From assembly GCF_014905095.1 (NCBI RefSeq), contig NZ_CP041165.1:124001-188000 (forward strand): 64,000 bases of DNA, written 5' to 3'. The position numbers and the translations under genes are program-made. This document shows positions 1 through 64,000 of this stretch, one piece after another. A model generated the notes under the pieces. It saw nothing but the letters and a program-made list of their open reading frames with translations. It was not told the origin of the DNA and searched no databases. Each line of letters begins with the position of its first letter. The stretch's first letter is position 1. Origin of the DNA: Sulfurimonas marina (lineage in GTDB: Bacteria; Campylobacterota; Campylobacteria; Campylobacterales; Sulfurimonadaceae).

Positions 1-23
1 TGAAAACTCCCTATACTATACCT

Positions 24-851
24 ATGAAAAAAATATATATAACTGACCTTGATCATACATTTTTGCGCACAGATTTATCTGTAAGTGATTATACTAAAAA
101 AATATGGAACTCTTATGAAAAAGATTCCGTTATTTCGATAGCTACAGCGAGAACTTATAAAAAGACGATGCAGTTTTTAAAGGGTGTAAGTATCAATGCA
201 CCGATGATATTACTTGATGGGGCATTGATCGCAACAACTGATAAAAAGATTGTAGATACTAAGTTCGTCTCAAAAGAGATGGCCGATGAGATCATCGAAG
301 AGGGTGGAAAACTTGGAATCTATCCCTTTGTCCTCTCTTTAGTGGATCAAGAGCTCAATGAAGCGTTTACTTACTCAACGACGCTCAATAACTATCAAAC
401 AGAGATTTTAAAACGTTATGCTAACGACGACCACACACAAGGTTTTAAAAACCTTCGTGCAATGGATGATAATTTTAAGATCGTTTATATGGCTGATGAA
501 GCGATACTTATTGAACTGGAAGAAAGAATTAAGAAGATATTTGGTGATGAACTCAAATATATCCTGGCACCGGAAGCGTATATGGGATGCTACTTTTTAA
601 CTATTTTACATAAAGATGCAGATAAGGCTCACGGTATTACAAGTGTGAGTGAATCAGCAGGATTTGATCTGAATAATTTGAGTGTTTTTGGGGATAACCT
701 TAACGATATAGGAATGTTTAATCTAGCTAACACTTCCGTAGCAGTTGCAAATGCCCATGACGATGTGAAAAAAATGGCAGATATCGTTTTACAACATAGT
801 AACGATGAAGACGGTGTTGCAAAATATCTTGAGGGGTTAAGAGATGGATAG
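24..851 (+). CDS. HAD-superfamily phosphatase, Cof-type
   Basis: A cytosolic HAD-superfamily hydrolase of 275 residues that probably removes phosphate from a small metabolite, perhaps a sugar phosphate. The nucleophile motif is at the N-terminus (D8 and D10 in DLDHTFL). The metal-binding motif GDNLND is at about 223-228, and the large cap domain between them fits the Cof (type IIB) subfamily. Its last 8 bases overlap the start of the sugar transporter downstream, so the two are probably cotranscribed and may act in the same sugar pathway. The substrate cannot be read from sequence. The start is the ATG near the window edge; its promoter lies outside. Confidence 0.85.
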   Translation: MKKIYITDLDHTFLRTDLSVSDYTKKIWNSYEKDSVISIATARTYKKTMQFLKGVSINAPMILLDGALIATTDKKIVDTKFVSKEMADEIIEEGGKLGIYPFVLSLVDQELNEAFTYSTTLNNYQTEILKRYANDDHTQGFKNLRAMDDNFKIVYMADEAILIELEERIKKIFGDELKYILAPEAYMGCYFLTILHKDADKAHGITSVSESAGFDLNNLSVFGDNLNDIGMFNLANTSVAVANAHDDVKKMADIVLQHSNDEDGVAKYLEGLRDG

Positions 852-2076
852 AAGTGCAACAATTCTCTCTATGAGTATCATAGCGGTTTTATTTTTTATA
901 TTTGGATTCGTGACGTGGTTAAACGGTTCGCTGATCCCGTTTTTAAAAGTGTTATGCGATCTCAATGAATTTGAAGCACTGTTTGTTACTTTTGCATTTT
1001 ATATCTCTTATACGGTGATGGCATATCCTATGTCATATCTTTTGGAACTTACAGGTTATAAGAAGGGGATGAGTTTAGGTTTATTGGTGATGGCGGTTGG
1101 AAGTTTACTTTTTATCCCTGCTGCTTTTATGAGAGAGTTTGGAATCTTTTTGCTCGCTCTTTTTGTATTAGGTACGGGACTGACTATCTTACAGAGTGCT
1201 TCAAACCCTTATATCGTTTTACTCGGACCTATTGAGAGTGCAGCACGTCGTATCAGTATCATGGGGCTTATAAATAAATCTGCGGGAGTTCTCGCACCTA
1301 TTGTATTTACTGCATTAATTTTATCAGATATCCCCGTACTTCAAGAGTTGCAAGAGAGTAATTTAGATCTATTATCGCAGAAGCTGGTTACACCCTATCT
1401 TGTTATGGCCTCTATTTTATTGGCACTGATCTTATTTGTCCATTTTTCCCCTTTAAAAGAGGTGGAATATGAGGAGGATGATGTTTATGATCATGTAAGT
1501 ATTTTTAGATTTCCTCATGTAGTTTTAGGTGCAATTGCACTGTTTTTTTACGTAGGTATCGAAGTGATTGCAGGGGATACTATCGGGCTTTATGCACAAA
1601 GTTTGGGGCTTGAAGATGTCACTATACTCACATCTTATACAATGGCATGTATGGTCTCTGCATACCTAGTCGGTGTTATAGCAATTCCAAAATTCCTCTC
1701 TCAAAAAAGTGCACTTGCATTCTCATCACTCTTAGGAATTGTATTTATTTTTTTAATTGTTTTTACTCCAAAAGAGAGCCATATATTTATGGAAACAATC
1801 CCTGATACAGTGCTGTTTGTAGCACTTCTTGGGCTTTCAAATGCTTTGGTATGGCCGACTATCTGGCCTTTGGTGTTAGAGGGCTTAGGGCGACATACTC
1901 CCAAAGCGAGTGCACTTTTAATTATGTCTATTGCAGGGGGAGCACTCTTACCGCTTCTTTTTGGGCGTATCTCTCTTTATACGAATGATATGCAGTTGAG
2001 TTACCTTTTAGGGATTGTAAGTTATCTTTTTATCCTTTTTTATGCACTTAAAGGGCATAGGATAGGGAGAGATTAA
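844..2076 (+). CDS. FHS-family MFS sugar transporter (GluP/FucP-like)
   Basis: An inner-membrane permease of 410 residues with about 12 hydrophobic segments. The N-terminus (FFIFGFVTWLNGSLIPFLK) matches the FHS family, which includes the fucose permease FucP and the glucose/galactose permease GluP and imports sugar with protons or sodium. It overlaps the preceding HAD phosphatase by 8 bases, suggesting a two-gene operon for uptake and processing of a hexose or deoxyhexose. Sugar import is uncommon in the autotrophic members of this phylum. The gene meets the HupE-like gene on the other strand tail to tail with a 4-base overlap of stop regions. The exact sugar is unknown. Confidence 0.88.
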   Translation: MDRSATILSMSIIAVLFFIFGFVTWLNGSLIPFLKVLCDLNEFEALFVTFAFYISYTVMAYPMSYLLELTGYKKGMSLGLLVMAVGSLLFIPAAFMREFGIFLLALFVLGTGLTILQSASNPYIVLLGPIESAARRISIMGLINKSAGVLAPIVFTALILSDIPVLQELQESNLDLLSQKLVTPYLVMASILLALILFVHFSPLKEVEYEEDDVYDHVSIFRFPHVVLGAIALFFYVGIEVIAGDTIGLYAQSLGLEDVTILTSYTMACMVSAYLVGVIAIPKFLSQKSALAFSSLLGIVFIFLIVFTPKESHIFMETIPDTVLFVALLGLSNALVWPTIWPLVLEGLGRHTPKASALLIMSIAGGALLPLLFGRISLYTNDMQLSYLLGIVSYLFILFYALKGHRIGRD

Positions 2077-3035
2077 AAAGGGACCCTCTCCAAAAGCCAA
2101 AATGAAGATACAGAGCCTATTACATAAGCTACGGCTGTATCTACCTTTTTTTCACTAATAAATTTGTGTATCCCTTTTAAAACCAATGCGGAAATTAAGA
2201 TAAAAATTATTTGTCCGAGCTCTATCCCAAGATTAAATGAAAAGAGTGAAAGGGGTATCTCATCGTGCGGCAAGCCTATCTGAGAAAGGTTTGAAGAGAA
2301 TCCAAAACCATGAATCAGGCCAAATAGAAACGCTACGACTCCTAAGTGCTTTTTTGTAAATGTTCGACGTTTTAACATTATCTCTTTTGCCAAGAAGAGG
2401 ATACTTAATGCTATCATTGCTTCCACATAAGCGATGTTAATTGTGGACGTACCCAATATTCCAAATACTAGAGTAATGGAGTGTGAAAGGGTAAAAGCGG
2501 AAATGGTATAAAGCAGTTTACGCAGACTTACAGACAATATGAGTAGTCCCATCACAAATGAGAGGTGATCAAAACCGGTCAAGATATGTAAGATCCCCAA
2601 CTGTAGGTACTCTATAAAAAGTTGTAATTTAGTGTTTTGTTTATTGAACTCTATAAAAGGTGTAGTAGCTCTTAATAGAGATTTATAAAGAGTGTCATCA
2701 CTCTGATAACGCACAACTACACCCCGATCGCTTGAAACAAGTCCCTCTACCCAAATTCTAGTACCTTTTAAACCGTTTTCCCCACAGTGAAGTTGATATT
2801 TTCTGATAATAAAGCCGTTTTCAATGCTTTTGAGTGTTGGTGTATTTTGGAGACAGCGTGAAGGGTAATTGATAGAAATATCTTTATCTCTTGTATCTGA
2901 AAGGGGCTTTTTATAGACTACATCTATAGTGGCATCACTGTTTTTTTTGAGATTTAGAAATGAGAGTCCTGTTTGGTGGGCTTGTAAAAAAACAGAGAGA
3001 AAAGTCAGCAGAAAAACAATACGAAAAAAAGACAT
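2073..3035 (-). CDS. HupE/UreJ_2-family membrane protein
   Basis: A 320-residue membrane protein with a signal peptide (about 1-19), an exported N-terminal domain of about 120 residues, and six or seven membrane segments from about residue 145 onward. The C-terminal part carries the His-rich motifs of the HupE/UreJ family (TGFDHLSF, LSHSITL, GLIHGFGFS). Classical HupE/UreJ proteins are thought to carry nickel or cobalt, but this longer version with an exported domain is a separate, poorly characterised group. The start codon follows directly on the stop codon of the SurA-like gene upstream, so the pair is translationally coupled. A metal-transport role is inference. Confidence 0.75.
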   Translation of the reverse strand: MSFFRIVFLLTFLSVFLQAHQTGLSFLNLKKNSDATIDVVYKKPLSDTRDKDISINYPSRCLQNTPTLKSIENGFIIRKYQLHCGENGLKGTRIWVEGLVSSDRGVVVRYQSDDTLYKSLLRATTPFIEFNKQNTKLQLFIEYLQLGILHILTGFDHLSFVMGLLILSVSLRKLLYTISAFTLSHSITLVFGILGTSTINIAYVEAMIALSILFLAKEIMLKRRTFTKKHLGVVAFLFGLIHGFGFSSNLSQIGLPHDEIPLSLFSFNLGIELGQIIFILISALVLKGIHKFISEKKVDTAVAYVIGSVSSFWLLERVPF

Positions 3036-3794
3036 CTATTTCTGTTCTTTAATTATGTATTTGTTAAAGAGTTTAGCGTATTCTTCTTTCTCATTTTTTA
3101 CTTGAAAGCTTTTTTTATAGTTTTCATAAACTATCCCTTCAACTTCTTCAAAAGGGTAAGGTGTTGAGACCTGTTTGTTTGTTATAAAAAAGAGTTTGTT
3201 TTCAATTGCTTCACTCCAAAAACCTTCCGGTAAAGTGGAAAGTTTTAGCGCAATATAACTGCCGAATTTTTCTTTAATCGAATTTGGGGTCAGTTGTTTA
3301 TATTTTTTGGCATAAGGGCGAAGATCGGTAATTGTAGGAAGAATTTTTATCACATTTTTTTCTATATTCTCATTAAATGTAAAGATATAAAGATCTAGGG
3401 AGTTCACTTTACTATAGTCGTTAAGATGCTCTTGATAAAATTTCTTGAGTTGCTCTTCGGAAGGTTCTTGAAACTGTGTATCATTTTTAAAGAGATACTC
3501 CATTTTTTCAAGAAGAAGATTGTCTATCTCTGGGTTCTCTTTATAAAGTCCTAAAGAATAGGCTTCTGCTAAAAGTATCTTTTGGTATGTAAGATACTCG
3601 AAAACTAGTTTTTTGGTTTCTAGTTGTGTTGTGTTTTGTAGGTTTTCCAGCTCATAGTGCTGAAGCGTAAGAGTAGGTTTTGAGATAGTCGTTTGAACAT
3701 CTTGGGAGTAATCAAAGTAAAAATAAGCGATAGCACCTAAAAGTAAAAAATGCAGTAACGGTTCATAAAAAATTTTTTTTGTTATATTTATCAT
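3036..3794 (-). CDS. SurA-like peptidyl-prolyl isomerase domain protein, membrane anchored
   Basis: A 252-residue protein with one N-terminal membrane anchor (about 11-28) and a periplasmic part. The alpha-helical region at 45-115 resembles the chaperone segment of SurA-like proteins (EYLTYQKILLAEAYSLGLY). The region 115-230 resembles a divergent parvulin domain, ending in a VSTPYPFEEVEGIVYENY stretch typical of these proteins. It sits directly upstream of the HupE/UreJ-like gene without spacing, so it may help fold or insert that protein's exported domain. It is divergent from galE, with 54 bases between. Isomerase activity is uncertain because the parvulin core is weakly conserved. Confidence 0.65.
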   Translation of the reverse strand: MINITKKIFYEPLLHFLLLGAIAYFYFDYSQDVQTTISKPTLTLQHYELENLQNTTQLETKKLVFEYLTYQKILLAEAYSLGLYKENPEIDNLLLEKMEYLFKNDTQFQEPSEEQLKKFYQEHLNDYSKVNSLDLYIFTFNENIEKNVIKILPTITDLRPYAKKYKQLTPNSIKEKFGSYIALKLSTLPEGFWSEAIENKLFFITNKQVSTPYPFEEVEGIVYENYKKSFQVKNEKEEYAKLFNKYIIKEQK

Positions 3795-3812
3795 ATATAA
3801 GTATATAAAGTG

Positions 3813-3818
3813 TATAAT
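3813..3818 (+). promoter_or_regulatory. -10 box for galE
   Basis: TATAAT, preceded by TG, lies 30 bases before the galE start codon. A ribosome binding site (AAGAAGG) lies 8 bases before that ATG. No clear -35 box is present, as is usual for sigma-70 promoters in this phylum. Confidence 0.55.
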
Positions 3819-3848
3819 AAATACTATATTAAAAAGAAGGTTTTATAG

Positions 3849-4862
3849 ATGATATTAGTCACCGGCGGAGCTGGATATATAGGTTCACATACCTGCGTAG
3901 AATTAAGTAATGCAGGACTTGATTTTGTAGTATTTGATAATCTTTGCAACTCTTCAAAAGAGAGTTTAACGAGAGTATCACAAATAATCGGTAAAGATGT
4001 GAATTTTATAGAGGGTGACATTAGAGATAAAGAGGCTTTACAAAAAGTATTTGATCTCTATAATATCGATTCCGTGATTCATTTTGCAGGACTTAAAGCT
4101 GTTGGAGAGTCTGTCGAAAAACCGTTAGAGTATTATGACAATAATATAATAGGGACTATAAGACTTTGTGAAGTGATGGAGCAAAACAATTGTAAAAAGA
4201 TAGTTTTTAGCTCTTCAGCAACAGTGTATGGAGATCCTCTTACTACACCGATTACAGAAGATTTTCCCCTTTCAGCCACAAACCCGTATGGCAAAACAAA
4301 ACTTTTTATTGAAGAGATACTTAGAGATCTATTTGGTTCAGACCACGCGTGGAAAATAGTACTGCTTCGTTATTTTAATCCTATAGGTGCACATAAATCA
4401 GGTTTAATCGGTGAAGATCCAAACGGAATACCAAACAATCTTATGCCTTACATTTCACAAACTGCCGTGGGCAAATTAAAGCAGTTAAGTGTATTTGGAG
4501 ATGATTATGATACACATGATGGTACGGGTGTGAGAGATTATATCCATGTTGTTGACTTGGCAGACGGACACGTAAAAGCGATTGAAAAAATTGATACATT
4601 AGATAATGTTTTGACGGTTAATTTGGGAACAGGAAAAGGGTACTCAGTTTTAGATATGGTTAAGGCATTTGAGAAGGCTTCTGGTAAAGAGATTCCATAT
4701 AAAATTACATCAAGACGCAAGGGTGATATAGCAAAATGTTTTGCCGATCCGAGTTATGCGAAGTCTGTTCTAGGATGGAAAGCAAAGCGTTCAATTGACG
4801 AAATGTGTGAAGACAGTTGGAGATGGCAGTCTAATAATCCTAACGGATATAAAAATAACTAG
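3849..4862 (+). CDS. galE: UDP-glucose/UDP-GlcNAc 4-epimerase
   Basis: A cytosolic 337-residue extended short-chain dehydrogenase that interconverts UDP-Glc/UDP-Gal and probably UDP-GlcNAc/UDP-GalNAc. The NAD motif TGGAGYIGS is at 5-13, the catalytic Ser in SSSATVYG is at about 123, and the YxxxK pair is Y147/K151. At the position matching E. coli GalE Tyr299 (IAKCFADPS here) the residue is Cys297. A small residue there is known, for example in human GALE, to let the enzyme accept N-acetylated sugars. The gene converges on the Pel operon with 2 bases between stops, so it is not in that transcript but could supply UDP-GalNAc for Pel. The UDP-GalNAc role is inferred from this one residue and the neighbours. 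Confidence 0.93.
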
Positions 4863-4880
4863 AGTTATTCACACTCTAGT
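4858..4880 (-). terminator. Hairpin terminator shared by galE and the Pel operon
   Basis: ACTAGAGT and ACTCTAGT form a perfect 8-bp stem with a 7-base loop. On the minus strand the stem is followed by TATTTTTATA. It overlaps the galE stop codon and the pelA stop region, so it probably ends transcription from both sides, more strongly for the Pel operon. Confidence 0.6.
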
Positions 4881-7588
4881 GTTATTGTTGCCTCTTTTAT
4901 ATTTTTATATTTAAGAGTAGTTATATCCCCTTCTTTTAAGAGTTTTTGGGCTTTTGGTACCGCACTTATTTTACATCCGCTACTTATATACATACTCAGA
5001 TCAAGATCTACGTATGAGCTGAAACTATAACTTTTTGTACTGCTTGTCTCATTATAATCTGTAAGCTTTCCATTACTCGAAACCATATAGATTTTATTAT
5101 TCTCCTCATTAGAGAGCTCTATAAGATGTTTTTCTCTTTGATCAAGACTTAAGTAAGTATGGTTCTCAAACTGTGTAACTCCTATAACACCTTCTGAATT
5201 ATTAAGATCTACATTTGCATCAAAATCTTCAAACCGTATGGTTTTTAAATCATTCATCCCGTAAATAAGCCAACTATTTCCATCTTTTGCCATAGAGACC
5301 TCATACATATCCATAACTTTCGGAATATATTCAGAGGTAAAGATAGGCATTGCATCTTGTTTGAGTGCCCAGTTAAACACATATTTTAAAGCCTCTAAAG
5401 ATGCACGTTTAGAACCTGAATAGAGATGATAATAGATATCTATCGGTTTTAAACGTCTTGGTGAATTTGTGAGTTCAAAAGTTTGTGTGACGCGCTTAAA
5501 CCCCCAAAACGGTCCAAGCCAGTTGTTTGTATAGACATTTTCATTTTGTGCCCCCGTATAGACCTGGTAGTAATCTGAACGTTTTAGTCCAAAAGGGGAG
5601 ATGCGAGTCAGCCAAGGATTGGTTTTGACAATAGTCGTATCGCCACCATTGATTGCCAAAATATTATTTTTATAGATATACTCTAAAGCATTTTTTCTTG
5701 GAGCACAGTCACCACTCCAAAAGATAATGTTTGCTTTTTTAGATTTGTTTTTCGGTGAGTATTTTTCATTGATAGTATCAAGAAAGGTTTTGAGCTCTTT
5801 TTCAAGTGAAAACTGATACTCAGTTACTTTTAGCCTGTACTCTTCACTTAGATTGTTATCAATGATTTTTTCCCAGAAAAACGGGTGTGTAAACGTATGG
5901 CTTGCCGCTTCAACATTTTCAAGTGCAAACATCTCTTTAGTTATTTTAATCATTTTTTCTGAGAGCTTTGGATAAAGACCGTTTGGATCTATCTCTGCTC
6001 CGATAACAGAAACTGAATGTGGAATCTTATATTTTTTAAGAATTTTATTGAGGATTACATCTCCTGAATACTCCCCGAAATCTCCCTCTACTTTATTCAT
6101 AATTCCATCACCGTCAATATGTGTAAAAAGAAGGCGTTTCCCATTTTCAGTGGTTGGATCGGGTACAGGAAGTTTTGGAAGTCTTAGTGCCTGCTCAAAA
6201 AACTTAAAAGGATTTGTTACCCACATATCTTCACTGTTAATAGCTGTAATAAAAGCTTCATTTTGAAGGTATCCACCCCATGAAGTGATCGCTGCAGGAG
6301 TTGAAGTTTTTCCATCTGTATATTGATAGGTAAGTAACTCTTTTGCATCTTTTACATGAATAAGCATAGGGTTTCTAGACATAGGTGGTTCTATCTCAAA
6401 GCCAACCATTTTATTTTGGAGAAGGATAGATTTTTTAGGCAGATTAGTCTGTTCAATAGTAATACCGAGTGATGCAAGTTCATCCTCTTTGGCATCAATT
6501 GCAAAAGTATTCACAAAAACTATAGGGATATTTCGTTTCTTTACTTCGTTTAGCCACTTTAAGAGTTTATCTCGATCGTTATAGTACTTCTCAAGCCAAA
6601 TAACTATACCCGCATAATGCTCTAGTTTATTTGGATCAGGCAGACCTTTATTGATATCGTAAAGTTTTTGAATATAGCCAAGATACTCAAAGATAAGACC
6701 ACCCTCAAAGTGTGCACCTTGAAGCATGCGATCGAGTCTGCTTTCATCTATAAGTGTCAGAATCTCTCTTTTAACAGCATTTTTAGAACTTTTCCCATAG
6801 ATATCCAGTTCTTTGTTTGCTACATAAGGGATAAACCCTTTTGCTTGAAGCTTTTTTACAAGCTTATCAGCATATTTCATATCTGAGAGGTAATCAACGG
6901 CAATAATATCGAGGTTATATTTTTTCACCTTTTCAAGATTTTTATCGAGCCATATGCGATCTGCTTCATCCACCTCTTTATAGGCTAGGTTTTTTCCTTT
7001 TAAACCTTGATAGTAAGATTCAAATAAAACTGCATCAACTGCATCGTGAACATCGTCAATAATCCCAAAACCACGGTTAATTATCAGTTTTACATCCGGA
7101 TATCTTTTGTGAAACTCCTGAATAAAACTAGCGAGAGAGTGTTGACTCTCTTGAATCTTTTCTGGTGTTTTAGAATAAAAATAGTACGAGTCTAAAGTAT
7201 CAAAAAAGAAGTTTTTAAACCCCTGTTTTAAAAGAGGATCAATTTGGTGTGTAAATATAAACTCTTGATACTCTTTATTGTTTATATCTAAGACATCACT
7301 ATTCCAAGCCTCATTTTTGGCCACAATCCATGAGCTATTGATATCATTGTGTACACTACTGTTAAGATCTACTTCGCCGATACTAATATAGGCATAAATA
7401 CTCTTTTTATAAAGAGAAAAGCCATGTGTAACAGTGTTTGTATGTTGGGGTTGAACGATGATATAGTCATGAACACCAATCATCGGATAAGAGAGCTCAT
7501 CACCGTAGTAAACTATCGCACTTTTATCTTGTAAAGAACCAAATAAAAGTGTACTAAAAATCCACACAAGAAGTAGGTATTTTTTCAA
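4865..7588 (-). CDS. pelA: PelA-like bifunctional hydrolase/deacetylase
   Basis: A 907-residue periplasmic protein with a signal peptide (about 1-18). In the family PelA partly deacetylates Pel polysaccharide and can also cut it. The N-terminal TIM-barrel hydrolase (GH166/GH114-like, about 20-280) keeps G71-E72, the acidic pair in DTLD (D130, D133) and E190 in the LFESYY strand. A flavodoxin-like linker follows (about 320-450). The polysaccharide deacetylase region has THIDGDG (489-495), SHTFTHPFF (563-571) with the metal-binding His pair, and FWSGDC. A beta-rich tail ends the protein. It is the last gene of the operon, 1 base after pelB. The family usually has about 950 residues. A paralogue lies four genes upstream. 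Confidence 0.85.
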   Translation of the reverse strand: MKKYLLLVWIFSTLLFGSLQDKSAIVYYGDELSYPMIGVHDYIIVQPQHTNTVTHGFSLYKKSIYAYISIGEVDLNSSVHNDINSSWIVAKNEAWNSDVLDINNKEYQEFIFTHQIDPLLKQGFKNFFFDTLDSYYFYSKTPEKIQESQHSLASFIQEFHKRYPDVKLIINRGFGIIDDVHDAVDAVLFESYYQGLKGKNLAYKEVDEADRIWLDKNLEKVKKYNLDIIAVDYLSDMKYADKLVKKLQAKGFIPYVANKELDIYGKSSKNAVKREILTLIDESRLDRMLQGAHFEGGLIFEYLGYIQKLYDINKGLPDPNKLEHYAGIVIWLEKYYNDRDKLLKWLNEVKKRNIPIVFVNTFAIDAKEDELASLGITIEQTNLPKKSILLQNKMVGFEIEPPMSRNPMLIHVKDAKELLTYQYTDGKTSTPAAITSWGGYLQNEAFITAINSEDMWVTNPFKFFEQALRLPKLPVPDPTTENGKRLLFTHIDGDGIMNKVEGDFGEYSGDVILNKILKKYKIPHSVSVIGAEIDPNGLYPKLSEKMIKITKEMFALENVEAASHTFTHPFFWEKIIDNNLSEEYRLKVTEYQFSLEKELKTFLDTINEKYSPKNKSKKANIIFWSGDCAPRKNALEYIYKNNILAINGGDTTIVKTNPWLTRISPFGLKRSDYYQVYTGAQNENVYTNNWLGPFWGFKRVTQTFELTNSPRRLKPIDIYYHLYSGSKRASLEALKYVFNWALKQDAMPIFTSEYIPKVMDMYEVSMAKDGNSWLIYGMNDLKTIRFEDFDANVDLNNSEGVIGVTQFENHTYLSLDQREKHLIELSNEENNKIYMVSSNGKLTDYNETSSTKSYSFSSYVDLDLSMYISSGCKISAVPKAQKLLKEGDITTLKYKNIKEATITLECE

Positions 7589-7589
7589 C

Positions 7590-10433
7590 CTAGAACTCCT
7601 TTGAGAGTGTGTACATAAATTGATAGTCTATATAGAATTGAAGTACTTTCCCACCAATACCGTTAACTGAATCGGTATAAGAAGCACCGATACTCATATG
7701 ATCTTGTTCAAATACTTTTCCGCCGATACCGCCATTGACACCAAATGTATAATCACCGATATCAGAGCTATAATAAGGGGAAAATTCAATGTAAGGTCTC
7801 CAAACTCTAGTATAGAGGTTTTTATTAGCATAACCGTACGAGATATTAATCCCTATATTGTAAAACTGGCTTGGTAAAACTTGATACTGATCTAGTTGGA
7901 GTTGATCGATAATCCCTTTAGAACCAGAGCGTTCACTATACATCCCGTTATCGTAAAACACGCCAAAGCGCAGATCAGGATAACCGTTTCTTAACTGTTG
8001 TGAAATATTTGCACTAAAATATCTGCCGTTTCCAAGATGTACATTGTCTTGGGAGTAAAAGTCACTAAGTTCATATCTAAGTTCAACAGAGGTTGAATTG
8101 AGAACTTGATATATTATTGACGGAGCAACAAGATCTTTTTTGCCGCCGAGATAGAGCTGTGTACTCTCCTCAGCCTTTTTGTTTTTTGCTAGTTCCAAAC
8201 CAGCAGTAAAATCAGTACTTAACTGGTATGTTGCATTTAAAAGAACTGAGAGATAGTTTCTCATATTATGGTTATAGAGAAGATCCAGCTCAACAGAAGC
8301 TCTCTCAGTTACCTTTTTAATGCCGAGTGTAGCATCATAAGTATTTTTTGGAACATCTACTAAAATATCACTATCAGATGATTTGTTATTGTAGTATCCA
8401 AAACCGGTCAATATATACCAGCTATCACCAATATAAGAGCTGTTTTTAAGTGTCACATAGTGCTGTTCAAGTGGATCTCTAATATATCTCGAGAGTCTTA
8501 AATCAAGTGTATCGCTTCTAAGTTTACTAAGCTCTATCTGTTCTATATAGTTGTTTTTATTATAGTGATTCTGATTAAAAAAGTTATAGTTTACTGTTTG
8601 TGCCAATGCAATTTGCCCATCCTCTTTTGCCTGGAAAGAAGCATCTGAAGCAGAAAGTTCGTAGAGATATTGATCAAGCAGATTTTCTATATTTGTATGG
8701 TGTTGTAAAACAATTGCGTTTGAGAACTGCATCCATAGTTCCGGAGTCGGTGTTTGCGTATAAATCTCATGGCTTTTTTCAAGTGCCTCTTTTTGCAATG
8801 CCCAAGAGTACGCTAACTCATTATAGTTTTTTTGTTTGAGATAAGGCTTTGCTTTTTTGAAGTTTTTCTCAAATTTATCAGCACGCATAACATACATTGC
8901 CGCACTAAGATAGTTTGTAAGATGATCATTGTCTTTTTTGAGACTAGGAGTTTTTTCTCTTTGTTCTCTTAAGAGCTTCAAGATCTCCCTCATTCTCAAC
9001 TTGAAAGCCTCATCTCTATTTTGTATCTGATAGATATATGCTTGTAAAAACTTATAATCAACGCTTTGTGTAATCATGTTTTCTTCAAAATCAAGGAGAC
9101 TCATATAATAAGAGGCTCTGTCAATATTATTGATATAGAAATATGCTGAAGCTAAAGTGAAGTAAAGTGATGGAGAAATATTGTTTTTCTCTTCAATCTC
9201 CAGAAGGATTAGTTTTGTATTTTTAACATCATGCAGATCCATAAAATGCCATAAAAGAGCCGTTTTAATTTCTATATCATACGGAGATAATAAAAGTGCT
9301 CTTTGTAAAGCCATCTCTTCGAGATCATACTTCTCATAGTGGTTATAAACTTTTGACTTTATGATCCAGTACATAGCCTCTTGTGTAAGAGGTGAATTTT
9401 CTTCATCTATTGTTGTTAAGAGTTTGTTTAGATCATCAAATTTGTTTTTGTTGATAGCATCGTTTGCATAACCGAAAAACATATATGGGAGTTTATATTT
9501 CATATAGCCTTCTTTTACTGCTTGTGCAGCAATTTGGGGATCGATATCCTGATAAACTACAGCAACTCTTTCATAGTCAGACAATCTCCCTTTATCTATA
9601 TCAATCAACATCTTAGATGCTTGTGCGGCAGGAAGGTTTTTTTGCAGGTACCATCCAAGATCGCTCTTTAGTTCAAAATATTGTACTTCATGAGTATCAT
9701 TATTATCTTGAATAATATTAGGGTTATTCACATATGTAAGAGAGTCATAGGCAGTGTTGATATCTCTTAAAATATAGTAGTATTTTGCTATAAGGGCACT
9801 GTTTTGTTTAGAGTAAGGTTTTTCTTTACTGAGAATATCTACATATTTTTTTGCCAGCTCTAGATCACCTAATTCTAAAGAGAGTTCAAGTGCCTTTGTC
9901 AACAATAAAGTTTTTTTCGTTTTTTTATACTCTTTATCTAAAATAGTTATAACTTTTTCCGGAAAACCGGTTTTTTTATAGATAGTGATCAGCAGATCAA
10001 CATTCTTTTCACTAGGGTTCTTTCTTACTCTGTTTCTTACCAGCGGTTCTATACTCTCATATTGGTAAGTTGATTTTCCATACTCGATGAGTTGTTTCTC
10101 AATTTTAGGATCGTATTTGAGCTGATACATCTTTTTTAGATGTTTCATAGAACGTGCAGAACGGCCTGTCCATTGTGATATAGTAGCCATTTTTTCATTC
10201 CAATAATAAGAATTTGGATGTTGATTATAACCGATTTGTGCAACTTGAAATGCACTCTCTACATCACCTTTATATAAAAACACTTGCACCATTAGACGAA
10301 GCTCTTCCTCTTCGGAAGCGGGTGTTTGTAACTGCTTTTTCTTTGCAAGCGGTGTTTGCTGGGTAACTGGAAGGTTTGCTTGCGCAACTACGGATATAAA
10401 AGTAAAAAGTAATACTAGAACTATTTTTATCAT
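7590..10433 (-). CDS. pelB: PelB C-terminal part: TPR scaffold plus outer-membrane barrel
   Basis: A 947-residue exported protein with its own signal peptide (about 1-19). Residues about 45-620 are helical TPR-like repeats. Residues about 650-947 alternate as amphipathic beta strands and end in an aromatic residue (SKEF), as expected for an outer-membrane barrel. In Pseudomonas one PelB of about 1,190 residues has an inner-membrane anchor, TPRs and a barrel that exports Pel. Here the anchor part is the separate upstream gene, and the two overlap by 4 bases (ATGA). The own signal peptide argues for a true two-gene arrangement and not a sequencing frameshift. Its TPR part should bind PelA in the periplasm. 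Confidence 0.82.
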   Translation of the reverse strand: MIKIVLVLLFTFISVVAQANLPVTQQTPLAKKKQLQTPASEEEELRLMVQVFLYKGDVESAFQVAQIGYNQHPNSYYWNEKMATISQWTGRSARSMKHLKKMYQLKYDPKIEKQLIEYGKSTYQYESIEPLVRNRVRKNPSEKNVDLLITIYKKTGFPEKVITILDKEYKKTKKTLLLTKALELSLELGDLELAKKYVDILSKEKPYSKQNSALIAKYYYILRDINTAYDSLTYVNNPNIIQDNNDTHEVQYFELKSDLGWYLQKNLPAAQASKMLIDIDKGRLSDYERVAVVYQDIDPQIAAQAVKEGYMKYKLPYMFFGYANDAINKNKFDDLNKLLTTIDEENSPLTQEAMYWIIKSKVYNHYEKYDLEEMALQRALLLSPYDIEIKTALLWHFMDLHDVKNTKLILLEIEEKNNISPSLYFTLASAYFYINNIDRASYYMSLLDFEENMITQSVDYKFLQAYIYQIQNRDEAFKLRMREILKLLREQREKTPSLKKDNDHLTNYLSAAMYVMRADKFEKNFKKAKPYLKQKNYNELAYSWALQKEALEKSHEIYTQTPTPELWMQFSNAIVLQHHTNIENLLDQYLYELSASDASFQAKEDGQIALAQTVNYNFFNQNHYNKNNYIEQIELSKLRSDTLDLRLSRYIRDPLEQHYVTLKNSSYIGDSWYILTGFGYYNNKSSDSDILVDVPKNTYDATLGIKKVTERASVELDLLYNHNMRNYLSVLLNATYQLSTDFTAGLELAKNKKAEESTQLYLGGKKDLVAPSIIYQVLNSTSVELRYELSDFYSQDNVHLGNGRYFSANISQQLRNGYPDLRFGVFYDNGMYSERSGSKGIIDQLQLDQYQVLPSQFYNIGINISYGYANKNLYTRVWRPYIEFSPYYSSDIGDYTFGVNGGIGGKVFEQDHMSIGASYTDSVNGIGGKVLQFYIDYQFMYTLSKEF

Positions 10434-11485
10434 AACTTATTCTCGTATCTTAGGATTTTTTTCGATAATTGTGATGCATATTCAAGTTCCCCTGCAGCTA
10501 GATAGATACGTAAGAAAAACTTTCTCATTTTCACATTGCCTATGTATTTCGATTCATATTGATGTACAAGGTTGGCTGCCTCTTTTAAAAGATTGCCCGA
10601 TTGTAGCGCTTTAATAGATTTCACTAGATACTGCTCCTGCAGATCTTCATTTTTTGAAACATAATAGAGCTTTAGATACGTATCTGATGCCGCCTCATAT
10701 TTTTTAATCATAAGGTAAAATTGTGCCAGTTTCTCCTGTATCTCAATTGAGTCTTTAGCATATCTCTGTAAAATAGTTTCGGCACTTTTATAGTCTTTAT
10801 AGCGTATAAAAATATCATACTTATCCATTGCCCATTTTGTAGAATTACTTGTGTCATATTTCTCTAAAGAGTTGATAAACTCCATTGAATCAGCTCTTTT
10901 GTAAAGATTTAAAGAAAGGTAATACCCCTCTCTTAATAGGTCTACGTTTGTCGGATCATCTTTTAACATTATCTGTAAGAAATAATATGCAGCTTGAGGA
11001 TTATGTACAAATACAGCTTCATTATGCCATCTTTCTGCATTGTCATTATAAAGTTTCTCTGTATATATTGTTGTAAAAAGTTTTTTGAGATCATTATGCA
11101 GAGCTTTTTGTTGTTTTTCATCATTAATAGAAAAATATTTTATTTTTTTTGTTTGGTAAGCTAATACAATCGCTTTATTTCGAATATATATGTTTTTACT
11201 TTGAAGTAAGCTTTTAGAAAGCTCGAGAGAGTGCTCAATCTCTCCTGCTTGTACATATTTTTCTAATAAAATTAATTTTAACGAATCATCGTTAGGATTG
11301 TGTTCTAAAAGGTCTTTTAGATAGATCATACTGAGATCGTAATTAGACTGATCAGCAGATATTTGATCTTTTAAGATCCCTTTTGGATAGAGTGCAAAAA
11401 GGATAATAAGAAAGACTATAACAGTGAACAGAAGTTCTTTGTATGTGACAACATAAACAGCTTCTTCATTATTGACATCGTACAT
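10430..11485 (-). CDS. PelB N-terminal part: membrane-anchored TPR protein
   Basis: A 351-residue protein with one membrane segment (about 12-30) and a periplasmic TPR-like helical region to the end. It has no barrel. Size, topology and position directly before the barrel gene fit the N-terminal inner-membrane anchor and first TPRs of a canonical PelB, here encoded as its own polypeptide. It overlaps the second pelA paralogue upstream by 17 bases and the barrel gene downstream by 4 bases. In the Pel machine it would tether the export scaffold to the inner-membrane complex. Assignment rests mainly on context, because TPR sequences diverge quickly. Confidence 0.7.
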   Translation of the reverse strand: MYDVNNEEAVYVVTYKELLFTVIVFLIILFALYPKGILKDQISADQSNYDLSMIYLKDLLEHNPNDDSLKLILLEKYVQAGEIEHSLELSKSLLQSKNIYIRNKAIVLAYQTKKIKYFSINDEKQQKALHNDLKKLFTTIYTEKLYNDNAERWHNEAVFVHNPQAAYYFLQIMLKDDPTNVDLLREGYYLSLNLYKRADSMEFINSLEKYDTSNSTKWAMDKYDIFIRYKDYKSAETILQRYAKDSIEIQEKLAQFYLMIKKYEAASDTYLKLYYVSKNEDLQEQYLVKSIKALQSGNLLKEAANLVHQYESKYIGNVKMRKFFLRIYLAAGELEYASQLSKKILRYENKL

Positions 11486-14030
11486 CTATAGTTGCCTTTT
11501 TGTTAGATTTGTATTTAAGAGTCATCTCTTTGCTATTCAGTTTTTGAATTGAACTCTTTGGAATAGCGTTTACTAGACAGTTCTCAGGAATATGCAGTTT
11601 GACCTCAAGGGGTACATTTGCACTGAATTTGTATCGTTTCGAGTTTTGATTGTTAATATACTCTGTAACTTCCCCGTTGGAATTAATAAGATACGCAGAA
11701 TTATCCATTGTTTGACCATTGAGTTTAAAACTATGTTTTGTATGAGGGTCTAATGCGATATAGGTATGCCCCTCAAAACGGTTTACACCTAGGATTGTCT
11801 CTGAGTCATGAAGTGCTACACTGGCATCTTTCTTCTCTACTCTGAGTGTTTTAAGATCCCTCATCCCATCATAGAGCCAAACACCATCCTCATAAGCAAC
11901 AGAAACTGTCCAAAAATCCATAGCTTTTGGAATATATTCAGAGGTATATATAGGCATGATATCTTTTTGTTTTAATACCCAGTCAAAAACATAACGGACA
12001 GCATTTAACGACGCTTTTTTTGAAGCTGAATAGAAGTGATAATAGACATTGATAGGTTTTAATCTTTTTGGAGAGTTTGTTAACTCAAATGTTTGTACAA
12101 CTTTTTTAAATCCCCAGTACGGTCCCATCCAGTCTTTTGTAAAAACATTTTCATTTTCTGCACCTGTATAGATTTGATAGTAGCCATCTCTCTCAAGACC
12201 AAGAGGGGCTACTCTAGTCAACCATGGATTTGCATTGTTAATAGTGGTATCTCCACCGTTAATGTTTAAAATATGGTGTTTTGCAAGATATGTCAGAGCA
12301 TCAGTCCTAGGATTACAATCTCCACTCCAAAATACTAATTTTGCTTTTTTATCTGAATTTTTACCAAGAAGTTTATCCTGAATAAAATCAAGCATTCCCA
12401 ATGTTTCATACGCTGTAGAAAAGGTATATCCCGGTGGTTGAAGTCTATATTTTTCATCGAGTTGATCATCTTTTATTTTTCCCCAGAAAAACGGGTGAGT
12501 AAAAGTGTGTGTTGCGGGTTCGACATTATCTAGAGCATAGATCTTTCTACTTATTTGTAACAGCCTTTTTGATTCTTTTGGATAGATACCATCGGGCATA
12601 ATCTCTGCACCGATAAGAGATACAGAATGTGGAAATTTATATTTTGTCAGTATCTCTTTATAGATAATATCACCGGATATAAACTCAGGATCGAACTCAA
12701 CACCGTTTAAAATACCGTCACCGTCCATATGTGTAAAAAAGAGTCTGCTTCCATTCTCTGTTGTAGTATCTGGAACAGGTAAATCTTTTAAGCGTAGCGC
12801 CTCTTTAAAAAATATAAACGGGTTAATACTCCAGAGGTTTTCCCCGTCAAGTTCTATAAAAAATGAATCACCGAGTGCATAACCGCCCCATGGAGTAATC
12901 GCTGCAGGTGTTGAGGTTAATCCGTAATTGTCCTTATATGTTAAAAGTGCTTTAGAAGCTGCTGGAGGATTGATATAAAATCTATTTTTATTGATTGGTA
13001 CTTTTATCTCATAATCCATCATCTTATCTCTGTGGACTATAGTTTTAGTAGCATCGGCTTTTCCATCTATTGCACTAATACCTAGCTGTTGTAAAAATGT
13101 ATTTGATGAGTCAAAACCAAAATCGTATGCAAATACGACAGGGATATTTTGTGACTGAATCTCTTTTATCCAAGTTACCAATTTTGCAGAGTCTTTGTAG
13201 GCTATACTCAACCAAATAACTACACCTGCATATTGATTCATATGTTCAGGATCTGGAAGTGAATTGTGGATATCGTAGAGTTTCTGAATATATCCGTTAT
13301 ACTCTAAAGGTAAAGCTCCATAACGGCTTGCAGAGAGCTCTTTGCGATCTTCAATACTCTCATCTACAAGTGTCAAAATTTCTCTTTTTATCGCATTTTT
13401 CGATGATTTTCCGTAACTCTCCATACTTGGCGTTGTAATATATGGGATAAATCCTAAGTTTTTGAGCTTTTCTATATTGTTGGACTCAAGAGTCTCAACA
13501 TCGATAATATCATCACTGAGGTTTTTATAGAACTTGATAGAACTTTGAAGTTTTGGATCTTCAGATGCGTTATATACAAGTAGTGTATCGATATATCGAG
13601 AAACAGATGCAAGGAGCTCTAGATCATCTAAATGGATTACTACATGTGCATCTTGAAATGTTTTTGTAGATCTGAATTTATTTAAAAACAGTGTTAAATT
13701 TTTCTTGCTTATAGGTTTTTGAACGTCAAAAAAGAAGTTTTTATATCCACTTTTTGAGAGTTTCATCAGACCAGCTAGCAACTTTTGGGGAGTGGTACTA
13801 CTGTCAATATTCACTTTTGCATAGATTTTATTGTTATACACCTCAAAACCATGCGTATATACATTGGTTTTTGCAGGATCTACGATGATATAATCATGGA
13901 TTCCTACCATAGGATAGGAGATCTCTTTCCCAAGATACACTATGGCACTTTTGTCATTTATCGAACCATAGGCAGTAGCTATAAAAAGGAAAAACGTAAG
14001 GATAATTTTACTGTAACATAAATGTTTCAT
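11469..14030 (-). CDS. PelA paralogue, deacetylase retained, hydrolase motifs lost
   Basis: An 853-residue exported paralogue of the 907-residue PelA, similar along its whole length. The deacetylase motifs are intact: THMDGDG (433-439), THTFTHPFF (507-515) and FWSGDC. The N-terminal hydrolase domain is about 30 residues shorter and its acidic residues have changed: GE becomes DS (76-77), DTLD becomes DVQK (102-105), and the strand Glu becomes Tyr153. It should deacetylate or bind Pel but not cut it. The gene lies between pelG (23-base overlap) and the split pelB (17-base overlap). It may be the synthesis-side deacetylase, with the last gene acting in release; that division is inference. Confidence 0.8.
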   Translation of the reverse strand: MKHLCYSKIILTFFLFIATAYGSINDKSAIVYLGKEISYPMVGIHDYIIVDPAKTNVYTHGFEVYNNKIYAKVNIDSSTTPQKLLAGLMKLSKSGYKNFFFDVQKPISKKNLTLFLNKFRSTKTFQDAHVVIHLDDLELLASVSRYIDTLLVYNASEDPKLQSSIKFYKNLSDDIIDVETLESNNIEKLKNLGFIPYITTPSMESYGKSSKNAIKREILTLVDESIEDRKELSASRYGALPLEYNGYIQKLYDIHNSLPDPEHMNQYAGVVIWLSIAYKDSAKLVTWIKEIQSQNIPVVFAYDFGFDSSNTFLQQLGISAIDGKADATKTIVHRDKMMDYEIKVPINKNRFYINPPAASKALLTYKDNYGLTSTPAAITPWGGYALGDSFFIELDGENLWSINPFIFFKEALRLKDLPVPDTTTENGSRLFFTHMDGDGILNGVEFDPEFISGDIIYKEILTKYKFPHSVSLIGAEIMPDGIYPKESKRLLQISRKIYALDNVEPATHTFTHPFFWGKIKDDQLDEKYRLQPPGYTFSTAYETLGMLDFIQDKLLGKNSDKKAKLVFWSGDCNPRTDALTYLAKHHILNINGGDTTINNANPWLTRVAPLGLERDGYYQIYTGAENENVFTKDWMGPYWGFKKVVQTFELTNSPKRLKPINVYYHFYSASKKASLNAVRYVFDWVLKQKDIMPIYTSEYIPKAMDFWTVSVAYEDGVWLYDGMRDLKTLRVEKKDASVALHDSETILGVNRFEGHTYIALDPHTKHSFKLNGQTMDNSAYLINSNGEVTEYINNQNSKRYKFSANVPLEVKLHIPENCLVNAIPKSSIQKLNSKEMTLKYKSNKKATIDVRCQ

Positions 14031-15381
14031 AATTCAACCTATTCATCTCTTCACGTATAACAAGTACACCGAGAGTAAAGACAATTAACAGAGATATCGT
14101 ATATCCGTATCCAAACATAGTCGTTCCCATATTGATCGATAAGTATGTCAAAAGCCCGTTTAGAACAAAGAACGAGATAGAGAGCCACATTGCAGCTTTT
14201 TTACGATCAAGATAATACAATATTGCCAAAATAGACATAAATGCCAACTGTAACATAGCTCCAATTGTTAAAATATAAAAGAGTCCAAGGTAAAGGGTAG
14301 AGATATTTAATGCTGCAAAGAGTTTATCTGCTGTTAAGAAGAGAATAATATCAACAATACCTTGAACCATGATAATCTCATGGATTGCATGTCTTACGAT
14401 TGAAGTCATATCGTTTTTATATTTTTTGATAAGTCCTAAAGTCCCGCCGCTTCTAACGGCATCATAGTAGAGATCGTACTTTTCAGCAAAATCGGCTTCA
14501 AGTCTAAAGAAAAAGATAGCCATACCGGGCAAAATAGATAAGTATGCCAAGAAGATAGGCATATCATATACAACTGAGGCATGTAGCTTACCGATAATAG
14601 CATGTCCGGTTGCAGGGTGGTACCAAAAGATAAATTTGTCTATCCACGCACCAAGGTTATAACTAAGACCTGCAATACCTAGTGACCAGTAAAAGTTATG
14701 ATCTAAAAAGAAGTTTAGCTTCATAAATATTGTAGAGGGATAACTCTTAATAATAAGGCTCATCAGTATTGTAAAAAGGATAGCATTCCCGGTAAAAAAG
14801 ATATATACAAGCATCTCTATAGAGCTTCCGTATGCATATGAAACCGCAACAATAAAAGTGTATGAAAGAAGGTATGCCCAAACAACTTGTGAATAGTATT
14901 TTAAACTAGCTGCTAATATACTAGAGATCCATACCCCACAAAGTACTAAGAAAGTAAGTACGGTGCCGACAATAAATGAAGGTGGCATATCGCTAAATAC
15001 CCACATATACAGAGGGACTATAAAGATAAGACCGAGTCCCCAAGCTAAAAAGATAGCACCAAAGTATGAGGGGAGGATCTCATCCTCTTTATTTCTAAAA
15101 ATTAGATCGGCAATGTACCTTGTAAAAGGAAGCTGTAAAATCCCCGTAATAATCAAACTTGATGCCAAAGCGATTGCATAGGTGATAACGACCTGGAATC
15201 TAAAGGCATCTTTCACTTCACCAAAGTGTGAAAGGTTGATAAAACCTACTAGGATAATTGCTATGATCGATATAACCCACGGTCCAGAACTGAGTATCGC
15301 TGAGTACCCATATACTTTACCGAGTGAAAGAAGTCTATCTTCACGCAGTATTTTTCTAAGTTCAAATCCAATGCCCGCCAT
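14008..15381 (-). CDS. pelG: Pel polysaccharide flippase PelG
   Basis: An inner-membrane protein of 457 residues with about 12 membrane segments. It opens with MAGIGFELRKIL, a hallmark start of PelG. PelG belongs to the MOP/Wzx-like superfamily and with PelD, PelE and PelF forms the inner-membrane complex that makes Pel and moves it across the membrane. Length matches the family. It overlaps pelF by 1 base and the downstream pelA paralogue by 23 bases, so translation is probably coupled. Confidence 0.92.
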   Translation of the reverse strand: MAGIGFELRKILREDRLLSLGKVYGYSAILSSGPWVISIIAIILVGFINLSHFGEVKDAFRFQVVITYAIALASSLIITGILQLPFTRYIADLIFRNKEDEILPSYFGAIFLAWGLGLIFIVPLYMWVFSDMPPSFIVGTVLTFLVLCGVWISSILAASLKYYSQVVWAYLLSYTFIVAVSYAYGSSIEMLVYIFFTGNAILFTILMSLIIKSYPSTIFMKLNFFLDHNFYWSLGIAGLSYNLGAWIDKFIFWYHPATGHAIIGKLHASVVYDMPIFLAYLSILPGMAIFFFRLEADFAEKYDLYYDAVRSGGTLGLIKKYKNDMTSIVRHAIHEIIMVQGIVDIILFLTADKLFAALNISTLYLGLFYILTIGAMLQLAFMSILAILYYLDRKKAAMWLSISFFVLNGLLTYLSINMGTTMFGYGYTISLLIVFTLGVLVIREEMNRLNYETFMLQ

Positions 15382-17099
15382 TATAGACCCCTTTTAGGTA
15401 GATTTGTCAAGAATTTATTGATTGAGAATCTTTTTAACATCACTTTAGGATATGGAGCCGATTTTGGCATATAGTAAGGGAAAACTATCTCTGCCAATTC
15501 ATCCCAGGTAAGATCTTTTGCTTCGTTGTATAGAGCTGCATACTGTTGTAAAAAAGATGCTTGAGAGTAGTATTTTTTTACACGTTTTAAACCAGTCTCT
15601 TGAGCTCTTTTCCATAAGCCGTTTTCGAAATTCAAAAACTTGATATATTGAGATGCAAGCTCATCAGGATTTGCAATACCGGTAATTGCACCAGCAAATC
15701 CTAAGGCTTTATCCTCGTCATCTATACCGCCTTCTATTAAATCACGACAACTTCCAACATCGGTTGCAACACAAGGTACACCTGCAGCAAAACCTTCTAA
15801 GATAACCAACGGCATCCCCTCACTGATTGAAGAGAGTGTTTGTAGTGCCGATTTCGGTAAAATCTCTTTAACATTACTGTGTCCAAAAAATTTGATCTTA
15901 TCTCTATGTGAAACTATTTCATCTAAAGACATTTCACTTTTATTATTTTGAAACATTTGTTTTTTGTGTTTTAAACCAAGAGATATGGCCATCTGTTGAC
16001 ACTCATCAAAATACTCTGCATCCTCTTCAACCGGTCCTACGATCCATCCTTCAATATTTGGAATAGTCATAGAGGCTATCTTGATAGCACGAATAAAAGT
16101 TTTAATATCTTTAATAGGTACAACCCTACCGATAAGTGTAATAATAGGTCTTGGAGTTTCAAGACGCTCTTTCATTGTCTCTGCTAGACCTTCAACATCA
16201 ACACCGTTGGGGATAACCAGTGTTTTATTTTCATTTGCACCGTAACTTACTTGAATCTTCTGTGCACCCGAAAAAAGTGAGAGGGTATAGTTGGAACGAT
16301 CGTAACAAAACATTCCAATTTTATCGAAGAAGTTTACCCACATACGCTTAATATAGTTATACTCTTCAGGTTGTTGTAATAAACTAGGTTTTTTAAATTC
16401 AATCCAGTCAGCCGAGAACATATCAATTTTTCTTTCTCTTGTATAGATCCCGTGTTCAGTTAAAAGAAAGGGTCTGTTTGTATGGTAAGAGGAGAGGGCT
16501 CCTAAAAATCCTGCATATCCAGTTGAAGGTGAATGAAATATTTTTGCTTTAGGCAGTTTATCGACAATATTAGCAAGTATCCATATAGGCTTATGGATAT
16601 TTCTTAATGTCCAGAAATAGTCAATAAACGGAACATCCGGGCAGTTTTTTGTATATACTTCATCTATAAACTGCCAAGCTTTTTTTGAGAACAAAAAGTC
16701 TTCAAATGTGACATCTTGTGTATAGAAAGAGACATCTTGCAACATTTTCGGAATCTCAAATTTATCCCCTTTGAGTCCTTTATAGAGTTCTCGAATCGCT
16801 TCAAACCCTTTTTCATCGCCCTCTATTTTTTTTGCAGGGGGTGTATCTTCATTATCAAAAAGGTAATGTACTTCGAGATGTTTTAAGTTAGGAGGGAATT
16901 CATAACTGATTTTCATCTTTTTCCCGTCGATAGTATCTTGAGCACCTATAAAGCAAACACCAAATGTAAATTGCGGCAACCCTTTCATAAGCTGTAATAA
17001 CCAGCTTGAAACTCCACCTTTTATGTAAGGGTAAGTTCCCTCGGAAAAAAGCATGATATCAACATTGTCACTTTTTGGAAATTGAATATTATGTGGCAT
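15381..17099 (-). CDS. pelF: Pel glycosyltransferase PelF (GT4)
   Basis: A cytosolic GT4 glycosyltransferase that in this family polymerises Pel from UDP-GalNAc. The 572 residues include the PelF N-terminal signature EGTYPYIKGGVSSW (20-33), the conserved TEHGIYTRER block (214-223), the nucleotide loop GRVVPIKD (324-331), and the retaining-enzyme E-x7-E motif with E427 and E435 (SEGMPLVILE). The length is slightly above the usual 500 or so, with an insertion near 375-400. One base separates it from pelE upstream, and it overlaps pelG by 1 base. Confidence 0.93.
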   Translation of the reverse strand: MPHNIQFPKSDNVDIMLFSEGTYPYIKGGVSSWLLQLMKGLPQFTFGVCFIGAQDTIDGKKMKISYEFPPNLKHLEVHYLFDNEDTPPAKKIEGDEKGFEAIRELYKGLKGDKFEIPKMLQDVSFYTQDVTFEDFLFSKKAWQFIDEVYTKNCPDVPFIDYFWTLRNIHKPIWILANIVDKLPKAKIFHSPSTGYAGFLGALSSYHTNRPFLLTEHGIYTRERKIDMFSADWIEFKKPSLLQQPEEYNYIKRMWVNFFDKIGMFCYDRSNYTLSLFSGAQKIQVSYGANENKTLVIPNGVDVEGLAETMKERLETPRPIITLIGRVVPIKDIKTFIRAIKIASMTIPNIEGWIVGPVEEDAEYFDECQQMAISLGLKHKKQMFQNNKSEMSLDEIVSHRDKIKFFGHSNVKEILPKSALQTLSSISEGMPLVILEGFAAGVPCVATDVGSCRDLIEGGIDDEDKALGFAGAITGIANPDELASQYIKFLNFENGLWKRAQETGLKRVKKYYSQASFLQQYAALYNEAKDLTWDELAEIVFPYYMPKSAPYPKVMLKRFSINKFLTNLPKRGL

Positions 17100-17100
17100 T

Positions 17101-18213
17101 TTACGCTCTCTTCCATTGTTCTAAAATTGGGTGAATTGTAGAGTTAATACTCAAACTTTCTAATTTTGATAAAATTGAAGCAACTATATTGTATTTACCC
17201 ATTAAGAAATAGATCTCTGCCATATATGGCAATACAAAACTTGCATCATTCTCTAGAAGCTCTTGTGCAACCGTAAATTCGGTAAGGGCTTGTTCATATG
17301 CTCCGTTTTTCATATATACACGACCAAGTAGGAGGTGTAGTTTTGATAATGTATTGATAATTTCTAGTTGTTCTTGCGAGTTCTCCTCTACTGACTCATC
17401 CAGTAAGATAAGGTAGTGACGTCTAGATATCAAGGCATAAATCTCTACTTGATCTAAAAACTCTTCATTAAGGCTTTCATGTGAAAGCTCCGTATAAAGA
17501 AGTTCCCAATATAAAAAAGCCAGCTCTTTTGCTGCTTCTGCTGCATCTTGAAGATTATGGGAACTATCGGCAGCTTTGAGTTTTTCAAGCTCTTTATTTA
17601 TATTTTTTGCCAGACGTTTTTCAGCTTTATCGATAATGGCATATCCAAACATTCTGATCTCATCATCAGTACTTGAGAGTGTTTGCTTGATAATCCTTAA
17701 GTTTGCCGGAGAGATATTTGTAGAAAGAACGTTCAGTGCTCTTAATTTTTTTGATTTTGGTGCATATTTACTATGAATTAGATCGTTGAGAGAACCTTCT
17801 CCAAAAACTCTTTCAACCTCTAAAAACGATATACCAAACTCATCAAGGTTCAATATATTTGTATTTGAAATCTTTTCAGCATATTCCATCTGTACCATCA
17901 ATCTCGCTAAAATTATTGAAGTAACATAGCCAAGAAGAGGCATAGAAAAGATAAATATAAAGAAATAGAGCAAACTTGATCTGAAGTTGTTTTTATGCAA
18001 CGAGAATCGAAATAATCTTTTATAAAAGTTACTCTCATCCACAATAGCTTGCAGTCTATGGAGATCTTGTTTATTCACTTTATAAGAACTTGAAATAAAC
18101 CTTTTTTGTACATATTTTGCAAGAATAAAAGCCAATACTAAACTAATAAGTGTGTGTACAGCTAATATTAAAAAAAAGTATAAATCAAATTGGGTGAATA
18201 ATTTATTTTCCAT
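17101..18213 (-). CDS. pelE: Inner-membrane TPR protein PelE
   Basis: A 370-residue protein with two N-terminal membrane segments (about 10-31 and 75-97) and a cytosolic helical region with TPR-like repeats in the C-terminal half (for example LGRVYMKNGAYEQALTEF). PelE proteins of this layout scaffold the PelD-PelE-PelF-PelG synthase complex. It overlaps pelD by 11 bases and precedes pelF by 1 base. Sequence conservation of PelE is low, so the call depends on topology and position between pelD and pelF. Confidence 0.82.
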   Translation of the reverse strand: MENKLFTQFDLYFFLILAVHTLISLVLAFILAKYVQKRFISSSYKVNKQDLHRLQAIVDESNFYKRLFRFSLHKNNFRSSLLYFFIFIFSMPLLGYVTSIILARLMVQMEYAEKISNTNILNLDEFGISFLEVERVFGEGSLNDLIHSKYAPKSKKLRALNVLSTNISPANLRIIKQTLSSTDDEIRMFGYAIIDKAEKRLAKNINKELEKLKAADSSHNLQDAAEAAKELAFLYWELLYTELSHESLNEEFLDQVEIYALISRRHYLILLDESVEENSQEQLEIINTLSKLHLLLGRVYMKNGAYEQALTEFTVAQELLENDASFVLPYMAEIYFLMGKYNIVASILSKLESLSINSTIHPILEQWKRA

Positions 18214-19564
18214 AGTCTTCTCGATAATATTTTGAAAGAAGTGGTAGTTGAGTCATATCAAAACTCATATACTCAAAATCTTTATCTTTTTCATCCTCTA
18301 AAGTAGATTGCAGTCTTTTTAACAAACCTTGTGCCGCTGCTTTATCATGTAGAGGTAGAAGGAGAGTGATGTAATAATAATCTTCATTATGCACTAGTGT
18401 AATCATATCAAGAGCACGGAGCATACGTTCAACTTTTTGGTACACTCTTGCAGTTTGCAGCTCATTATCTATTCGTAAAACCAAGATGACAGAGTTCACT
18501 TTAAAGTTATTGTTGAGATCTTTGAGTCTTGCTATCTCAAATTTAAAATCTTTATCCTCTAAAAGTTCAAATCCCTCAAGAGATTTTGAAAGAGCAGCTT
18601 TTCTGTTTTCAATAGAAAAATATTCATGTAAAATCGTGATTGATGTAAGGTTCTCTCTATTAAAAAACATAAAAGGCATTTTTTCTATTACAAGGACAGA
18701 AACTACTTTTCCGTTTATAACCGCCGGAATAGCACCTATATATTTATTTTCAAGCTCTTCATTAAATATACTTGGTTCACCCGATTCATCACTTACATAG
18801 ACAGGTGATTTTCTCGCAATTGCTTTATCAACAAGATAGTTTTGTAACAGTTTTTCAACTTCTAAAGTCTCTTTGATATTGATAGTAATAAGCTCTACCG
18901 TATCTTTATTGAAGCTCATATCAGTTGCATTGTTTTTTAGATAGAGAATCAAACCGCTTTGCATACTAAACGACTTTTCAATCAGTTTTAAAAAGTTGTT
19001 GTTATATTCATAAGCTTTGTTTTCAATAGTATCATCAAGTAATATCATCTCGTTTGTATGGACAATGTGATTAATTGAATTACGGATACTCATAGGCTTA
19101 ATTACATAGTTTTTCTCTAACTGATCGTGCGAAATTTTTAGCGTGTAAAAAGCACGGGAAAGTTCAGAAAGTTTATCTGACTTATAGCTTGATTCAACTT
19201 CTGCTTCTTTAATCCGTGAGTTCCAAAAATAGTGAAATTGACTAAAGATTAAAGTCATCAGTAATGCTATCAAGAAGTCCACATATTGAAAAGAGGGGTA
19301 AAATACCCAGATAGCAAGTGAGATAATACTCACAGCAAAAACACCATTTTCAAAACCATGAAAAAGGGTAATAATAGCTAATAATATTACAAGGTATGGT
19401 ACCTTATAACTTAGTAAACATGGATCTCCAGAGTTGATTAAATAACCAATAGCTACATAAAGAGTAACAAGTATAAGTGTCTCAATATAAGCGTATTTGT
19501 GTATATACTCTCTTAAAAGATCTTGTGTTGATTTTTCCTGTACTCTTTGTGTATGTTTTGCCAT
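18203..19564 (-). CDS. pelD: c-di-GMP receptor PelD
   Basis: An inner-membrane protein of 453 residues: about four membrane segments (about 27-112), a GAF domain (about 160-320) and a degenerate GGDEF domain (about 335-445). The inhibitory-site motif RALD (R383, D386) lies five residues before the place of the GGDEF signature, which here reads HNEDY, so it cannot make c-di-GMP but could bind it. R417 lies 34 residues after R383, close to the spacing of the third ligand-binding Arg in Pseudomonas PelD. R161 may match the fourth. Binding of c-di-GMP switches on Pel synthesis in the family. It overlaps pelC by 1 base and pelE by 11 bases. Confidence 0.9.
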   Translation of the reverse strand: MAKHTQRVQEKSTQDLLREYIHKYAYIETLILVTLYVAIGYLINSGDPCLLSYKVPYLVILLAIITLFHGFENGVFAVSIISLAIWVFYPSFQYVDFLIALLMTLIFSQFHYFWNSRIKEAEVESSYKSDKLSELSRAFYTLKISHDQLEKNYVIKPMSIRNSINHIVHTNEMILLDDTIENKAYEYNNNFLKLIEKSFSMQSGLILYLKNNATDMSFNKDTVELITINIKETLEVEKLLQNYLVDKAIARKSPVYVSDESGEPSIFNEELENKYIGAIPAVINGKVVSVLVIEKMPFMFFNRENLTSITILHEYFSIENRKAALSKSLEGFELLEDKDFKFEIARLKDLNNNFKVNSVILVLRIDNELQTARVYQKVERMLRALDMITLVHNEDYYYITLLLPLHDKAAAQGLLKRLQSTLEDEKDKDFEYMSFDMTQLPLLSKYYREDYGK

Positions 19565-20079
19565 TATCTTTCAACCATCTCCATTAGTAAGTCTTGAGCA
19601 GTTGTTCCTATAGAACCATTACCCCAGTCACTGTCTGAACCAGTAGCACTCCAAACAAGTTTTTTATTTTTTGTTTTATATAAACTTACTTGAATACTTA
19701 CAGCCGGTTCCCCATCAATACCTGTTTTATATCTCCACTCACTAACACCACCGTAAATAAAGTATTTAGCATCATCATCTTTCGCTTTTTTAGCAGCTTT
19801 TTTTAATGAGTATGTTTTATCATTTACATATGAAACAATTTTGTATCCCTTTGCTTTTAAGATCCCTTCTAAAATATTAGAAGCTCTCATACCTGCTCTT
19901 GGAGTATCCGTATAGTTTTCTAAACGGAATATAGCCACAGTTACACTGTTTTTTTGTTGATGAGTTTCATTTACATCTTCATATACCGCCGGCAGTTTTT
20001 TTGGTGTCGTGACGATCACATTACTTGTACAACCTATAAACAACATTGCAAATGCTGCTAATAATACATTTCTTAACAT
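19564..20079 (-). CDS. pelC: Outer-membrane lipoprotein PelC
   Basis: A 171-residue lipoprotein with signal peptide and lipobox (FIGC, Cys about 17), followed by an alpha/beta domain with CsgG-like features (VAIFRLENYTD, GIDGEPAVSIQVSLYKTK). Pseudomonas PelC has about the same length and forms a ring at the inner face of the outer membrane below the PelB barrel. It overlaps pelD by 1 base and follows the porin gene after 39 bases, the widest gap in the operon, where an extra promoter could sit. Context makes the call firm despite low sequence conservation. Confidence 0.82.
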   Translation of the reverse strand: MLRNVLLAAFAMLFIGCTSNVIVTTPKKLPAVYEDVNETHQQKNSVTVAIFRLENYTDTPRAGMRASNILEGILKAKGYKIVSYVNDKTYSLKKAAKKAKDDDAKYFIYGGVSEWRYKTGIDGEPAVSIQVSLYKTKNKKLVWSATGSDSDWGNGSIGTTAQDLLMEMVER

Positions 20080-20118
20080 CCTAAATTCCTTTCTTAGTTA
20101 GATAAAGCTCTTTAAATT

Positions 20119-21402
20119 TTAAAAAGCAAATTGTATTCTCATTTGGTAGATATTTATCAACCCGTCATAATCATCAGTATCTTTTGGTAATGCCATAATA
20201 TATTCAGTCATCACCTTAGTTTCATCATTGATGTACCAGTTAACTCCAAAACCGTAGTTTGTTTGTTCCCCACCATGTTCATCCTTGTCATTGAGATTAA
20301 TATAAGAATATCTGAGTGCTAACTCTACAGCACCATCCTGTCTTGGTTTGATTTTTGAGAATTTTGATTCTTTAAAATCAAACCGTTTCCCTTTGCCTAG
20401 TAAAAAATAACTCCCCTCCATAAAGTAACTGTAAAAACTATAATCATCTTTATCTGCAGAGATATCAGATGTTGTATATCCTGCTTGTAAAGAGTATTTA
20501 TGATTAATAAATAATAGATCGAAGTTTTTGTTTAAGAGATCGTTGACATCTCTAATTCGTACAGAGACATATTTATCATCTAATATACTTGATTCTGAGT
20601 TTTGTCTATAGCGCAAGTCTTCATTTTTATAATCTTGCTGCAGGGCTCCAAAACCAAGATGGAGTAGCTCTCTTTTGGAGGCTTTATAAGTATATGTAGC
20701 CCTTAGTGAAGCTCCCGGTTTGTTTATCTCATTCTCTTTTCTTTCATCTATAGAGTTTGTAAACCCACAAACAAATAAACTAAACAGATGTCGATCAAGT
20801 TTACTGTTTATAAGTAACTCTACACCTAGCTTTCTAGGGATTGAAAAAGCATCATCTCCCAGTGGTCTCTCCATAAAAGAGAGGTTTTTAGAAGTTGAAT
20901 ATCTGTATAGAGAGAAAGGAACTTTCAGGTTTCCGGCTTTGATTCTGTAAGCACCGTTTATTGCTCGAAGTTTATTTTTATATCCAATATAAAAATCTTT
21001 GTAATGATCTTCATCTTCGATAAGGCTATACTCCAACTCATAGAAAAGTTTTTTATCGAAAAAACTTCCTGAGTGACTTATTCTTGCTCTTCTGAAGTCG
21101 TGATCAAAAAACGGTTTCGGTTCATCATATGAGATCGCTTCAGCCTGGTCGATGTAACCGATGTCATAACTTATCTGTGCTCCGAAACTATATCTATAGT
21201 CATAAGGCCCTATAGGTTTTTTGTTGTTAGAAAGATTTGCAATATACTGTTGATATTTATACTCTTGTGAGCGTTTCTTTACATATTTTACTTTTTTCTT
21301 CTTTTTCTCTTTTTTAGTTGTTGTATCAAGATCGAGAGTTGTATTTGTATCATTGTTTGCAAAAAGGGAGAAACTGATAAGTAAGAGTATTAGGTATCTC
21401 AT
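20119..21402 (-). CDS. OprO/OprP-like porin
   Basis: A 427-residue outer-membrane barrel protein with a signal peptide (about 1-15), a Lys-rich segment with a KKEKKKKK run (31-38), and beta strands from about residue 67 to the terminal Phe (RIQFAF). Motifs such as FFDHDFRRARISHSGSFFDK and a long last barrel region match the phosphate-selective porin O/P family. It overlaps the DUF5706 gene by 4 bases and lies just upstream of pelC. Porins are not part of known Pel machines, so it may pass an ion or small product linked to Pel, or merely share the transcript. The substrate is unknown. Confidence 0.78.
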   Translation of the reverse strand: MRYLILLLISFSLFANNDTNTTLDLDTTTKKEKKKKKVKYVKKRSQEYKYQQYIANLSNNKKPIGPYDYRYSFGAQISYDIGYIDQAEAISYDEPKPFFDHDFRRARISHSGSFFDKKLFYELEYSLIEDEDHYKDFYIGYKNKLRAINGAYRIKAGNLKVPFSLYRYSTSKNLSFMERPLGDDAFSIPRKLGVELLINSKLDRHLFSLFVCGFTNSIDERKENEINKPGASLRATYTYKASKRELLHLGFGALQQDYKNEDLRYRQNSESSILDDKYVSVRIRDVNDLLNKNFDLLFINHKYSLQAGYTTSDISADKDDYSFYSYFMEGSYFLLGKGKRFDFKESKFSKIKPRQDGAVELALRYSYINLNDKDEHGGEQTNYGFGVNWYINDETKVMTEYIMALPKDTDDYDGLINIYQMRIQFAF

Positions 21403-22883
21403 AGTGAATCCATCCCTATTTTAATATAATTTGCAGCTTTGTTCGGTTCTTCTCCGTTATCTTCAACACAAAATAAAAATCTCTCTGCTCCGTTTTCTAC
21501 AATCGTTATCCCTTCAGAATGCCCTACATCTAAATCTTTTTTTACTAAAGAGGCCTTTTGCGTATTTTTATCTAAAAAGTAGAGTTGAAACTTAGATGTT
21601 CTTTGTCCTGCATCACCTGCTATGATCCAATAGCCGTTTTTTTGTTCATCATATTTGATGCCACGTATCCCAAGGCCGTTTAGATCAATATAAAGAGGCT
21701 CTTTAAAAAGAGGTTTTGGAGGATTCTTTGTAAAAAGCTCTTTAGGATTTTTGATAGCTAAAATAATTGCTTTGGCATTATGTAAAGGGGCTCTAAAACC
21801 AAGTACGAGGGAGTTGTCAGTTGTATCAACTGTTAACCCCTCGATGTTGATTGCATTGTATCCAAGTAGTTTATCTCCAAAAAGATTTGCTTCAAGAGCA
21901 ATAAGCTCATCTTTTAGATGATTGTAAACTTCCATATCGATAATAGATTCATCCTCATAATGAAACATAAGAAGTTTTTCACGTGCTTTTTTTTGTTCAT
22001 TTGAACGGTTGAGTGAATGGGATGTAATTGCATAAACAATATTGCCATTTGATGTGATCGCTTCAAGATCTTCTATCTCTTTTTTGAAGCTTTTTTTGAT
22101 TTTTTTAGGGATATGAAGATCCCCTATCTCTACTACTTGATTTTCTTCATCAAATGTGATCAGTTTTAGTGGTCTGCTGCTGCTTTCATCTTCTACTATG
22201 AGTACTTTGTTCTTCTCAACCGTAGTTGCACCCGAAGGCTCGAAAATATTGTAAAACTTTCCTACAAAATACTCTTTTTCTTTTTGTGAAGTGGAAACTT
22301 TTTGACTCTCATTCATAAGTGCATATACGATAAGGGAAGCTGTGAGTATAAGTCCTGTAGAAAAAAATGTATAAGCGTACTTTAGCCAAAAATATTTCTT
22401 CTTGATCTCTGCACCCAAGATATGGAGATGACTGATCATCTCTGTTTTAGATCTCTTAGAACTTTTTAAAGCTTTATTCATTGAGCTGTGGTACTCTATA
22501 GGAGACATATCTGCCATATCCTGATAATAAAGAAGGCTGTGATAATCCTCTAGAAACTCTTTATTTACTAGTTTGTTTTTTGTTCTAGGCTTAACAGACA
22601 ATACAGCTAAGATGATCGAGCCAAGAGAGGTTAAGATGATCGAAATAAACGCATAAGTCATAAGCTTTGAATGTACCGTAAAACTTGAAGCCGTCACACT
22701 AACCGTTAAGATAAAACCGTTAAGCGAGATTAAGATACCCGCTTTTGTGTCTGCTAAAGATGTAAGATCTAAATTTGAACGCAACGCATTTCTAAAAAAA
22801 GTAGATACTAGATTAGGTGCTTTTTTCTTTTTAGCTTTTACATTAGTACTAACGGCTTCTTGTGTCGGTTCGTTATTGTACAT
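21399..22883 (-). CDS. DUF5706 (Pycsar-effector-like) membrane domain fused to DUF3616-like domain
   Basis: A 494-residue inner-membrane protein. Residues about 30-190 match DUF5706, the membrane domain of Pycsar-type effectors: the signature LADTKAGILISLNGFIL is followed by a second membrane segment (about 73-97) and a third near 164-186. Residues about 205-494 form a beta-propeller-like domain of the DUF3616 type (EGLTVD, GLGIRGIKYD, HSEGITIVENG), probably periplasmic. It overlaps cotH by 11 bases and the porin by 4 bases. No nucleotide cyclase is adjacent, so an anti-phage role is not supported here. A sensor or envelope-regulatory role tied to Pel is possible but unproven. Confidence 0.7.
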   Translation of the reverse strand: MYNNEPTQEAVSTNVKAKKKKAPNLVSTFFRNALRSNLDLTSLADTKAGILISLNGFILTVSVTASSFTVHSKLMTYAFISIILTSLGSIILAVLSVKPRTKNKLVNKEFLEDYHSLLYYQDMADMSPIEYHSSMNKALKSSKRSKTEMISHLHILGAEIKKKYFWLKYAYTFFSTGLILTASLIVYALMNESQKVSTSQKEKEYFVGKFYNIFEPSGATTVEKNKVLIVEDESSSRPLKLITFDEENQVVEIGDLHIPKKIKKSFKKEIEDLEAITSNGNIVYAITSHSLNRSNEQKKAREKLLMFHYEDESIIDMEVYNHLKDELIALEANLFGDKLLGYNAINIEGLTVDTTDNSLVLGFRAPLHNAKAIILAIKNPKELFTKNPPKPLFKEPLYIDLNGLGIRGIKYDEQKNGYWIIAGDAGQRTSKFQLYFLDKNTQKASLVKKDLDVGHSEGITIVENGAERFLFCVEDNGEEPNKAANYIKIGMDSL

Positions 22884-24561
22884 CGAAAGCCACCGTTCCG
22901 TATATTGTTTTGGTATCAGCAGGATCGCGTAATCTGTTAAACGCTTCTTGATAGTGTGTAGGATCGTCTAGCTCTCTAGAAGTAACTTTCATATAGTATG
23001 TCCCTGGAGCAAGGTTAAGTGTATTATTTGTGTAATTTAACCCGGTAAGATTCTGTTCTGAAAGAACAGTTGTGTTGAAGTCGTAATCACTCGATACATT
23101 GAGATCATATACTATTGCATCCCCTTCAAAGTCTTCTGATACGTCCCAGTCTGCACTAAAAGTTCCATTACTATATGAAGCTCTCTCATAAAATGGCATA
23201 GGATGCCCTATAACACTTTTATAGAGTGCGATGTTTGTATCAACTTGCGGGATCAACTCTTCAGCTTTTGTTCTCCATGAAGAGATAGTTGGTTCAGCTT
23301 GTAAAACAGAACTTTCATAAGAATCAATCAGCTCTTGCATTCTAATGTTTGTTATATAGTCTGTTCTTAGTTTTTCAGCCATAGCATAAACATCATCTCT
23401 GTTCTTTTGAATACGTAAAAACTTTCTATGCAGAGGTACTTCCATTAAAACAGCTATACCATATTCCGCTTTTCCTAAATACTGTGTTGATGACCAGGCA
23501 CCGTCATAATCCCAAGGGACAAAATAGAACTTTTTACCGTAAATAGGGTTGTAAAGAAAATAGTTATGATAACTCACATCCTGATTCCCAAGAACAAGGT
23601 TGAGTGCTATCCAAGTTATATAGTTATCACGACTAAAATAGGTAGCGACAACACTATCAATATCTTGGTCACTGTTAACAGCTCTTAGCATCTCTGAAAT
23701 CATACGGTGGTCTTTACCCGCTTTTATCTCTAAAAATGTATTGAAGTTTGCTTCATTTAGAGGGTCGCCATCTTCATCTGTCTGGAGATTTTCTAAAGCC
23801 CATTCATCAAATAAAAAATTGTTTGCATTGTAAAGATTATCATCTTTATTCCATCCGCGGTTAATTAAAAATTCCTCTCTTAAAGCTTCTACATGTGTAT
23901 AAAGACCATAATCTATAGTACCGTTAACATCATCTGTAACAGACAGATGGACAAACTGTGTTTTTAAACTTGTTAAATTGGGAATAGCGCGAATAAGATC
24001 GTATGCAAGTTTGTTACGAATTCTTGAAGAGTCAGAAAGGTGTTTGTTTAATTGAAATTTTCTTTGATAATCGAGCAGGTTGATATCAGAATCTAATCGC
24101 ATTGAATAAGATTTTTGAGCAAGTGTTCTTGAGTAATTCCCGCGAATTTTAAATTCACCTACACCACTAAAACTACCTGTTGATAAAGTTGCGTTTAATA
24201 CAGGTTCGTAGTCATCATCTCCTTCAATATCATGATCAACATCGTCAAGAGTACATGGTCTTGCCGGAGCGGTTAAATCATCCCAAGGTACACACAGGCT
24301 ACTATTTGGAATAGGAATATATATATCCATATCAACTAATGAAGAGTTGATACCTGAAACGGGAGCACTGCTTTGTGTGACAGACATACGTGAATCTAAT
24401 GGGAGAGCATACCAGCTTTCATTATCTGAAATATCCCCTGTAAAAGATGGTGTTTTATGTACATTATTATTACTTTTACAAGCAGAAAGAAAAATTGAAA
24501 CAATAGTAATGAAAAGAAGTTTTCCTAAGAAAAACTTACGGTTTTTTACATTCACTAACAA
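22873..24561 (-). CDS. CotH-like kinase lipoprotein
   Basis: A 562-residue lipoprotein with lipobox LSAC (Cys28). The CotH domain (about 120-430) shows a KIRGNYSR block near 138-145, a KFQLNKHLSDSSRIRNKLA block (168-186) and the metal motif FVPWDYDGAW (347-356). CotH proteins are atypical kinases that phosphorylate secreted proteins. The C-terminus (about 455-562) looks like a beta-sandwich of fibronectin type. Translation starts at TTG (24561), with an AGGGA site about 8 bases before, or at GTG (24555). It overlaps the comEA-like gene by 26 bases and the DUF5706 gene by 11 bases. Its target in the envelope is unknown. Confidence 0.8.
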   Translation of the reverse strand: MLVNVKNRKFFLGKLLFITIVSIFLSACKSNNNVHKTPSFTGDISDNESWYALPLDSRMSVTQSSAPVSGINSSLVDMDIYIPIPNSSLCVPWDDLTAPARPCTLDDVDHDIEGDDDYEPVLNATLSTGSFSGVGEFKIRGNYSRTLAQKSYSMRLDSDINLLDYQRKFQLNKHLSDSSRIRNKLAYDLIRAIPNLTSLKTQFVHLSVTDDVNGTIDYGLYTHVEALREEFLINRGWNKDDNLYNANNFLFDEWALENLQTDEDGDPLNEANFNTFLEIKAGKDHRMISEMLRAVNSDQDIDSVVATYFSRDNYITWIALNLVLGNQDVSYHNYFLYNPIYGKKFYFVPWDYDGAWSSTQYLGKAEYGIAVLMEVPLHRKFLRIQKNRDDVYAMAEKLRTDYITNIRMQELIDSYESSVLQAEPTISSWRTKAEELIPQVDTNIALYKSVIGHPMPFYERASYSNGTFSADWDVSEDFEGDAIVYDLNVSSDYDFNTTVLSEQNLTGLNYTNNTLNLAPGTYYMKVTSRELDDPTHYQEAFNRLRDPADTKTIYGTVAFDVQ

Positions 24562-24790
24562 CTATGTTCCCTTTATTTTTCTTTATTGTTTTTTTCTTGA
24601 TCCCTTTTACTTTTTTAAACTCTTTTAGATCTTTGAAACAACCGTGTTCTTCTCTGTATTTAATAATTCTTTTGGCTTTTTTTACTCCTATATCTTTGAG
24701 TGAGGCTAATTCTTCGACAGTTGCAGTATTGATGTCTACTACTGCAAATAATAAACTTGTTAATAACGATAAAAGAAGGAAAAATTTCAT
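24536..24790 (-). CDS. ComEA-like helix-hairpin-helix protein
   Basis: An exported 84-residue protein: signal peptide (about 1-16), then tandem helix-hairpin-helix motifs opening with VDINTATVEELASLKDIG (17-34), the ComEA DNA-binding fold. ComEA binds incoming DNA in the periplasm during transformation. It is the first gene of the Pel run, with a GGAGG site 7 bases before the ATG, and overlaps the cotH gene by 26 bases. Whether it works in competence or has been recruited to bind extracellular DNA with Pel is open. Pel is known to bind DNA, but a link here is speculative. Confidence 0.82.
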   Translation of the reverse strand: MKFFLLLSLLTSLLFAVVDINTATVEELASLKDIGVKKAKRIIKYREEHGCFKDLKEFKKVKGIKKKTIKKNKGNIVVSECKKP

Positions 24791-24824
24791 TTAAAACCTC
24801 CAAAAGGTGATTGAGCAATTAGTC

Positions 24825-24830
24825 ATTATA
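24825..24830 (-). promoter_or_regulatory. Likely promoter -10 box of the Pel operon
   Basis: TATAAT on the minus strand (preceded by TTTGG) lies 34 bases before the first gene of the run. The 100 bases upstream are strongly AT-rich without a clear -35 box. No other good promoter is visible before pelC. Confidence 0.5.
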
Positions 24831-24944
24831 CCAAAAATATATTGTAATAAAATATAATATTACAAAAAAAATTGAAGAACTGAAATTATAAAAAAAGAAA
24901 GTGTTGAAAAAGTGTTGTTTATTTATTTGTTGGAGTAAAAAGCT

Positions 24945-24977
24945 CCCTGCCCAAAACAATATAAAAGATGGGCAGGG
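24945..24977 (-). terminator. Terminator after moeA
   Basis: CCCTGCCC and GGGCAGGG form a perfect 8-bp GC-rich stem with a 17-base loop, followed on the minus strand by AGCTTTTTA. It lies 14 bases after the moeA stop codon and separates the molybdopterin genes from the Pel operon. Confidence 0.8.
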
Positions 24978-24990
24978 TTGTTGGAAGAAG

Positions 24991-26193
24991 TTAGAGTAGA
25001 ATTACATTCACCGAAGTTCCGGCTTCGAGTTTTTTGTCCTCTTCACCAGTGATCATAAGTCCACTATTGTTAAGCATATTTGTAAGAATTGCAGAACTTC
25101 CTATTTTTTTATCTTGGAAATTCACAAAAAACTCTCCCTCTTCAATTACAACATTACAGGTAGTGAATTCAGTAAACGAGCTGCGCTTATTAAAATCTTC
25201 TTGCAGTTTTGCAGCGACAACTTCATAGGGTTTTGCTTGTCCCAGCATTTTTGCTATTAAAGGAAGTGCATAAAGAATAGCCGTTACGGTTGATGAAAAA
25301 GGAAAGCCTGGAAGAGCAAGTACAAACTTCTCTTCACGCTGTGCTACCATTACGTGGCGACCCGGTTTGATAGCTACCCCTTTAAATACAACAGAAGCAC
25401 CAAGGCGAGGAACTATATCTTTTACAAAGTCATAATCTCCGACACTTACACCGCCCGTACTTACGACAATATCTGCCGAATTGATTGCAGATTCAAATGT
25501 TTGCATCAACTGCTCTTTATCATCAGGGGCAGTTCCTATTTGGATTACCTCTGCTCCAGCTTGTTTAAAAAGTGCTTCGAGTGTATAGTTATTTGAACTT
25601 CTGATCTGTGCAGGGTTGTCGCTGTGTTCACCAAGATCTACTATTTCGCTTCCAGTTGCAACTACTGCTACTTTAGGACGAAGGGCAACTTTTACCATCA
25701 CTTGGTTCAATCCAGCTAATACGCCGATCTCAGCATATCCGATTTTTGTTCCTTTTTTGATTAGAATATCTCCGGCTTGATAACTTTCACCGATAGGACG
25801 AACAGATGAACCAATGTTTACCGGCTCATTAATGACAATTTTTCCATCTTCGTAAGTTACATTTTCAATCTGGATAAGCGTATCTGCACCTGCAGGCATT
25901 TTTGAACCTGTAAAAGTTTTAATAGATTCACCCTCTTTGATCTCACGCTGCTCATCATTTCCTGCAGGGTTGTCACCTAAAACAAGTAGCTCACCTTTTT
26001 CTAAATCAGCATGCTTTACTGCGTATCCATCCATAGAAGCGGTAGGGAATTGGGGATCGTTATATTTAGCCACGATATCTTCAGCTAATACACGATCCAG
26101 TGCATCACTTAAAGGGACTCGTTCGAACTTTGAAGTATTTACTTGAAGTAACTCAAGCATGTTTTGACTTGTTTCATACGATAATAAGTTCAA
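24991..26193 (-). CDS. moeA: Molybdopterin molybdenumtransferase MoeA
   Basis: A cytosolic 400-residue enzyme that inserts molybdate into adenylated molybdopterin. The N-terminal region carries PQFPTASMDGYAV; the MoaB/Mog-like domain (about 170-320) has VATGSEIVD, VSTGGVSVGDYD and ALPGFPFS. The C-terminal beta domain follows. Length is typical. The start codon is TTG at 26193, with an AAGGA site about 9 bases before; no better ATG lies in the first ten codons. It follows moaE after 12 bases in a moaD-moaE-moeA operon. Confidence 0.95.
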   Translation of the reverse strand: MNLLSYETSQNMLELLQVNTSKFERVPLSDALDRVLAEDIVAKYNDPQFPTASMDGYAVKHADLEKGELLVLGDNPAGNDEQREIKEGESIKTFTGSKMPAGADTLIQIENVTYEDGKIVINEPVNIGSSVRPIGESYQAGDILIKKGTKIGYAEIGVLAGLNQVMVKVALRPKVAVVATGSEIVDLGEHSDNPAQIRSSNNYTLEALFKQAGAEVIQIGTAPDDKEQLMQTFESAINSADIVVSTGGVSVGDYDFVKDIVPRLGASVVFKGVAIKPGRHVMVAQREEKFVLALPGFPFSSTVTAILYALPLIAKMLGQAKPYEVVAAKLQEDFNKRSSFTEFTTCNVVIEEGEFFVNFQDKKIGSSAILTNMLNNSGLMITGEEDKKLEAGTSVNVILL

Positions 26194-26205
26194 TATTATT
26201 TCCTT

Positions 26206-26643
26206 TTACGCTAAAAGACCGCTACCGCTGATTGCAGTCGATCTATCTTCGGCATATACTCTTTTCCCATTTATTAGGTCATATTTCCAGATAGGAGCAG
26301 AAGCTTTAAAATCCTCTACAAACTCGTCTATAAACTCTAAAGCTACACGACGTTTTGGAGAAAATACTGCTGCTATGTAAGAAGATTCATGAAGCATCAC
26401 GTCACCACGAGAGTGTGCCATTTTTATGATCGCACCTTTAGCTGCCGCTTTTTCTTCCCAAGCTTTGTACCAAGATTCGAGTATTGGCTCATACACATCA
26501 AAACTCAGACCTTCAATCCCGCTTTCATCACGTACAGTTCCCACAAAAGGGATATATGCTCCGTAATTACTTGTAGATTCATCTTCATACCATCTTTTTA
26601 GTATCTCTGGAACATTTAGCGCACCGTTATGTAGTTCTAACAA
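26206..26643 (-). CDS. moaE: Molybdopterin synthase large subunit MoaE
   Basis: The catalytic subunit that, with MoaD thiocarboxylate, turns cyclic pyranopterin monophosphate into molybdopterin. I place the start at TTG 26643, giving 145 residues beginning (M)LELHNGALNVPEILKRW, as family members do, with GGAGG 5 bases before it. An upstream ATG at 26688 would add 15 residues read from inside moaD and is less likely; GTG at 26655 is another option. Conserved blocks include FVGTVRDE, MAHSRGDVMLHESS and IWKYDLINGKRVY. The moaD stop lies 2 bases upstream. Confidence 0.9.
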   Translation of the reverse strand: MLELHNGALNVPEILKRWYEDESTSNYGAYIPFVGTVRDESGIEGLSFDVYEPILESWYKAWEEKAAAKGAIIKMAHSRGDVMLHESSYIAAVFSPKRRVALEFIDEFVEDFKASAPIWKYDLINGKRVYAEDRSTAISGSGLLA

Positions 26644-26644
26644 A

Positions 26645-26866
26645 TCAGCCTCCACACACAGGAGGTAAAAGAGATACTTTATCTCCATCTTTGAGAGGAT
26701 GTTCTAAAGATGATACAAGAGCATCGTTCACGGCAACTGCCGAGTTAGTTAACCACTCTTTTAACTCTTCATCTTTTTGTAAAATCGGTGCGAGTTCACT
26801 AAGATTTGCGATCTCTAATTCCATAGCATCTTTTTGTATTGGTCCTAAAAATTCTACTTTAACCAT
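26645..26866 (-). CDS. moaD: Molybdopterin synthase sulfur carrier MoaD
   Basis: A 73-residue ubiquitin-like sulfur carrier ending in the required Gly-Gly (LLPPVCGG). The C-terminus is adenylated by a MoeB/ThiF-type enzyme, changed to a thiocarboxylate and used by MoaE. It is first in the moaD-moaE-moeA operon. Its 5' leader of about 100 bases holds a conserved element that also occurs ahead of thiG. Confidence 0.93.
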   Translation of the reverse strand: MVKVEFLGPIQKDAMELEIANLSELAPILQKDEELKEWLTNSAVAVNDALVSSLEHPLKDGDKVSLLPPVCGG

Positions 26867-26911
26867 TCTATACCTTTTATTTCATTGGTACATATTTTGA
26901 AAGTTACTCGT

Positions 26912-26946
26912 GAGGCTCAGACCGTTAGGGAGGATTCGTCCTCTAA
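26912..26946 (-). promoter_or_regulatory. Conserved leader element, copy 1 (upstream of moaD)
   Basis: A 35-nt sequence reading TTAGAGGACGAATCCTCCCT, then AACGGTCTGAGCCTC, on the minus strand. It ends 45 bases before moaD and lies downstream of the likely -10 box, so it should be in the leader RNA. GAGGA and TCCTC can form a short hairpin with loop CGAA; the same GAGG could pair instead with the final CCTC. It matches the copy ahead of thiG in about 31 of 34 positions and in the same orientation to its gene. Function unknown; a cis-acting RNA is my leading reading. Confidence 0.55.
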
Positions 26947-26976
26947 GAGGAACTTGCAAAATATTTTATTGGCAAA

Positions 26977-26982
26977 ATTATA
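26977..26982 (-). promoter_or_regulatory. -10 box for moaD-moaE-moeA
   Basis: TATAAT on the minus strand (context TTAGATATAATTTTG) lies 110 bases before moaD. Transcription from here would place the conserved leader element about 25 bases after the start site. Confidence 0.5.
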
Positions 26983-27003
26983 TCTAAGATAAGTTAAGTG
27001 ATG

Positions 27004-27009
27004 TATAAT
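27004..27009 (+). promoter_or_regulatory. -10 box for mqnA
   Basis: TATAAT lies 25 bases before the GTG start of mqnA, divergent from the moaD promoter. A GGAG ribosome binding site lies at 27026-27029. Confidence 0.55.
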
Positions 27010-27034
27010 TTCAAAAATTAGTTTTGGAGTCTTT

Positions 27035-27688
27035 GTGCTTTTTGGAAAGATAGAATATCTCAACCTTTTACCGTTTCATATCTTTATAAAACGCTTTATA
27101 TCTTCTTCACAAATCAAGATGGGTATGGAGCATAAAAAGAATGTCCCTGCCAAGATCAATTATGCCTTTAAAAAAAGACGCGTTGATGCAGCTTTTATCT
27201 CAAGTATAGAGGCAAAAAAGTATAAAAACGTAAAACTCGGAATTATCGCAAGAAAAGATGTGAAAAGTGTATTGGTTATTCCAAGCAGAGGTGCAAAAAA
27301 AGATGCAGAATCTGCAACTTCAAATGTATTGGTAAATGTTTTGGGACTAGAAGGTGAGGTACTTATTGGTGATAAAGCACTTCGTTATGCTCTTAAAAAC
27401 GATGACTATATCGACCTTGCACAACTTTGGAACCAACGTTATAAACTCCCTTTCGTGTTTGCCGTGCTTGCATTTCACAAAGATGAAAAGATTTATAAAA
27501 AGATTGAAAAAAATTTCGGGAAATACAGAGTAAGAATTCCACAATATCTCTTAGAAAAAGCGGCAAAAGATGTTGGTATAGAAAAATCAGAAGTGTTAGA
27601 GTACTTAAAACTTATCTCTTACAATCTTGATCGAAGAGCACAAAGAGGACTGCAAAAGTTTTATAAAGAGGCAGCAAAAGTTATTTAA
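27035..27688 (+). CDS. mqnA: Chorismate dehydratase MqnA
   Basis: A cytosolic enzyme that dehydrates chorismate, first step of the futalosine route to menaquinone. The 217 residues open with a KIEYLNLLPFHIF block (MqnA/MqnD family) and contain RRVDAAFISSIEAKKY and IGDKALRYAL. The start is GTG at 27035, with GGAG 5 bases before. At 217 residues it is a little short for MqnA, which is typical in this phylum. It is divergent from moaD and overlaps the malic enzyme gene tail to tail by 8 bases. Confidence 0.85.
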   Translation: MLFGKIEYLNLLPFHIFIKRFISSSQIKMGMEHKKNVPAKINYAFKKRRVDAAFISSIEAKKYKNVKLGIIARKDVKSVLVIPSRGAKKDAESATSNVLVNVLGLEGEVLIGDKALRYALKNDDYIDLAQLWNQRYKLPFVFAVLAFHKDEKIYKKIEKNFGKYRVRIPQYLLEKAAKDVGIEKSEVLEYLKLISYNLDRRAQRGLQKFYKEAAKVI

Positions 27689-28943
27689 CTCTTGATGCTA
27701 ACTCTTTTTTATATTCATCGAGATCGAAATTTTTCATATCTGAAGCACCGCTTTCTATGGCTGCTAGGGCTACGGCGGCTGAAATTTCCACTACAAGTCT
27801 CTTATCAAAAGGGGAGGGGATAATATACTCTTTTCCGTATTGAAGTTCTCTGCCGTGAATATTGTGGAGATACTCGGGAACCTCTTTTTTAGCCAATTCT
27901 GCTAACGCTTTAGAAGCTGCAAGTTTCATTTGCGTATTGATCTCTTTTGCACGTACATCCATAGCCCCTCTAAAGATAAACGGGAACCCTAGAACATTGT
28001 TTACCTGGTTAGGGTAATCACTTCTTCCCGTAGCTACGATCGCATCTGGACGCGCAGCACGTGTCTCTTCAGGGAAGATCTCTGGAGTAGGGTTTGCCAA
28101 AGTGAAGATAATAGGATTGTTGCACATCTTTTTTACATCTTCTATGTGAAATGTACCTGGACGTGAAAGTCCGACAATTACATCAGCGTTTGTAAAGATC
28201 TCATCATGTGTCATGTAATCGTGTGTGGCAAATTCACGTTTAAAGTCATTAAGATCGCTTCTTCCTTGATGGATTAACCCTTTTGAATCAAGCATAAGTA
28301 TGTTTTGTACACCCACTTCACGGTAAAGTCTTGCACAAGAGATTGCTGCTGCTCCGGCACCGACAACTACGATCTTTAGTTTTTCAATATCTTTATTTGC
28401 AATCTCACAAGCATTTAAAATAGCTGCTGTTGAGATTACGGCCGTTCCGTGTTGGTCGTCATGCATTACGGGAATGTCAAGCTCATCAACTAAACGACGC
28501 TCTATTTCGAAACACTCGGGTGCTTTGATATCCTCTAAATTGATGCCGCCAAATGTAGGTGCAATAGCAGAGACTACAGAACAAAATCTATCGATGCTTT
28601 TAGTATCTACTTCAATATCATATGCATCAAGTCCGGAGAACTTTTTAAAAAGTACACCTTTTCCTTCCATAACAGGCTTAGAAGCAAGTGCTCCGATATC
28701 TCCAAGACCTAGAACTGCAGTACCGTTTGAGATAACTGCGACTAAATTACTTTTAGCTGTGTATTTGTATGCATTTGCAGGATCTTTTTCTATCTCTAAA
28801 CAGGGAACTGCTACACCGGGAGTGTAGGCAAGGGAGAGATCTTTTTGTGTCTCAACTGCTTTGGTTACCTCTACGGAGATTTTACCAGGTTGTGGAAACT
28901 GGTGATAATCAAGAGCTTCTTTGTCTATCTTTTTTTTACTCAT
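27681..28943 (-). CDS. NAD(P)-dependent malic enzyme
   Basis: A cytosolic enzyme of 420 residues that decarboxylates malate to pyruvate. It is the short bacterial form without the phosphotransacetylase-like extension. The catalytic Tyr is in SLAYTPGVAVP (Y40), the metal site in HDDQHGTAVI, and the dinucleotide loop in VVVGAGAAAISCARLY. It follows rarA after 30 bases on the same strand and may be read from the same transcript as kdsD, rluB and rarA. Cofactor preference cannot be settled by eye. Confidence 0.93.
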   Translation of the reverse strand: MSKKKIDKEALDYHQFPQPGKISVEVTKAVETQKDLSLAYTPGVAVPCLEIEKDPANAYKYTAKSNLVAVISNGTAVLGLGDIGALASKPVMEGKGVLFKKFSGLDAYDIEVDTKSIDRFCSVVSAIAPTFGGINLEDIKAPECFEIERRLVDELDIPVMHDDQHGTAVISTAAILNACEIANKDIEKLKIVVVGAGAAAISCARLYREVGVQNILMLDSKGLIHQGRSDLNDFKREFATHDYMTHDEIFTNADVIVGLSRPGTFHIEDVKKMCNNPIIFTLANPTPEIFPEETRAARPDAIVATGRSDYPNQVNNVLGFPFIFRGAMDVRAKEINTQMKLAASKALAELAKKEVPEYLHNIHGRELQYGKEYIIPSPFDKRLVVEISAAVALAAIESGASDMKNFDLDEYKKELASRVK

Positions 28944-28973
28944 GCGAGATCCTTGAAAAGTGTGTTTTTTTAA

Positions 28974-30155
28974 TTATACACTTTTTGTAATCGCTTCGAG
29001 CCACTCTTTCATTTTTTTCTCATATCCTATCTCTTTGAACTCTACAAATTGTTGCGGATACTCTAAGTATTGTTGAGGGACATAGCCTCCAAAATCGTGT
29101 GGATAGAGATAGTTGGCATTGTTTTGCTGAATGTTTTTGGGAATATTCATAATATTGCCGTTTTGTACACTGTTAAGTGCTTCATTGATCGCTTTATATG
29201 CAGAGTTTGATTTTGGTGAAGCACAGAGGTAGATAACCGCTTGAGCTAAAATTATACGTGCTTCGGGATAACCTATTTTACTAACAGAGGTCAAACACGA
29301 TGTTGTGAGTGTTAGTGCCTGAGGATTTGCATTGCCCACATCCTCACTGGCAAGTATCACTAGTCGTCGAGCTATAAAGTCTGCACTCTCACCTCCGTCA
29401 ATAAGACGTGCAAGATAATAGATAGCAGCATCGGCATCACTTCCACGGATCGATTTAATGAGGGCTGAGGCAAGATCATAGTGTACACCTGCCTCAGAGC
29501 TCCCAGCTTGAAGCGCATTTGGACGAAGTGAGCGGAGTGTATCGAGTGTAATAACGTTAGAGATATTTGTTGCAAACTCTAAAAGCTTTAACATCGCTCT
29601 TGCATCACCGCCTGAACTTGCAATTAGATACTCTTTTGCATCATCTACAAGTTCCAAGTCATACTTTTCTATGGCTCTTTGAAGAAGTTTAGTGAGTGCT
29701 TCATTGTTAATTGCTTTAATTTCAAAGAGCATTGAACGTGAACGGATAGCAGAAGTTAAAGAGTAAAACGGGTTTTCAGTTGAAGCTCCTATGATCAGCG
29801 CTTCGTTTCTTTCCATAATAGGTAAAAGTACCTCTTGTTGATTTTTGGAAAGACGATGCACTTCATCTATGAAAATTAGGGGCTTTTGTAAAGCATTTTT
29901 ATATTGAGCAAATATTTTTCGCAACTCTTCAAGTTTTAGTGAAGTTGCATTGAGTTCATAAAAAGGGAGATCCATCACATTTGCGATTACTCTTGAAATA
30001 GAGGTTTTCCCACATCCTGCAGGTCCGTAAAAAAAACTATGCCCTAAAGCCCCTTTTTCACAAAGCGTTCTTAAAGGGGTGCCAAGAGAGCTTAAATGCT
30101 CTTGACCTACAATCTCATCAAAGGTTTTAGGGCGTAAAAGTGATGCAAAGTCCAA
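28974..30155 (-). CDS. rarA: Replication-associated recombination protein RarA
   Basis: A cytosolic AAA+ ATPase of 393 residues acting at stalled replication forks. Walker A GPAGCGKT is at 44-51 and Walker B FIDEVHR near 95-101; the arginine-finger/sensor region and the C-terminal tetramerisation domain (SEDVGNANPQAL, YLYPHDFGGYV) follow. It appears to start at TTG (30155), 2 bases after the rluB stop; the sequence after it (DFASLLRPKTFDEIVGQEH) matches the family N-terminus, which supports this unusual start. Confidence 0.93.
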   Translation of the reverse strand: MDFASLLRPKTFDEIVGQEHLSSLGTPLRTLCEKGALGHSFFYGPAGCGKTSISRVIANVMDLPFYELNATSLKLEELRKIFAQYKNALQKPLIFIDEVHRLSKNQQEVLLPIMERNEALIIGASTENPFYSLTSAIRSRSMLFEIKAINNEALTKLLQRAIEKYDLELVDDAKEYLIASSGGDARAMLKLLEFATNISNVITLDTLRSLRPNALQAGSSEAGVHYDLASALIKSIRGSDADAAIYYLARLIDGGESADFIARRLVILASEDVGNANPQALTLTTSCLTSVSKIGYPEARIILAQAVIYLCASPKSNSAYKAINEALNSVQNGNIMNIPKNIQQNNANYLYPHDFGGYVPQQYLEYPQQFVEFKEIGYEKKMKEWLEAITKSV

Positions 30156-30157
30156 CT

Positions 30158-30943
30158 CTAGGCTCTCTCTTTTTGTTTTTTAGATTCCTCTTTTAAAAAC
30201 TTGTAAAGTGCAGAGTATTCACTTCTTGTTAAATATCTTGTTTTTCCCGTTGGGAGATTGTTGAGTTCGATCTCTGCAAAACTAAGACGTTTTAGATCAA
30301 CTACATCTGCACCGAAGTGTGCAAAAAATCTACGAAGTTCACGGTTTTTTCCCTCAGCGATTGCAACTTTTAAGATTGAGTAGTTTGGCTGGTTTTTTTG
30401 GATTTTGTACCCTAAAAACGGTTTAAATTCCATCTCTTTTATTTTAGAGTGAGAGTGTGCACCCGCACTTGCATCTTCAAGATAAAGACCGTTCATCATC
30501 GCATCTTCCATCTCTGGCGTTACTTCACCCTTGATCTTGATCTTATAGATACGCTCTAAGTCTGATTCCATTAAAGCTGTTGCGACGTGTGAAGCATCGG
30601 TAAGAAGTAGTAGCCCTTCACTAGCAAAGTCTAGACGTCCCACAGGGATAAAATGTTTGAACTCTTTGCTTAAGCTGTCATATATTGTACGACGCCCTTT
30701 TGGGTCAGACTTTGTTACAAGTTCCCCTTTTGGTTTGTTATACACAATCACTGTGTATTTGTTTTTAGGGCTTACCTGTTTACCGCTTACATAAACGATA
30801 TCACGCCCCTCTTCAACCTGCGTTGCAGGATTCATTTCGATTTCGCCGTTGATACGGACATAACCGTCTTGAATTGCACGATCAGCTTCTCTGCGTGAGT
30901 AAGTTGAATAGTGTGCTATATATTTATTTAGTCTCATTGCCAT
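30158..30943 (-). CDS. rluB: 23S rRNA pseudouridine synthase, RluB type
   Basis: A 261-residue RsuA/RluB-family enzyme that makes pseudouridine in 23S rRNA. The S4 domain (MRLNKYIAHYSTYSRREADR, about 3-50) is followed by the catalytic domain with GRLDFASEGLL, where D105 is the catalytic Asp. The start may be the first ATG or the third codon, also ATG. It overlaps kdsD by 1 base. RluE/F-like specificity cannot be excluded. Confidence 0.88.
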   Translation of the reverse strand: MAMRLNKYIAHYSTYSRREADRAIQDGYVRINGEIEMNPATQVEEGRDIVYVSGKQVSPKNKYTVIVYNKPKGELVTKSDPKGRRTIYDSLSKEFKHFIPVGRLDFASEGLLLLTDASHVATALMESDLERIYKIKIKGEVTPEMEDAMMNGLYLEDASAGAHSHSKIKEMEFKPFLGYKIQKNQPNYSILKVAIAEGKNRELRRFFAHFGADVVDLKRLSFAEIELNNLPTGKTRYLTRSEYSALYKFLKEESKKQKERA

Positions 30944-31905
30944 TAAGAGATCCCTTTTTCTATGAGTGAGTGTATGTGTAATACACCTTTGATTTTTTTG
31001 TCTTTATCTGTGACAACCAACAGTTGAATTTTTTTCTCTTCTATAAGCACTAAAGCATCACTTGCTAAGAGCTCTTCATCATCTATACTCATAGGGTTTA
31101 GTGTCGCATACTGCATAATATTGTCTTCGAGTGAAAAGTTCTCACTAAGCAGTGCTCGACGAACATCCCCGTCACTTACAAGGGCTACAAGACGATCCTC
31201 TTTATCTGCTATAAGTACCGTTCCCAAGCGCCCTTGGCTAATGCTCAGTATTGCATCTTTTACTTGTGCATCTTCACCTAAAACAGGAATATTTTGTGTC
31301 TGCATAAGATTTTTTACTTTTACAAACAGTTTTTTCCCAAGTGCACCACCCGGATGAAACGAGGCAAAGTCAGTTGTTTGAAAATTTCTTGCTTTCATCA
31401 AACACACAGCCAAAGCATCTCCGAGTGCCAGTGTAAGTGTAGTTGAACTCGTAGGAGCCGTGTTAAGCGGACATGCCTCTTTTTCAACTTCTATTTTAAT
31501 TACAAGATCGCTGTATGAGCCAAGTGTTGATTTTTCGTTTCTCGTCATACCGATTAGAGGGACATCAAACCTTTTAATGTGTGGAAGAATAGAGCTTAGC
31601 TCTTCACTCTCTCCGCTGTAACTAATAGCTAAAACTACGTCTCCAGCTCCAATCATCCCAAGATCTCCGTGCAGTGCTTCTGTCGGATGGAGAAAAAAAC
31701 TCGGAGTACCTGTAGAGGCAAAAGTTGCAGCCATCTTTGCACCGATAAGCCCGCTTTTTCCAACTCCGCTTACGATCAGCTTCCCTTTACATCCAAGGAT
31801 CATCTCAACAGCTTTATCAAATTCATCATTTATGTTTTGTGCAGCATCCAGTAATGTTTGTGCTTCAATATTTAATGTTTCTTGTGCAATAGTTTTATAA
31901 TTCAT
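30943..31905 (-). CDS. kdsD: Arabinose-5-phosphate isomerase KdsD
   Basis: A cytosolic 320-residue isomerase that makes D-arabinose 5-phosphate from ribulose 5-phosphate for Kdo and lipopolysaccharide core. The SIS domain (about 30-180) has GVGKSGLIGAKMAATFAST and HPTEALHGDLGMI; two CBS domains (about 200-320) follow. It is the first gene of a minus-strand run kdsD-rluB-rarA-malic enzyme and is divergent from the ATPase gene, with a 15-bp palindrome between. Confidence 0.9.
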   Translation of the reverse strand: MNYKTIAQETLNIEAQTLLDAAQNINDEFDKAVEMILGCKGKLIVSGVGKSGLIGAKMAATFASTGTPSFFLHPTEALHGDLGMIGAGDVVLAISYSGESEELSSILPHIKRFDVPLIGMTRNEKSTLGSYSDLVIKIEVEKEACPLNTAPTSSTTLTLALGDALAVCLMKARNFQTTDFASFHPGGALGKKLFVKVKNLMQTQNIPVLGEDAQVKDAILSISQGRLGTVLIADKEDRLVALVSDGDVRRALLSENFSLEDNIMQYATLNPMSIDDEELLASDALVLIEEKKIQLLVVTDKDKKIKGVLHIHSLIEKGIS

Positions 31906-31921
31906 ACCCTTATTATATCTC

Positions 31922-31964
31922 TTTTTATCTTCATAAGATATAATACATATTATGAAGATAAAAA
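31922..31964. repeat. 15-bp perfect inverted repeat around a promoter
   Basis: TTTTTATCTTCATAA (31922-31936) and TTATGAAGATAAAAA (31950-31964) are exact inverted copies with a 13-base centre. The centre contains the TATAAT of the rightward promoter. It lies between two divergent genes, so it is more likely an operator than a terminator. Confidence 0.6.
31939..31944 (+). promoter_or_regulatory. -10 box for the P-loop ATPase gene
   Basis: TATAAT in the centre of the palindrome, 30 bases before the ATG at 31975. It also shows that the longer reading frame starting at 31882 is unlikely, because that start lies upstream of the promoter. Confidence 0.5.
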
Positions 31965-31974
31965 AGGGGCTTTT

Positions 31975-32709
31975 ATGAGAGCTGTAATTGGGAAATACTT
32001 AGATAGTATAGACACTTTAAAATTAGAAGACAGAATCCTTTCTTACAACACTTTGATTTTAGGTGAACAAGGTTCTGGAAAAACAAATTTAGCTTGTAAA
32101 ATTAGAAATTTTATTATCGATAAAGATGTACCGACAATATATTTAGATTTTGACGATTCTCATGAAGATCAGATTGAGCTTCGTTACAAAGATGAACACT
32201 TTAACTACATTAGATTTGATGAAACAGAAGAGTTCGATAAAGCGTTTGAAGAGCTTGTATCTCAAAGAAAACATATCTATATGGCAGTAAATCCTAACTT
32301 TTTTTCAAATAAAAGAGATGTGAAGTCAAAACTAACACAAACAATCTCAAATAAAGATCTGTTAGAGCATTACTACTATTTTTTCCATGATATTGAAAAT
32401 CTAAACGGTTTCTATACAAAATTTGAGGACTTTTTACTTTATATGTTAAGTTTTACAAATTTACAAAAGTTTGGTTTTACTTTCTTGGCACAACCACACT
32501 CAACGTTTGAAAACCCGCATTTAAAACTACTTTTTACTTTCTTGTATGTTGGTAGATGTGCAAATGTAGATTATTTCAATACTTCAAATCTGAAAAATTT
32601 GAAAAAGAATAAATTTTTCTATCAATTCAGAACGGCATATCCGACACTTTTATTCAATGAGATTAAAAACTCTGTTGTTCAAATTGACGAGTATATCCCG
32701 GAAGAATAA
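31975..32709 (+). CDS. P-loop ATPase of unknown function
   Basis: A 244-residue cytosolic protein with a Walker A motif GEQGSGKT (30-37) and a YLDFDD strand near 60-65. It resembles the ATP-binding core of AAA/HerA-like proteins but is short, and I do not recognise a named family. The start at 31975 is supported by the AAAGGGG site and promoter just upstream. It is followed after 11 bases by the NAD(P)HX repair gene, so the two may be cotranscribed. Confidence 0.75.
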   Translation: MRAVIGKYLDSIDTLKLEDRILSYNTLILGEQGSGKTNLACKIRNFIIDKDVPTIYLDFDDSHEDQIELRYKDEHFNYIRFDETEEFDKAFEELVSQRKHIYMAVNPNFFSNKRDVKSKLTQTISNKDLLEHYYYFFHDIENLNGFYTKFEDFLLYMLSFTNLQKFGFTFLAQPHSTFENPHLKLLFTFLYVGRCANVDYFNTSNLKNLKKNKFFYQFRTAYPTLLFNEIKNSVVQIDEYIPEE

Positions 32710-32720
32710 GAGAAGTCTAG

Positions 32721-34085
32721 ATGCAAAATATTTTTGATGAAGTTGGTTCACTCGATCGCAAATGTTATGAGGAGTTCGCTCTAAGCGAAGACCTTTTAAT
32801 GGAACATGCAGCTGACGGTATGGCTGACTTTATCAAAAGTAACTACGCTCTTGGGGCAACTGTTTTAGTTGTCTGCGGAGGTGGAAACAACGGTGCAGAC
32901 GGTTTAGCACTTGCTCGTATACTTCATAAAGATTATGATGTGAAACTCTTTATGGCAAAAGAGGCAAAAAGCGAGATGGCAAAGCTACAGCTTTTACGAG
33001 CGCAAAAAGTGGATGTATCTTTTGTCGATCAACTTTTTAATGCCGAGATAATCGTTGATGCTGTTTTAGGGACGGGCTTTAACGGTGAGCTTTCTTCAGA
33101 GTTACTGCAAATGTTAGAGACCCTAAATAACTACAAAGCTGTGAAAATAGCGTGTGATATTCCAAGCGGCTATAAATTTAATGCCGATTATACTCTGACA
33201 ATGGGTGGTTTGAAAAAATCTCTCTTTGAAGATAAAGTAAAAGATATCGTCGGGGAGATAACAGTTCTGGACCTCGGTGTTGCACGTGAAATTTATGAGA
33301 CGGACTCGAAAATAAAACTGCTTGATGAGAGTGATCTGCAACTTCCAAACAGAAAGAAGCAAAACACTCATAAGGGTTCTTACGGGCATCTTGCAGTGGT
33401 AAGCGGAGAGAAAACAGGGGCGAGTGTTATGAGTGCACAGGCTGCTTTTCGTTTTGGAACCGCTTTGGTTACACTGCTGAGCAATGAAAATATTCATGCC
33501 CCGTATGAGATTATGCAGTCACACCAGCTACCTCAAAGTGCATCAGCAATAGCACTGGGAATGGGGCTTGGTGTTGAGTTTTCTCAAAGTGAACTGGAGC
33601 GCTTCGTAAGTAACGGTCATCCTCTGCTTTTAGATGCAGATATTTTTTATCACCCTTTACTTTCTACATTACTAGGGAAAAAGAAGGTTGTGATAACGCC
33701 TCATCCAAAAGAGTTTTGTGAGGTTTTAAGAGAGTGTAAGATCGCAGAAATATCTGTAGAGGAGTTACAACAAAGCAGATTTGAGTATGCACAGCTTTTT
33801 AGTAAACATTTCCCAGATGTTACACTTGTACTTAAAGGTGCAAATGTGATCATCTCTCAAGGTGAGCAGATGTTCATTAATCCTTATGGCAGCAATGTTT
33901 TGGCAAAAGGGGGCAGTGGTGATGTCTTAGCAGGGCTAATAGCGGGGCTTTTAGCGCAAGGGTATGCTCCGCTTGATGCTGCAATCAGCGGCTCACTTGC
34001 CCATACGCTGTTGGCAAAAAGTTACAAGGGTGCTGATTTTTCACTTACGCCGATCGATTTGATCGATGGTATATGTAAACTGTAA
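32721..34085 (+). CDS. nnrD: Bifunctional NAD(P)HX epimerase/dehydratase
   Basis: A 454-residue cytosolic repair enzyme. The N-terminal epimerase domain (about 1-205, VVCGGGNNGADGLALARIL) interconverts the two forms of hydrated NAD(P)H. The C-terminal ADP-dependent dehydratase (about 210-454) restores NAD(P)H and has the kinase-like KGGSGDVLAG motif (396-405). The fused form (YjeF-type) is common in bacteria. It lies 11 bases after the ATPase gene. The epimerase half corresponds to nnrE in species with split genes. Confidence 0.92.
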   Translation: MQNIFDEVGSLDRKCYEEFALSEDLLMEHAADGMADFIKSNYALGATVLVVCGGGNNGADGLALARILHKDYDVKLFMAKEAKSEMAKLQLLRAQKVDVSFVDQLFNAEIIVDAVLGTGFNGELSSELLQMLETLNNYKAVKIACDIPSGYKFNADYTLTMGGLKKSLFEDKVKDIVGEITVLDLGVAREIYETDSKIKLLDESDLQLPNRKKQNTHKGSYGHLAVVSGEKTGASVMSAQAAFRFGTALVTLLSNENIHAPYEIMQSHQLPQSASAIALGMGLGVEFSQSELERFVSNGHPLLLDADIFYHPLLSTLLGKKKVVITPHPKEFCEVLRECKIAEISVEELQQSRFEYAQLFSKHFPDVTLVLKGANVIISQGEQMFINPYGSNVLAKGGSGDVLAGLIAGLLAQGYAPLDAAISGSLAHTLLAKSYKGADFSLTPIDLIDGICKL

Positions 34086-34119
34086 GAATTGTTTTGTTAT
34101 AAACTCAACAATAAAAAAG

Positions 34120-34125
34120 TATAAA
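34120..34125 (+). promoter_or_regulatory. Possible -10 box for thiG
   Basis: TATAAA about 118 bases before thiG, with the conserved leader element starting about 18 bases downstream. Weaker than the other -10 boxes listed; TTATAA at 34097-34102 is an alternative. Confidence 0.35.
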
Positions 34126-34143
34126 CGATTATTTGATTTATTT

Positions 34144-34177
34144 TTAGAGGACAAATCCTCCCTTTGGTCTGAGCCTC
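34144..34177 (+). promoter_or_regulatory. Conserved leader element, copy 2 (upstream of thiG)
   Basis: A 34-nt sequence reading TTAGAGGACAAATCCTCCCT, then TTGGTCTGAGCCTC, ending 65 bases before thiG. It matches the moaD copy apart from one substitution and the short variable spot after CCCT. Two pairings compete for GAGG: a small hairpin with TCCTC (34156-34160), or a long one with CCTCTAAAAA (34174-34183), giving a 10-bp stem with TTTTTAGAGG (34141-34150). No thiamine pyrophosphate riboswitch core is visible. Likely a cis-acting RNA or operator. Confidence 0.55.
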
Positions 34178-34242
34178 TAAAAACAAACCAAACAATCTTG
34201 AACAAATAACGAAAACGAAAATAAATTAGATTAGGAAGAAGA

Positions 34243-35022
34243 ATGGATAATAAACTAAAAATCGGAAAATATGAACTAGGATCTCGTCTTATAGTTGGAA
34301 GTGGGAAATATGACTCTTTTGATATGACAAAAGAGGCGACTTTAGCATCTGGTAGTGAGCTTATCACTGTTGCAGTTCGTCGTTTAAACATCACAGACCC
34401 TGATAAAGAGAATCTTCGCGATACTTTTGCAGGAACAAATGTAAAGTTTTTACCAAACTCTGCGGGATGTGTTACTGCTGAAGAGGCGATTACTACTTTT
34501 AGATTAACTCGTGAAGCGACAGGAATCGATCTAATCAAGCTGGAAGTTATCGGTGATACACAAAAAACTTTATACCCGGATGTAATTGAGACAATTAAAG
34601 CGTGTGAAGTGTTACATAAAGAGGGCTTTACTATTATGGCATATACTTCAGATGATCCAATCATGGCTAAACGTCTCGAAGATGCGGGTGCTGATGCTGT
34701 TATGCCATTAGCTGCTCCTATTGGAAGTGGACTTGGTGTACAAAACCCTTACAATGTTGTTTTCGTTCGTGAAGCGGTAAGTGTACCTGTAATCGTTGAT
34801 GCGGGAATAGGGTGTGCAAGTGATGCTGCATATGCAATGGAGTTAGGTGCTGAAGGTGTTCTTACAAATACTGCGATTGCACAAGCTAACGACCCAATTG
34901 CTATGGCTCAGGCTATGAAACATGCGGTTATCGGTGGACGTATGAGTTATTTAGCGGGACGTATTCCGAAAAAACCTTATGCGACTGCATCAAGCCCGGT
35001 TGACGGACTTATTCAGTTTTAA
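34243..35022 (+). CDS. thiG: Thiazole synthase ThiG
   Basis: A cytosolic 259-residue TIM-barrel enzyme that forms the thiazole ring of thiamine from deoxyxylulose phosphate, an imine and ThiS thiocarboxylate. K99 in [10 protein letters not shown] is the Schiff-base lysine. [16 protein letters not shown] and [16 protein letters not shown] are family blocks. Length is normal. No thiS, thiF or thiH is adjacent, so the gene stands alone in this window. An AGGAAGA site precedes the ATG. Confidence 0.95.
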
Positions 35023-35030
35023 TTAGTTTC

Positions 35031-35055
35031 GTAAAATCAGCAAAGCTAATTTTAC
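35031..35055 (+). terminator. Hairpin after thiG
   Basis: GTAAAATCAGC and GCTAATTTTAC form an 11-bp stem with one mismatch and an AAA loop, 8 bases after the thiG stop. It has no U tract after it on the plus strand, so termination would be weak by itself. Confidence 0.4.
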
Positions 35056-35083
35056 TGCGCTAGCCGCTGAGGCACTAAAGCTT

Positions 35084-35098
35084 GCCTCGTATCGAGGC
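35084..35098. terminator. Hairpin between convergent genes
   Basis: GCCTCG and CGAGGC form a perfect 6-bp stem with a TAT loop, just before the end of the 67-residue gene on the other strand. With the hairpin at 35031 it probably separates the converging transcripts. Confidence 0.4.
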
Positions 35099-35102
35099 AG
35101 AT

Positions 35103-35306
35103 TTAATGCGACCTTGCTAGAGCTGCAAAATCAATAGAGTCCTCTTTTTTGGACTCTTCTCTCTCTTTGTCTTTTTCAAAATCTCCACTGGAGAAAAAAT
35201 ATTCGTGTTGCCCTTTATTTAGAATACACCCTTTAATCCCAGGTGTACAAGTTACATTTAAAAGTTTACAAAAGCCTTTATGATCGTGTTGACATGTCCA
35301 ACCCAT
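35103..35306 (-). CDS. Small Cys-containing protein of unknown function
   Basis: A 67-residue protein with four Cys in the first 27 residues (C5, C13, C20, C27) plus His7 and His9, a spacing that could bind a metal or an iron-sulfur cluster. The C-terminal half is charged (KDKEREESKKED). I do not recognise a named family. It is the third gene after the AGCS symporter and the 90-residue gene, 3 bases from the latter, so the three are probably one operon. Confidence 0.65.
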   Translation of the reverse strand: MGWTCQHDHKGFCKLLNVTCTPGIKGCILNKGQHEYFFSSGDFEKDKEREESKKEDSIDFAALARSH

Positions 35307-35309
35307 AAT

Positions 35310-35582
35310 TTATCCTTCAAATTTATCCGATAAATGGGACATTAGAAGTAGTTGTCCCATCCCTTCAAAGAATTTCTCTATACCTATAGTATTTGCCTCT
35401 AGAGATTTTTTCATAGCAGTTAAAAATACAAGTTGTGACTCTTCTGATGCTAACATATATGTATCTATAATATACTCTAAAGTTAAAGAGGTCTCTTCTC
35501 CGTTTACATCAAAGTCTACTGATGAGAGAAGATTGATCCCCTCTTGTTTTAAAATCTCTTTACACTCTTGTGCCGGACTCAT
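35310..35582 (-). CDS. Small helical protein of unknown function
   Basis: A 90-residue, mostly helical, acidic protein without membrane segments or signal peptide. It overlaps the AGCS symporter gene by 4 bases and is followed after 3 bases by the small Cys-containing gene, which supports it being real and cotranscribed. I do not recognise the family. Confidence 0.65.
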   Translation of the reverse strand: MSPAQECKEILKQEGINLLSSVDFDVNGEETSLTLEYIIDTYMLASEESQLVFLTAMKKSLEANTIGIEKFFEGMGQLLLMSHLSDKFEG

Positions 35583-37024
35583 CTTATCACCTCCGCATCT
35601 AGCTCACCGCTTTTAAGTTTTTGACTGTATTCGACTAAGTCTCTTTTTACATCACCGCTTAAGACGAAAAGACCGAAAATGTTTGGAAGAGCCATAGCAA
35701 GGAGAAGCATAAAACTAAAGTCTACCAGTATACTTGTACTGACAATCGTACCTATAACTGTTAACGATAAGAAAAGGATTTTATAAAGAATTGAGTACTT
35801 CGAACCAAAAAGATATACCCATGCACGTTCACCGTAGTATGACCAAGAGATCATTGTTGAAAAAGCAAAAAGAGCGATAGATATAGAAAGGACAGCAGGA
35901 AACCATGAAATGACAGTACCGTAAGCAGCCGATGTTAGTGCTGCACCTTCTCTTGCTTCAATAAGTGCCGCATGTGCACCATCTGGTGCATATACACCTG
36001 TGATGATAATTACTAGTGCCGTCATTGTACATATAACTATAGTATCGATAAAAGGCTCATAAAGTGCAACCATACCTTGGCGAACCGGATATTTTGTCAG
36101 TGCCGGTGCATGGGCTACCGGAGAGGAACCAATCCCTGCCTCACTAGAAAAAACTGCACGTTGGAACCCTTGAACCATTGCTCCAATCATACCGCCGTAA
36201 AGGGCATTGTTAGAAAAGGCTTCTGTAAATATGAGAGAAAAAGCGTGAGGGATTTGTTCAAAATAGAAACCTAAGATCCAGATTGAAGCACTTATATAGA
36301 TAATTGCCATTACCGGAACAAGACGCTCTGTAAAATTAGCTATCCTTTGTACACCGCCTATAATAACAAAACCGACAAGAGCTGCAATGATAATACCAAA
36401 TACTACCGGATAAGTATTGAAAAAGTCTATCTCTTGACCCAGAGCACTGACAGCTTGTGAAACTTGGAAAGTGTTTCCACCGCCAATAGCACCGCCAATC
36501 ATAAATACAGCAAATAGAACTGCTAAAACTTTTCCAATTTTTGCATACCCTTTTTGTGCCAAACCTTTAGAAAGGTACTCCATTGCACCACCCATAACAC
36601 TGCCGTCTTTTAAAAATTCTCTATGTTGTAGTGAGAGTGTTACTTCCGTAAACTTTAAACTCATCCCTAAAAACCCTGCAAGGATCATCCAAAATGTAGC
36701 TCCGGGACCACCGATAGAAACAGCCAAAGCTACACCTGCAATATTTCCAAGACCAACCGTAGCAGAAAGAGCAGTTGTTAATGAACCAAATGGAGGGATT
36801 AACCCTTTGTCATCTTTTGTCTCATATTTTCCACGTATGATCTTAAATGCATGAGTAAAATACTTAAATCCTACAAAGTTCATCTTGAATGTCAGATAAA
36901 CACCACCTGCAATAAGCCATGCAACTAAAAAAGGTATAGATATACCTTCAACCTTTCCGAAAAAAATATCAAAAAAAAGTATCGTCTCCAATATTCCGTT
37001 TATGCTACTAAAAAGTTCCCCCAC
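35579..37024 (-). CDS. Alanine/glycine:cation symporter (AGCS family)
   Basis: An inner-membrane sodium- or proton-coupled amino-acid importer of 481 residues with about 11 membrane segments. Family blocks include GSLTTALSATVGLGNIAGVA (about 81-100), GGPGATFWMI, FSSEAGIGSSPVAHA and STMISWSYYGERAW. The start codon is GTG at 37024. It heads an operon with two small genes. Substrate is alanine or glycine by family. Confidence 0.92.
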   Translation of the reverse strand: MGELFSSINGILETILFFDIFFGKVEGISIPFLVAWLIAGGVYLTFKMNFVGFKYFTHAFKIIRGKYETKDDKGLIPPFGSLTTALSATVGLGNIAGVALAVSIGGPGATFWMILAGFLGMSLKFTEVTLSLQHREFLKDGSVMGGAMEYLSKGLAQKGYAKIGKVLAVLFAVFMIGGAIGGGNTFQVSQAVSALGQEIDFFNTYPVVFGIIIAALVGFVIIGGVQRIANFTERLVPVMAIIYISASIWILGFYFEQIPHAFSLIFTEAFSNNALYGGMIGAMVQGFQRAVFSSEAGIGSSPVAHAPALTKYPVRQGMVALYEPFIDTIVICTMTALVIIITGVYAPDGAHAALIEAREGAALTSAAYGTVISWFPAVLSISIALFAFSTMISWSYYGERAWVYLFGSKYSILYKILFLSLTVIGTIVSTSILVDFSFMLLLAMALPNIFGLFVLSGDVKRDLVEYSQKLKSGELDAEVIR

Positions 37025-37123
37025 AACACATCCTCTTACTCTGTTTGTATAATTGTAACAAATGAAACTTAACTCACTTTTTGTTAAAAAATAGAAAAAT
37101 TATAAAATTTCTTCCTAAAACTA

Positions 37124-37152
37124 TTGACATAAGAAAAAAAATCCACTATAAT
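37124..37152 (+). promoter_or_regulatory. Consensus sigma-70 promoter of the tRNA cluster
   Basis: TTGACA (37124-37129) and TATAAT (37147-37152) with a 17-base spacer, a perfect consensus. It lies 43 bases before the first tRNA. Such a strong -35 is rare elsewhere in this window and fits stable RNA genes. Confidence 0.85.
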
Positions 37153-37195
37153 TTCAGCCTCATTAATCAGCAACCAAGCTTTTTAATGTTTAGGT

Positions 37196-37273
37196 CGGGG
37201 TGTAGCTCAGTATGGTTAGAGTACTTGGTTTGGGACCAAGGGGCCGAAGGTTCGAGTCCTTTCACCCCGACCA
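37196..37273 (+). tRNA. tRNA-Pro (anticodon TGG)
   Basis: The cloverleaf is complete: acceptor CGGGGTG pairs with CACCCCG, loop TTTGGGA gives anticodon TGG, the T loop is TTCGAGT, and CCA is encoded. Confidence 0.95.
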
Positions 37274-37311
37274 TTTTTTTTATAATAATTAAATTAATAA
37301 TGATTAAACAT

Positions 37312-37389
37312 GGTGGGATTAGCTCAGTTGGTTAGAGCACTAGTTTGTGGCACTGGGGGCCGTGGGTTCGAATCCCATATTCCACCCCA
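37312..37389 (+). tRNA. tRNA-His (anticodon GTG)
   Basis: Loop TTGTGGC gives anticodon GTG. The extra 5' G (G-1) opposite C73, a tRNA-His hallmark, is encoded, as is the terminal CCA. Confidence 0.95.
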
Positions 37390-37430
37390 TATTATTAATT
37401 ATTAGAACTAAGACGATATAACAAAAAGTA

Positions 37431-37507
37431 GCGTCCGTGGCTCAACTGGATAGAGTTTCGGATTTCGGCTCCGAGGGTTATAGGTTCGAATCCTATCGGG
37501 CGTACCA
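37431..37507 (+). tRNA. tRNA-Arg (anticodon TCG)
   Basis: Anticodon stem TCGGA/TCCGA with loop TTTCGGC gives anticodon TCG. Acceptor GCGTCCG pairs with CGGGCGT, and CCA is encoded. Confidence 0.93.
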
Positions 37508-37523
37508 TTTTGTCTGATATTAT

Positions 37524-37600
<77 letters not shown>

Positions 37601-37643
37601 CTTATTATTTGTTGTCTGAAGAGACGTTAAAAACTTATTCCAC

Positions 37644-37728
37644 GCGGACGTGGTGAAATTGGTAGACACGCCAGACTTAGGATCTGGTGCCGCAAGGTGT
37701 GAAGGTTCAAGTCCTTTCGTCCGCACCA
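37644..37728 (+). tRNA. tRNA-Leu (anticodon TAG)
   Basis: A class II tRNA with a variable arm. Anticodon stem CCAGA/TCTGG with loop CTTAGGA gives TAG. Acceptor GCGGACG pairs with CGTCCGC, followed by ACCA. Last of five tRNAs. Confidence 0.95.
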
Positions 37729-37848
37729 CTTACATAAAACAATACTTCCAAAAACTTTTCAAATTAAATCAAATAAAAATAAAATCTATAAAAATTTATA
37801 ATCAATTATTTATTCACATAAGAAGATATATGAAATAAAGGTATACTT

Positions 37849-37854
37849 TATAAT
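37849..37854 (+). promoter_or_regulatory. -10 box for the hybrid kinase
   Basis: TATAAT (context ACTTTATAATTC) 38 bases before the ATG at 37893. A GAAGGA ribosome binding site lies at 37879-37884. Confidence 0.45.
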
Positions 37855-37892
37855 TCATAATTACATATATACACTTTCGAAGGACATTCTAT

Positions 37893-40547
37893 ATGAGTGA
37901 TTTAGGTATTTACCAAACAGTCTTTAATAAAACAAATATTGGAATGGCTATTGTAGATCAGTCTGGAAAACTTATAAATGTAAATAAAAGTCTATGTGAC
38001 TTCTTAGGCTATACAAAAGAAGAACTTCAAAACAAAACTTTTCGTGAGATTACTTATGAAGCAGACTTAGAAGAGAGTGTTAAAAATTTACAAAAGATCA
38101 ATGAAGGTATTAGCGATACATTCCATATGGAAAAGCGCTATGTAACTAAGCAGGGACAGTTGATCTGGGCAGATATCACAGTAACTGCAATCAGAAAAGA
38201 GAATAATGTTCTTGATTATTATATTGCTGTTCTTAGAAATATTGATGAACTAAAACAAACCCAGTTAGCCCTGCAAATGCAGGAACAAAAAGCACAACTT
38301 TATCTAGATGTTGCAGCAGTTATGTTGGTTGCAGTAGATAAAAAGGGGACTATTCAGTTGATAAACCCTAAAGGTTGTGAGATTCTTGGGTATTCAAAAG
38401 AGGAGTTACTCGGTAAAAACTGGATCAAAACAGTTTTGCCTGTACATACCCAAGAGGGTGTTGAAAATTTAATAGATGAGATATTTAACGGGAATTTAGA
38501 ATTAGTAAAATATTTTGAAAATCCAGTACTTACTAAGAGCGGAGAAGAACGTCTCATAGCATGGCATAATGAAATTATAAAAGATCAAAACGGAGAAGCT
38601 GTAGGTATTATGGCTTCGGGACAAGATATTACGAAAATCAGAAAAAGTGAACAGGAGATTCAAGAGTTAAATATCAAAACCGCAACGAAAAAAATTCGAT
38701 ACCAAAATCTTTTACAGAATGCATCTGATGGGATTTTCATTATGGATTATGCTTCAGGTGATCTACTTGAATATAGTCAAAAAGCAAAAGAGTTATTAGG
38801 GTATTCAGATGAGGAGATGCAGCATTTAAATGTACTTGACTGGGATAAAGGTTTTTCATCACTTGAAGATTATAGAGAGACAATAGCAAATTTAACTTCT
38901 GGACCGATTGTTTTAGAGCGTAAACATAAACGAAAAAATGGTACTTCTTATGATGCTTCTATTACAGCTTCTAAAGTATTTGTCGGTCAAAAAGCACTTA
39001 TTTATGCATCTGTCAGAGATATTACCGAAGAGATAAAGCTGAAAAAAGAGCTTGTAAAAGCAAAAGAGGACGCCGAATACTCTACTAAAATAAAATCGGA
39101 ATTTTTAGCTAATATGAGTCATGAGATAAGGACACCGTTAAATGGAGTGATAGGCTTTATCGAACTTGCAATGAAAAAAGCGAAGAGTAAAAAGGTGATA
39201 GATTATCTACAAAAAGCTCGTAAGTCATCTAATGCTCTTTTAAACGTTATCAACGATATACTTGATTTGTCCAAAATGGAAGCAGGAAAACTTGAGATAG
39301 AAGAGCATAGATTTGTATTGAGTAAATTAATTGATGATATCCGAGCAATGTTTGCATATTCAATTGCATCTAAATCTTTGAAACTAAATGTAAATATCTC
39401 TTCTGAAATTCCAGAAATTGTTGTTGGAGACTCACTTCGTTTGACACAGGTTTTTAACAATTTAATTAGCAATGCAATAAAGTTTACGGAGAAGGGTAGA
39501 GTATCAATTGATATTACACTCCTCAAACAAACATCAAAAAAAATAAAAATATTGTGTTCAGTAAGTGATACCGGTTTAGGGATACCTCCAAAGACGCTTT
39601 CAAAACTTTTCGATTCTTTTACACAGTCCGATTCCTCTACTACAAGAAAATATGGAGGGACTGGATTAGGACTTGCAATTACGAAACAACTTATAGAGTT
39701 GATGAAAGGTGAAATTTGGGCGGAGAGTGTGCTTGGAGAAGGTTCTACGTTTTACTTTACTTTAGAGTTACAACTCTCAACAGATGATCAGAGCAAAGAT
39801 ATTGAGGAATCAGAAGTAGTAGAAAATGGTGAAAGAGTTTATTTTAATGCTCGCGCATTACTTGTTGATGACAATGCAACAAACCGAATATTGGCAAAAA
39901 AGATACTTCAAGAGTATGGTTTAAGTGTAAAAACAGCCAAACATGGAAAAAAGGCGATAGATAAAGTAAAGAAAAATGATTTCGACATAATTTTTATGGA
40001 TCTGCATATGCCAACCATGGATGGGTATGAAGCGAGTAAAGAGATTAGAACTTTTAACCAAACGATTCCTATTATTGCATTAAGTGCTGCAGTTATGAAT
40101 GGTGATAAACAGATGGCAGAGGCAGTGGGAATGAACGAACACATTGCAAAACCTATCAACAGGAATGTACTTGAAAAAATACTACACCGTTATCTTTTAA
40201 CTGTCTCTCCTGTAGATATTCCATCTTCAGGAAATATAGATTTTTTAGAATTAGAAAAACTGTTTAAAAACGACAATAAAGTGAAAGAGTTTCTAAATAT
40301 TTTTATGAAATCACATCATGACTTCTGTAAAAAGATACGAAAAATGGAGATAGGAAGCGCACCTTTTAAAACTACATTACACTCTTTAAAAGGTGCAGCA
40401 GGAAGTATTGGTGCGAATAAAGTGTATTCTTTAATCATTGAAATAGAATCTTTAAATGATACTACTCAAATTACCAAAATGTTAAAAATTTTATGTTTAG
40501 AATTTAAACACTTAATGGAAGAGATTGAAAATTACATTGCCAATTAG
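37893..40547 (+). CDS. Hybrid sensor histidine kinase (PAS x3, HisKA, HATPase, REC, HPt)
   Basis: An 884-residue cytosolic multistep phosphorelay kinase with no membrane segment. Three PAS domains (about 8-120, 130-255, 270-385), HisKA with H410 in MSHEIRTPLNGV, HATPase (N box near 523, GTGLGL 589-594), a receiver with D703 and a C-terminal HPt with H830. It can therefore pass phosphate through His-Asp-His and hand it to a separate regulator. The convergent OmpR-type regulator next door is a plausible partner. Its first PAS is strongly similar to that of the GGDEF protein at 45597-46838. The signal is unknown, probably cytosolic redox or a small ligand. Confidence 0.9.
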   Translation: MSDLGIYQTVFNKTNIGMAIVDQSGKLINVNKSLCDFLGYTKEELQNKTFREITYEADLEESVKNLQKINEGISDTFHMEKRYVTKQGQLIWADITVTAIRKENNVLDYYIAVLRNIDELKQTQLALQMQEQKAQLYLDVAAVMLVAVDKKGTIQLINPKGCEILGYSKEELLGKNWIKTVLPVHTQEGVENLIDEIFNGNLELVKYFENPVLTKSGEERLIAWHNEIIKDQNGEAVGIMASGQDITKIRKSEQEIQELNIKTATKKIRYQNLLQNASDGIFIMDYASGDLLEYSQKAKELLGYSDEEMQHLNVLDWDKGFSSLEDYRETIANLTSGPIVLERKHKRKNGTSYDASITASKVFVGQKALIYASVRDITEEIKLKKELVKAKEDAEYSTKIKSEFLANMSHEIRTPLNGVIGFIELAMKKAKSKKVIDYLQKARKSSNALLNVINDILDLSKMEAGKLEIEEHRFVLSKLIDDIRAMFAYSIASKSLKLNVNISSEIPEIVVGDSLRLTQVFNNLISNAIKFTEKGRVSIDITLLKQTSKKIKILCSVSDTGLGIPPKTLSKLFDSFTQSDSSTTRKYGGTGLGLAITKQLIELMKGEIWAESVLGEGSTFYFTLELQLSTDDQSKDIEESEVVENGERVYFNARALLVDDNATNRILAKKILQEYGLSVKTAKHGKKAIDKVKKNDFDIIFMDLHMPTMDGYEASKEIRTFNQTIPIIALSAAVMNGDKQMAEAVGMNEHIAKPINRNVLEKILHRYLLTVSPVDIPSSGNIDFLELEKLFKNDNKVKEFLNIFMKSHHDFCKKIRKMEIGSAPFKTTLHSLKGAAGSIGANKVYSLIIEIESLNDTTQITKMLKILCLEFKHLMEEIENYIAN

Positions 40548-40558
40548 TATTGGCAATG
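40535..40558. terminator. Bidirectional terminator
   Basis: CATTGCCAA and TTGGCAATG form a perfect 9-bp stem with a 6-base loop that contains the kinase stop codon. CTGGTTTTT follows on the plus strand. It separates the kinase from the converging regulator gene. Confidence 0.75.
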
Positions 40559-40565
40559 CTGGTTT

Positions 40566-41246
40566 TTAAGTTTTAGGAGACTCATTTTTTAAAATATAAC
40601 CAACTTTATAAACAGATTCGATGTTTATAGAAGGGATTTTTTTTCTGAGGCGTCCTATTAAAATTCTAATTGCGTTATCTGTAGTAACATTATCTGATAT
40701 GAGAAAGTTAAACATTTCATAGGTCACTACTCTATTTTGATTTTCAAGAAGTATTTCTAACACGGTAATCTCTCTGTTGTTTAACTTGATCTCCATATTT
40801 TCAGACTTCACTGTTTTTGATAATGCATCATACCAGTAGGTATCATTTATAGCGACACAACTCATAGAAAGTTTTCTCTCATTTGTATATATATTATTGA
40901 CTAATTTAGAGAGTTTTTCCGAGGTCATAGGTTTTATAAAATAGCTGTTGATCTGCAAGTTCGCAATAGTTTCTATACTTTGCTCGTCAGAATAAGCGGT
41001 CATAAGAATAATAAAACACTCTTTGTCTATTTTCCGTATTTTTGAGACCAGTTCTGTTCCGTTAATATTTGGCATATTAATATCTGAAATAATCACATCA
41101 GGCAGGTAATTTAGATACATTTGCCACCCTTCTTCACCACTTGAAGCACTATATACTTCCTTAAACTTTCCCTTCAAATAGGTACACAATTTAAAATTAC
41201 AAGTTGCCTCATCATCTATGACAAGTATTCTAGACCTATGTTTCAT
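40566..41246 (-). CDS. OmpR-family response regulator
   Basis: A 226-residue DNA-binding regulator. The receiver (about 5-120) has D10/D11 in the acidic pocket, the phosphoacceptor D55 in IISDINMPN, and the switch Lys in YFIKPM. The winged-helix domain (about 140-222) ends with the usual YKVGYIL strand. It converges on the hybrid kinase gene, with only 18 bases between stops, and could be its partner. Another kinase encoded elsewhere is possible. Confidence 0.88.
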   Translation of the reverse strand: MKHRSRILVIDDEATCNFKLCTYLKGKFKEVYSASSGEEGWQMYLNYLPDVIISDINMPNINGTELVSKIRKIDKECFIILMTAYSDEQSIETIANLQINSYFIKPMTSEKLSKLVNNIYTNERKLSMSCVAINDTYWYDALSKTVKSENMEIKLNNREITVLEILLENQNRVVTYEMFNFLISDNVTTDNAIRILIGRLRKKIPSINIESVYKVGYILKNESPKT

Positions 41247-41360
41247 TAGAAGATAGCCTCTTATGTATTAAGATGTTTATAAGTTTAAAGAAATAATTCT
41301 AACATATTTTGTCTGTATTATTCCCATTCATCTATATAGTTTGTTAAAAAGAATTTATTC

Positions 41361-41389
41361 TTGACATAAGTCAAAGACTTTTACATAAA
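41361..41389 (+). promoter_or_regulatory. Likely promoter of the first PAS/MCP operon
   Basis: TTGACA (41361-41366) and CATAAA (41384-41389) with a 17-base spacer, 36 bases before the ATG at 41426. The -35 lies in a small palindrome, TTGACATAAGTCAA. Confidence 0.45.
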
Positions 41390-41425
41390 AAGCTATTAAT
41401 GTTTAATTTTAAAAAAGGAATATGT

Positions 41426-41809
41426 ATGCGGGAATATATTTTAAAGAGCGACGATTTTTTAGTTTCACAAACAGATGAGAAAGGGAAAATCTTATTCGCC
41501 AATGATGATTTTTGTAAGATAGCAGGGTATACCATTGAGGAACTCGTGGGGAAACAGCATAATATTGTTCGTCATCCGGATATGCCAAAAGCAGCTTTTA
41601 AAGATCTCTGGTCTACTGTAAAGCAAAATAAGATATGGACAGGTTACGTTAAAAATGCAACAAAAGACGGAGGGTTCTACTGGGTATTTGCAACTGTCTA
41701 TCCAATGAAAGATCCTGTAACGAAAGAGACACGTTATCTCTCTTGCAGAAGAAAACCTTCTAAAGAAGAGATACTACAAGCTGAAGAGCTTTACAAGACA
41801 TTACAATAA
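41426..41809 (+). CDS. CetB-like Aer-type PAS protein
   Basis: A 127-residue single-PAS protein. The block HNIVRHPDMPKAAF and the GGFYWVFATVYP strand are those of the Aer/CetB group, whose PAS binds FAD and senses cell redox state for energy taxis. I chose ATG 41426 over the upstream reading frame because AAAAGGAA lies 5 bases before it and the paralogue at 62197-62580 has the same N-terminus and the same length. It is followed after 9 bases by a membrane MCP with no sensor domain, matching the CetA/CetB split receptor of Campylobacter. Confidence 0.82.
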   Translation: MREYILKSDDFLVSQTDEKGKILFANDDFCKIAGYTIEELVGKQHNIVRHPDMPKAAFKDLWSTVKQNKIWTGYVKNATKDGGFYWVFATVYPMKDPVTKETRYLSCRRKPSKEEILQAEELYKTLQ

Positions 41810-41818
41810 GGATTATAT

Positions 41819-42934
41819 ATGAACAACTTACAAAAAAATTTGATCGTTACTATTATTTTTGCTTTTTTTATAGCATCTCTTTATATAACCTCTTCTGCAT
41901 TGATCCAAACAGTTTTAGCTCTTATAGTATTAGCAATTACAATAGCAGTTTATACACTGTTTAATGGTAAAAATTCTCATGTGTTAGACGAGAAAAGATT
42001 AGCTCTGATAGAGATGATGGAATTTAAAAGAAACAAATTAGATATTAACGAAAACACTACAAATGAGGCAGAACAAAATTTCAATAAGATTGTAACAAGT
42101 TATCAAGCTGCAGTTTTGGAAGATACTCGAGTTGCGGGGGAGATGGTTTTACTTGCAGACAAGGTTGCAAAAGGGCATTATTCATGCCGAATTGATGCTG
42201 ATACACATACACCGTATGTACATGTTTTAAGAAACAGTATGAATAATATGCTTGATGCTTCAGAAGATAATCTTGATAATGCAATCAACACTTTAAAGCA
42301 GTTTGCAAACGGAAATTTTGATGCTAGAAGTCCTGTTAATGTAGAGGCAAAAATGGCAGAGCTTTTAGAAAATGTAAATCTATTGGGAGAAGCTCTTGGA
42401 ACTATGCGTCAGCAAAATGAAGAGTCTAACCAGCAGATTGTAGAGTCTGCAAATAACTTAAACCACACAATTGAAAATATTACAAACACCACAATTGTAG
42501 ATTTTAAAAATATGATACATGATATCGTCGATCGCATTCATAATGTATCTGAAAAAGAAAATGAAATGGTTGGCGGTCTTCAGTCTTTGGTTGAAAATGC
42601 CAATGAAACTAAAATAATCTTAGAGACAATAGGTGATATAGCCGATCAAACAAATTTACTGGCATTAAATGCCGCTATAGAAGCTGCACGTGCAGGTGAA
42701 CACGGCCGTGGTTTTGCAGTTGTTGCAGATGAGGTTCGAAAACTGGCTGAGCGAACACAAAAAAGTTTAGCAGAGACTACTGCTACTACAAACGTCTTGA
42801 TTCAGTCTATCTCTGAGAGTTCAGATTCGCTCAATAAAAATGCAACTCAAGTAAATGAAATTTCTGAAGAAGTAAGTGCAGTTAGTAATCAGATGGATGA
42901 GATTATTCAAACTCTTGAAACGTTAACAAAATAA
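41819..42934 (+). CDS. CetA-like membrane chemoreceptor without ligand domain
   Basis: A 371-residue MCP with two adjacent membrane segments (about 9-27 and 31-48), almost no periplasmic loop, two HAMP-like stretches (about 100-200) and the signalling tip [38 protein letters not shown] (written in parts: [35 protein letters not shown]). It cannot sense outside ligands itself and should take its signal from the PAS protein upstream. It is a close paralogue, of equal length, of the MCP at 61070-62185. Confidence 0.85.
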
Positions 42935-42955
42935 TAAACTTGCAGGGGTGCATGA

Positions 42956-45568
42956 ATGAGAGTATTAAACCATTTATACCAAGATAAACTATCTTTGCGT
43001 AGTTTTATCGAGAATGAACATATACTTAATAACGATTCTGTACTTATTCAAGTTTTTAGTTCTAATGCTACAGATGAAGAGTTCTTTAGAGTAAGAAGAG
43101 AGTTAAAAGAGTTTTTACCGCAATGTGCAATAGTTGGGTCATCTACTGCAGGAATTGTAGAAAATGGAAAAATTGTAGATGATGTTATTAGTATCTCTTT
43201 TTCCATATTTGAAAACTCTACTGTCAAAACAAAGAGTTCTTCACATTTAACAGCTGAAAAATTATTAGAGGTTGTTTCAGAGGAACTTATAACTCCTAAA
43301 ACAAAACTTTTGATCTTTTTTGCAAACACTTTTACACTAGATTCTGAAATGTTTTTAAAATTTGTTACACAAGAATATCCCTCTTTAATCATTGCAGGCG
43401 GCAATGGAGCTGATGATTTTAAGTTTGAAGGAGCCAGACTTTTCTCTGATACTTGTGAGTATTGTGATGCTGCTTTTGCGGCGATTGATTCTGATGTTTT
43501 GGAAGTGCAAACAGCATCTTTACTAAATTGGCAAAGTATTGGAAAAGAGTTTACAGTTACAAAAGTTGAGAACACACGTCTTTATGAAATTGACAACAAA
43601 CCTATTTTAGAAGTATATGAACATTATTTCGGAAAAGAAGTGGTAGAACATATATTAAAGTTAGGTACAAAATTTCCTTTAATTTGTAACAAGAACGGCA
43701 TTGATGTAGCGCGTGCTCCTATTAGTGTACATAAAGACGGTTCTTTAACGCTGGCAGGTAGACTCAAAGAGGGGATGAAGGTAAAGTTTGGCTTTGCAAA
43801 TGTTCATGATATAGAGGACTATAACAACCATGAACTCTTAGAAAAATATCCATATAAAATGGAAGCTGTCTATATTTACAGTTGTTCTGCACGTAGAAGT
43901 ATGCTTAACGGATATCTAAACAATGAAATTTCAGCTATTGAAAAAATAGCACCTTCTAGCGGTTTTATAACATACGGAGAGTTTTTTCATGATATAGAGT
44001 CAAAAAGCAATTTTCTACTTAACATCACGACTACATTTGTTATGCTCAGTGAAAAAAAACCAAATGAACTGATAGTACAAGAGAGTACATCTAGTGTAAA
44101 AGATGAGCAAGAGATAACGTTAAAAGCTCTTACAACATTTATATCTAAAACAAGTAATGAACTAGATGAAAACCTTTTCTATCTAGAACAATTTAAAGAA
44201 GCTGTCGATGAGGTTTCAATCTTCTCTGTGACAAATAAGCAGGGGATAATTCAAGATGTTAATAAAAACTTTGAAACCATTTCAGGTTACAAAAGAGAAG
44301 AGCTTATTGGTAAACCGCATAACATTGTACGTCATCCGGATATGCCGCATGAAGCATTTGAAGATATGTGGAAAACTATACAATCCGGGAAAATCTGGAA
44401 AGGTATGGTTAAAAACAGACGTAAAGATGGAAGACCTTACTATGTTTTAACAGAGATTAGCCCAATTTACCATAAAGACGGCAGTTTTAAAGAGTATATT
44501 GGAGTGAGAAACGATATTACGGAGCTTGAAGAGTATAAAGAGATATTAAAAACAGAGCTTAGTACGACTAAAAAATCTCTTGATGACCAAGTTTATTATA
44601 TAAAACAGTATGAAGAAGCAGTAAACTCAACCATATCTATACTGAAAACAGATGCCAACAATAAGATTACTTATGCGAACCATACATTTTGTAGATTTAT
44701 GAAGTGTAATTTGTCTGAGCTTTTAGGTAGAGACTGCTCAGAAATACGCCATAAAAGACATTTGGAAGAACAGCTGTGTGCGAAAATTAAACAACGCCTT
44801 GAAAATAAAGAGGTACTTAAAGAGACTTTGACCAATATTGCAAAAGACGGGACAGAGTTTACGGTGGAAACTACGATGTATCCTATTTTAGATGCTAAAG
44901 GAAATGTAGTTGAGCATCTTCAAGTGATGCATGACATTACCGAGATCATAAAACTCAATGAAGAGATTACCAATACACAAAAAGAAGTAGTTATGACTAT
45001 GGGTGCCATAGGTGAGACTCGTTCAAAAGAGACCGGATTGCATGTAAAAAGAGTGGCAGAATATTCATACCTTTTAGCAAAACTTGCTGGATTGGACGAG
45101 GATGAAGCGATGCTTTTAAAACAGGCATCTCCTATGCATGATATTGGAAAAGTAGGTATTCCAGACAGTATACTCAATAAACCGGGAAGATTTACCGAAG
45201 AGGAGTTTGAAGTGATGAAAACGCATACTTCTCTTGGTTATGAGATGTTAAAGCATTCGAACAAAAGAATTTTAAATACTTCATCTATTGTAGCTTATAC
45301 ACATCATGAAAAATATGACGGTACAGGGTATCCAAATGCTTTAAAAGGGGAAGATATCCATATATATGGACGAATTACTGCAGTCGCAGATGTATTTGAT
45401 GCACTAGGGCATGATCGTGTATATAAAAAAGCTTGGGAGTTAGAGAGGATACTTGAACTTTTTAAAAATGAGAGAGGGAAACATTTTGATCCAAAGTTAG
45501 TTGATCTTTTCTTTGAGCATCTTGAGCAGTTTTTAGAAATAAGAAAACAATATGAGAGTGAGTTTTAG
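42956..45568 (+). CDS. FIST-PAS-PAS-HD-GYP c-di-GMP phosphodiesterase
   Basis: An 870-residue cytosolic protein: FIST N domain (about 28-190), FIST C domain (about 200-360), an Aer-type PAS (about 420-530, HNIVRHPDMP), a second PAS (about 545-660) and HD-GYP (about 672-862). The catalytic HD is at 728-729 (HDIGKVGIPD) and HHEKYDGTGYP at 783-793, so it should hydrolyse c-di-GMP. FIST domains are thought to bind small molecules such as amino acids. It lies 21 bases after the CetA-like gene, so a taxis receptor and a c-di-GMP enzyme are probably coexpressed. Confidence 0.88.
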   Translation: MRVLNHLYQDKLSLRSFIENEHILNNDSVLIQVFSSNATDEEFFRVRRELKEFLPQCAIVGSSTAGIVENGKIVDDVISISFSIFENSTVKTKSSSHLTAEKLLEVVSEELITPKTKLLIFFANTFTLDSEMFLKFVTQEYPSLIIAGGNGADDFKFEGARLFSDTCEYCDAAFAAIDSDVLEVQTASLLNWQSIGKEFTVTKVENTRLYEIDNKPILEVYEHYFGKEVVEHILKLGTKFPLICNKNGIDVARAPISVHKDGSLTLAGRLKEGMKVKFGFANVHDIEDYNNHELLEKYPYKMEAVYIYSCSARRSMLNGYLNNEISAIEKIAPSSGFITYGEFFHDIESKSNFLLNITTTFVMLSEKKPNELIVQESTSSVKDEQEITLKALTTFISKTSNELDENLFYLEQFKEAVDEVSIFSVTNKQGIIQDVNKNFETISGYKREELIGKPHNIVRHPDMPHEAFEDMWKTIQSGKIWKGMVKNRRKDGRPYYVLTEISPIYHKDGSFKEYIGVRNDITELEEYKEILKTELSTTKKSLDDQVYYIKQYEEAVNSTISILKTDANNKITYANHTFCRFMKCNLSELLGRDCSEIRHKRHLEEQLCAKIKQRLENKEVLKETLTNIAKDGTEFTVETTMYPILDAKGNVVEHLQVMHDITEIIKLNEEITNTQKEVVMTMGAIGETRSKETGLHVKRVAEYSYLLAKLAGLDEDEAMLLKQASPMHDIGKVGIPDSILNKPGRFTEEEFEVMKTHTSLGYEMLKHSNKRILNTSSIVAYTHHEKYDGTGYPNALKGEDIHIYGRITAVADVFDALGHDRVYKKAWELERILELFKNERGKHFDPKLVDLFFEHLEQFLEIRKQYESEF

Positions 45569-45596
45569 ATCATAAAAATATATATAAAGAAGAAAC

Positions 45597-46838
45597 ATGT
45601 TTAATAGTGTAATCTATAAGAGTATTTTTGAAAATGTAGATGTAGGGATGGCGATTGCTGATACATCAGGTCAGTTTATAAAAGTAAATAAGAAACTGTG
45701 CGATCTTTTAGAATACACTAAAGAAGAGTTACAAAACAAAACATTTCAAGAGATTACATTTCCCGATGACTTAGAGAATAATCTAAAACATATACAAGAG
45801 ATACAAAATGGTATCAGAGATTCATTTACAATTGAAAATAGATATATCAATAGAACCGGCAGATTAATTTGGATCGATTTGATAGTGACTGCGATACGTG
45901 GAGATGACAAAGATATAAAATACTACATTGGTATTATTAAAAATATTGACGAATTAAAAAAGACGCAGGTATATATTGAAACACAAAAAAATTTAATAGA
46001 AGAGCTTTTAGACCAACAACCCAATATGGTTCTTCTTTTAGATACATCAAAAGCACTCTTTATGAATAAGGTGATGCTAGCATACTTTCAATGTGACACG
46101 CTGGAGCTGTTTAGACAACGATATAGCTGTGTTTGTAATACTTTTGTACCAAACGAGCACTATTTTCATACCGGAAAAATTAAAGAGAGTAAAAACTGGA
46201 TAGATACGTTACTTGAGCTTCCTAAACGCGAGCAAATCGTTATGATAGAATCACTTCAAGATCATAAGTGTCGATCTTTTCAGATCTCAATAGGGGAATT
46301 TAACGATAAATATATTATTAACTTTACAGATATTAGTGAAAGAATGTTACAACAACATTTTTTAGAAGATAAAGCGATACATGATACATTAACGCAAGCA
46401 TACAACAGAGAGTATCTTGAACAGAATATACAAAATCTTATCTCTCCAAGTATTCAACTGGCATTTACGATCATAGATATTGATGACTTTAAAAAGATCA
46501 ATGATACTTACGGGCATGATGTTGGAGACAAAGTCTTAAAAGAATTGGTAGGTGTCATCAACGATTTTTCTCGAAAAGAGGATGTTTTAGTACGATGGGG
46601 TGGGGAAGAGTTTTTACTCTTATTAAAAATTGAAGACAAAGTAATACTTCAAAAGGTACTGGAGCATCTACGCAGATCAATAGAACTTCATAAATTCTCT
46701 GTTGTAAATAAAGTTACATGTAGTTTCGGAGCAACTTTTCATGATTCTTGTAATACATGGGAACAAACTTTCAAGTTAGCTGATATCGCATTGTATGATG
46801 CAAAAACTTCTGGTAAAAATCAGATTGTAATTAAGTAG
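45597..46838 (+). CDS. PAS-GGDEF diguanylate cyclase
   Basis: A 413-residue cytosolic protein with a PAS domain (about 5-120), a second PAS-like region (about 130-250) and a GGDEF domain (about 260-413). The active-site motif is GGEEF (335-339) and an inhibitory-site RKED lies five residues before, so it should make c-di-GMP with product feedback. The first PAS is a close paralogue of PAS1 in the hybrid kinase at 37893. It follows the HD-GYP gene after 28 bases, pairing synthesis and breakdown of c-di-GMP. Confidence 0.9.
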   Translation: MFNSVIYKSIFENVDVGMAIADTSGQFIKVNKKLCDLLEYTKEELQNKTFQEITFPDDLENNLKHIQEIQNGIRDSFTIENRYINRTGRLIWIDLIVTAIRGDDKDIKYYIGIIKNIDELKKTQVYIETQKNLIEELLDQQPNMVLLLDTSKALFMNKVMLAYFQCDTLELFRQRYSCVCNTFVPNEHYFHTGKIKESKNWIDTLLELPKREQIVMIESLQDHKCRSFQISIGEFNDKYIINFTDISERMLQQHFLEDKAIHDTLTQAYNREYLEQNIQNLISPSIQLAFTIIDIDDFKKINDTYGHDVGDKVLKELVGVINDFSRKEDVLVRWGGEEFLLLLKIEDKVILQKVLEHLRRSIELHKFSVVNKVTCSFGATFHDSCNTWEQTFKLADIALYDAKTSGKNQIVIK

Positions 46839-46851
46839 TTTGATTAAGCAC

Positions 46852-47571
46852 TTAGTGGACAAACTTGAGTGTACAGATATCTTTGCGTGGTAAAGTAATA
46901 ATAAATTCTGTACCTTCTGGGGTAGTATTGAAGTTTATGGAGCCTTCAAACTCTGTTTCTATAAGAAGTTTAGCTATGTACAGACCTATACCAAATCCCT
47001 CTCCCGTAATTTTTGTAGAGAAGTTTTGCTCAAACACCATATCTGCAATAGCTTCCGGTATACCGCCTGCATTATCCCTTACTTTTATAGTACAGTTTTT
47101 ATCATTACAACTACTCTCTAAAAAAATAGTTTTATTATCTTTGCTTTGCTCTTTATAAGCATCTGCAGCATTGTTTAAAAGATTTAGTAATACTTCATGC
47201 AGATCACTCGAAAATCCATAAACCTGTATATCTTCTTCCATACAACTTATCTGCAGCTCTATGGTTTTATTTTTGCTAGCCTTTGTAAAATCATCATATA
47301 TAGAATCAAAAAGTTTATTTAAAGAGAAAAGACGTTTGTGAGATTCTGAGCTTCCTAAGTGCAAAATACTTTTGAGTATAATGGACATTCTTTGTACTTG
47401 TTCCTCTATACGTTTTGTGCTCTCAAGAACCTTTTTAGAGTCAACCTGTTCCTCTAAACTTGCCTGCACATTTAGGTTGATCGCTTCCATACTAATAAGA
47501 TTTAAAGGTTGTCTCCACTGATGAGCAATAACTTTTAAAGTTTCTATTGTTTGTGATCTTTTATCATTCAT
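46852..47571 (-). CDS. Short histidine kinase, HQWRQP type
   Basis: A 239-residue cytosolic kinase core with no sensor domain. The phosphoacceptor is H17 in IAHQWRQPL, the HQWRQP variant common in this phylum. The HATPase has an N box (LLNNAADAY), DNAGGIP and GEGFGIGL. It is the last gene of a nine-gene operon and overlaps the REC-GGDEF-EAL gene by 8 bases. Its input must come from a partner protein, perhaps the receiver protein just upstream. Confidence 0.85.
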   Translation of the reverse strand: MNDKRSQTIETLKVIAHQWRQPLNLISMEAINLNVQASLEEQVDSKKVLESTKRIEEQVQRMSIILKSILHLGSSESHKRLFSLNKLFDSIYDDFTKASKNKTIELQISCMEEDIQVYGFSSDLHEVLLNLLNNAADAYKEQSKDNKTIFLESSCNDKNCTIKVRDNAGGIPEAIADMVFEQNFSTKITGEGFGIGLYIAKLLIETEFEGSINFNTTPEGTEFIITLPRKDICTLKFVH

Positions 47572-49231
47572 ATGTTTCTACCTTGTATGGAGCACAAACT
47601 TGATACCCTTGAATATAATCAATAGATGTTGTTTCCATAAAATCTAAAAGTTCTTTATCTGATATGTGTGTTGCAATTGCTTTAGCACCTATGAGATGTA
47701 TAACCTCAATAATCTTCTCTATATTTTGATGACGATTACGTAGCATACCTTTTTTTAGTAACTTAGGATCTAGTTTAATGTATTGTGGCTGAAATTCTAA
47801 AATTGCCATAAGATTGTAGCTATTTAAACCAAAGTTATTTAAAACAAATTGGAAACCGTTCCTTTTAAGCTCATGTAATAGTGAAAAACCTTTACTTGTT
47901 TCATTGTCTGTAAAGTCTGTTTGAGAAATTTCAAAGGCAATACGCGATGGTTCTACACCATATTTTGAAGACCAAAAAAGGATGTAGGGTAAAAGAGACT
48001 CATCATAAAAATCTTCATTGGCTAGGTAGATAGTAAATAGTGCTTCATTATGTTCACTCTTTGTGCTCAAAGCGAAAGTACTTTTGATCATAGAACGTGT
48101 AATCATTGACATCTGATGTGCATTTTGAGCAATGTTTAAAAAGGTTTCAGGTGAGTAAACCTTCTCCTCCTGCATAATACGTACATAGCTACTAAATAGT
48201 TCTACTTCCTGTGTTTTTATATCTACAACAGGTTGAATATAAGGTATAACTGCATCATCTTCAATCGCTTTATAGATCATTTTCATAATATCACGACCAT
48301 GAGTAATGCTTAGATCTTTATCGTACTCCTCTTGTGTATATGAAGCTACAAAACCGTTACCGCTTTCACTTGATTTTTCAAGAGCTTGCTTGGCATTCTG
48401 CAAAAGGTTTTTCTCCCCTTGCGCTATTCCTATACTTAAAGTGGAGTTAATAATTATTCCGTTTTCAGATATATGGAAATAGCGTGCAATAGAGACCATC
48501 TCTTGTGCAAGTTTTTTTGCATAATTTAAACTGTTGTTTTTCAAAACAATCACGAGTTCATCTAGACTTAAACGATAAAACAGTGCATCGCTGTCAAGTT
48601 GTATATTCTCTAATAAAAGAGCAAGCTCTTTAAGATATTGATCTGCATACTCATTACCAATTAAATGATAGATGTTTGAAAGGTAATTAACTTTAATACG
48701 TAACAAAAGGGTATGTGTATTTAACTTATGTGTTAACAACTCTTCAAGCTTTTCTTTAGTGCCCCAATGTGTTACGCTATCAACCGTCTCTCTTTTTTCT
48801 AAAGAGGTGTTTTGTTCAAATAAAATTTTTTCAAGATGTTCAAACAGTTTGGGCATAGCCACAGGTTTTAAAATATAGCCTTTTACATCTAGAGAGATCG
48901 CTTCAGTTATAAATTCAGATGCATCGTGTGCAGAGATGATTAAAATAGCCTGTTCTTTTGCAAGCTCTCTAATCTCTTTAATAAGTGTCAAACCACCTTT
49001 TTTTGGAAGTTCAAGGTCAGTTACAACGAGAGTAAAAGGTTCTGATTTTTCAAGTGACTCTTTATAGAGCTTTAACGCTTCTTCGCCGTCATGTGTAATG
49101 ACACAATGTTCAAAAAACATCTTCAGTATACGACCTAAAGAGTTGGCAAGTTCATGATCATCATCCACTATAAGTACAGATCTTTGTTCACTTCCCTCTT
49201 TGAGTTTTTGAATCAAGTTAGACATCATCAC
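47564..49231 (-). CDS. Receiver with degenerate GGDEF and degenerate EAL domains
   Basis: A 555-residue cytosolic protein. The receiver (about 17-138) keeps D72. The GGDEF domain has SLDEL (222-226) in place of the signature. The EAL domain (about 315-550) has lost key residues: the EALLR motif reads SSYVR (347-351), and the DDFG motif reads NNFG (465-468). It should neither make nor cut c-di-GMP, but could bind it or act as a phosphorylation-controlled protein partner. Operon overlaps: 14 bases with the OmpR-type gene upstream and 8 bases with the kinase downstream. Confidence 0.85.
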   Translation of the reverse strand: MMMSNLIQKLKEGSEQRSVLIVDDDHELANSLGRILKMFFEHCVITHDGEEALKLYKESLEKSEPFTLVVTDLELPKKGGLTLIKEIRELAKEQAILIISAHDASEFITEAISLDVKGYILKPVAMPKLFEHLEKILFEQNTSLEKRETVDSVTHWGTKEKLEELLTHKLNTHTLLLRIKVNYLSNIYHLIGNEYADQYLKELALLLENIQLDSDALFYRLSLDELVIVLKNNSLNYAKKLAQEMVSIARYFHISENGIIINSTLSIGIAQGEKNLLQNAKQALEKSSESGNGFVASYTQEEYDKDLSITHGRDIMKMIYKAIEDDAVIPYIQPVVDIKTQEVELFSSYVRIMQEEKVYSPETFLNIAQNAHQMSMITRSMIKSTFALSTKSEHNEALFTIYLANEDFYDESLLPYILFWSSKYGVEPSRIAFEISQTDFTDNETSKGFSLLHELKRNGFQFVLNNFGLNSYNLMAILEFQPQYIKLDPKLLKKGMLRNRHQNIEKIIEVIHLIGAKAIATHISDKELLDFMETTSIDYIQGYQVCAPYKVETYE

Positions 49232-49898
49232 CCTTTTTCATTATATATCCAAACCCTCTTACATTTTCAATGATATCTACATGTAGTTTTGAACGTAAAC
49301 GATTCACCAGAGAACGAATAGTAGAATTTTCTACATTCTCTCCGTCCCATATAAAAGAGCGAATACTCTCATCAGGGATAATCTGCCCTCTATTGCTAAT
49401 AAAAAGTACTAAAAGTGCATATTCCCTTTTTGTAAATTTTTGTACTTCACTTTTATAGTATAAAAGATTTGTCTGTGTGTCGAAAGTGTAATCTTTGGAG
49501 AGCTTTACAACAGCCGATTGTTCCACCTCTTTTTTTGCCAATACCTGAGATGTAAGGCGGTCTATACGTAACTCTAGCTCTTTGAGATTAAAAGGTTTTT
49601 TCAAATAATCACTACATCCCAAGTCAAATGCTTCTGTAATAGAGTCTATATCGTGATACGCACTTATAATAATCTTTGGTGTGTTTGGATGAAGCTGTGA
49701 AATCTCTTTAAGACACTCCAATCCACTCATCAGAGGTGTATTAATATCTAATACGTAAAAATCGTATTCTTGCGATTTTACAGCCTCCATCACATCTATA
49801 CCGTTATCAAAATGGTCTACAAAGTACCCTTTATTCAAAAGATAGGTACGAATTGATCGAGAGAGCATATACTCATCTTCAAGTAATAATATTTTCAT
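49218..49898 (-). CDS. OmpR-family response regulator
   Basis: A 226-residue regulator with receiver (D7, D51 in YVLDINTPLMSG, Lys in YLKKPF) and a C-terminal winged helix (about 130-222, VNRLRSKLHVDIIENVRGFGYIM in part). It is the only evident DNA-binding protein of the nine-gene operon, so it is the probable transcriptional output and may control the operon itself. It overlaps the hybrid kinase gene by 1 base. Confidence 0.9.
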   Translation of the reverse strand: MKILLLEDEYMLSRSIRTYLLNKGYFVDHFDNGIDVMEAVKSQEYDFYVLDINTPLMSGLECLKEISQLHPNTPKIIISAYHDIDSITEAFDLGCSDYLKKPFNLKELELRIDRLTSQVLAKKEVEQSAVVKLSKDYTFDTQTNLLYYKSEVQKFTKREYALLVLFISNRGQIIPDESIRSFIWDGENVENSTIRSLVNRLRSKLHVDIIENVRGFGYIMKKGDDV

Positions 49899-51070
49899 TA
49901 TTTCTCCATCTTTATCTTTTGTATTTTAGGAGAGTTCTGTTGCAATTGTGTCGCATCGTGAAATATATATCGAAAAGAGGTCCCTCTTTGTTTTGTTGAA
50001 CTTATTTGAACTTCCACATTTTCCTCTTGGCAAATTTGTGCAACAATATGAAGTCCAAGCCCATAGCCTCCATTATATTTGCTCTCTCGATGAAAACGTT
50101 CAAAAATCTTCTCTTTATCTTGAATGACAGGGCCTTCATTATGTACTTCAAAAAATATTTTTGAATTGGTTAAGCCAACAGTTATAGTCACTTCACCGGG
50201 TCTGTAGGAGTACTTAATTGCATTTGAAAGAGTATTGTCAATCAGACGTGCAAGTTTAGGCTCTGAAAAGAAAAGAGTAGGTAGAGTTCTCTGTCCTAAA
50301 AACATAGATATTTGCAAATTGTTCACTGCTGCAATACACTGAAAATAGTTCTTGCGCTCTGTAATGAAAGAGATAAGATCAATATCTGATTTCATCTCTT
50401 TCATACGATCTTTTTTCATCAAGTAGGTCATATCTTCATAACTGTTTTGAATAATGCGGCTTCCTGCTTCTATTGCATCAATAGATTCATTTTCAATATT
50501 TTGCATACGTAAAAGATCGATATTTGTAATAATAACTGCTAAAGGGGTATGTATTTCGTGTATAGCATTTTTTACAAACTGGTCCTGCTCTTCTAAAAGT
50601 TGTAATGCATACTTTCGAGACTTTTCTAAGAGTTGGCTCTGATGCTTAAGCTCATTATCGTAATCAATTTTTTGCAACAACGCTATAAGAGCTTCAAAAA
50701 GTTCATTATCTTCCAATGGTTTTAGTACAAACCTATCTATTCCACAACGAATAGAGTCCACAAATACTTCTCGTTTTTCAGTTCCGGAGATTGCAAGAAT
50801 TTTTTGTTGAGGGTTTTGTTTCTTGACTTTACATGCAAACTCTACACCGCTCTCTCCGCCGAGGTTGATATCTGTAATAATTAGAAGATTGTTTTCTTTG
50901 TTTTCATTGAAAATAGCAAGTGCTTCTTCAACTTTTTGTGCACTCAGTACACTCTCAAAAAAGTGACTTAACAAACGTTCGAGGCTTTCTATAATGAGAG
51001 AGTCGTCTTCTACAATCAAAATACTTTTGTTATAAGCAAGTCTTCGTAAAAGCTCTACGGTATGTTTCAT
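49898..51070 (-). CDS. Receiver-histidine kinase
   Basis: A 390-residue cytosolic protein with an N-terminal receiver (about 15-130, D67 in IITDINLGG), a coiled linker, HisKA with H171 in IHEIHTPLAV, and HATPase with GGYGLGLHI. It has no other sensor domain, so its activity is probably set by phosphorylation of its own receiver by another kinase of the operon. It lies 28 bases after the REC-GGDEF-EAL gene and overlaps the OmpR-type regulator, its likely target, by 1 base. Confidence 0.87.
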   Translation of the reverse strand: MKHTVELLRRLAYNKSILIVEDDSLIIESLERLLSHFFESVLSAQKVEEALAIFNENKENNLLIITDINLGGESGVEFACKVKKQNPQQKILAISGTEKREVFVDSIRCGIDRFVLKPLEDNELFEALIALLQKIDYDNELKHQSQLLEKSRKYALQLLEEQDQFVKNAIHEIHTPLAVIITNIDLLRMQNIENESIDAIEAGSRIIQNSYEDMTYLMKKDRMKEMKSDIDLISFITERKNYFQCIAAVNNLQISMFLGQRTLPTLFFSEPKLARLIDNTLSNAIKYSYRPGEVTITVGLTNSKIFFEVHNEGPVIQDKEKIFERFHRESKYNGGYGLGLHIVAQICQEENVEVQISSTKQRGTSFRYIFHDATQLQQNSPKIQKIKMEK

Positions 51071-51098
51071 ATGCTGCTGCTTTAGATTCTTTTTTTTA

Positions 51099-52847
51099 TT
51101 ATATCTTATCTTCAGTGATCTTGTAAATTCGTTTCATCGAGTCTTGAAAAGGGAGCGGTTCACTAAAAAAATACCCTTGTGATTCATCGATACCGATAGC
51201 ATTAATATAACTACTTATTTCAGCCTTGGAAACAAACTCAGCAATCGTTTTTATATTCATTTTTGAAGCAAAATCGTAAAGCATCTGTACAACTGCCTGT
51301 GAATAATGGTTTGTGTGAATATCCTTGATTAAAGAACCATCTATTTTAATATAATCAACATATAAATGTGCTAGATGTTCAAAGTTGGAATAACCGCTTC
51401 CAAAATCATCAATAGCAACTTTTGCACCCAGAGTGTGCATCTCTTGAATAAACTCGACCAATACAGCATAGGAATCTATCTCATCACTCTCTAAAATTTC
51501 AAACACAATACGAGAAGGTTGGGGAAACTGAATTAAACTTTCACGAATTAAATAACGTAGCTCTTTATTTTTAATATCTTCGAGTGAAAGATTGATACTT
51601 ACCATACACTCAGAGTCACGAAAGTCCCTTAAAGCAGATAGGAAAACACTTTTTGTAATGAGTGCATACATTTTCGTTTCTTTTGCAACAGGGAGGAAAA
51701 TACCGGGAGAGATCACCTCTCCATCTTCTGAAACCATTCTTACAAGAGCCTCATATTTATAAATAGTACCGTTATTATTATCTATGATAGGTTGATAGTA
51801 GTTGATAATTCGGTTCTCTTCATACGCCTTGATAAGTTTGTTTTTACACTGGATCCTTTTTTTGTAGTTGAGTTCCTCTTTCTCATCATTTTCATATAAA
51901 ATAATTCTATTGAGTTCTTCTGCTCTACGTAGTGCTTTATCAAGGTTTGATAATGAGGGTTTTGTATTTTTACTTAATACGGCTGCATCCATTTCAAGCA
52001 GAACATGCTCCTCTGTGATATCCATTTTTGTACTCTCAAAAAGATGTTGTATTTCATCTATAAGTTCATAGAGTTTTTGTACATTTGAGCTGCTTGAAAT
52101 AACAAAATGGGAGCCTGAAACACGGTAGAACTCTATCTCATACTCTCTATATTTTTCTTGAAGTTCTGTACGTAAAAACTGAGCTATCTGCTGCAGTATA
52201 AAATCGCCTGAAGCATAGCCGTAAAAATCATTAATACTTTTAAATTTTCTTACCTTTACAATAGCAAGTGCTCTGTTCATAGTATCAAAATCTTCCTGTT
52301 GCAGTTTCGCTAAAGAGTAAAACTGTGTTACTTTATCAATGGTAAAAGAGGAGATGAGCTCTTGTGTTTTCTCCTCTACAATCTTCTCTAAGCACTCTTT
52401 ATATTTTCTGTTTTCATTCTCTGTATTTATTATTGAAACAATTTTATAAAGCAGATCTATAGCAACAGCACGATCGAGGGGTTTAAAAAGATAACCGTCT
52501 ACCTGTAGTGATATTGACTGATGTAAAACTTCAGAATCTTTATGTGCCGAAACGAGTATCACCTTTTGTGTAGGAAAAACTTGTTTAATTTTCTGTACCA
52601 TTTCAATACCGTTGAGGTAGGGCATCTCTATATCGCTAATAATAAGATCAAACTTTTTTTTCGTTGCAGCCTCTACACCTTCTAGTCCATTATTACAATA
52701 TTCTATATTTTCAAAAAAGCGTTCTAAAAAGTTTATATATGCTTTTTGGATATTAAGATCATCTTCCACATATAAGACACTTAAACCCTTCGCTTCTTTT
52801 TGAAGACGTATAACTGCTTCTGCTAAAGGTACTGTATTAATAGACAC
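51099..52847 (-). CDS. Receiver-GGDEF-EAL c-di-GMP phosphodiesterase
   Basis: A 582-residue cytosolic protein. Receiver (about 22-140) with D72. The GGDEF signature is degenerate (SGSHF, 244-248), so no cyclase activity is expected. The EAL domain (about 335-575) is complete: EALVR (366-370), SINLS with N419, FEILES with E450, DDFGSGYSN (480-488), KIDGSLIK (501-508) and QGYFF. It should cut c-di-GMP under control of phosphorylation. The start is GTG at 52847, overlapping the upstream kinase by 11 bases. Confidence 0.88.
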   Translation of the reverse strand: MSINTVPLAEAVIRLQKEAKGLSVLYVEDDLNIQKAYINFLERFFENIEYCNNGLEGVEAATKKKFDLIISDIEMPYLNGIEMVQKIKQVFPTQKVILVSAHKDSEVLHQSISLQVDGYLFKPLDRAVAIDLLYKIVSIINTENENRKYKECLEKIVEEKTQELISSFTIDKVTQFYSLAKLQQEDFDTMNRALAIVKVRKFKSINDFYGYASGDFILQQIAQFLRTELQEKYREYEIEFYRVSGSHFVISSSSNVQKLYELIDEIQHLFESTKMDITEEHVLLEMDAAVLSKNTKPSLSNLDKALRRAEELNRIILYENDEKEELNYKKRIQCKNKLIKAYEENRIINYYQPIIDNNNGTIYKYEALVRMVSEDGEVISPGIFLPVAKETKMYALITKSVFLSALRDFRDSECMVSINLSLEDIKNKELRYLIRESLIQFPQPSRIVFEILESDEIDSYAVLVEFIQEMHTLGAKVAIDDFGSGYSNFEHLAHLYVDYIKIDGSLIKDIHTNHYSQAVVQMLYDFASKMNIKTIAEFVSKAEISSYINAIGIDESQGYFFSEPLPFQDSMKRIYKITEDKI

Positions 52848-54018
52848 TTTTTTTCTCCTCTATAGATCTAAAACGGATATGAAATATGCTTTCTTGCATA
52901 TCACTAGATACAAGTATGCTCCCTCCAAGATGTTTCTCTAATATCATCGCTGACATATATAAACCTAATCCTGTCCCGTTTTTTTCATGTTTTGTACTAA
53001 AATACGGATCGAAAATTTTATTGATAATATCGGGAGAAATCCCACCGGCATTATCGTGAACGAAAATACTCACATCACCTCTTGCTAACTGTTTTACAGT
53101 TACCTTTATAAAGGCATTATCTGTTATGTTTCCGGAAAATGCATCTTTAGCATTAGTAAGAACATTTAAAAGAACTTGAATAAGCTCATTTTTAAAAGTG
53201 GTGACTTGAATATTTTTTTCCCCTTCGAAAATAAGCTCAATATTGTGTGTTTCGAAACTTTTCCCTAACATCGTTTTTAGTTCATTGCAAATTGTTTCAA
53301 AACTAATTGTCTGGGCAAGTTTATTTGGTTTAAAAAAGTTTCTGAAGTCATCAATAGTGCGTGAGAGGTAGTGTACTTGTTTATCGACAGCTTCAAGCTC
53401 TTTAATAGCTCTTTCTTTATCAAAATTATCAAGATGCAAATCTATAACCATATTATTGGTCACCATCCCTATGATAGTGATAGGTTGTCTCCATTGGTGT
53501 GCGATCATTCCGATCATCTCACCCATAATTGCCATACGGGACTGAGAGATGATTAATTTTTCGTTAAAAGCATTTTTGTTTTTTTCTTCAGAGATTTGTG
53601 CTTTAAGATTTTGATTGAGCTTTTGGACCTTTTCTACATTGTAACACGCTTCAATTGCATTGGTAATCTTTGTACTAAAGTTCACAAACATCTCTCCAAG
53701 AGCCTCAATGTCATTGTTTTGATTAAAAGCGAACAGAAAATGGCCGTCGTGAATAAATAGATCAAGTAGTTTACTTGAGTTATCAAGTGTATGAATCATA
53801 AAACTATCTTTTTTGCTTAAAAGTTTTAGAGGTACAGGAAAGTCACTGCCAATGTGAATGATATTTTTAGAGTATGCAGGATTTAGATTGATATATTTGC
53901 CGCCTATAGCACTGGTTTGGTTAACAAAAGTTCCTATAATATCTTCAAGCATCTCCTCAAGATTAAGAGAGTTCCCTATAGAGTTAATACATTCATATGC
54001 AATGGAGAGTTCTTTCAT
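52837..54018 (-). CDS. Sensor histidine kinase with GAF-like input, HQWRQP type
   Basis: A 393-residue cytosolic kinase. The N-terminal 125 residues look like a divergent GAF domain, followed by a coiled-coil (about 125-160), the phosphoacceptor H174 in GMIAHQWRQPI, and an HATPase with HDNAGGISP and GTGLGLYMS. It shares one base with the FIST-domain gene upstream (stop/start overlap), suggesting that the FIST protein feeds this kinase. Confidence 0.85.
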   Translation of the reverse strand: MKELSIAYECINSIGNSLNLEEMLEDIIGTFVNQTSAIGGKYINLNPAYSKNIIHIGSDFPVPLKLLSKKDSFMIHTLDNSSKLLDLFIHDGHFLFAFNQNNDIEALGEMFVNFSTKITNAIEACYNVEKVQKLNQNLKAQISEEKNKNAFNEKLIISQSRMAIMGEMIGMIAHQWRQPITIIGMVTNNMVIDLHLDNFDKERAIKELEAVDKQVHYLSRTIDDFRNFFKPNKLAQTISFETICNELKTMLGKSFETHNIELIFEGEKNIQVTTFKNELIQVLLNVLTNAKDAFSGNITDNAFIKVTVKQLARGDVSIFVHDNAGGISPDIINKIFDPYFSTKHEKNGTGLGLYMSAMILEKHLGGSILVSSDMQESIFHIRFRSIEEKKSVY

Positions 54019-54797
54019 TATATATTGTTCTCCATCATATTAGTTTGATTGCATAGTTCAATATAGCGGTTTGAATTGTTTGTAAGTTCACCTAAACTCA
54101 AAAGACGACAAAGGGTATGAGCATCACTCATCTTCTTGATAGAATGTAGTCTCTTAGTAAAATGATCTTCTAAAAATAACACTCTTGAAATATAATCAAT
54201 AATAAAAAATTCTCTTGGCTTATCAAGAGTATCTTGTGGTGTTTCAATAAGAGGTGTTTCTTCATCTTTTAAAAGATAAACAATAGTATTTTCTTCAATA
54301 CATCCTACTAATAGAAGATCATTTTCATTGTGATAAGTTTCAATACCGAGTGGGTATTTTTTTACTATGTCAAAAATAGTTTGTTTTTGATTTAAGGTAA
54401 GGCGTCCTTTACCCCCTCCAAAAATAGTGACATTATGATCCATTGCAACAAAAAACTTTTCTAAAAAAGAGTTGATATACTTTGAAAAACCATCCATAAA
54501 CAAGGGATAAGAGTTATTAGAGCTTTTTAAAACATTATACGATGCTCTTTGCATGGCAGCAACTATTGTTATTTGTGTTTTATCTTTTAAACTAATAGCA
54601 AGTATCCCTGTTTTGTAATGTATATTCTCAAAAATGATTTCAGGAAAAACTGCTCCGTATATCGAAAGCTTTGTAACTTGAAGCTTCTTAATTTCATGGG
54701 AGCTTCCCTCGGCGAGAAAAAGAACTATCTGAGCATCATTATCTTTATTCTCTTCATAAAAAAGATCAAAGTTCTCATAAAATTTAGGGTACTTCAT
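54018..54797 (-). CDS. Stand-alone FIST-like sensor protein
   Basis: A 259-residue soluble protein. The N-terminal half has a FIST-N-like strand pattern (SIYGAVFPEIIF near 46-57, IYGAV matching the usual 'GxST' turn loosely). The end (LSLGELTNNSNRYIELCNQT, about 229-249) closely resembles the terminal motif of FIST C domains. It is shorter than FIST proteins of about 380 residues. FIST domains are proposed ligand sensors. Placement between a receiver protein and a GAF-like kinase suggests a sensory role. The family call is moderate. Confidence 0.6.
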   Translation of the reverse strand: MKYPKFYENFDLFYEENKDNDAQIVLFLAEGSSHEIKKLQVTKLSIYGAVFPEIIFENIHYKTGILAISLKDKTQITIVAAMQRASYNVLKSSNNSYPLFMDGFSKYINSFLEKFFVAMDHNVTIFGGGKGRLTLNQKQTIFDIVKKYPLGIETYHNENDLLLVGCIEENTIVYLLKDEETPLIETPQDTLDKPREFFIIDYISRVLFLEDHFTKRLHSIKKMSDAHTLCRLLSLGELTNNSNRYIELCNQTNMMENNI

Positions 54798-54811
54798 TTT
54801 GTCCTCTTACT

Positions 54812-55834
54812 TTACGAAACCAAACTATCTACAAGTTCCAATGAAGAACTAATCTCATTGGATATATCTTCAAGAACTTTGATAAATGCTTTGTCCAATT
54901 TATGAATATCATGGAAACTTTGAGATACAAAAACACCCTTTCTTAATTGCTCTAAATGATCAAAAAGCAGGACAAAAGAGGAGATAGAAAACTCAATGTT
55001 TAAAGATGCACTCAGCTCTGCCAGTTCTCCTGCTAAAGAGCAAAGTTCAGCCTGCAGATAAGCAAATTCTCCATACGGTTCAAGGTGTTTGCAGTATTGT
55101 TGCAGCAGATGAACAATAGTACCTATACTTTCACTATTAATACTTTTATGCTCTTGGAGTAAAAATGTATTAAAATGCTCTTCAAGTATTTCAAATTCTT
55201 CATTCAAATAGGAGATCTCATGAATATAAAGCTTTGCAAAATCTTCTGCACTCATAAGCTCCTTCGCTATATCTTCAGTGCAGTTTTGCTCTTTCACTTC
55301 CAGTTTAAGCTGATTCATCTCATTGAGTGTCTCCTCAAGCTCAGAATCTCTTTGAAGTAGTTCTGCATGACTCTCTTCAAGCATCTTCATATAGTGTTTT
55401 AATGCTTTACGATTGTAGATTATTTCAGTCGTTTTATGGAGTTTTTCCATCACAACATCTATGTTAACAGGTTTGGGTAAGAAGCCGTCAATTCCCATAT
55501 TAATAAGCTGTAAAAGATTTTCATTGTCTGAATATCCGGAAAGAACTAAAATAAGCTGCTCAGAATCCTCTTTTCTTATGTTTTCTATTAGTGAAAAACC
55601 ATCTAAAAGCGGCATAACCAAATCAGTTATAATCAAATCATAATCTCTTTCCGAAATACGGTTAAGTGCTTCTATCCCGTTAGAGGCAATATCTACTCTG
55701 TTAAAAAACTTTTTTAACAGGTTTACAAGTTGTGACAATAAAACTTCGTCATCCTCTACAACTAAAATATCTATCTCTTTGCCTTTCTCTTTTAAGTTTT
55801 TTGTTCTTATATGTACCTGTTGGTCACATTTCAC
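54812..55834 (-). CDS. Receiver protein with coiled-coil and novel helical output
   Basis: A 340-residue protein with a receiver domain (about 20-135, D71 in IITDLVMPLLDG, Lys in FLPKPVN), a coiled-coil (about 140-190) and a helical C-terminal region (about 190-340) that I do not recognise; an HPt-like or dimerising bundle is possible. The start is GTG at 55834, overlapping the beta-propeller gene by 11 bases. It carries no DNA-binding or catalytic domain, so it probably acts through protein contacts in the operon's own pathway. Confidence 0.78.
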   Translation of the reverse strand: MKCDQQVHIRTKNLKEKGKEIDILVVEDDEVLLSQLVNLLKKFFNRVDIASNGIEALNRISERDYDLIITDLVMPLLDGFSLIENIRKEDSEQLILVLSGYSDNENLLQLINMGIDGFLPKPVNIDVVMEKLHKTTEIIYNRKALKHYMKMLEESHAELLQRDSELEETLNEMNQLKLEVKEQNCTEDIAKELMSAEDFAKLYIHEISYLNEEFEILEEHFNTFLLQEHKSINSESIGTIVHLLQQYCKHLEPYGEFAYLQAELCSLAGELAELSASLNIEFSISSFVLLFDHLEQLRKGVFVSQSFHDIHKLDKAFIKVLEDISNEISSSLELVDSLVS

Positions 55835-57944
55835 TTTTGTTTTCCTTTTTTTTAATTACTTTGTTTTTAACTTTTTCTCCCTCAATGAGTGTTTGTAGTT
55901 CTTTATACTCAGTTTCTACAGGAGTCAGTTTCTTTATTGTGTTTGCGGTATGTTGTAAAAAAGTGCAAACTTGATCATACATTTCATCCCAACCAAAATA
56001 TTCATGGTATTTGTCTAAAAACTTTTTTTCAGATTCTTTCGGTGAGAAATGTTTGATTTCATGAAGAAGAGCAATCTTTAAAATATCCAGATTTTTTTCT
56101 TTAAAATGTTCTACTTTAAAATAGTCCCCTAAAATTATTTTGCATGCAGCAACATCACCTTTAAGCGCTTGAACTTTTGCCAAGCTATATTTATTCTGGT
56201 AGTTTTGCAGTTGTTGCTGGAACGCTTTTGTTGTTCGAAATGCAGGATTTTTTTCGGCAAGATCAAATACTTTTAAAACATCATCTTTCTTTGATGCTTG
56301 TTCAAGAGTCATAAAATGGGTAATCTGCTCTTTAAAATCTAAGCCTGTCTTTTCAAACGGTTTAATTTTTGAAAGCATCACCGCATATTTTGTAGCCTCT
56401 TCAATATGATCACTTTGCATCATCAGTAAGATCTTGTCAATAAGGGCCTCTCCGTAACTCATTACACGTCGGTAAAGACGTGTTTGTTTAAAGGACGGAA
56501 ACTTAGTTGCCAAATCTAACATAGTGGTATAATTTTTTGCCTGTACTGCTTTTTTAAAATCAACATATACTCGTTTTAAAGTCTCTTCATTGGTCAATAT
56601 TTTATAAATACAAGCTGTACAATTATGTGTTTTTTCTTCTCTGTAAGTAGTAAACTTATTTGGATCTTTTTCTAAAAGTTCTATCTCTTCACTAACGTTA
56701 CGATGGCAAATCGTACGAAACTCGCTAAATTCTCGCAGTTGTCTGAGTACCGGAAACTTATAGGTATTTTCACATGCTCCGTCAAAATTACCGCATTCAA
56801 CCTCTTGCATAAAGGAGACAATCTCATTTGATTGATATATAAATGTTAGAAGTTCCTGTTTTTTCGTATCGTTTTCAATAATAAAAGAGATAAGGGCATC
56901 ATACCCCAGTGCCTGCTCATCACTCTGAGCTTTAAAAGAGAATATCTCTTTATATTTCTCATTAATTAAGGCACAAACTTCTGGATTGATAAAAAGAAGA
57001 GGGTACATATAACAAAGTTCAGCCAGTATCCCAATCCGATTTTCGTCAAGAGCTTGTTGAGCCTTTTGAATCTCCTCTTGTATATTGAGTATTATGCAGT
57101 TGCCGTCTGAAAAACCTACTAATACACACTCGTTAGTTGCATATATAGAAGTAACGCCCCAGTAGTCAAAATGAAGTGTACCGAGTTTATTCCCTCGTGA
57201 AGTTGTATATATATCTATCTGGGAACCTCTTGTCCCGACAAGTACAACCTCCTTGTTCTGTGTGTGGGCCAAAGTACTAGGCCACTGTGAGCGGGGAGCT
57301 GCACTATACATTTTTTTGTGTACGAGAGAGTAGAGTGTAACATTCCCTTTACGTGAAAATGTAAGTAAGGTTGTATTTTCTTTCGAAAAACTCAAGACCT
57401 CTACTATCTCATCAAATGTAATTGTTTCTAAAAGTTTTTGGGTCTCTACAGAGAAAATATACACTTTTTTATTGTGTGCAGCTATGGCAATTTTTGAATC
57501 ATCATCAGAAAACGTAACAGTGCGTAATTCATCAGGAATATTTAGTTGTGCCATAACAGCTAATGTATCTGTATTGTAAATAGTGATATTGCCAACACTG
57601 TTAGAGATGATAAAATACTCCGATGTTTGATTAAAGAGTGCAAAATTTGGTGCTTTTGAATAGGGAATATTTGCTTTGAGTTTTTTATTTTGCATATCAA
57701 TGAGAAGTATTCTATTCTTTTTTGTATCACACAAAAGTGCATAAGCACCATCATGTGACAGAGTGATATTGTGGCTGTACCTATTGATATAGGTTGCAAA
57801 CCCCTGCAGTTTTGAATGAGATTCAAAAAGTGCATTTTTATCATAAGTATAGAATGTAGGAGTAGAATCGATTATAACAAAAGTTTGACCTGTATATGCA
57901 GATGCAACGACACTTCTACATAGATGTAATGATAACTCTTTCAT
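55824..57944 (-). CDS. Beta-propeller (WD40-like) and helical repeat protein
   Basis: A 706-residue protein without signal peptide or membrane segment. Residues about 1-290 repeat WD40-like blades (DGAYALLCDTKKNRILLIDMQ, YFIISNSVGNITIYNTDT, SKIAIAAHNKKVYIFSVET). Residues about 300-680 are helical, TPR-like. The C-terminus is Lys-rich (KKKENK). It is the first gene of the nine-gene signalling operon, with a GGGAGG site before the ATG. It may be a scaffold or sensor for the kinases. No named family is recognised. Confidence 0.72.
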   Translation of the reverse strand: MKELSLHLCRSVVASAYTGQTFVIIDSTPTFYTYDKNALFESHSKLQGFATYINRYSHNITLSHDGAYALLCDTKKNRILLIDMQNKKLKANIPYSKAPNFALFNQTSEYFIISNSVGNITIYNTDTLAVMAQLNIPDELRTVTFSDDDSKIAIAAHNKKVYIFSVETQKLLETITFDEIVEVLSFSKENTTLLTFSRKGNVTLYSLVHKKMYSAAPRSQWPSTLAHTQNKEVVLVGTRGSQIDIYTTSRGNKLGTLHFDYWGVTSIYATNECVLVGFSDGNCIILNIQEEIQKAQQALDENRIGILAELCYMYPLLFINPEVCALINEKYKEIFSFKAQSDEQALGYDALISFIIENDTKKQELLTFIYQSNEIVSFMQEVECGNFDGACENTYKFPVLRQLREFSEFRTICHRNVSEEIELLEKDPNKFTTYREEKTHNCTACIYKILTNEETLKRVYVDFKKAVQAKNYTTMLDLATKFPSFKQTRLYRRVMSYGEALIDKILLMMQSDHIEEATKYAVMLSKIKPFEKTGLDFKEQITHFMTLEQASKKDDVLKVFDLAEKNPAFRTTKAFQQQLQNYQNKYSLAKVQALKGDVAACKIILGDYFKVEHFKEKNLDILKIALLHEIKHFSPKESEKKFLDKYHEYFGWDEMYDQVCTFLQHTANTIKKLTPVETEYKELQTLIEGEKVKNKVIKKKENKSEM

Positions 57945-58021
57945 AAATCAACCTCCCTTCTCAGCAGAAAATTATCGCATAGTAGTGTGGCAAGTTTGTT
58001 GCAATTATTTTTGTTACTTAG

Positions 58022-59470
58022 TTAGTATTTCTTATATGTTTTTGAAATCGCTTCATGAAGCATATCATCCATCATGTGAAAGAGCTGATTTGAAGCATCC
58101 TCCATCTCCTCAAAAGTTTGGAGCAGTACTTCCTCATGTTTAAGAAGATTTTCCTCTTTATTATCAAAAAGTTTCATTGCATATGTTGCTGAATCATGTA
58201 CTTTTTGATGCGGTTGAGGCAGATGCTTGTAAGCCTGAGTCATTCCCAGCTGTTCTTTTCCTTTTCCACGTTCATACCAAACTCCTAGACGACAATTATG
58301 GTGGTCCGTAAACTCATCAAGTATCTTTCTCTGATAAATAGAGTTGTATGCTTTATCTTTGAACAGAATATGATCAATCTTTGCAAGAGTTACAAAAGAG
58401 GATTTTTCAATACTTAAAACAAGTTCCGCTGTTCGGTTTGCATCATCGTTAAAACTATAGATAGACTTTGTAAAATCTTGGATCATTGTATTTGACCCTA
58501 TTGAGAGTTCGCTCATAGATTCTGAATAATCGCAAATAGATGCTGTTTCTTGTTGCAGTACACCAATAGCGACAGAGATCTCTGTAGTAGCTGCCTGTGT
58601 TTTTTCTGCAAGTTTTCTTACATTATCGGCTACGACTGCAAAACCTCTCCCATGTTCTCCTGCCCGTGCTGCTTCTATAGCAGCATTTAGGGCTAAAAGG
58701 TTCGTTTGTTCAGCAATATCTTTAATAAGATTAACAACAGAATTGATATCGTTGGCACGAACACCGAGTGCATTGATGGCATCGTTAGATGTATTTACAA
58801 GTTCTGTTAGTTCACTTAAGTTTTGAGTGACTTTGTTAAGACCTTCAACTGTTTGACTCGATTTATATGCCGTTTCTTTAGATATATCGGTGATGTATGA
58901 GAGTTCTTCTAATGAGTTTGATAGACTTTTTTGAATCACATCCAAACCGCCAGTTGAACGACCGATTTCGGATAGATTCGCATCTATTTGTGAATATTCC
59001 AGAGCATCATGATTCTCTTTCATTTTTGCTGTACTTGCATTAATCTTCTCAGCCGATTTTTTATATAATCCTTTGAGTCCGTAAGTTTGGACTAAACGGT
59101 AGTATTTATCTTCTGAGAGGGCATCAATTACCGCAAAAGTATCACGCATATATACCTCAAGCTGATCAAGCATATTATTTGAACTTGTACATAAGGCTTT
59201 AAGTTCTCCTTTTGCATCAATAGAGGTAAGACGCGATTCTAGCTTTCCAAGTTCCACCTCTTGCATCATTGCAGATACGTTTTCAACCACTTTTTTTGTT
59301 TTTCTAATATTGGTAAAAATAACCCATGCAATGAGAAAGTTCAAAATATTAAAAAGCTCTATCCAATGAAAGCCGTTAGAAATAATTGCATATAAAAGTG
59401 TCAGTGAAAAAATAGCAATTGAGACAATATTTAAATATTGAATTTTAGAAAGAGAAGATAAATTCTTCAT
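58022..59470 (-). CDS. Chemoreceptor with C-terminal zinc-binding (CZB) domain
   Basis: A 482-residue MCP with two adjacent N-terminal membrane segments (about 12-28 and 32-50), no periplasmic sensor domain, a HAMP-like linker, the signalling tip [18 protein letters not shown] (centre about 260), and a C-terminal CZB domain with likely zinc ligands H367, C393 ([10 protein letters not shown]), H421 and H425 (PHQKVH). CZB domains sense zinc state or oxidants such as hypochlorous acid. It overlaps by 26 bases the PAS gene that probably supplies its redox input. Confidence 0.88.
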
Positions 59471-59933
59471 ACGAAACTCCTTTCTCTTTTAACAATGTTT
59501 GCAATACTTTTCTTGAACTCTCTAAACCCCCGGACTTTTCGGCTATTAGGAGTTTTTTATAAAGAGGCTTTATAAATTCCAAAGAAGCTTTTTTTGGGCT
59601 TCTGCGCGCTGAGTGGTAGCCTATGATAGTATCGTGTTCATCTATACTAGCCGTAACATGTGCAAAAACCCAATAAAAATCTTTCTCTTTTGTTTGGTTA
59701 ATGACATAAGCAAAAACCTCTTTTTTTTGTTGAATGTTTTTCCATAAATATTCAAATATTACTGCGGGCATCTGTGGATGTCTTAGGATATTATGCGGTT
59801 TACCTAAAAGCTCTTCTTCTGAATAACCGCTCATTTTTACAAAGAGATCATTTCCATAGGTTATGCGTCCTTTGGTATCTGTTTTTGAAACAATGAACTC
59901 ATCTTCACTAAATGTCAGTTCTTTCCCTGCCAC
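59445..59933 (-). CDS. CetB-like Aer-type PAS protein
   Basis: A 162-residue single-PAS protein with the Aer-type motifs [14 protein letters not shown] and [10 protein letters not shown]. The start is GTG at 59933, with AAGGAAA 5 bases before. The C-terminal 40 residues form an extra helical tail lacking in the other two CetB-like proteins here. It overlaps the CZB chemoreceptor gene by 26 bases, giving the third PAS+MCP pair of the window. Direct repeats TGTTGCAG lie 53-71 bases upstream. Confidence 0.82.
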
Positions 59934-59985
59934 GTTACTTTCCTTGCTATTAAAAAAAATTATAGGTAGAAGTATGTCGACTTAG

Positions 59986-60004
59986 TGTTGCAGATCTGTT
60001 GCAG
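59986..60004. promoter_or_regulatory. Direct repeat TGTTGCAG x2, possible regulator site
   Basis: TGTTGCAG occurs at 59986-59993 and 59997-60004, exactly 11 bases apart (one helical turn), a pattern seen for OmpR-type regulators. It is in the intergenic region between the PAS gene and the pilin gene. A single similar TGTTGCAA lies ahead of the beta-propeller gene (57997-58004). Confidence 0.35.
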
Positions 60005-60142
60005 TCTTTTAGATTATCTATAGTATAAATTTATATTTATGTAGTAAAAATATGTTCTATAACATTTTGTGTTAATAAAAAGTAAAGTTAGTTTTAGAAA
60101 TAATTTAGATATACAGGATAAAAGCTTATCACAGGAGTTTAT

Positions 60143-60619
60143 ATGAAAAGAGCTGCTTTTAATATATTAGAGTTAATTTTTGTGATTATTATTGTTGGTA
60201 TTCTTTCAGCAGTTGCTTTACCAACATTCTTAAGTGTCAGTAAACAAGCTAAGGAAACTGTAATTAATGGGTTTGTTGGAACACTTAATCGAACAGTTGG
60301 TCCAGTGAAATGGAATGTATCTGTTGAAGATGGAAAAGAGGGGAGTGTTAAAGATGGAACTTACAATATTACAAGTGCAGATATAATTTTTCCTTCAAGT
60401 TTCAGTACTTTTATAGTTGATTTGACTAAATGTGTTGATGCAAATGCAACTTCAAGTACTCAATTTCCATCGAATGCAGCAAGAACTACAGATAACAAGT
60501 ATGAAATCATATGTAGAGATGGAGATAAGTCAACTGCACCAAGATTTTGGTACTGGGAATATGGTAGTAAAGTAACACCTACAGTGGCAGATGTAAATGA
60601 TTCTATAATTAAGTACTGA
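60143..60619 (+). CDS. Type IV pilin-like protein
   Basis: A 158-residue exported prepilin. The leader MKRAA is followed by FNILELIFVIIIVGILSAVA; the expected prepilin peptidase cut is between Ala5 and Phe6, placing Glu at mature position 5. Ala before the cut site is common in this phylum. Two pairs of residues C104/C123 (approximate) could form the usual C-terminal disulfide. No other pilus genes are nearby, so whether it is a major, minor or pseudo-pilin is open. A CAGGAG site precedes the ATG. Confidence 0.88.
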   Translation: MKRAAFNILELIFVIIIVGILSAVALPTFLSVSKQAKETVINGFVGTLNRTVGPVKWNVSVEDGKEGSVKDGTYNITSADIIFPSSFSTFIVDLTKCVDANATSSTQFPSNAARTTDNKYEIICRDGDKSTAPRFWYWEYGSKVTPTVADVNDSIIKY

Positions 60620-60637
60620 GTTTACTCTGCTTTTTGA

Positions 60638-60979
60638 CTAATTAAGTGTTTGATACTTATGTTTTAAAGTATCTTTGTACTCTTCATAGATACTTTCTAA
60701 CGATTGGTTTTTAAACATTTTTAGTATCTCTCTCGCAAAGTCTAAAGAGTAATCGACAAATTGTCCTTTGTCCTGTTGAATAATCTCTTCTAACACTTCA
60801 TACATTTTATTGTAAATTTCAGGGTTTTCACTTTTTAACCGTTCAAGATTTTCCTGAATTTGGATAAGTTTAGTATCATTGAATTCACCGCGTTCATTGA
60901 TATCTTTTCTACGCTCTACATACTCTCGTAAATCTTTTTTATTACGGATATAATCTGTAAATATCTCTATTAGTAACAT
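60638..60979 (-). CDS. Small charged helical protein of unknown function
   Basis: A 113-residue soluble protein, largely helical and highly charged, with no Cys, signal peptide or membrane segment. It stands alone: convergent with the pilin gene (18 bases between stops) and 91 bases after the start of the region downstream of the MCP gene. I do not recognise a family. Confidence 0.6.
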   Translation of the reverse strand: MLLIEIFTDYIRNKKDLREYVERRKDINERGEFNDTKLIQIQENLERLKSENPEIYNKMYEVLEEIIQQDKGQFVDYSLDFAREILKMFKNQSLESIYEEYKDTLKHKYQTLN

Positions 60980-61069
60980 TGTGTATCCTTTTACAATAAG
61001 TATTTTATATTATTGTAGAATATAAACGAAGCAATAATATAGCAATTTATAAATTTATAATAAATATGC

Positions 61070-62185
61070 TTAATTTGTTAAACTATTCAGTGTTTCAATG
61101 ATCTCATCCATTTTACTGCTAACATCTTTAACATCATCGGAAATTTTATTAACATGTTTAGCATTTTTATTTAATGATTCGGAACTTTCGGCAATCGATT
61201 GAATAAGGAGGTTTGTAGTGGTTGATGTCTCAGCCAGACTTGCCTGTGTGCGCTCTGCAAGTTTTCGTACTTCATCAGCTACGACGGCAAAGCCACGACC
61301 GTGATCACCCGCACGAGCAGCTTCTATGGCAGCATTTAACGCCAGTAAATTTGTTTGATCGGCAATATCCCCTATGGTCTCTAAAATAATTTTTGTTTCA
61401 TTTGCATTTTCAACAAGTGTTTGGAGTTTATGTACCATATCGTTTTCTTTGTCTGAAATATTATGAATCTGCTCAACAATATCTGTGATCATCTTTTTGA
61501 AATCTACGATTGTTGTATTTGTTATCTCTTCGATCGTAGAGTTTAATGCCTGCGAAGATTCTCTAATCTGTTTATTGGAATCTTCATTTTGTTGTTGCAT
61601 ACTACTTAGTGCTTCACCAAGAGAGTTGATGTTGTTTAGCAGTTCTGCCATTTTTGCTTCCACTTGCACTTTACTTCTGGCATTAAACTGACCGTTAGAA
61701 AACTCTTTGAGCGTGTTGATCGCATTATCAAGGTTCTCTTCTGAGTTATCCAGCATTTTATTCAAACTGTTTCTTAGTACATGTACATGGGGTGTTTTTG
61801 TATCGGCAGAGATACGGCAAGAAAAATGTCCTTTTGCAACTTTATCGGCAATGAGTACCATCTCGCCTGCAACTTTTGTATCTTCTAGTGTAGCTTGTTG
61901 ACAACTGTGAATGATCTGGTTAAAACTCTCTTCCACTTCGTTTGCTGCATTTTCATTGTGGTTAAGCTGATTTCTTTTAAAATTCATCATCTCAATAAGC
62001 TCTAAATGTTTTTTTTGTATCTCCGCATTTGCCGCAGAGGAGGTGTTTTTAAACAAAAAGAGCACTAGAAGATAAGTAATTAAAGTTATAACACTATAGA
62101 TAAGGATTGAATCGCTTAAGTAAAACGAAAAAAATATAAGGAGAAAGAAAAAAGAGATAAGAATGTTTTTCTGCACGTTTGTCAT
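61070..62185 (-). CDS. CetA-like membrane chemoreceptor without ligand domain
   Basis: A 371-residue MCP: two close membrane segments (about 8-26 and 30-46), HAMP-like stretches (about 100-200) and the conserved tip ([37 protein letters not shown]). I start it at ATG 62185, with GAGG 6 bases before, instead of the first ATG at 62197 that overlaps the PAS stop. This start gives the same N-terminus and length as its paralogue at 41819-42934. It follows a CetB-like PAS gene and should get its signal from it. Confidence 0.85.
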
Positions 62186-62196
62186 ATAAAACCTCA

Positions 62197-62580
62197 TTAC
62201 ACAAATGTACGATAAAGCTGCTCAGCTTGTGTAATCTCTTCAGGAGAGGGTTTACGTCTGCAAGAGAGATATGTTCTTATTTTTTGAATCTCGTCATAAA
62301 GTGGATAAACAGTTGCATAGACCCAATAAAACCCACCGCTTTTGGTACGGTTTTTTACATACCCATGCCATACTTGATTTGCTTTAACGGTATTCCAGAG
62401 ATCTTCAAATGCAGATCTTGGCATATCATCATGTCTCACTATACTGTGAGGCTGTCCAACAAGCTCATCTAATGAATATCCGGCAACTTTACAAAAGTCA
62501 TCGTTAGCAAAAAGAATAATCCCTTTCTCATTTGTTTGGGAGACTAAAAAATCATCGCTTCTCAATATATATTCATCCAT
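62197..62580 (-). CDS. CetB-like Aer-type PAS protein
   Basis: A 127-residue single-PAS protein, paralogue of the one at 41426-41809 with identical length and similar sequence ([38 protein letters not shown]). The Aer-type motif reads [10 protein letters not shown] here, with two changes from HNIVRHPDMP, so FAD binding could differ. It is directly followed by the CetA-like MCP. The ribosome binding site (GGGAG) lies in the loop of a small inverted repeat. Confidence 0.82.
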
Positions 62581-62600
62581 AATAACTCCCTGCAGTTATT
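62581..62600 (-). promoter_or_regulatory. Inverted repeat holding the ribosome binding site
   Basis: AATAACT and AGTTATT (7 bp) flank GCAGGG on the minus strand just before the PAS start codon. The Shine-Dalgarno sequence sits in the loop and the edge of the stem, so the fold could affect translation. The stem is weak (mostly A-T). Confidence 0.3.
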
Positions 62601-62698
62601 TTGTATTTTTTTTGACTAGAAATGATTCTATATCTATAAATATAAAGAAAAGCTTAAAAGTGTCTTTTCGGTGTTAATTTATAAAAAAAAGTTATATC

Positions 62699-63262
62699 TT
62701 AAACAATATCAAACAATGTAGGCTCAAGTGCTTTTATCTTAAAACTTCTTCTATGTATTGGGGAATAACCATGCTCTTTAATAAGTGCTACATGTGATGC
62801 AGTTCCGTACCCTTTATGTTTTTCAAACTGGTAAAGAGGGTACTTTTTTGCATCAGAGATGATATTGCGATCGTGGGTTACTTTTGCAAGGATAGATGCG
62901 GCACTTACTTCAGGAATTTTCCCATCCGCTTTTACCATTGTTTTTAGATCTTTAATACCAAAAGTAGTATTTCCGTCAAACAGATATTCTGTTGCTTTTA
63001 GAGTTGCTTTTATCTCTTGTAGTGCTTCTTGCATACATGAAGAGATCCCTTTTTCATCGATCTCTTCAGAAGACTTGATCACGATATGGTGTTTAGTTGC
63101 ATCTTTAACAACTTCAAAAAGTTCATATCTTCTTTTTTCACTGATCTTTTTTGAATCGTTCAAACCCTCGGGTATGACTATATCATTTTTAAAAATACAA
63201 GCTGCAACAACAAGATCTCCGGCAATACAGCCGCGACCTGCTTCATCTATTCCACAGAGCAT
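62699..63262 (-). CDS. rnhB: Ribonuclease HII
   Basis: A cytosolic 187-residue enzyme that cuts RNA in RNA-DNA hybrids and at single ribonucleotides. The N-terminal CGIDEAGRG block supplies D6 and E7; the third Asp is in FDGNTTFG and further conserved residues in AASILAKVTHDR. Length is typical. It overlaps the kinase gene upstream by 16 bases. Confidence 0.95.
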   Translation of the reverse strand: MLCGIDEAGRGCIAGDLVVAACIFKNDIVIPEGLNDSKKISEKRRYELFEVVKDATKHHIVIKSSEEIDEKGISSCMQEALQEIKATLKATEYLFDGNTTFGIKDLKTMVKADGKIPEVSAASILAKVTHDRNIISDAKKYPLYQFEKHKGYGTASHVALIKEHGYSPIHRRSFKIKALEPTLFDIV

Positions 63263-64000
63263 ACTAATGGTGTCCCTTCATTAGGTAAATAAACTTCAAA
63301 AAGTGCCCCGTTTTCATGATTTGTAGGGATTATTTTTCCGTTATGATCGTCTATGATCCGTTTTGCTACATTAAGACCGATTCCCATGCCGCCTTCCTCC
63401 TTATTACTTTCAAAAGGATCGAAGATTTTAGGTAATATTTTTTCATCGATACCCCCTCCATTGTCCTGAATTCGAACAACGATAAACTCGTTTTCTCTCT
63501 CTATCGTTATCTCTAATAGTCTTTTGCTAAAGTCGTCAACCTTTTTAAGTGAGTCAAGGGCATTGTTGATAATAATCACTAAAACCTGTTCAATTCTCTG
63601 TTTTTGAACATTTGCGATATATTTGAATTTCTCTTTATCCATACCGATTTTAAAGATCTCATTTTGTATATGTATCTCAGAGATCTGCTTTGCTTTATTG
63701 TAAGCGAGTGTTAGTGCAGTAATTAAAGAGGAATATACATTTGTAGGCTGGGGTACTTCTTGTTTTTGTGAAGCCATCTCCCTCATAGATTCTACTATAC
63801 TGGCAATACGGTGAACCCCTTCAAGAAGTGTTTTACTGTCTTCAAGAAGATACTCTTTTTGTTTCACTTCATTATCGATACTTTGAATATCTTGGATCAT
63901 CATCTCTAGGTTTCCCCGAATATATGTTAAGGGTGTGTTGATCTCGTGAGTGATCCCCGCTGCCATTCTACCGATAGTGGAGAATTTTGTTTCCAAAAGA
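63247..64000 (-). CDS. Sensor histidine kinase, C-terminal part (cut by window end)
   Basis: The reading frame is open to the window end, so this is the C-terminal part of a longer kinase. The visible part has the phosphoacceptor motif AAGITHEINTPL, then an HATPase with N box (IINNALDSL), DNGGGIDE and GGMGIGLNV. The codon read as a start near 63996 is TTG inside conserved sequence (FSTIGRMAAG), so the true start lies outside. It overlaps rnhB by 16 bases. Confidence 0.88.
   Translation of the reverse strand, partial: LLETKFSTIGRMAAGITHEINTPLTYIRGNLEMMIQDIQSIDNEVKQKEYLLEDSKTLLEGVHRIASIVESMREMASQKQEVPQPTNVYSSLITALTLAYNKAKQISEIHIQNEIFKIGMDKEKFKYIANVQKQRIEQVLVIIINNALDSLKKVDDFSKRLLEITIERENEFIVVRIQDNGGGIDEKILPKIFDPFESNKEEGGMGIGLNVAKRIIDDHNGKIIPTNHENGALFEVYLPNEGTPLVCSVE

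Follow-up and report, generated by a model that had tools for sequence, protein, structure and literature searches.

Probable loss of the hydrolase site from a duplicated, deacetylase-intact PelA in a Sulfurimonas pel operon

The pel operon in the window (the whole stretch of DNA that was analysed, 64,000 nucleotides of Sulfurimonas marina) contains two pelA genes, and in the product of one of them, PelA2, the hydrolase has very probably been lost while the deacetylase has been retained. In the Pseudomonas systems studied both PelA activities are found in one protein. We favour, at a probability of about three in four, a duplication followed by division of labour in which PelA2 would be a dedicated deacetylase and PelA1, the second protein, would supply hydrolysis; activities, docking and the selective reason are here what we infer. 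The original prediction had proposed such a duplication, with a bifunctional enzyme at the operon end. Sister clades, synteny, intact single copies, a second duplication and the genome designated G358 support the former at the level of sequence, and PelA1 does lie after pelB and appears to have both of its sites intact.

The two predicted open reading frames, of 853 and 907 amino acids, are both present, and their products are 46% identical over the whole length (BLASTP). The genes are as follows:

3849..4862, (+) strand: galE-type epimerase adjoining the operon end (domain search)
4865..7588, (-) strand: pelA1, 907-amino acid bifunctional PelA, 3' of pelB
7590..10433, (-) strand: pelB, 947 amino acids, TPR plus C-terminal beta-barrel (PF24604, 1.2e-38)
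10430..11485, (-) strand: 351-amino acid protein that has TPRs and, at its N-terminus, a membrane helix; interpreted as a split-off N-terminal part of PelB
11469..14030, (-) strand: pelA2, 853-amino acid PelA paralogue, hydrolase-dead and deacetylase-intact by its residues
14008..15381, (-) strand: pelG (PF16933, 3.2e-127), with a 23-bp overlap onto the start of pelA2
15381..17099, (-) strand: pelF glycosyltransferase (DUF3492 and glycosyltransferase domains)
17101..18213, (-) strand: pelE-like membrane/TPR protein (position and domain search)
18203..19564, (-) strand: pelD (PelD_GGDEF; PF16963, 7.7e-13)
19564..20079, (-) strand: pelC-like outer-membrane lipoprotein (by its position and a lipoprotein-like N-terminus; DUF4823 matched weakly)

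pelA2 had earlier been placed beside pelB, but it sits between pelG and the separate gene for the membrane-anchored TPR protein. The latter is read as a PelB fragment; related genomes with a longer single pelB lack it. Split-pelB pel operons, with pelB fission and gain of the locus in aquatic thermophiles, are treated in the main text of PMC7112194, which contains no description of a PelA paralogue with a dead hydrolase; here the TPR gene adjoins a shorter pelB. The galE-type epimerase at the operon end is a possible source of UDP-GalNAc.

The domains of the two proteins are located as follows:

13413..13967, (-) strand: PelA2 residues 22-206, remnant of a GH166-type barrel (alignment and AlphaFold2 strands; no Pfam GH114 match)
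12786..13412, (-) strand: PelA2 residues 207-415, mixed alpha/beta domain, in P. aeruginosa the predicted PelB-docking domain (PMC12022489)
11913..12785, (-) strand: PelA2 residues 416-706, CE21 deacetylase domain with H434, D436, D438, H508, H512, E627 and H665
11472..11912, (-) strand: PelA2 residues 707-853, C-terminal beta-rich domain
6803..7540, (-) strand: PelA1 residues 17-262, hydrolase domain with D130 and E190 intact and a Pfam GH114 match
5306..6175, (-) strand: PelA1 residues 472-761, CE21 deacetylase domain with its catalytic set intact

Hydrolysis needs D149 and E207 of the Pt enzyme, equivalent to D160 and E218 of the Pa enzyme, as established by mutation (PMC12022489). Our alignment agrees with the earlier one in giving PelA1 G71-E72, D130-TLD and E190 where PelA2 has D76-S77, D102-VQK and Y153. 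The claim that the hydrolase residues had gone from PelA2 is correct for the second carboxylate, the glutamate (Pt E207/Pa E218), which is replaced by Tyr153, but the essential aspartate survives as the first D of DVQK (Asp102), leaving PelA2 with one of the pair of carboxylates essential to a GH166 hydrolase. Nor is there a single deletion of about 30 residues: the hydrolase domain has 187 amino acids in PelA2 versus 250 in PelA1, and the missing residues, about 63, are spread over several blocks, which follow the GE strand, DTLD and E190. Strands 72-74, 88-92, 97-100, 194-197 and 202-205 of PelA1 are absent from PelA2, and with the loops of the catalytic face the latter has lost the substrate groove of a GH166 hydrolase. 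Pfam GH114 matches PelA1 (2.5e-16) and not PelA2; it matches 39 of 44 proteins in a mixed set (39 non-PelA2 and 5 PelA2 proteins) and none of 15 PelA2 orthologues, a pattern which argues that the loss of the hydrolase is not due to chance.

The catalytic glutamate is missing from 16 of the 17 main-clade PelA2 sequences that cover its position; the orthologue of G397 has an E aligned there, in a frameshifted assembly and with the remaining site gone. The hydrolase-invariant residues W107, W115, D152 and R189 are kept in none of the 17, and of the positions conserved at 95% or more among intact hydrolases most have been lost. That PelA2 might still hydrolyse some substrate through a rearranged site is suggested by Asp102 and by the D found at this first-carboxylate position in 12 of 17 PelA2 sequences. 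The others, however, have V, K, T, E or N there, and the substrate loops are deleted. An alternative acidic pair in the pocket, which the original prediction had named as grounds for its own rejection, was looked for; the orthologues have no conserved acidic residue between about 77 and 206, and the invariant columns of residues 71-206 in 15 of them are A71, I176 and Y206, none of them acidic. We regard hydrolysis by a rearranged site as very improbable.

Structure prediction, which had been put forward as a check, yielded an AlphaFold2 model of PelA2 (53 sequences) with a mean pLDDT of 92 and block values mostly of 80-98. A full (beta/alpha)8 barrel is predicted, its eight strands (29-32, 47-50, 69-75, 98-103, 130-133, 149-153, 174-179 and 195-198) alternating with helices, and a signal-like helix is seen at the N-terminus. 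The model matches 9CGY along the chain (E 2.6e-62, TM 0.79/0.82); 5TCB, the structure of the isolated hydrolase, was not among its matches at E 0.001, and the sequence match of PelA2 to 9CGY (residues 188-821, 1.7e-90) begins only at the end of the hydrolase domain. By this model PelA2 would be a pseudo-hydrolase that still folds, joined to an intact deacetylase. The remnant is near-constant in length (184-193 amino acids) and has a dN/dS of 0.08-0.32 in three orthologue pairs, dS being high in two of them; this purifying selection argues that PelA2 is not a dying gene.

A barrel core predicted with high confidence, near-constant in length and under purifying selection would also suit a module for polymer binding or partner docking, either a pseudo-glycosidase lectin or part of a PelA1-PelA2-PelB assembly, with the deacetylase active but secondary. 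We think this unlikely: the loops of the polymer-holding groove are absent, almost no residue of the remnant is conserved, conservation being concentrated in the deacetylase, and the hydrolase domain lies outside the predicted PelB interface in P. aeruginosa (PMC12022489).

Mutation has identified D517, D519, H589 and H593 of Pt, the catalytic base and the metal ligands, as the residues for deacetylation (PMC12022489). The CE21 set comprising these plus H515, E712 and H750 is complete (7/7) in PelA2 and is also found in the orthologues covering the region. The motifs THxDGDG, HTFTHPFF and FWSGDC, said earlier to be kept in both proteins, are indeed common to PelA1 and PelA2. Deacetylase positions that are invariant in single-copy PelA are kept in 771 of 779 cases in hydrolase-dead copies and 711 of 720 in PelA1, and the dN/dS of the PelA2 deacetylase domain is 0.05-0.09 (three orthologue pairs, dS high in two). 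The shortened, fast-evolving hydrolase domain could point to a pseudogene in decay or to an artefact of assembly; both are ruled out by this selection, by synteny, and by the 849-866 codons open in all 15 full-length orthologues, which occupy one operon slot.

PelA1 has the hydrolase and deacetylase sites of a full-length bifunctional PelA. Its sequence matches 9CGY, the complete PelA of Pseudomonas thermotolerans, at 1.7e-134 and also matches 5TCB, the hydrolase by itself; its model superimposes on the latter with a TM of 0.88.

We searched at four levels: 200 genomes for the order, 228 for the family as a whole, 44 from the family to which G128 belongs, and a sample of 397 from the Campylobacterota. 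Eighteen genomes carry a PelA2 orthologue, 17 belonging to the same family as the window and the other being G128, a Sulfurospirillum-labelled MAG; most are MAGs or SAGs, and the named contigs are Sulfurimonas- and Helicobacteraceae-labelled. The gene order on contigs spanning the operon is pelC-D-E-F-G-A2-TPR-B-A1, and in single-PelA relatives pelC-D-E-F-G-A-TPR-B. Single-copy PelA proteins with sequence through the hydrolase site have kept both active sites. An MK-x-L-C start overlapping the end of pelG is common to PelA2 and most single copies in the group, which indicates that PelA2 occupies the ancestral slot. The slot PelA of G218 (L169:8157-9668(+)), which ends at a contig edge inside the deacetylase and was left outside the intact and dead classes, has Asp at the catalytic Glu position and several other changed hydrolase positions, with the loops kept; by these residues it may represent an early step in losing the hydrolase.

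In a tree built from the sequence C-terminal to the hydrolase domain (96 rows of 639 columns) PelA2 (17 rows, SH-aLRT 97) is sister to the terminal PelA1 group (18 rows, SH-aLRT 98), inside the Sulfurimonas-type PelA, and the species order is mirrored between the two clades. Two related Sulfurimonas-type genomes, G381 (L167:8938-10491(-)) and G293 (L168:2754-4328(-)), neither with a pelG match, have an orphan PelA ending at the deacetylase start (THID--RIMN). Its hydrolase residues are intact and its hydrolase dN/dS is about 0.06; it is possibly a stand-alone Pel-cutting enzyme.

The two operon contigs of G358 join via an exact 127-bp overlap. In this genome the hydrolase Glu is absent from PelA2, in which HIDGDG, ATHTFTH and FWSGDC are all present; PelA1 (L113:5327-8056(+) = L070) keeps the hydrolase D and E and carries D519N, H589N and H593D, so that all three metal ligands are replaced, as well as FWSGNC in place of FWSGDC. 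Hydrolysis and deacetylation appear here to be on separate proteins, a complete reciprocal split. In the comparison of G358 with G228 dS is saturated, so the pair gives no dN/dS.

Elsewhere the split is one-sided, the PelA1 deacetylase being intact in nearly all genomes. This retention of both sites would also be expected if the second copy were a matter of gene dosage, mainly adding deacetylase, with the hydrolase lost as harmful or unneeded and PelA1 not specialised; loss of the hydrolase in both duplications, once per operon position, fits as well. Against dosage, the G358 PelA1 without deacetylase ligands is a real specialisation and long co-inheritance at 46% identity suggests more than dosage, and we judge it rather unlikely.

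The second duplication was found in two MAGs, with hydrolase-dead copies after pelB (L081 in G311 and L072 in G374). These fall into a strongly supported group with L082 and L084, the intact copies that occupy the slot in these two MAGs, apart from the PelA2 clade, and forcing all hydrolase-dead copies together costs 194 lnL (AU p about 1e-124). A single origin of hydrolase-dead PelA is ruled out by the AU test, which together with the tree implies at least two losses of the hydrolase, at opposite operon positions. The loop regions trimmed are the same as those trimmed in PelA2. This case rests on binning, on the single pelG in G374 and on the tree: G311 is 8% contaminated, the dead copy of G374 is also frameshifted, and an exact contig-end overlap between the two pel contigs was not found in either MAG. 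G011 (L074:8880-14309(+)) has two adjacent PelA genes, of about 896 and 899 amino acids, with all sites intact, which would represent a third, separate duplication without loss.

Under the favoured reading of duplication and division of labour, pelA would have been duplicated once, in an ancestor shared by a group of Sulfurimonas. Of the two copies, the one in the original slot, in the pelG-pelB interval, would have lost its glycosidase site and the surrounding loops, retaining the barrel as a scaffold and a fully conserved CE21 domain, and the copy 3' of pelB would have remained bifunctional. PelA2 may then be a periplasmic dedicated deacetylase acting on nascent Pel as it passes from PelG on to PelB; it would use its mixed alpha/beta and deacetylase domains, whose surfaces in P. 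aeruginosa PelA are predicted to dock on PelB. PelA1 would provide hydrolysis and, in most genomes, extra deacetylation; their shared operon suggests a common polymer as the substrate of both copies. With the functions split, deacetylation could increase without a rise in chain cutting, and this would matter because P. aeruginosa PelA in vitro hydrolyses faster than it deacetylates and favours acetylated polymer (PMC12022489). Somewhat short of an even chance, in our estimation, is the generalization that a duplicated pelA repeatedly resolves a conflict between two activities, the hydrolase going first in either copy, so that a pseudo-glycosidase deacetylase is left, and a full reciprocal split, as in G358, being able to follow.

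PelA2 resembles Pseudomonas PelA (GH166 plus CE21; 9CGY, 5TCB) in its four-domain architecture, signal-like N-terminus, CE21 catalytic set, predicted overall fold and location in a pel operon; it differs in having neither the hydrolase Glu nor the groove loops, and in that its operon contains another PelA, a complete one. A survey of full-length PelA homologues, epsilonproteobacteria included, reported both active sites to be conserved (PMC12022489), and exceptions to this picture now exist. As in Bacillus cereus, with PelA(DA) and PelA(H) (PMC7112168, PMC13254593), separate proteins would deacetylate and hydrolyse, and the deacetylase gene lies within the synthesis operon. B. cereus PelA(DA), however, has no hydrolase domain, the mark of the Gram-positive protein, and possesses a transmembrane domain, whereas PelA2 retains a barrel remnant that is predicted to fold. 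The Sulfurimonas-type split also differs in having arisen via gene duplication, in a Gram-negative with PelB, and in that the second protein is usually bifunctional. A literature search, with subscription papers, preprints and supplements outside its scope, found nothing on PelA or the pel operon in Sulfurimonas or on such a paralogue. The split is known in kind from Gram-positive pel loci (PMC7112168, PMC13254593); what is new is that Gram-negatives have arrived at it through duplication, the hydrolase decaying in place while the fold is retained, that this happened more than once, and that one case is reciprocal.

If the generalization on repeated conflict resolution is true, Pel deacetylation and cutting would be separable steps that compete within the bifunctional enzyme. 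The two appear to have been parted within a single operon on at least two occasions, in one genome by a full reciprocal split. The paralogues are candidate ready-made single-activity PelA proteins with which the steps of Pel making could be studied apart, and the reason for the coupling of the two activities of PelA becomes testable.

Upstream of pelC (20119-24561(-) of the window) are genes for three proteins: one of the Porin_O_P kind, one combining a PycTM-type membrane domain with DUF3616, and a CotH kinase protein. The same trio precedes pelC in several relatives, and cotH also occurs in Gram-positive pel loci (PMC7112168).
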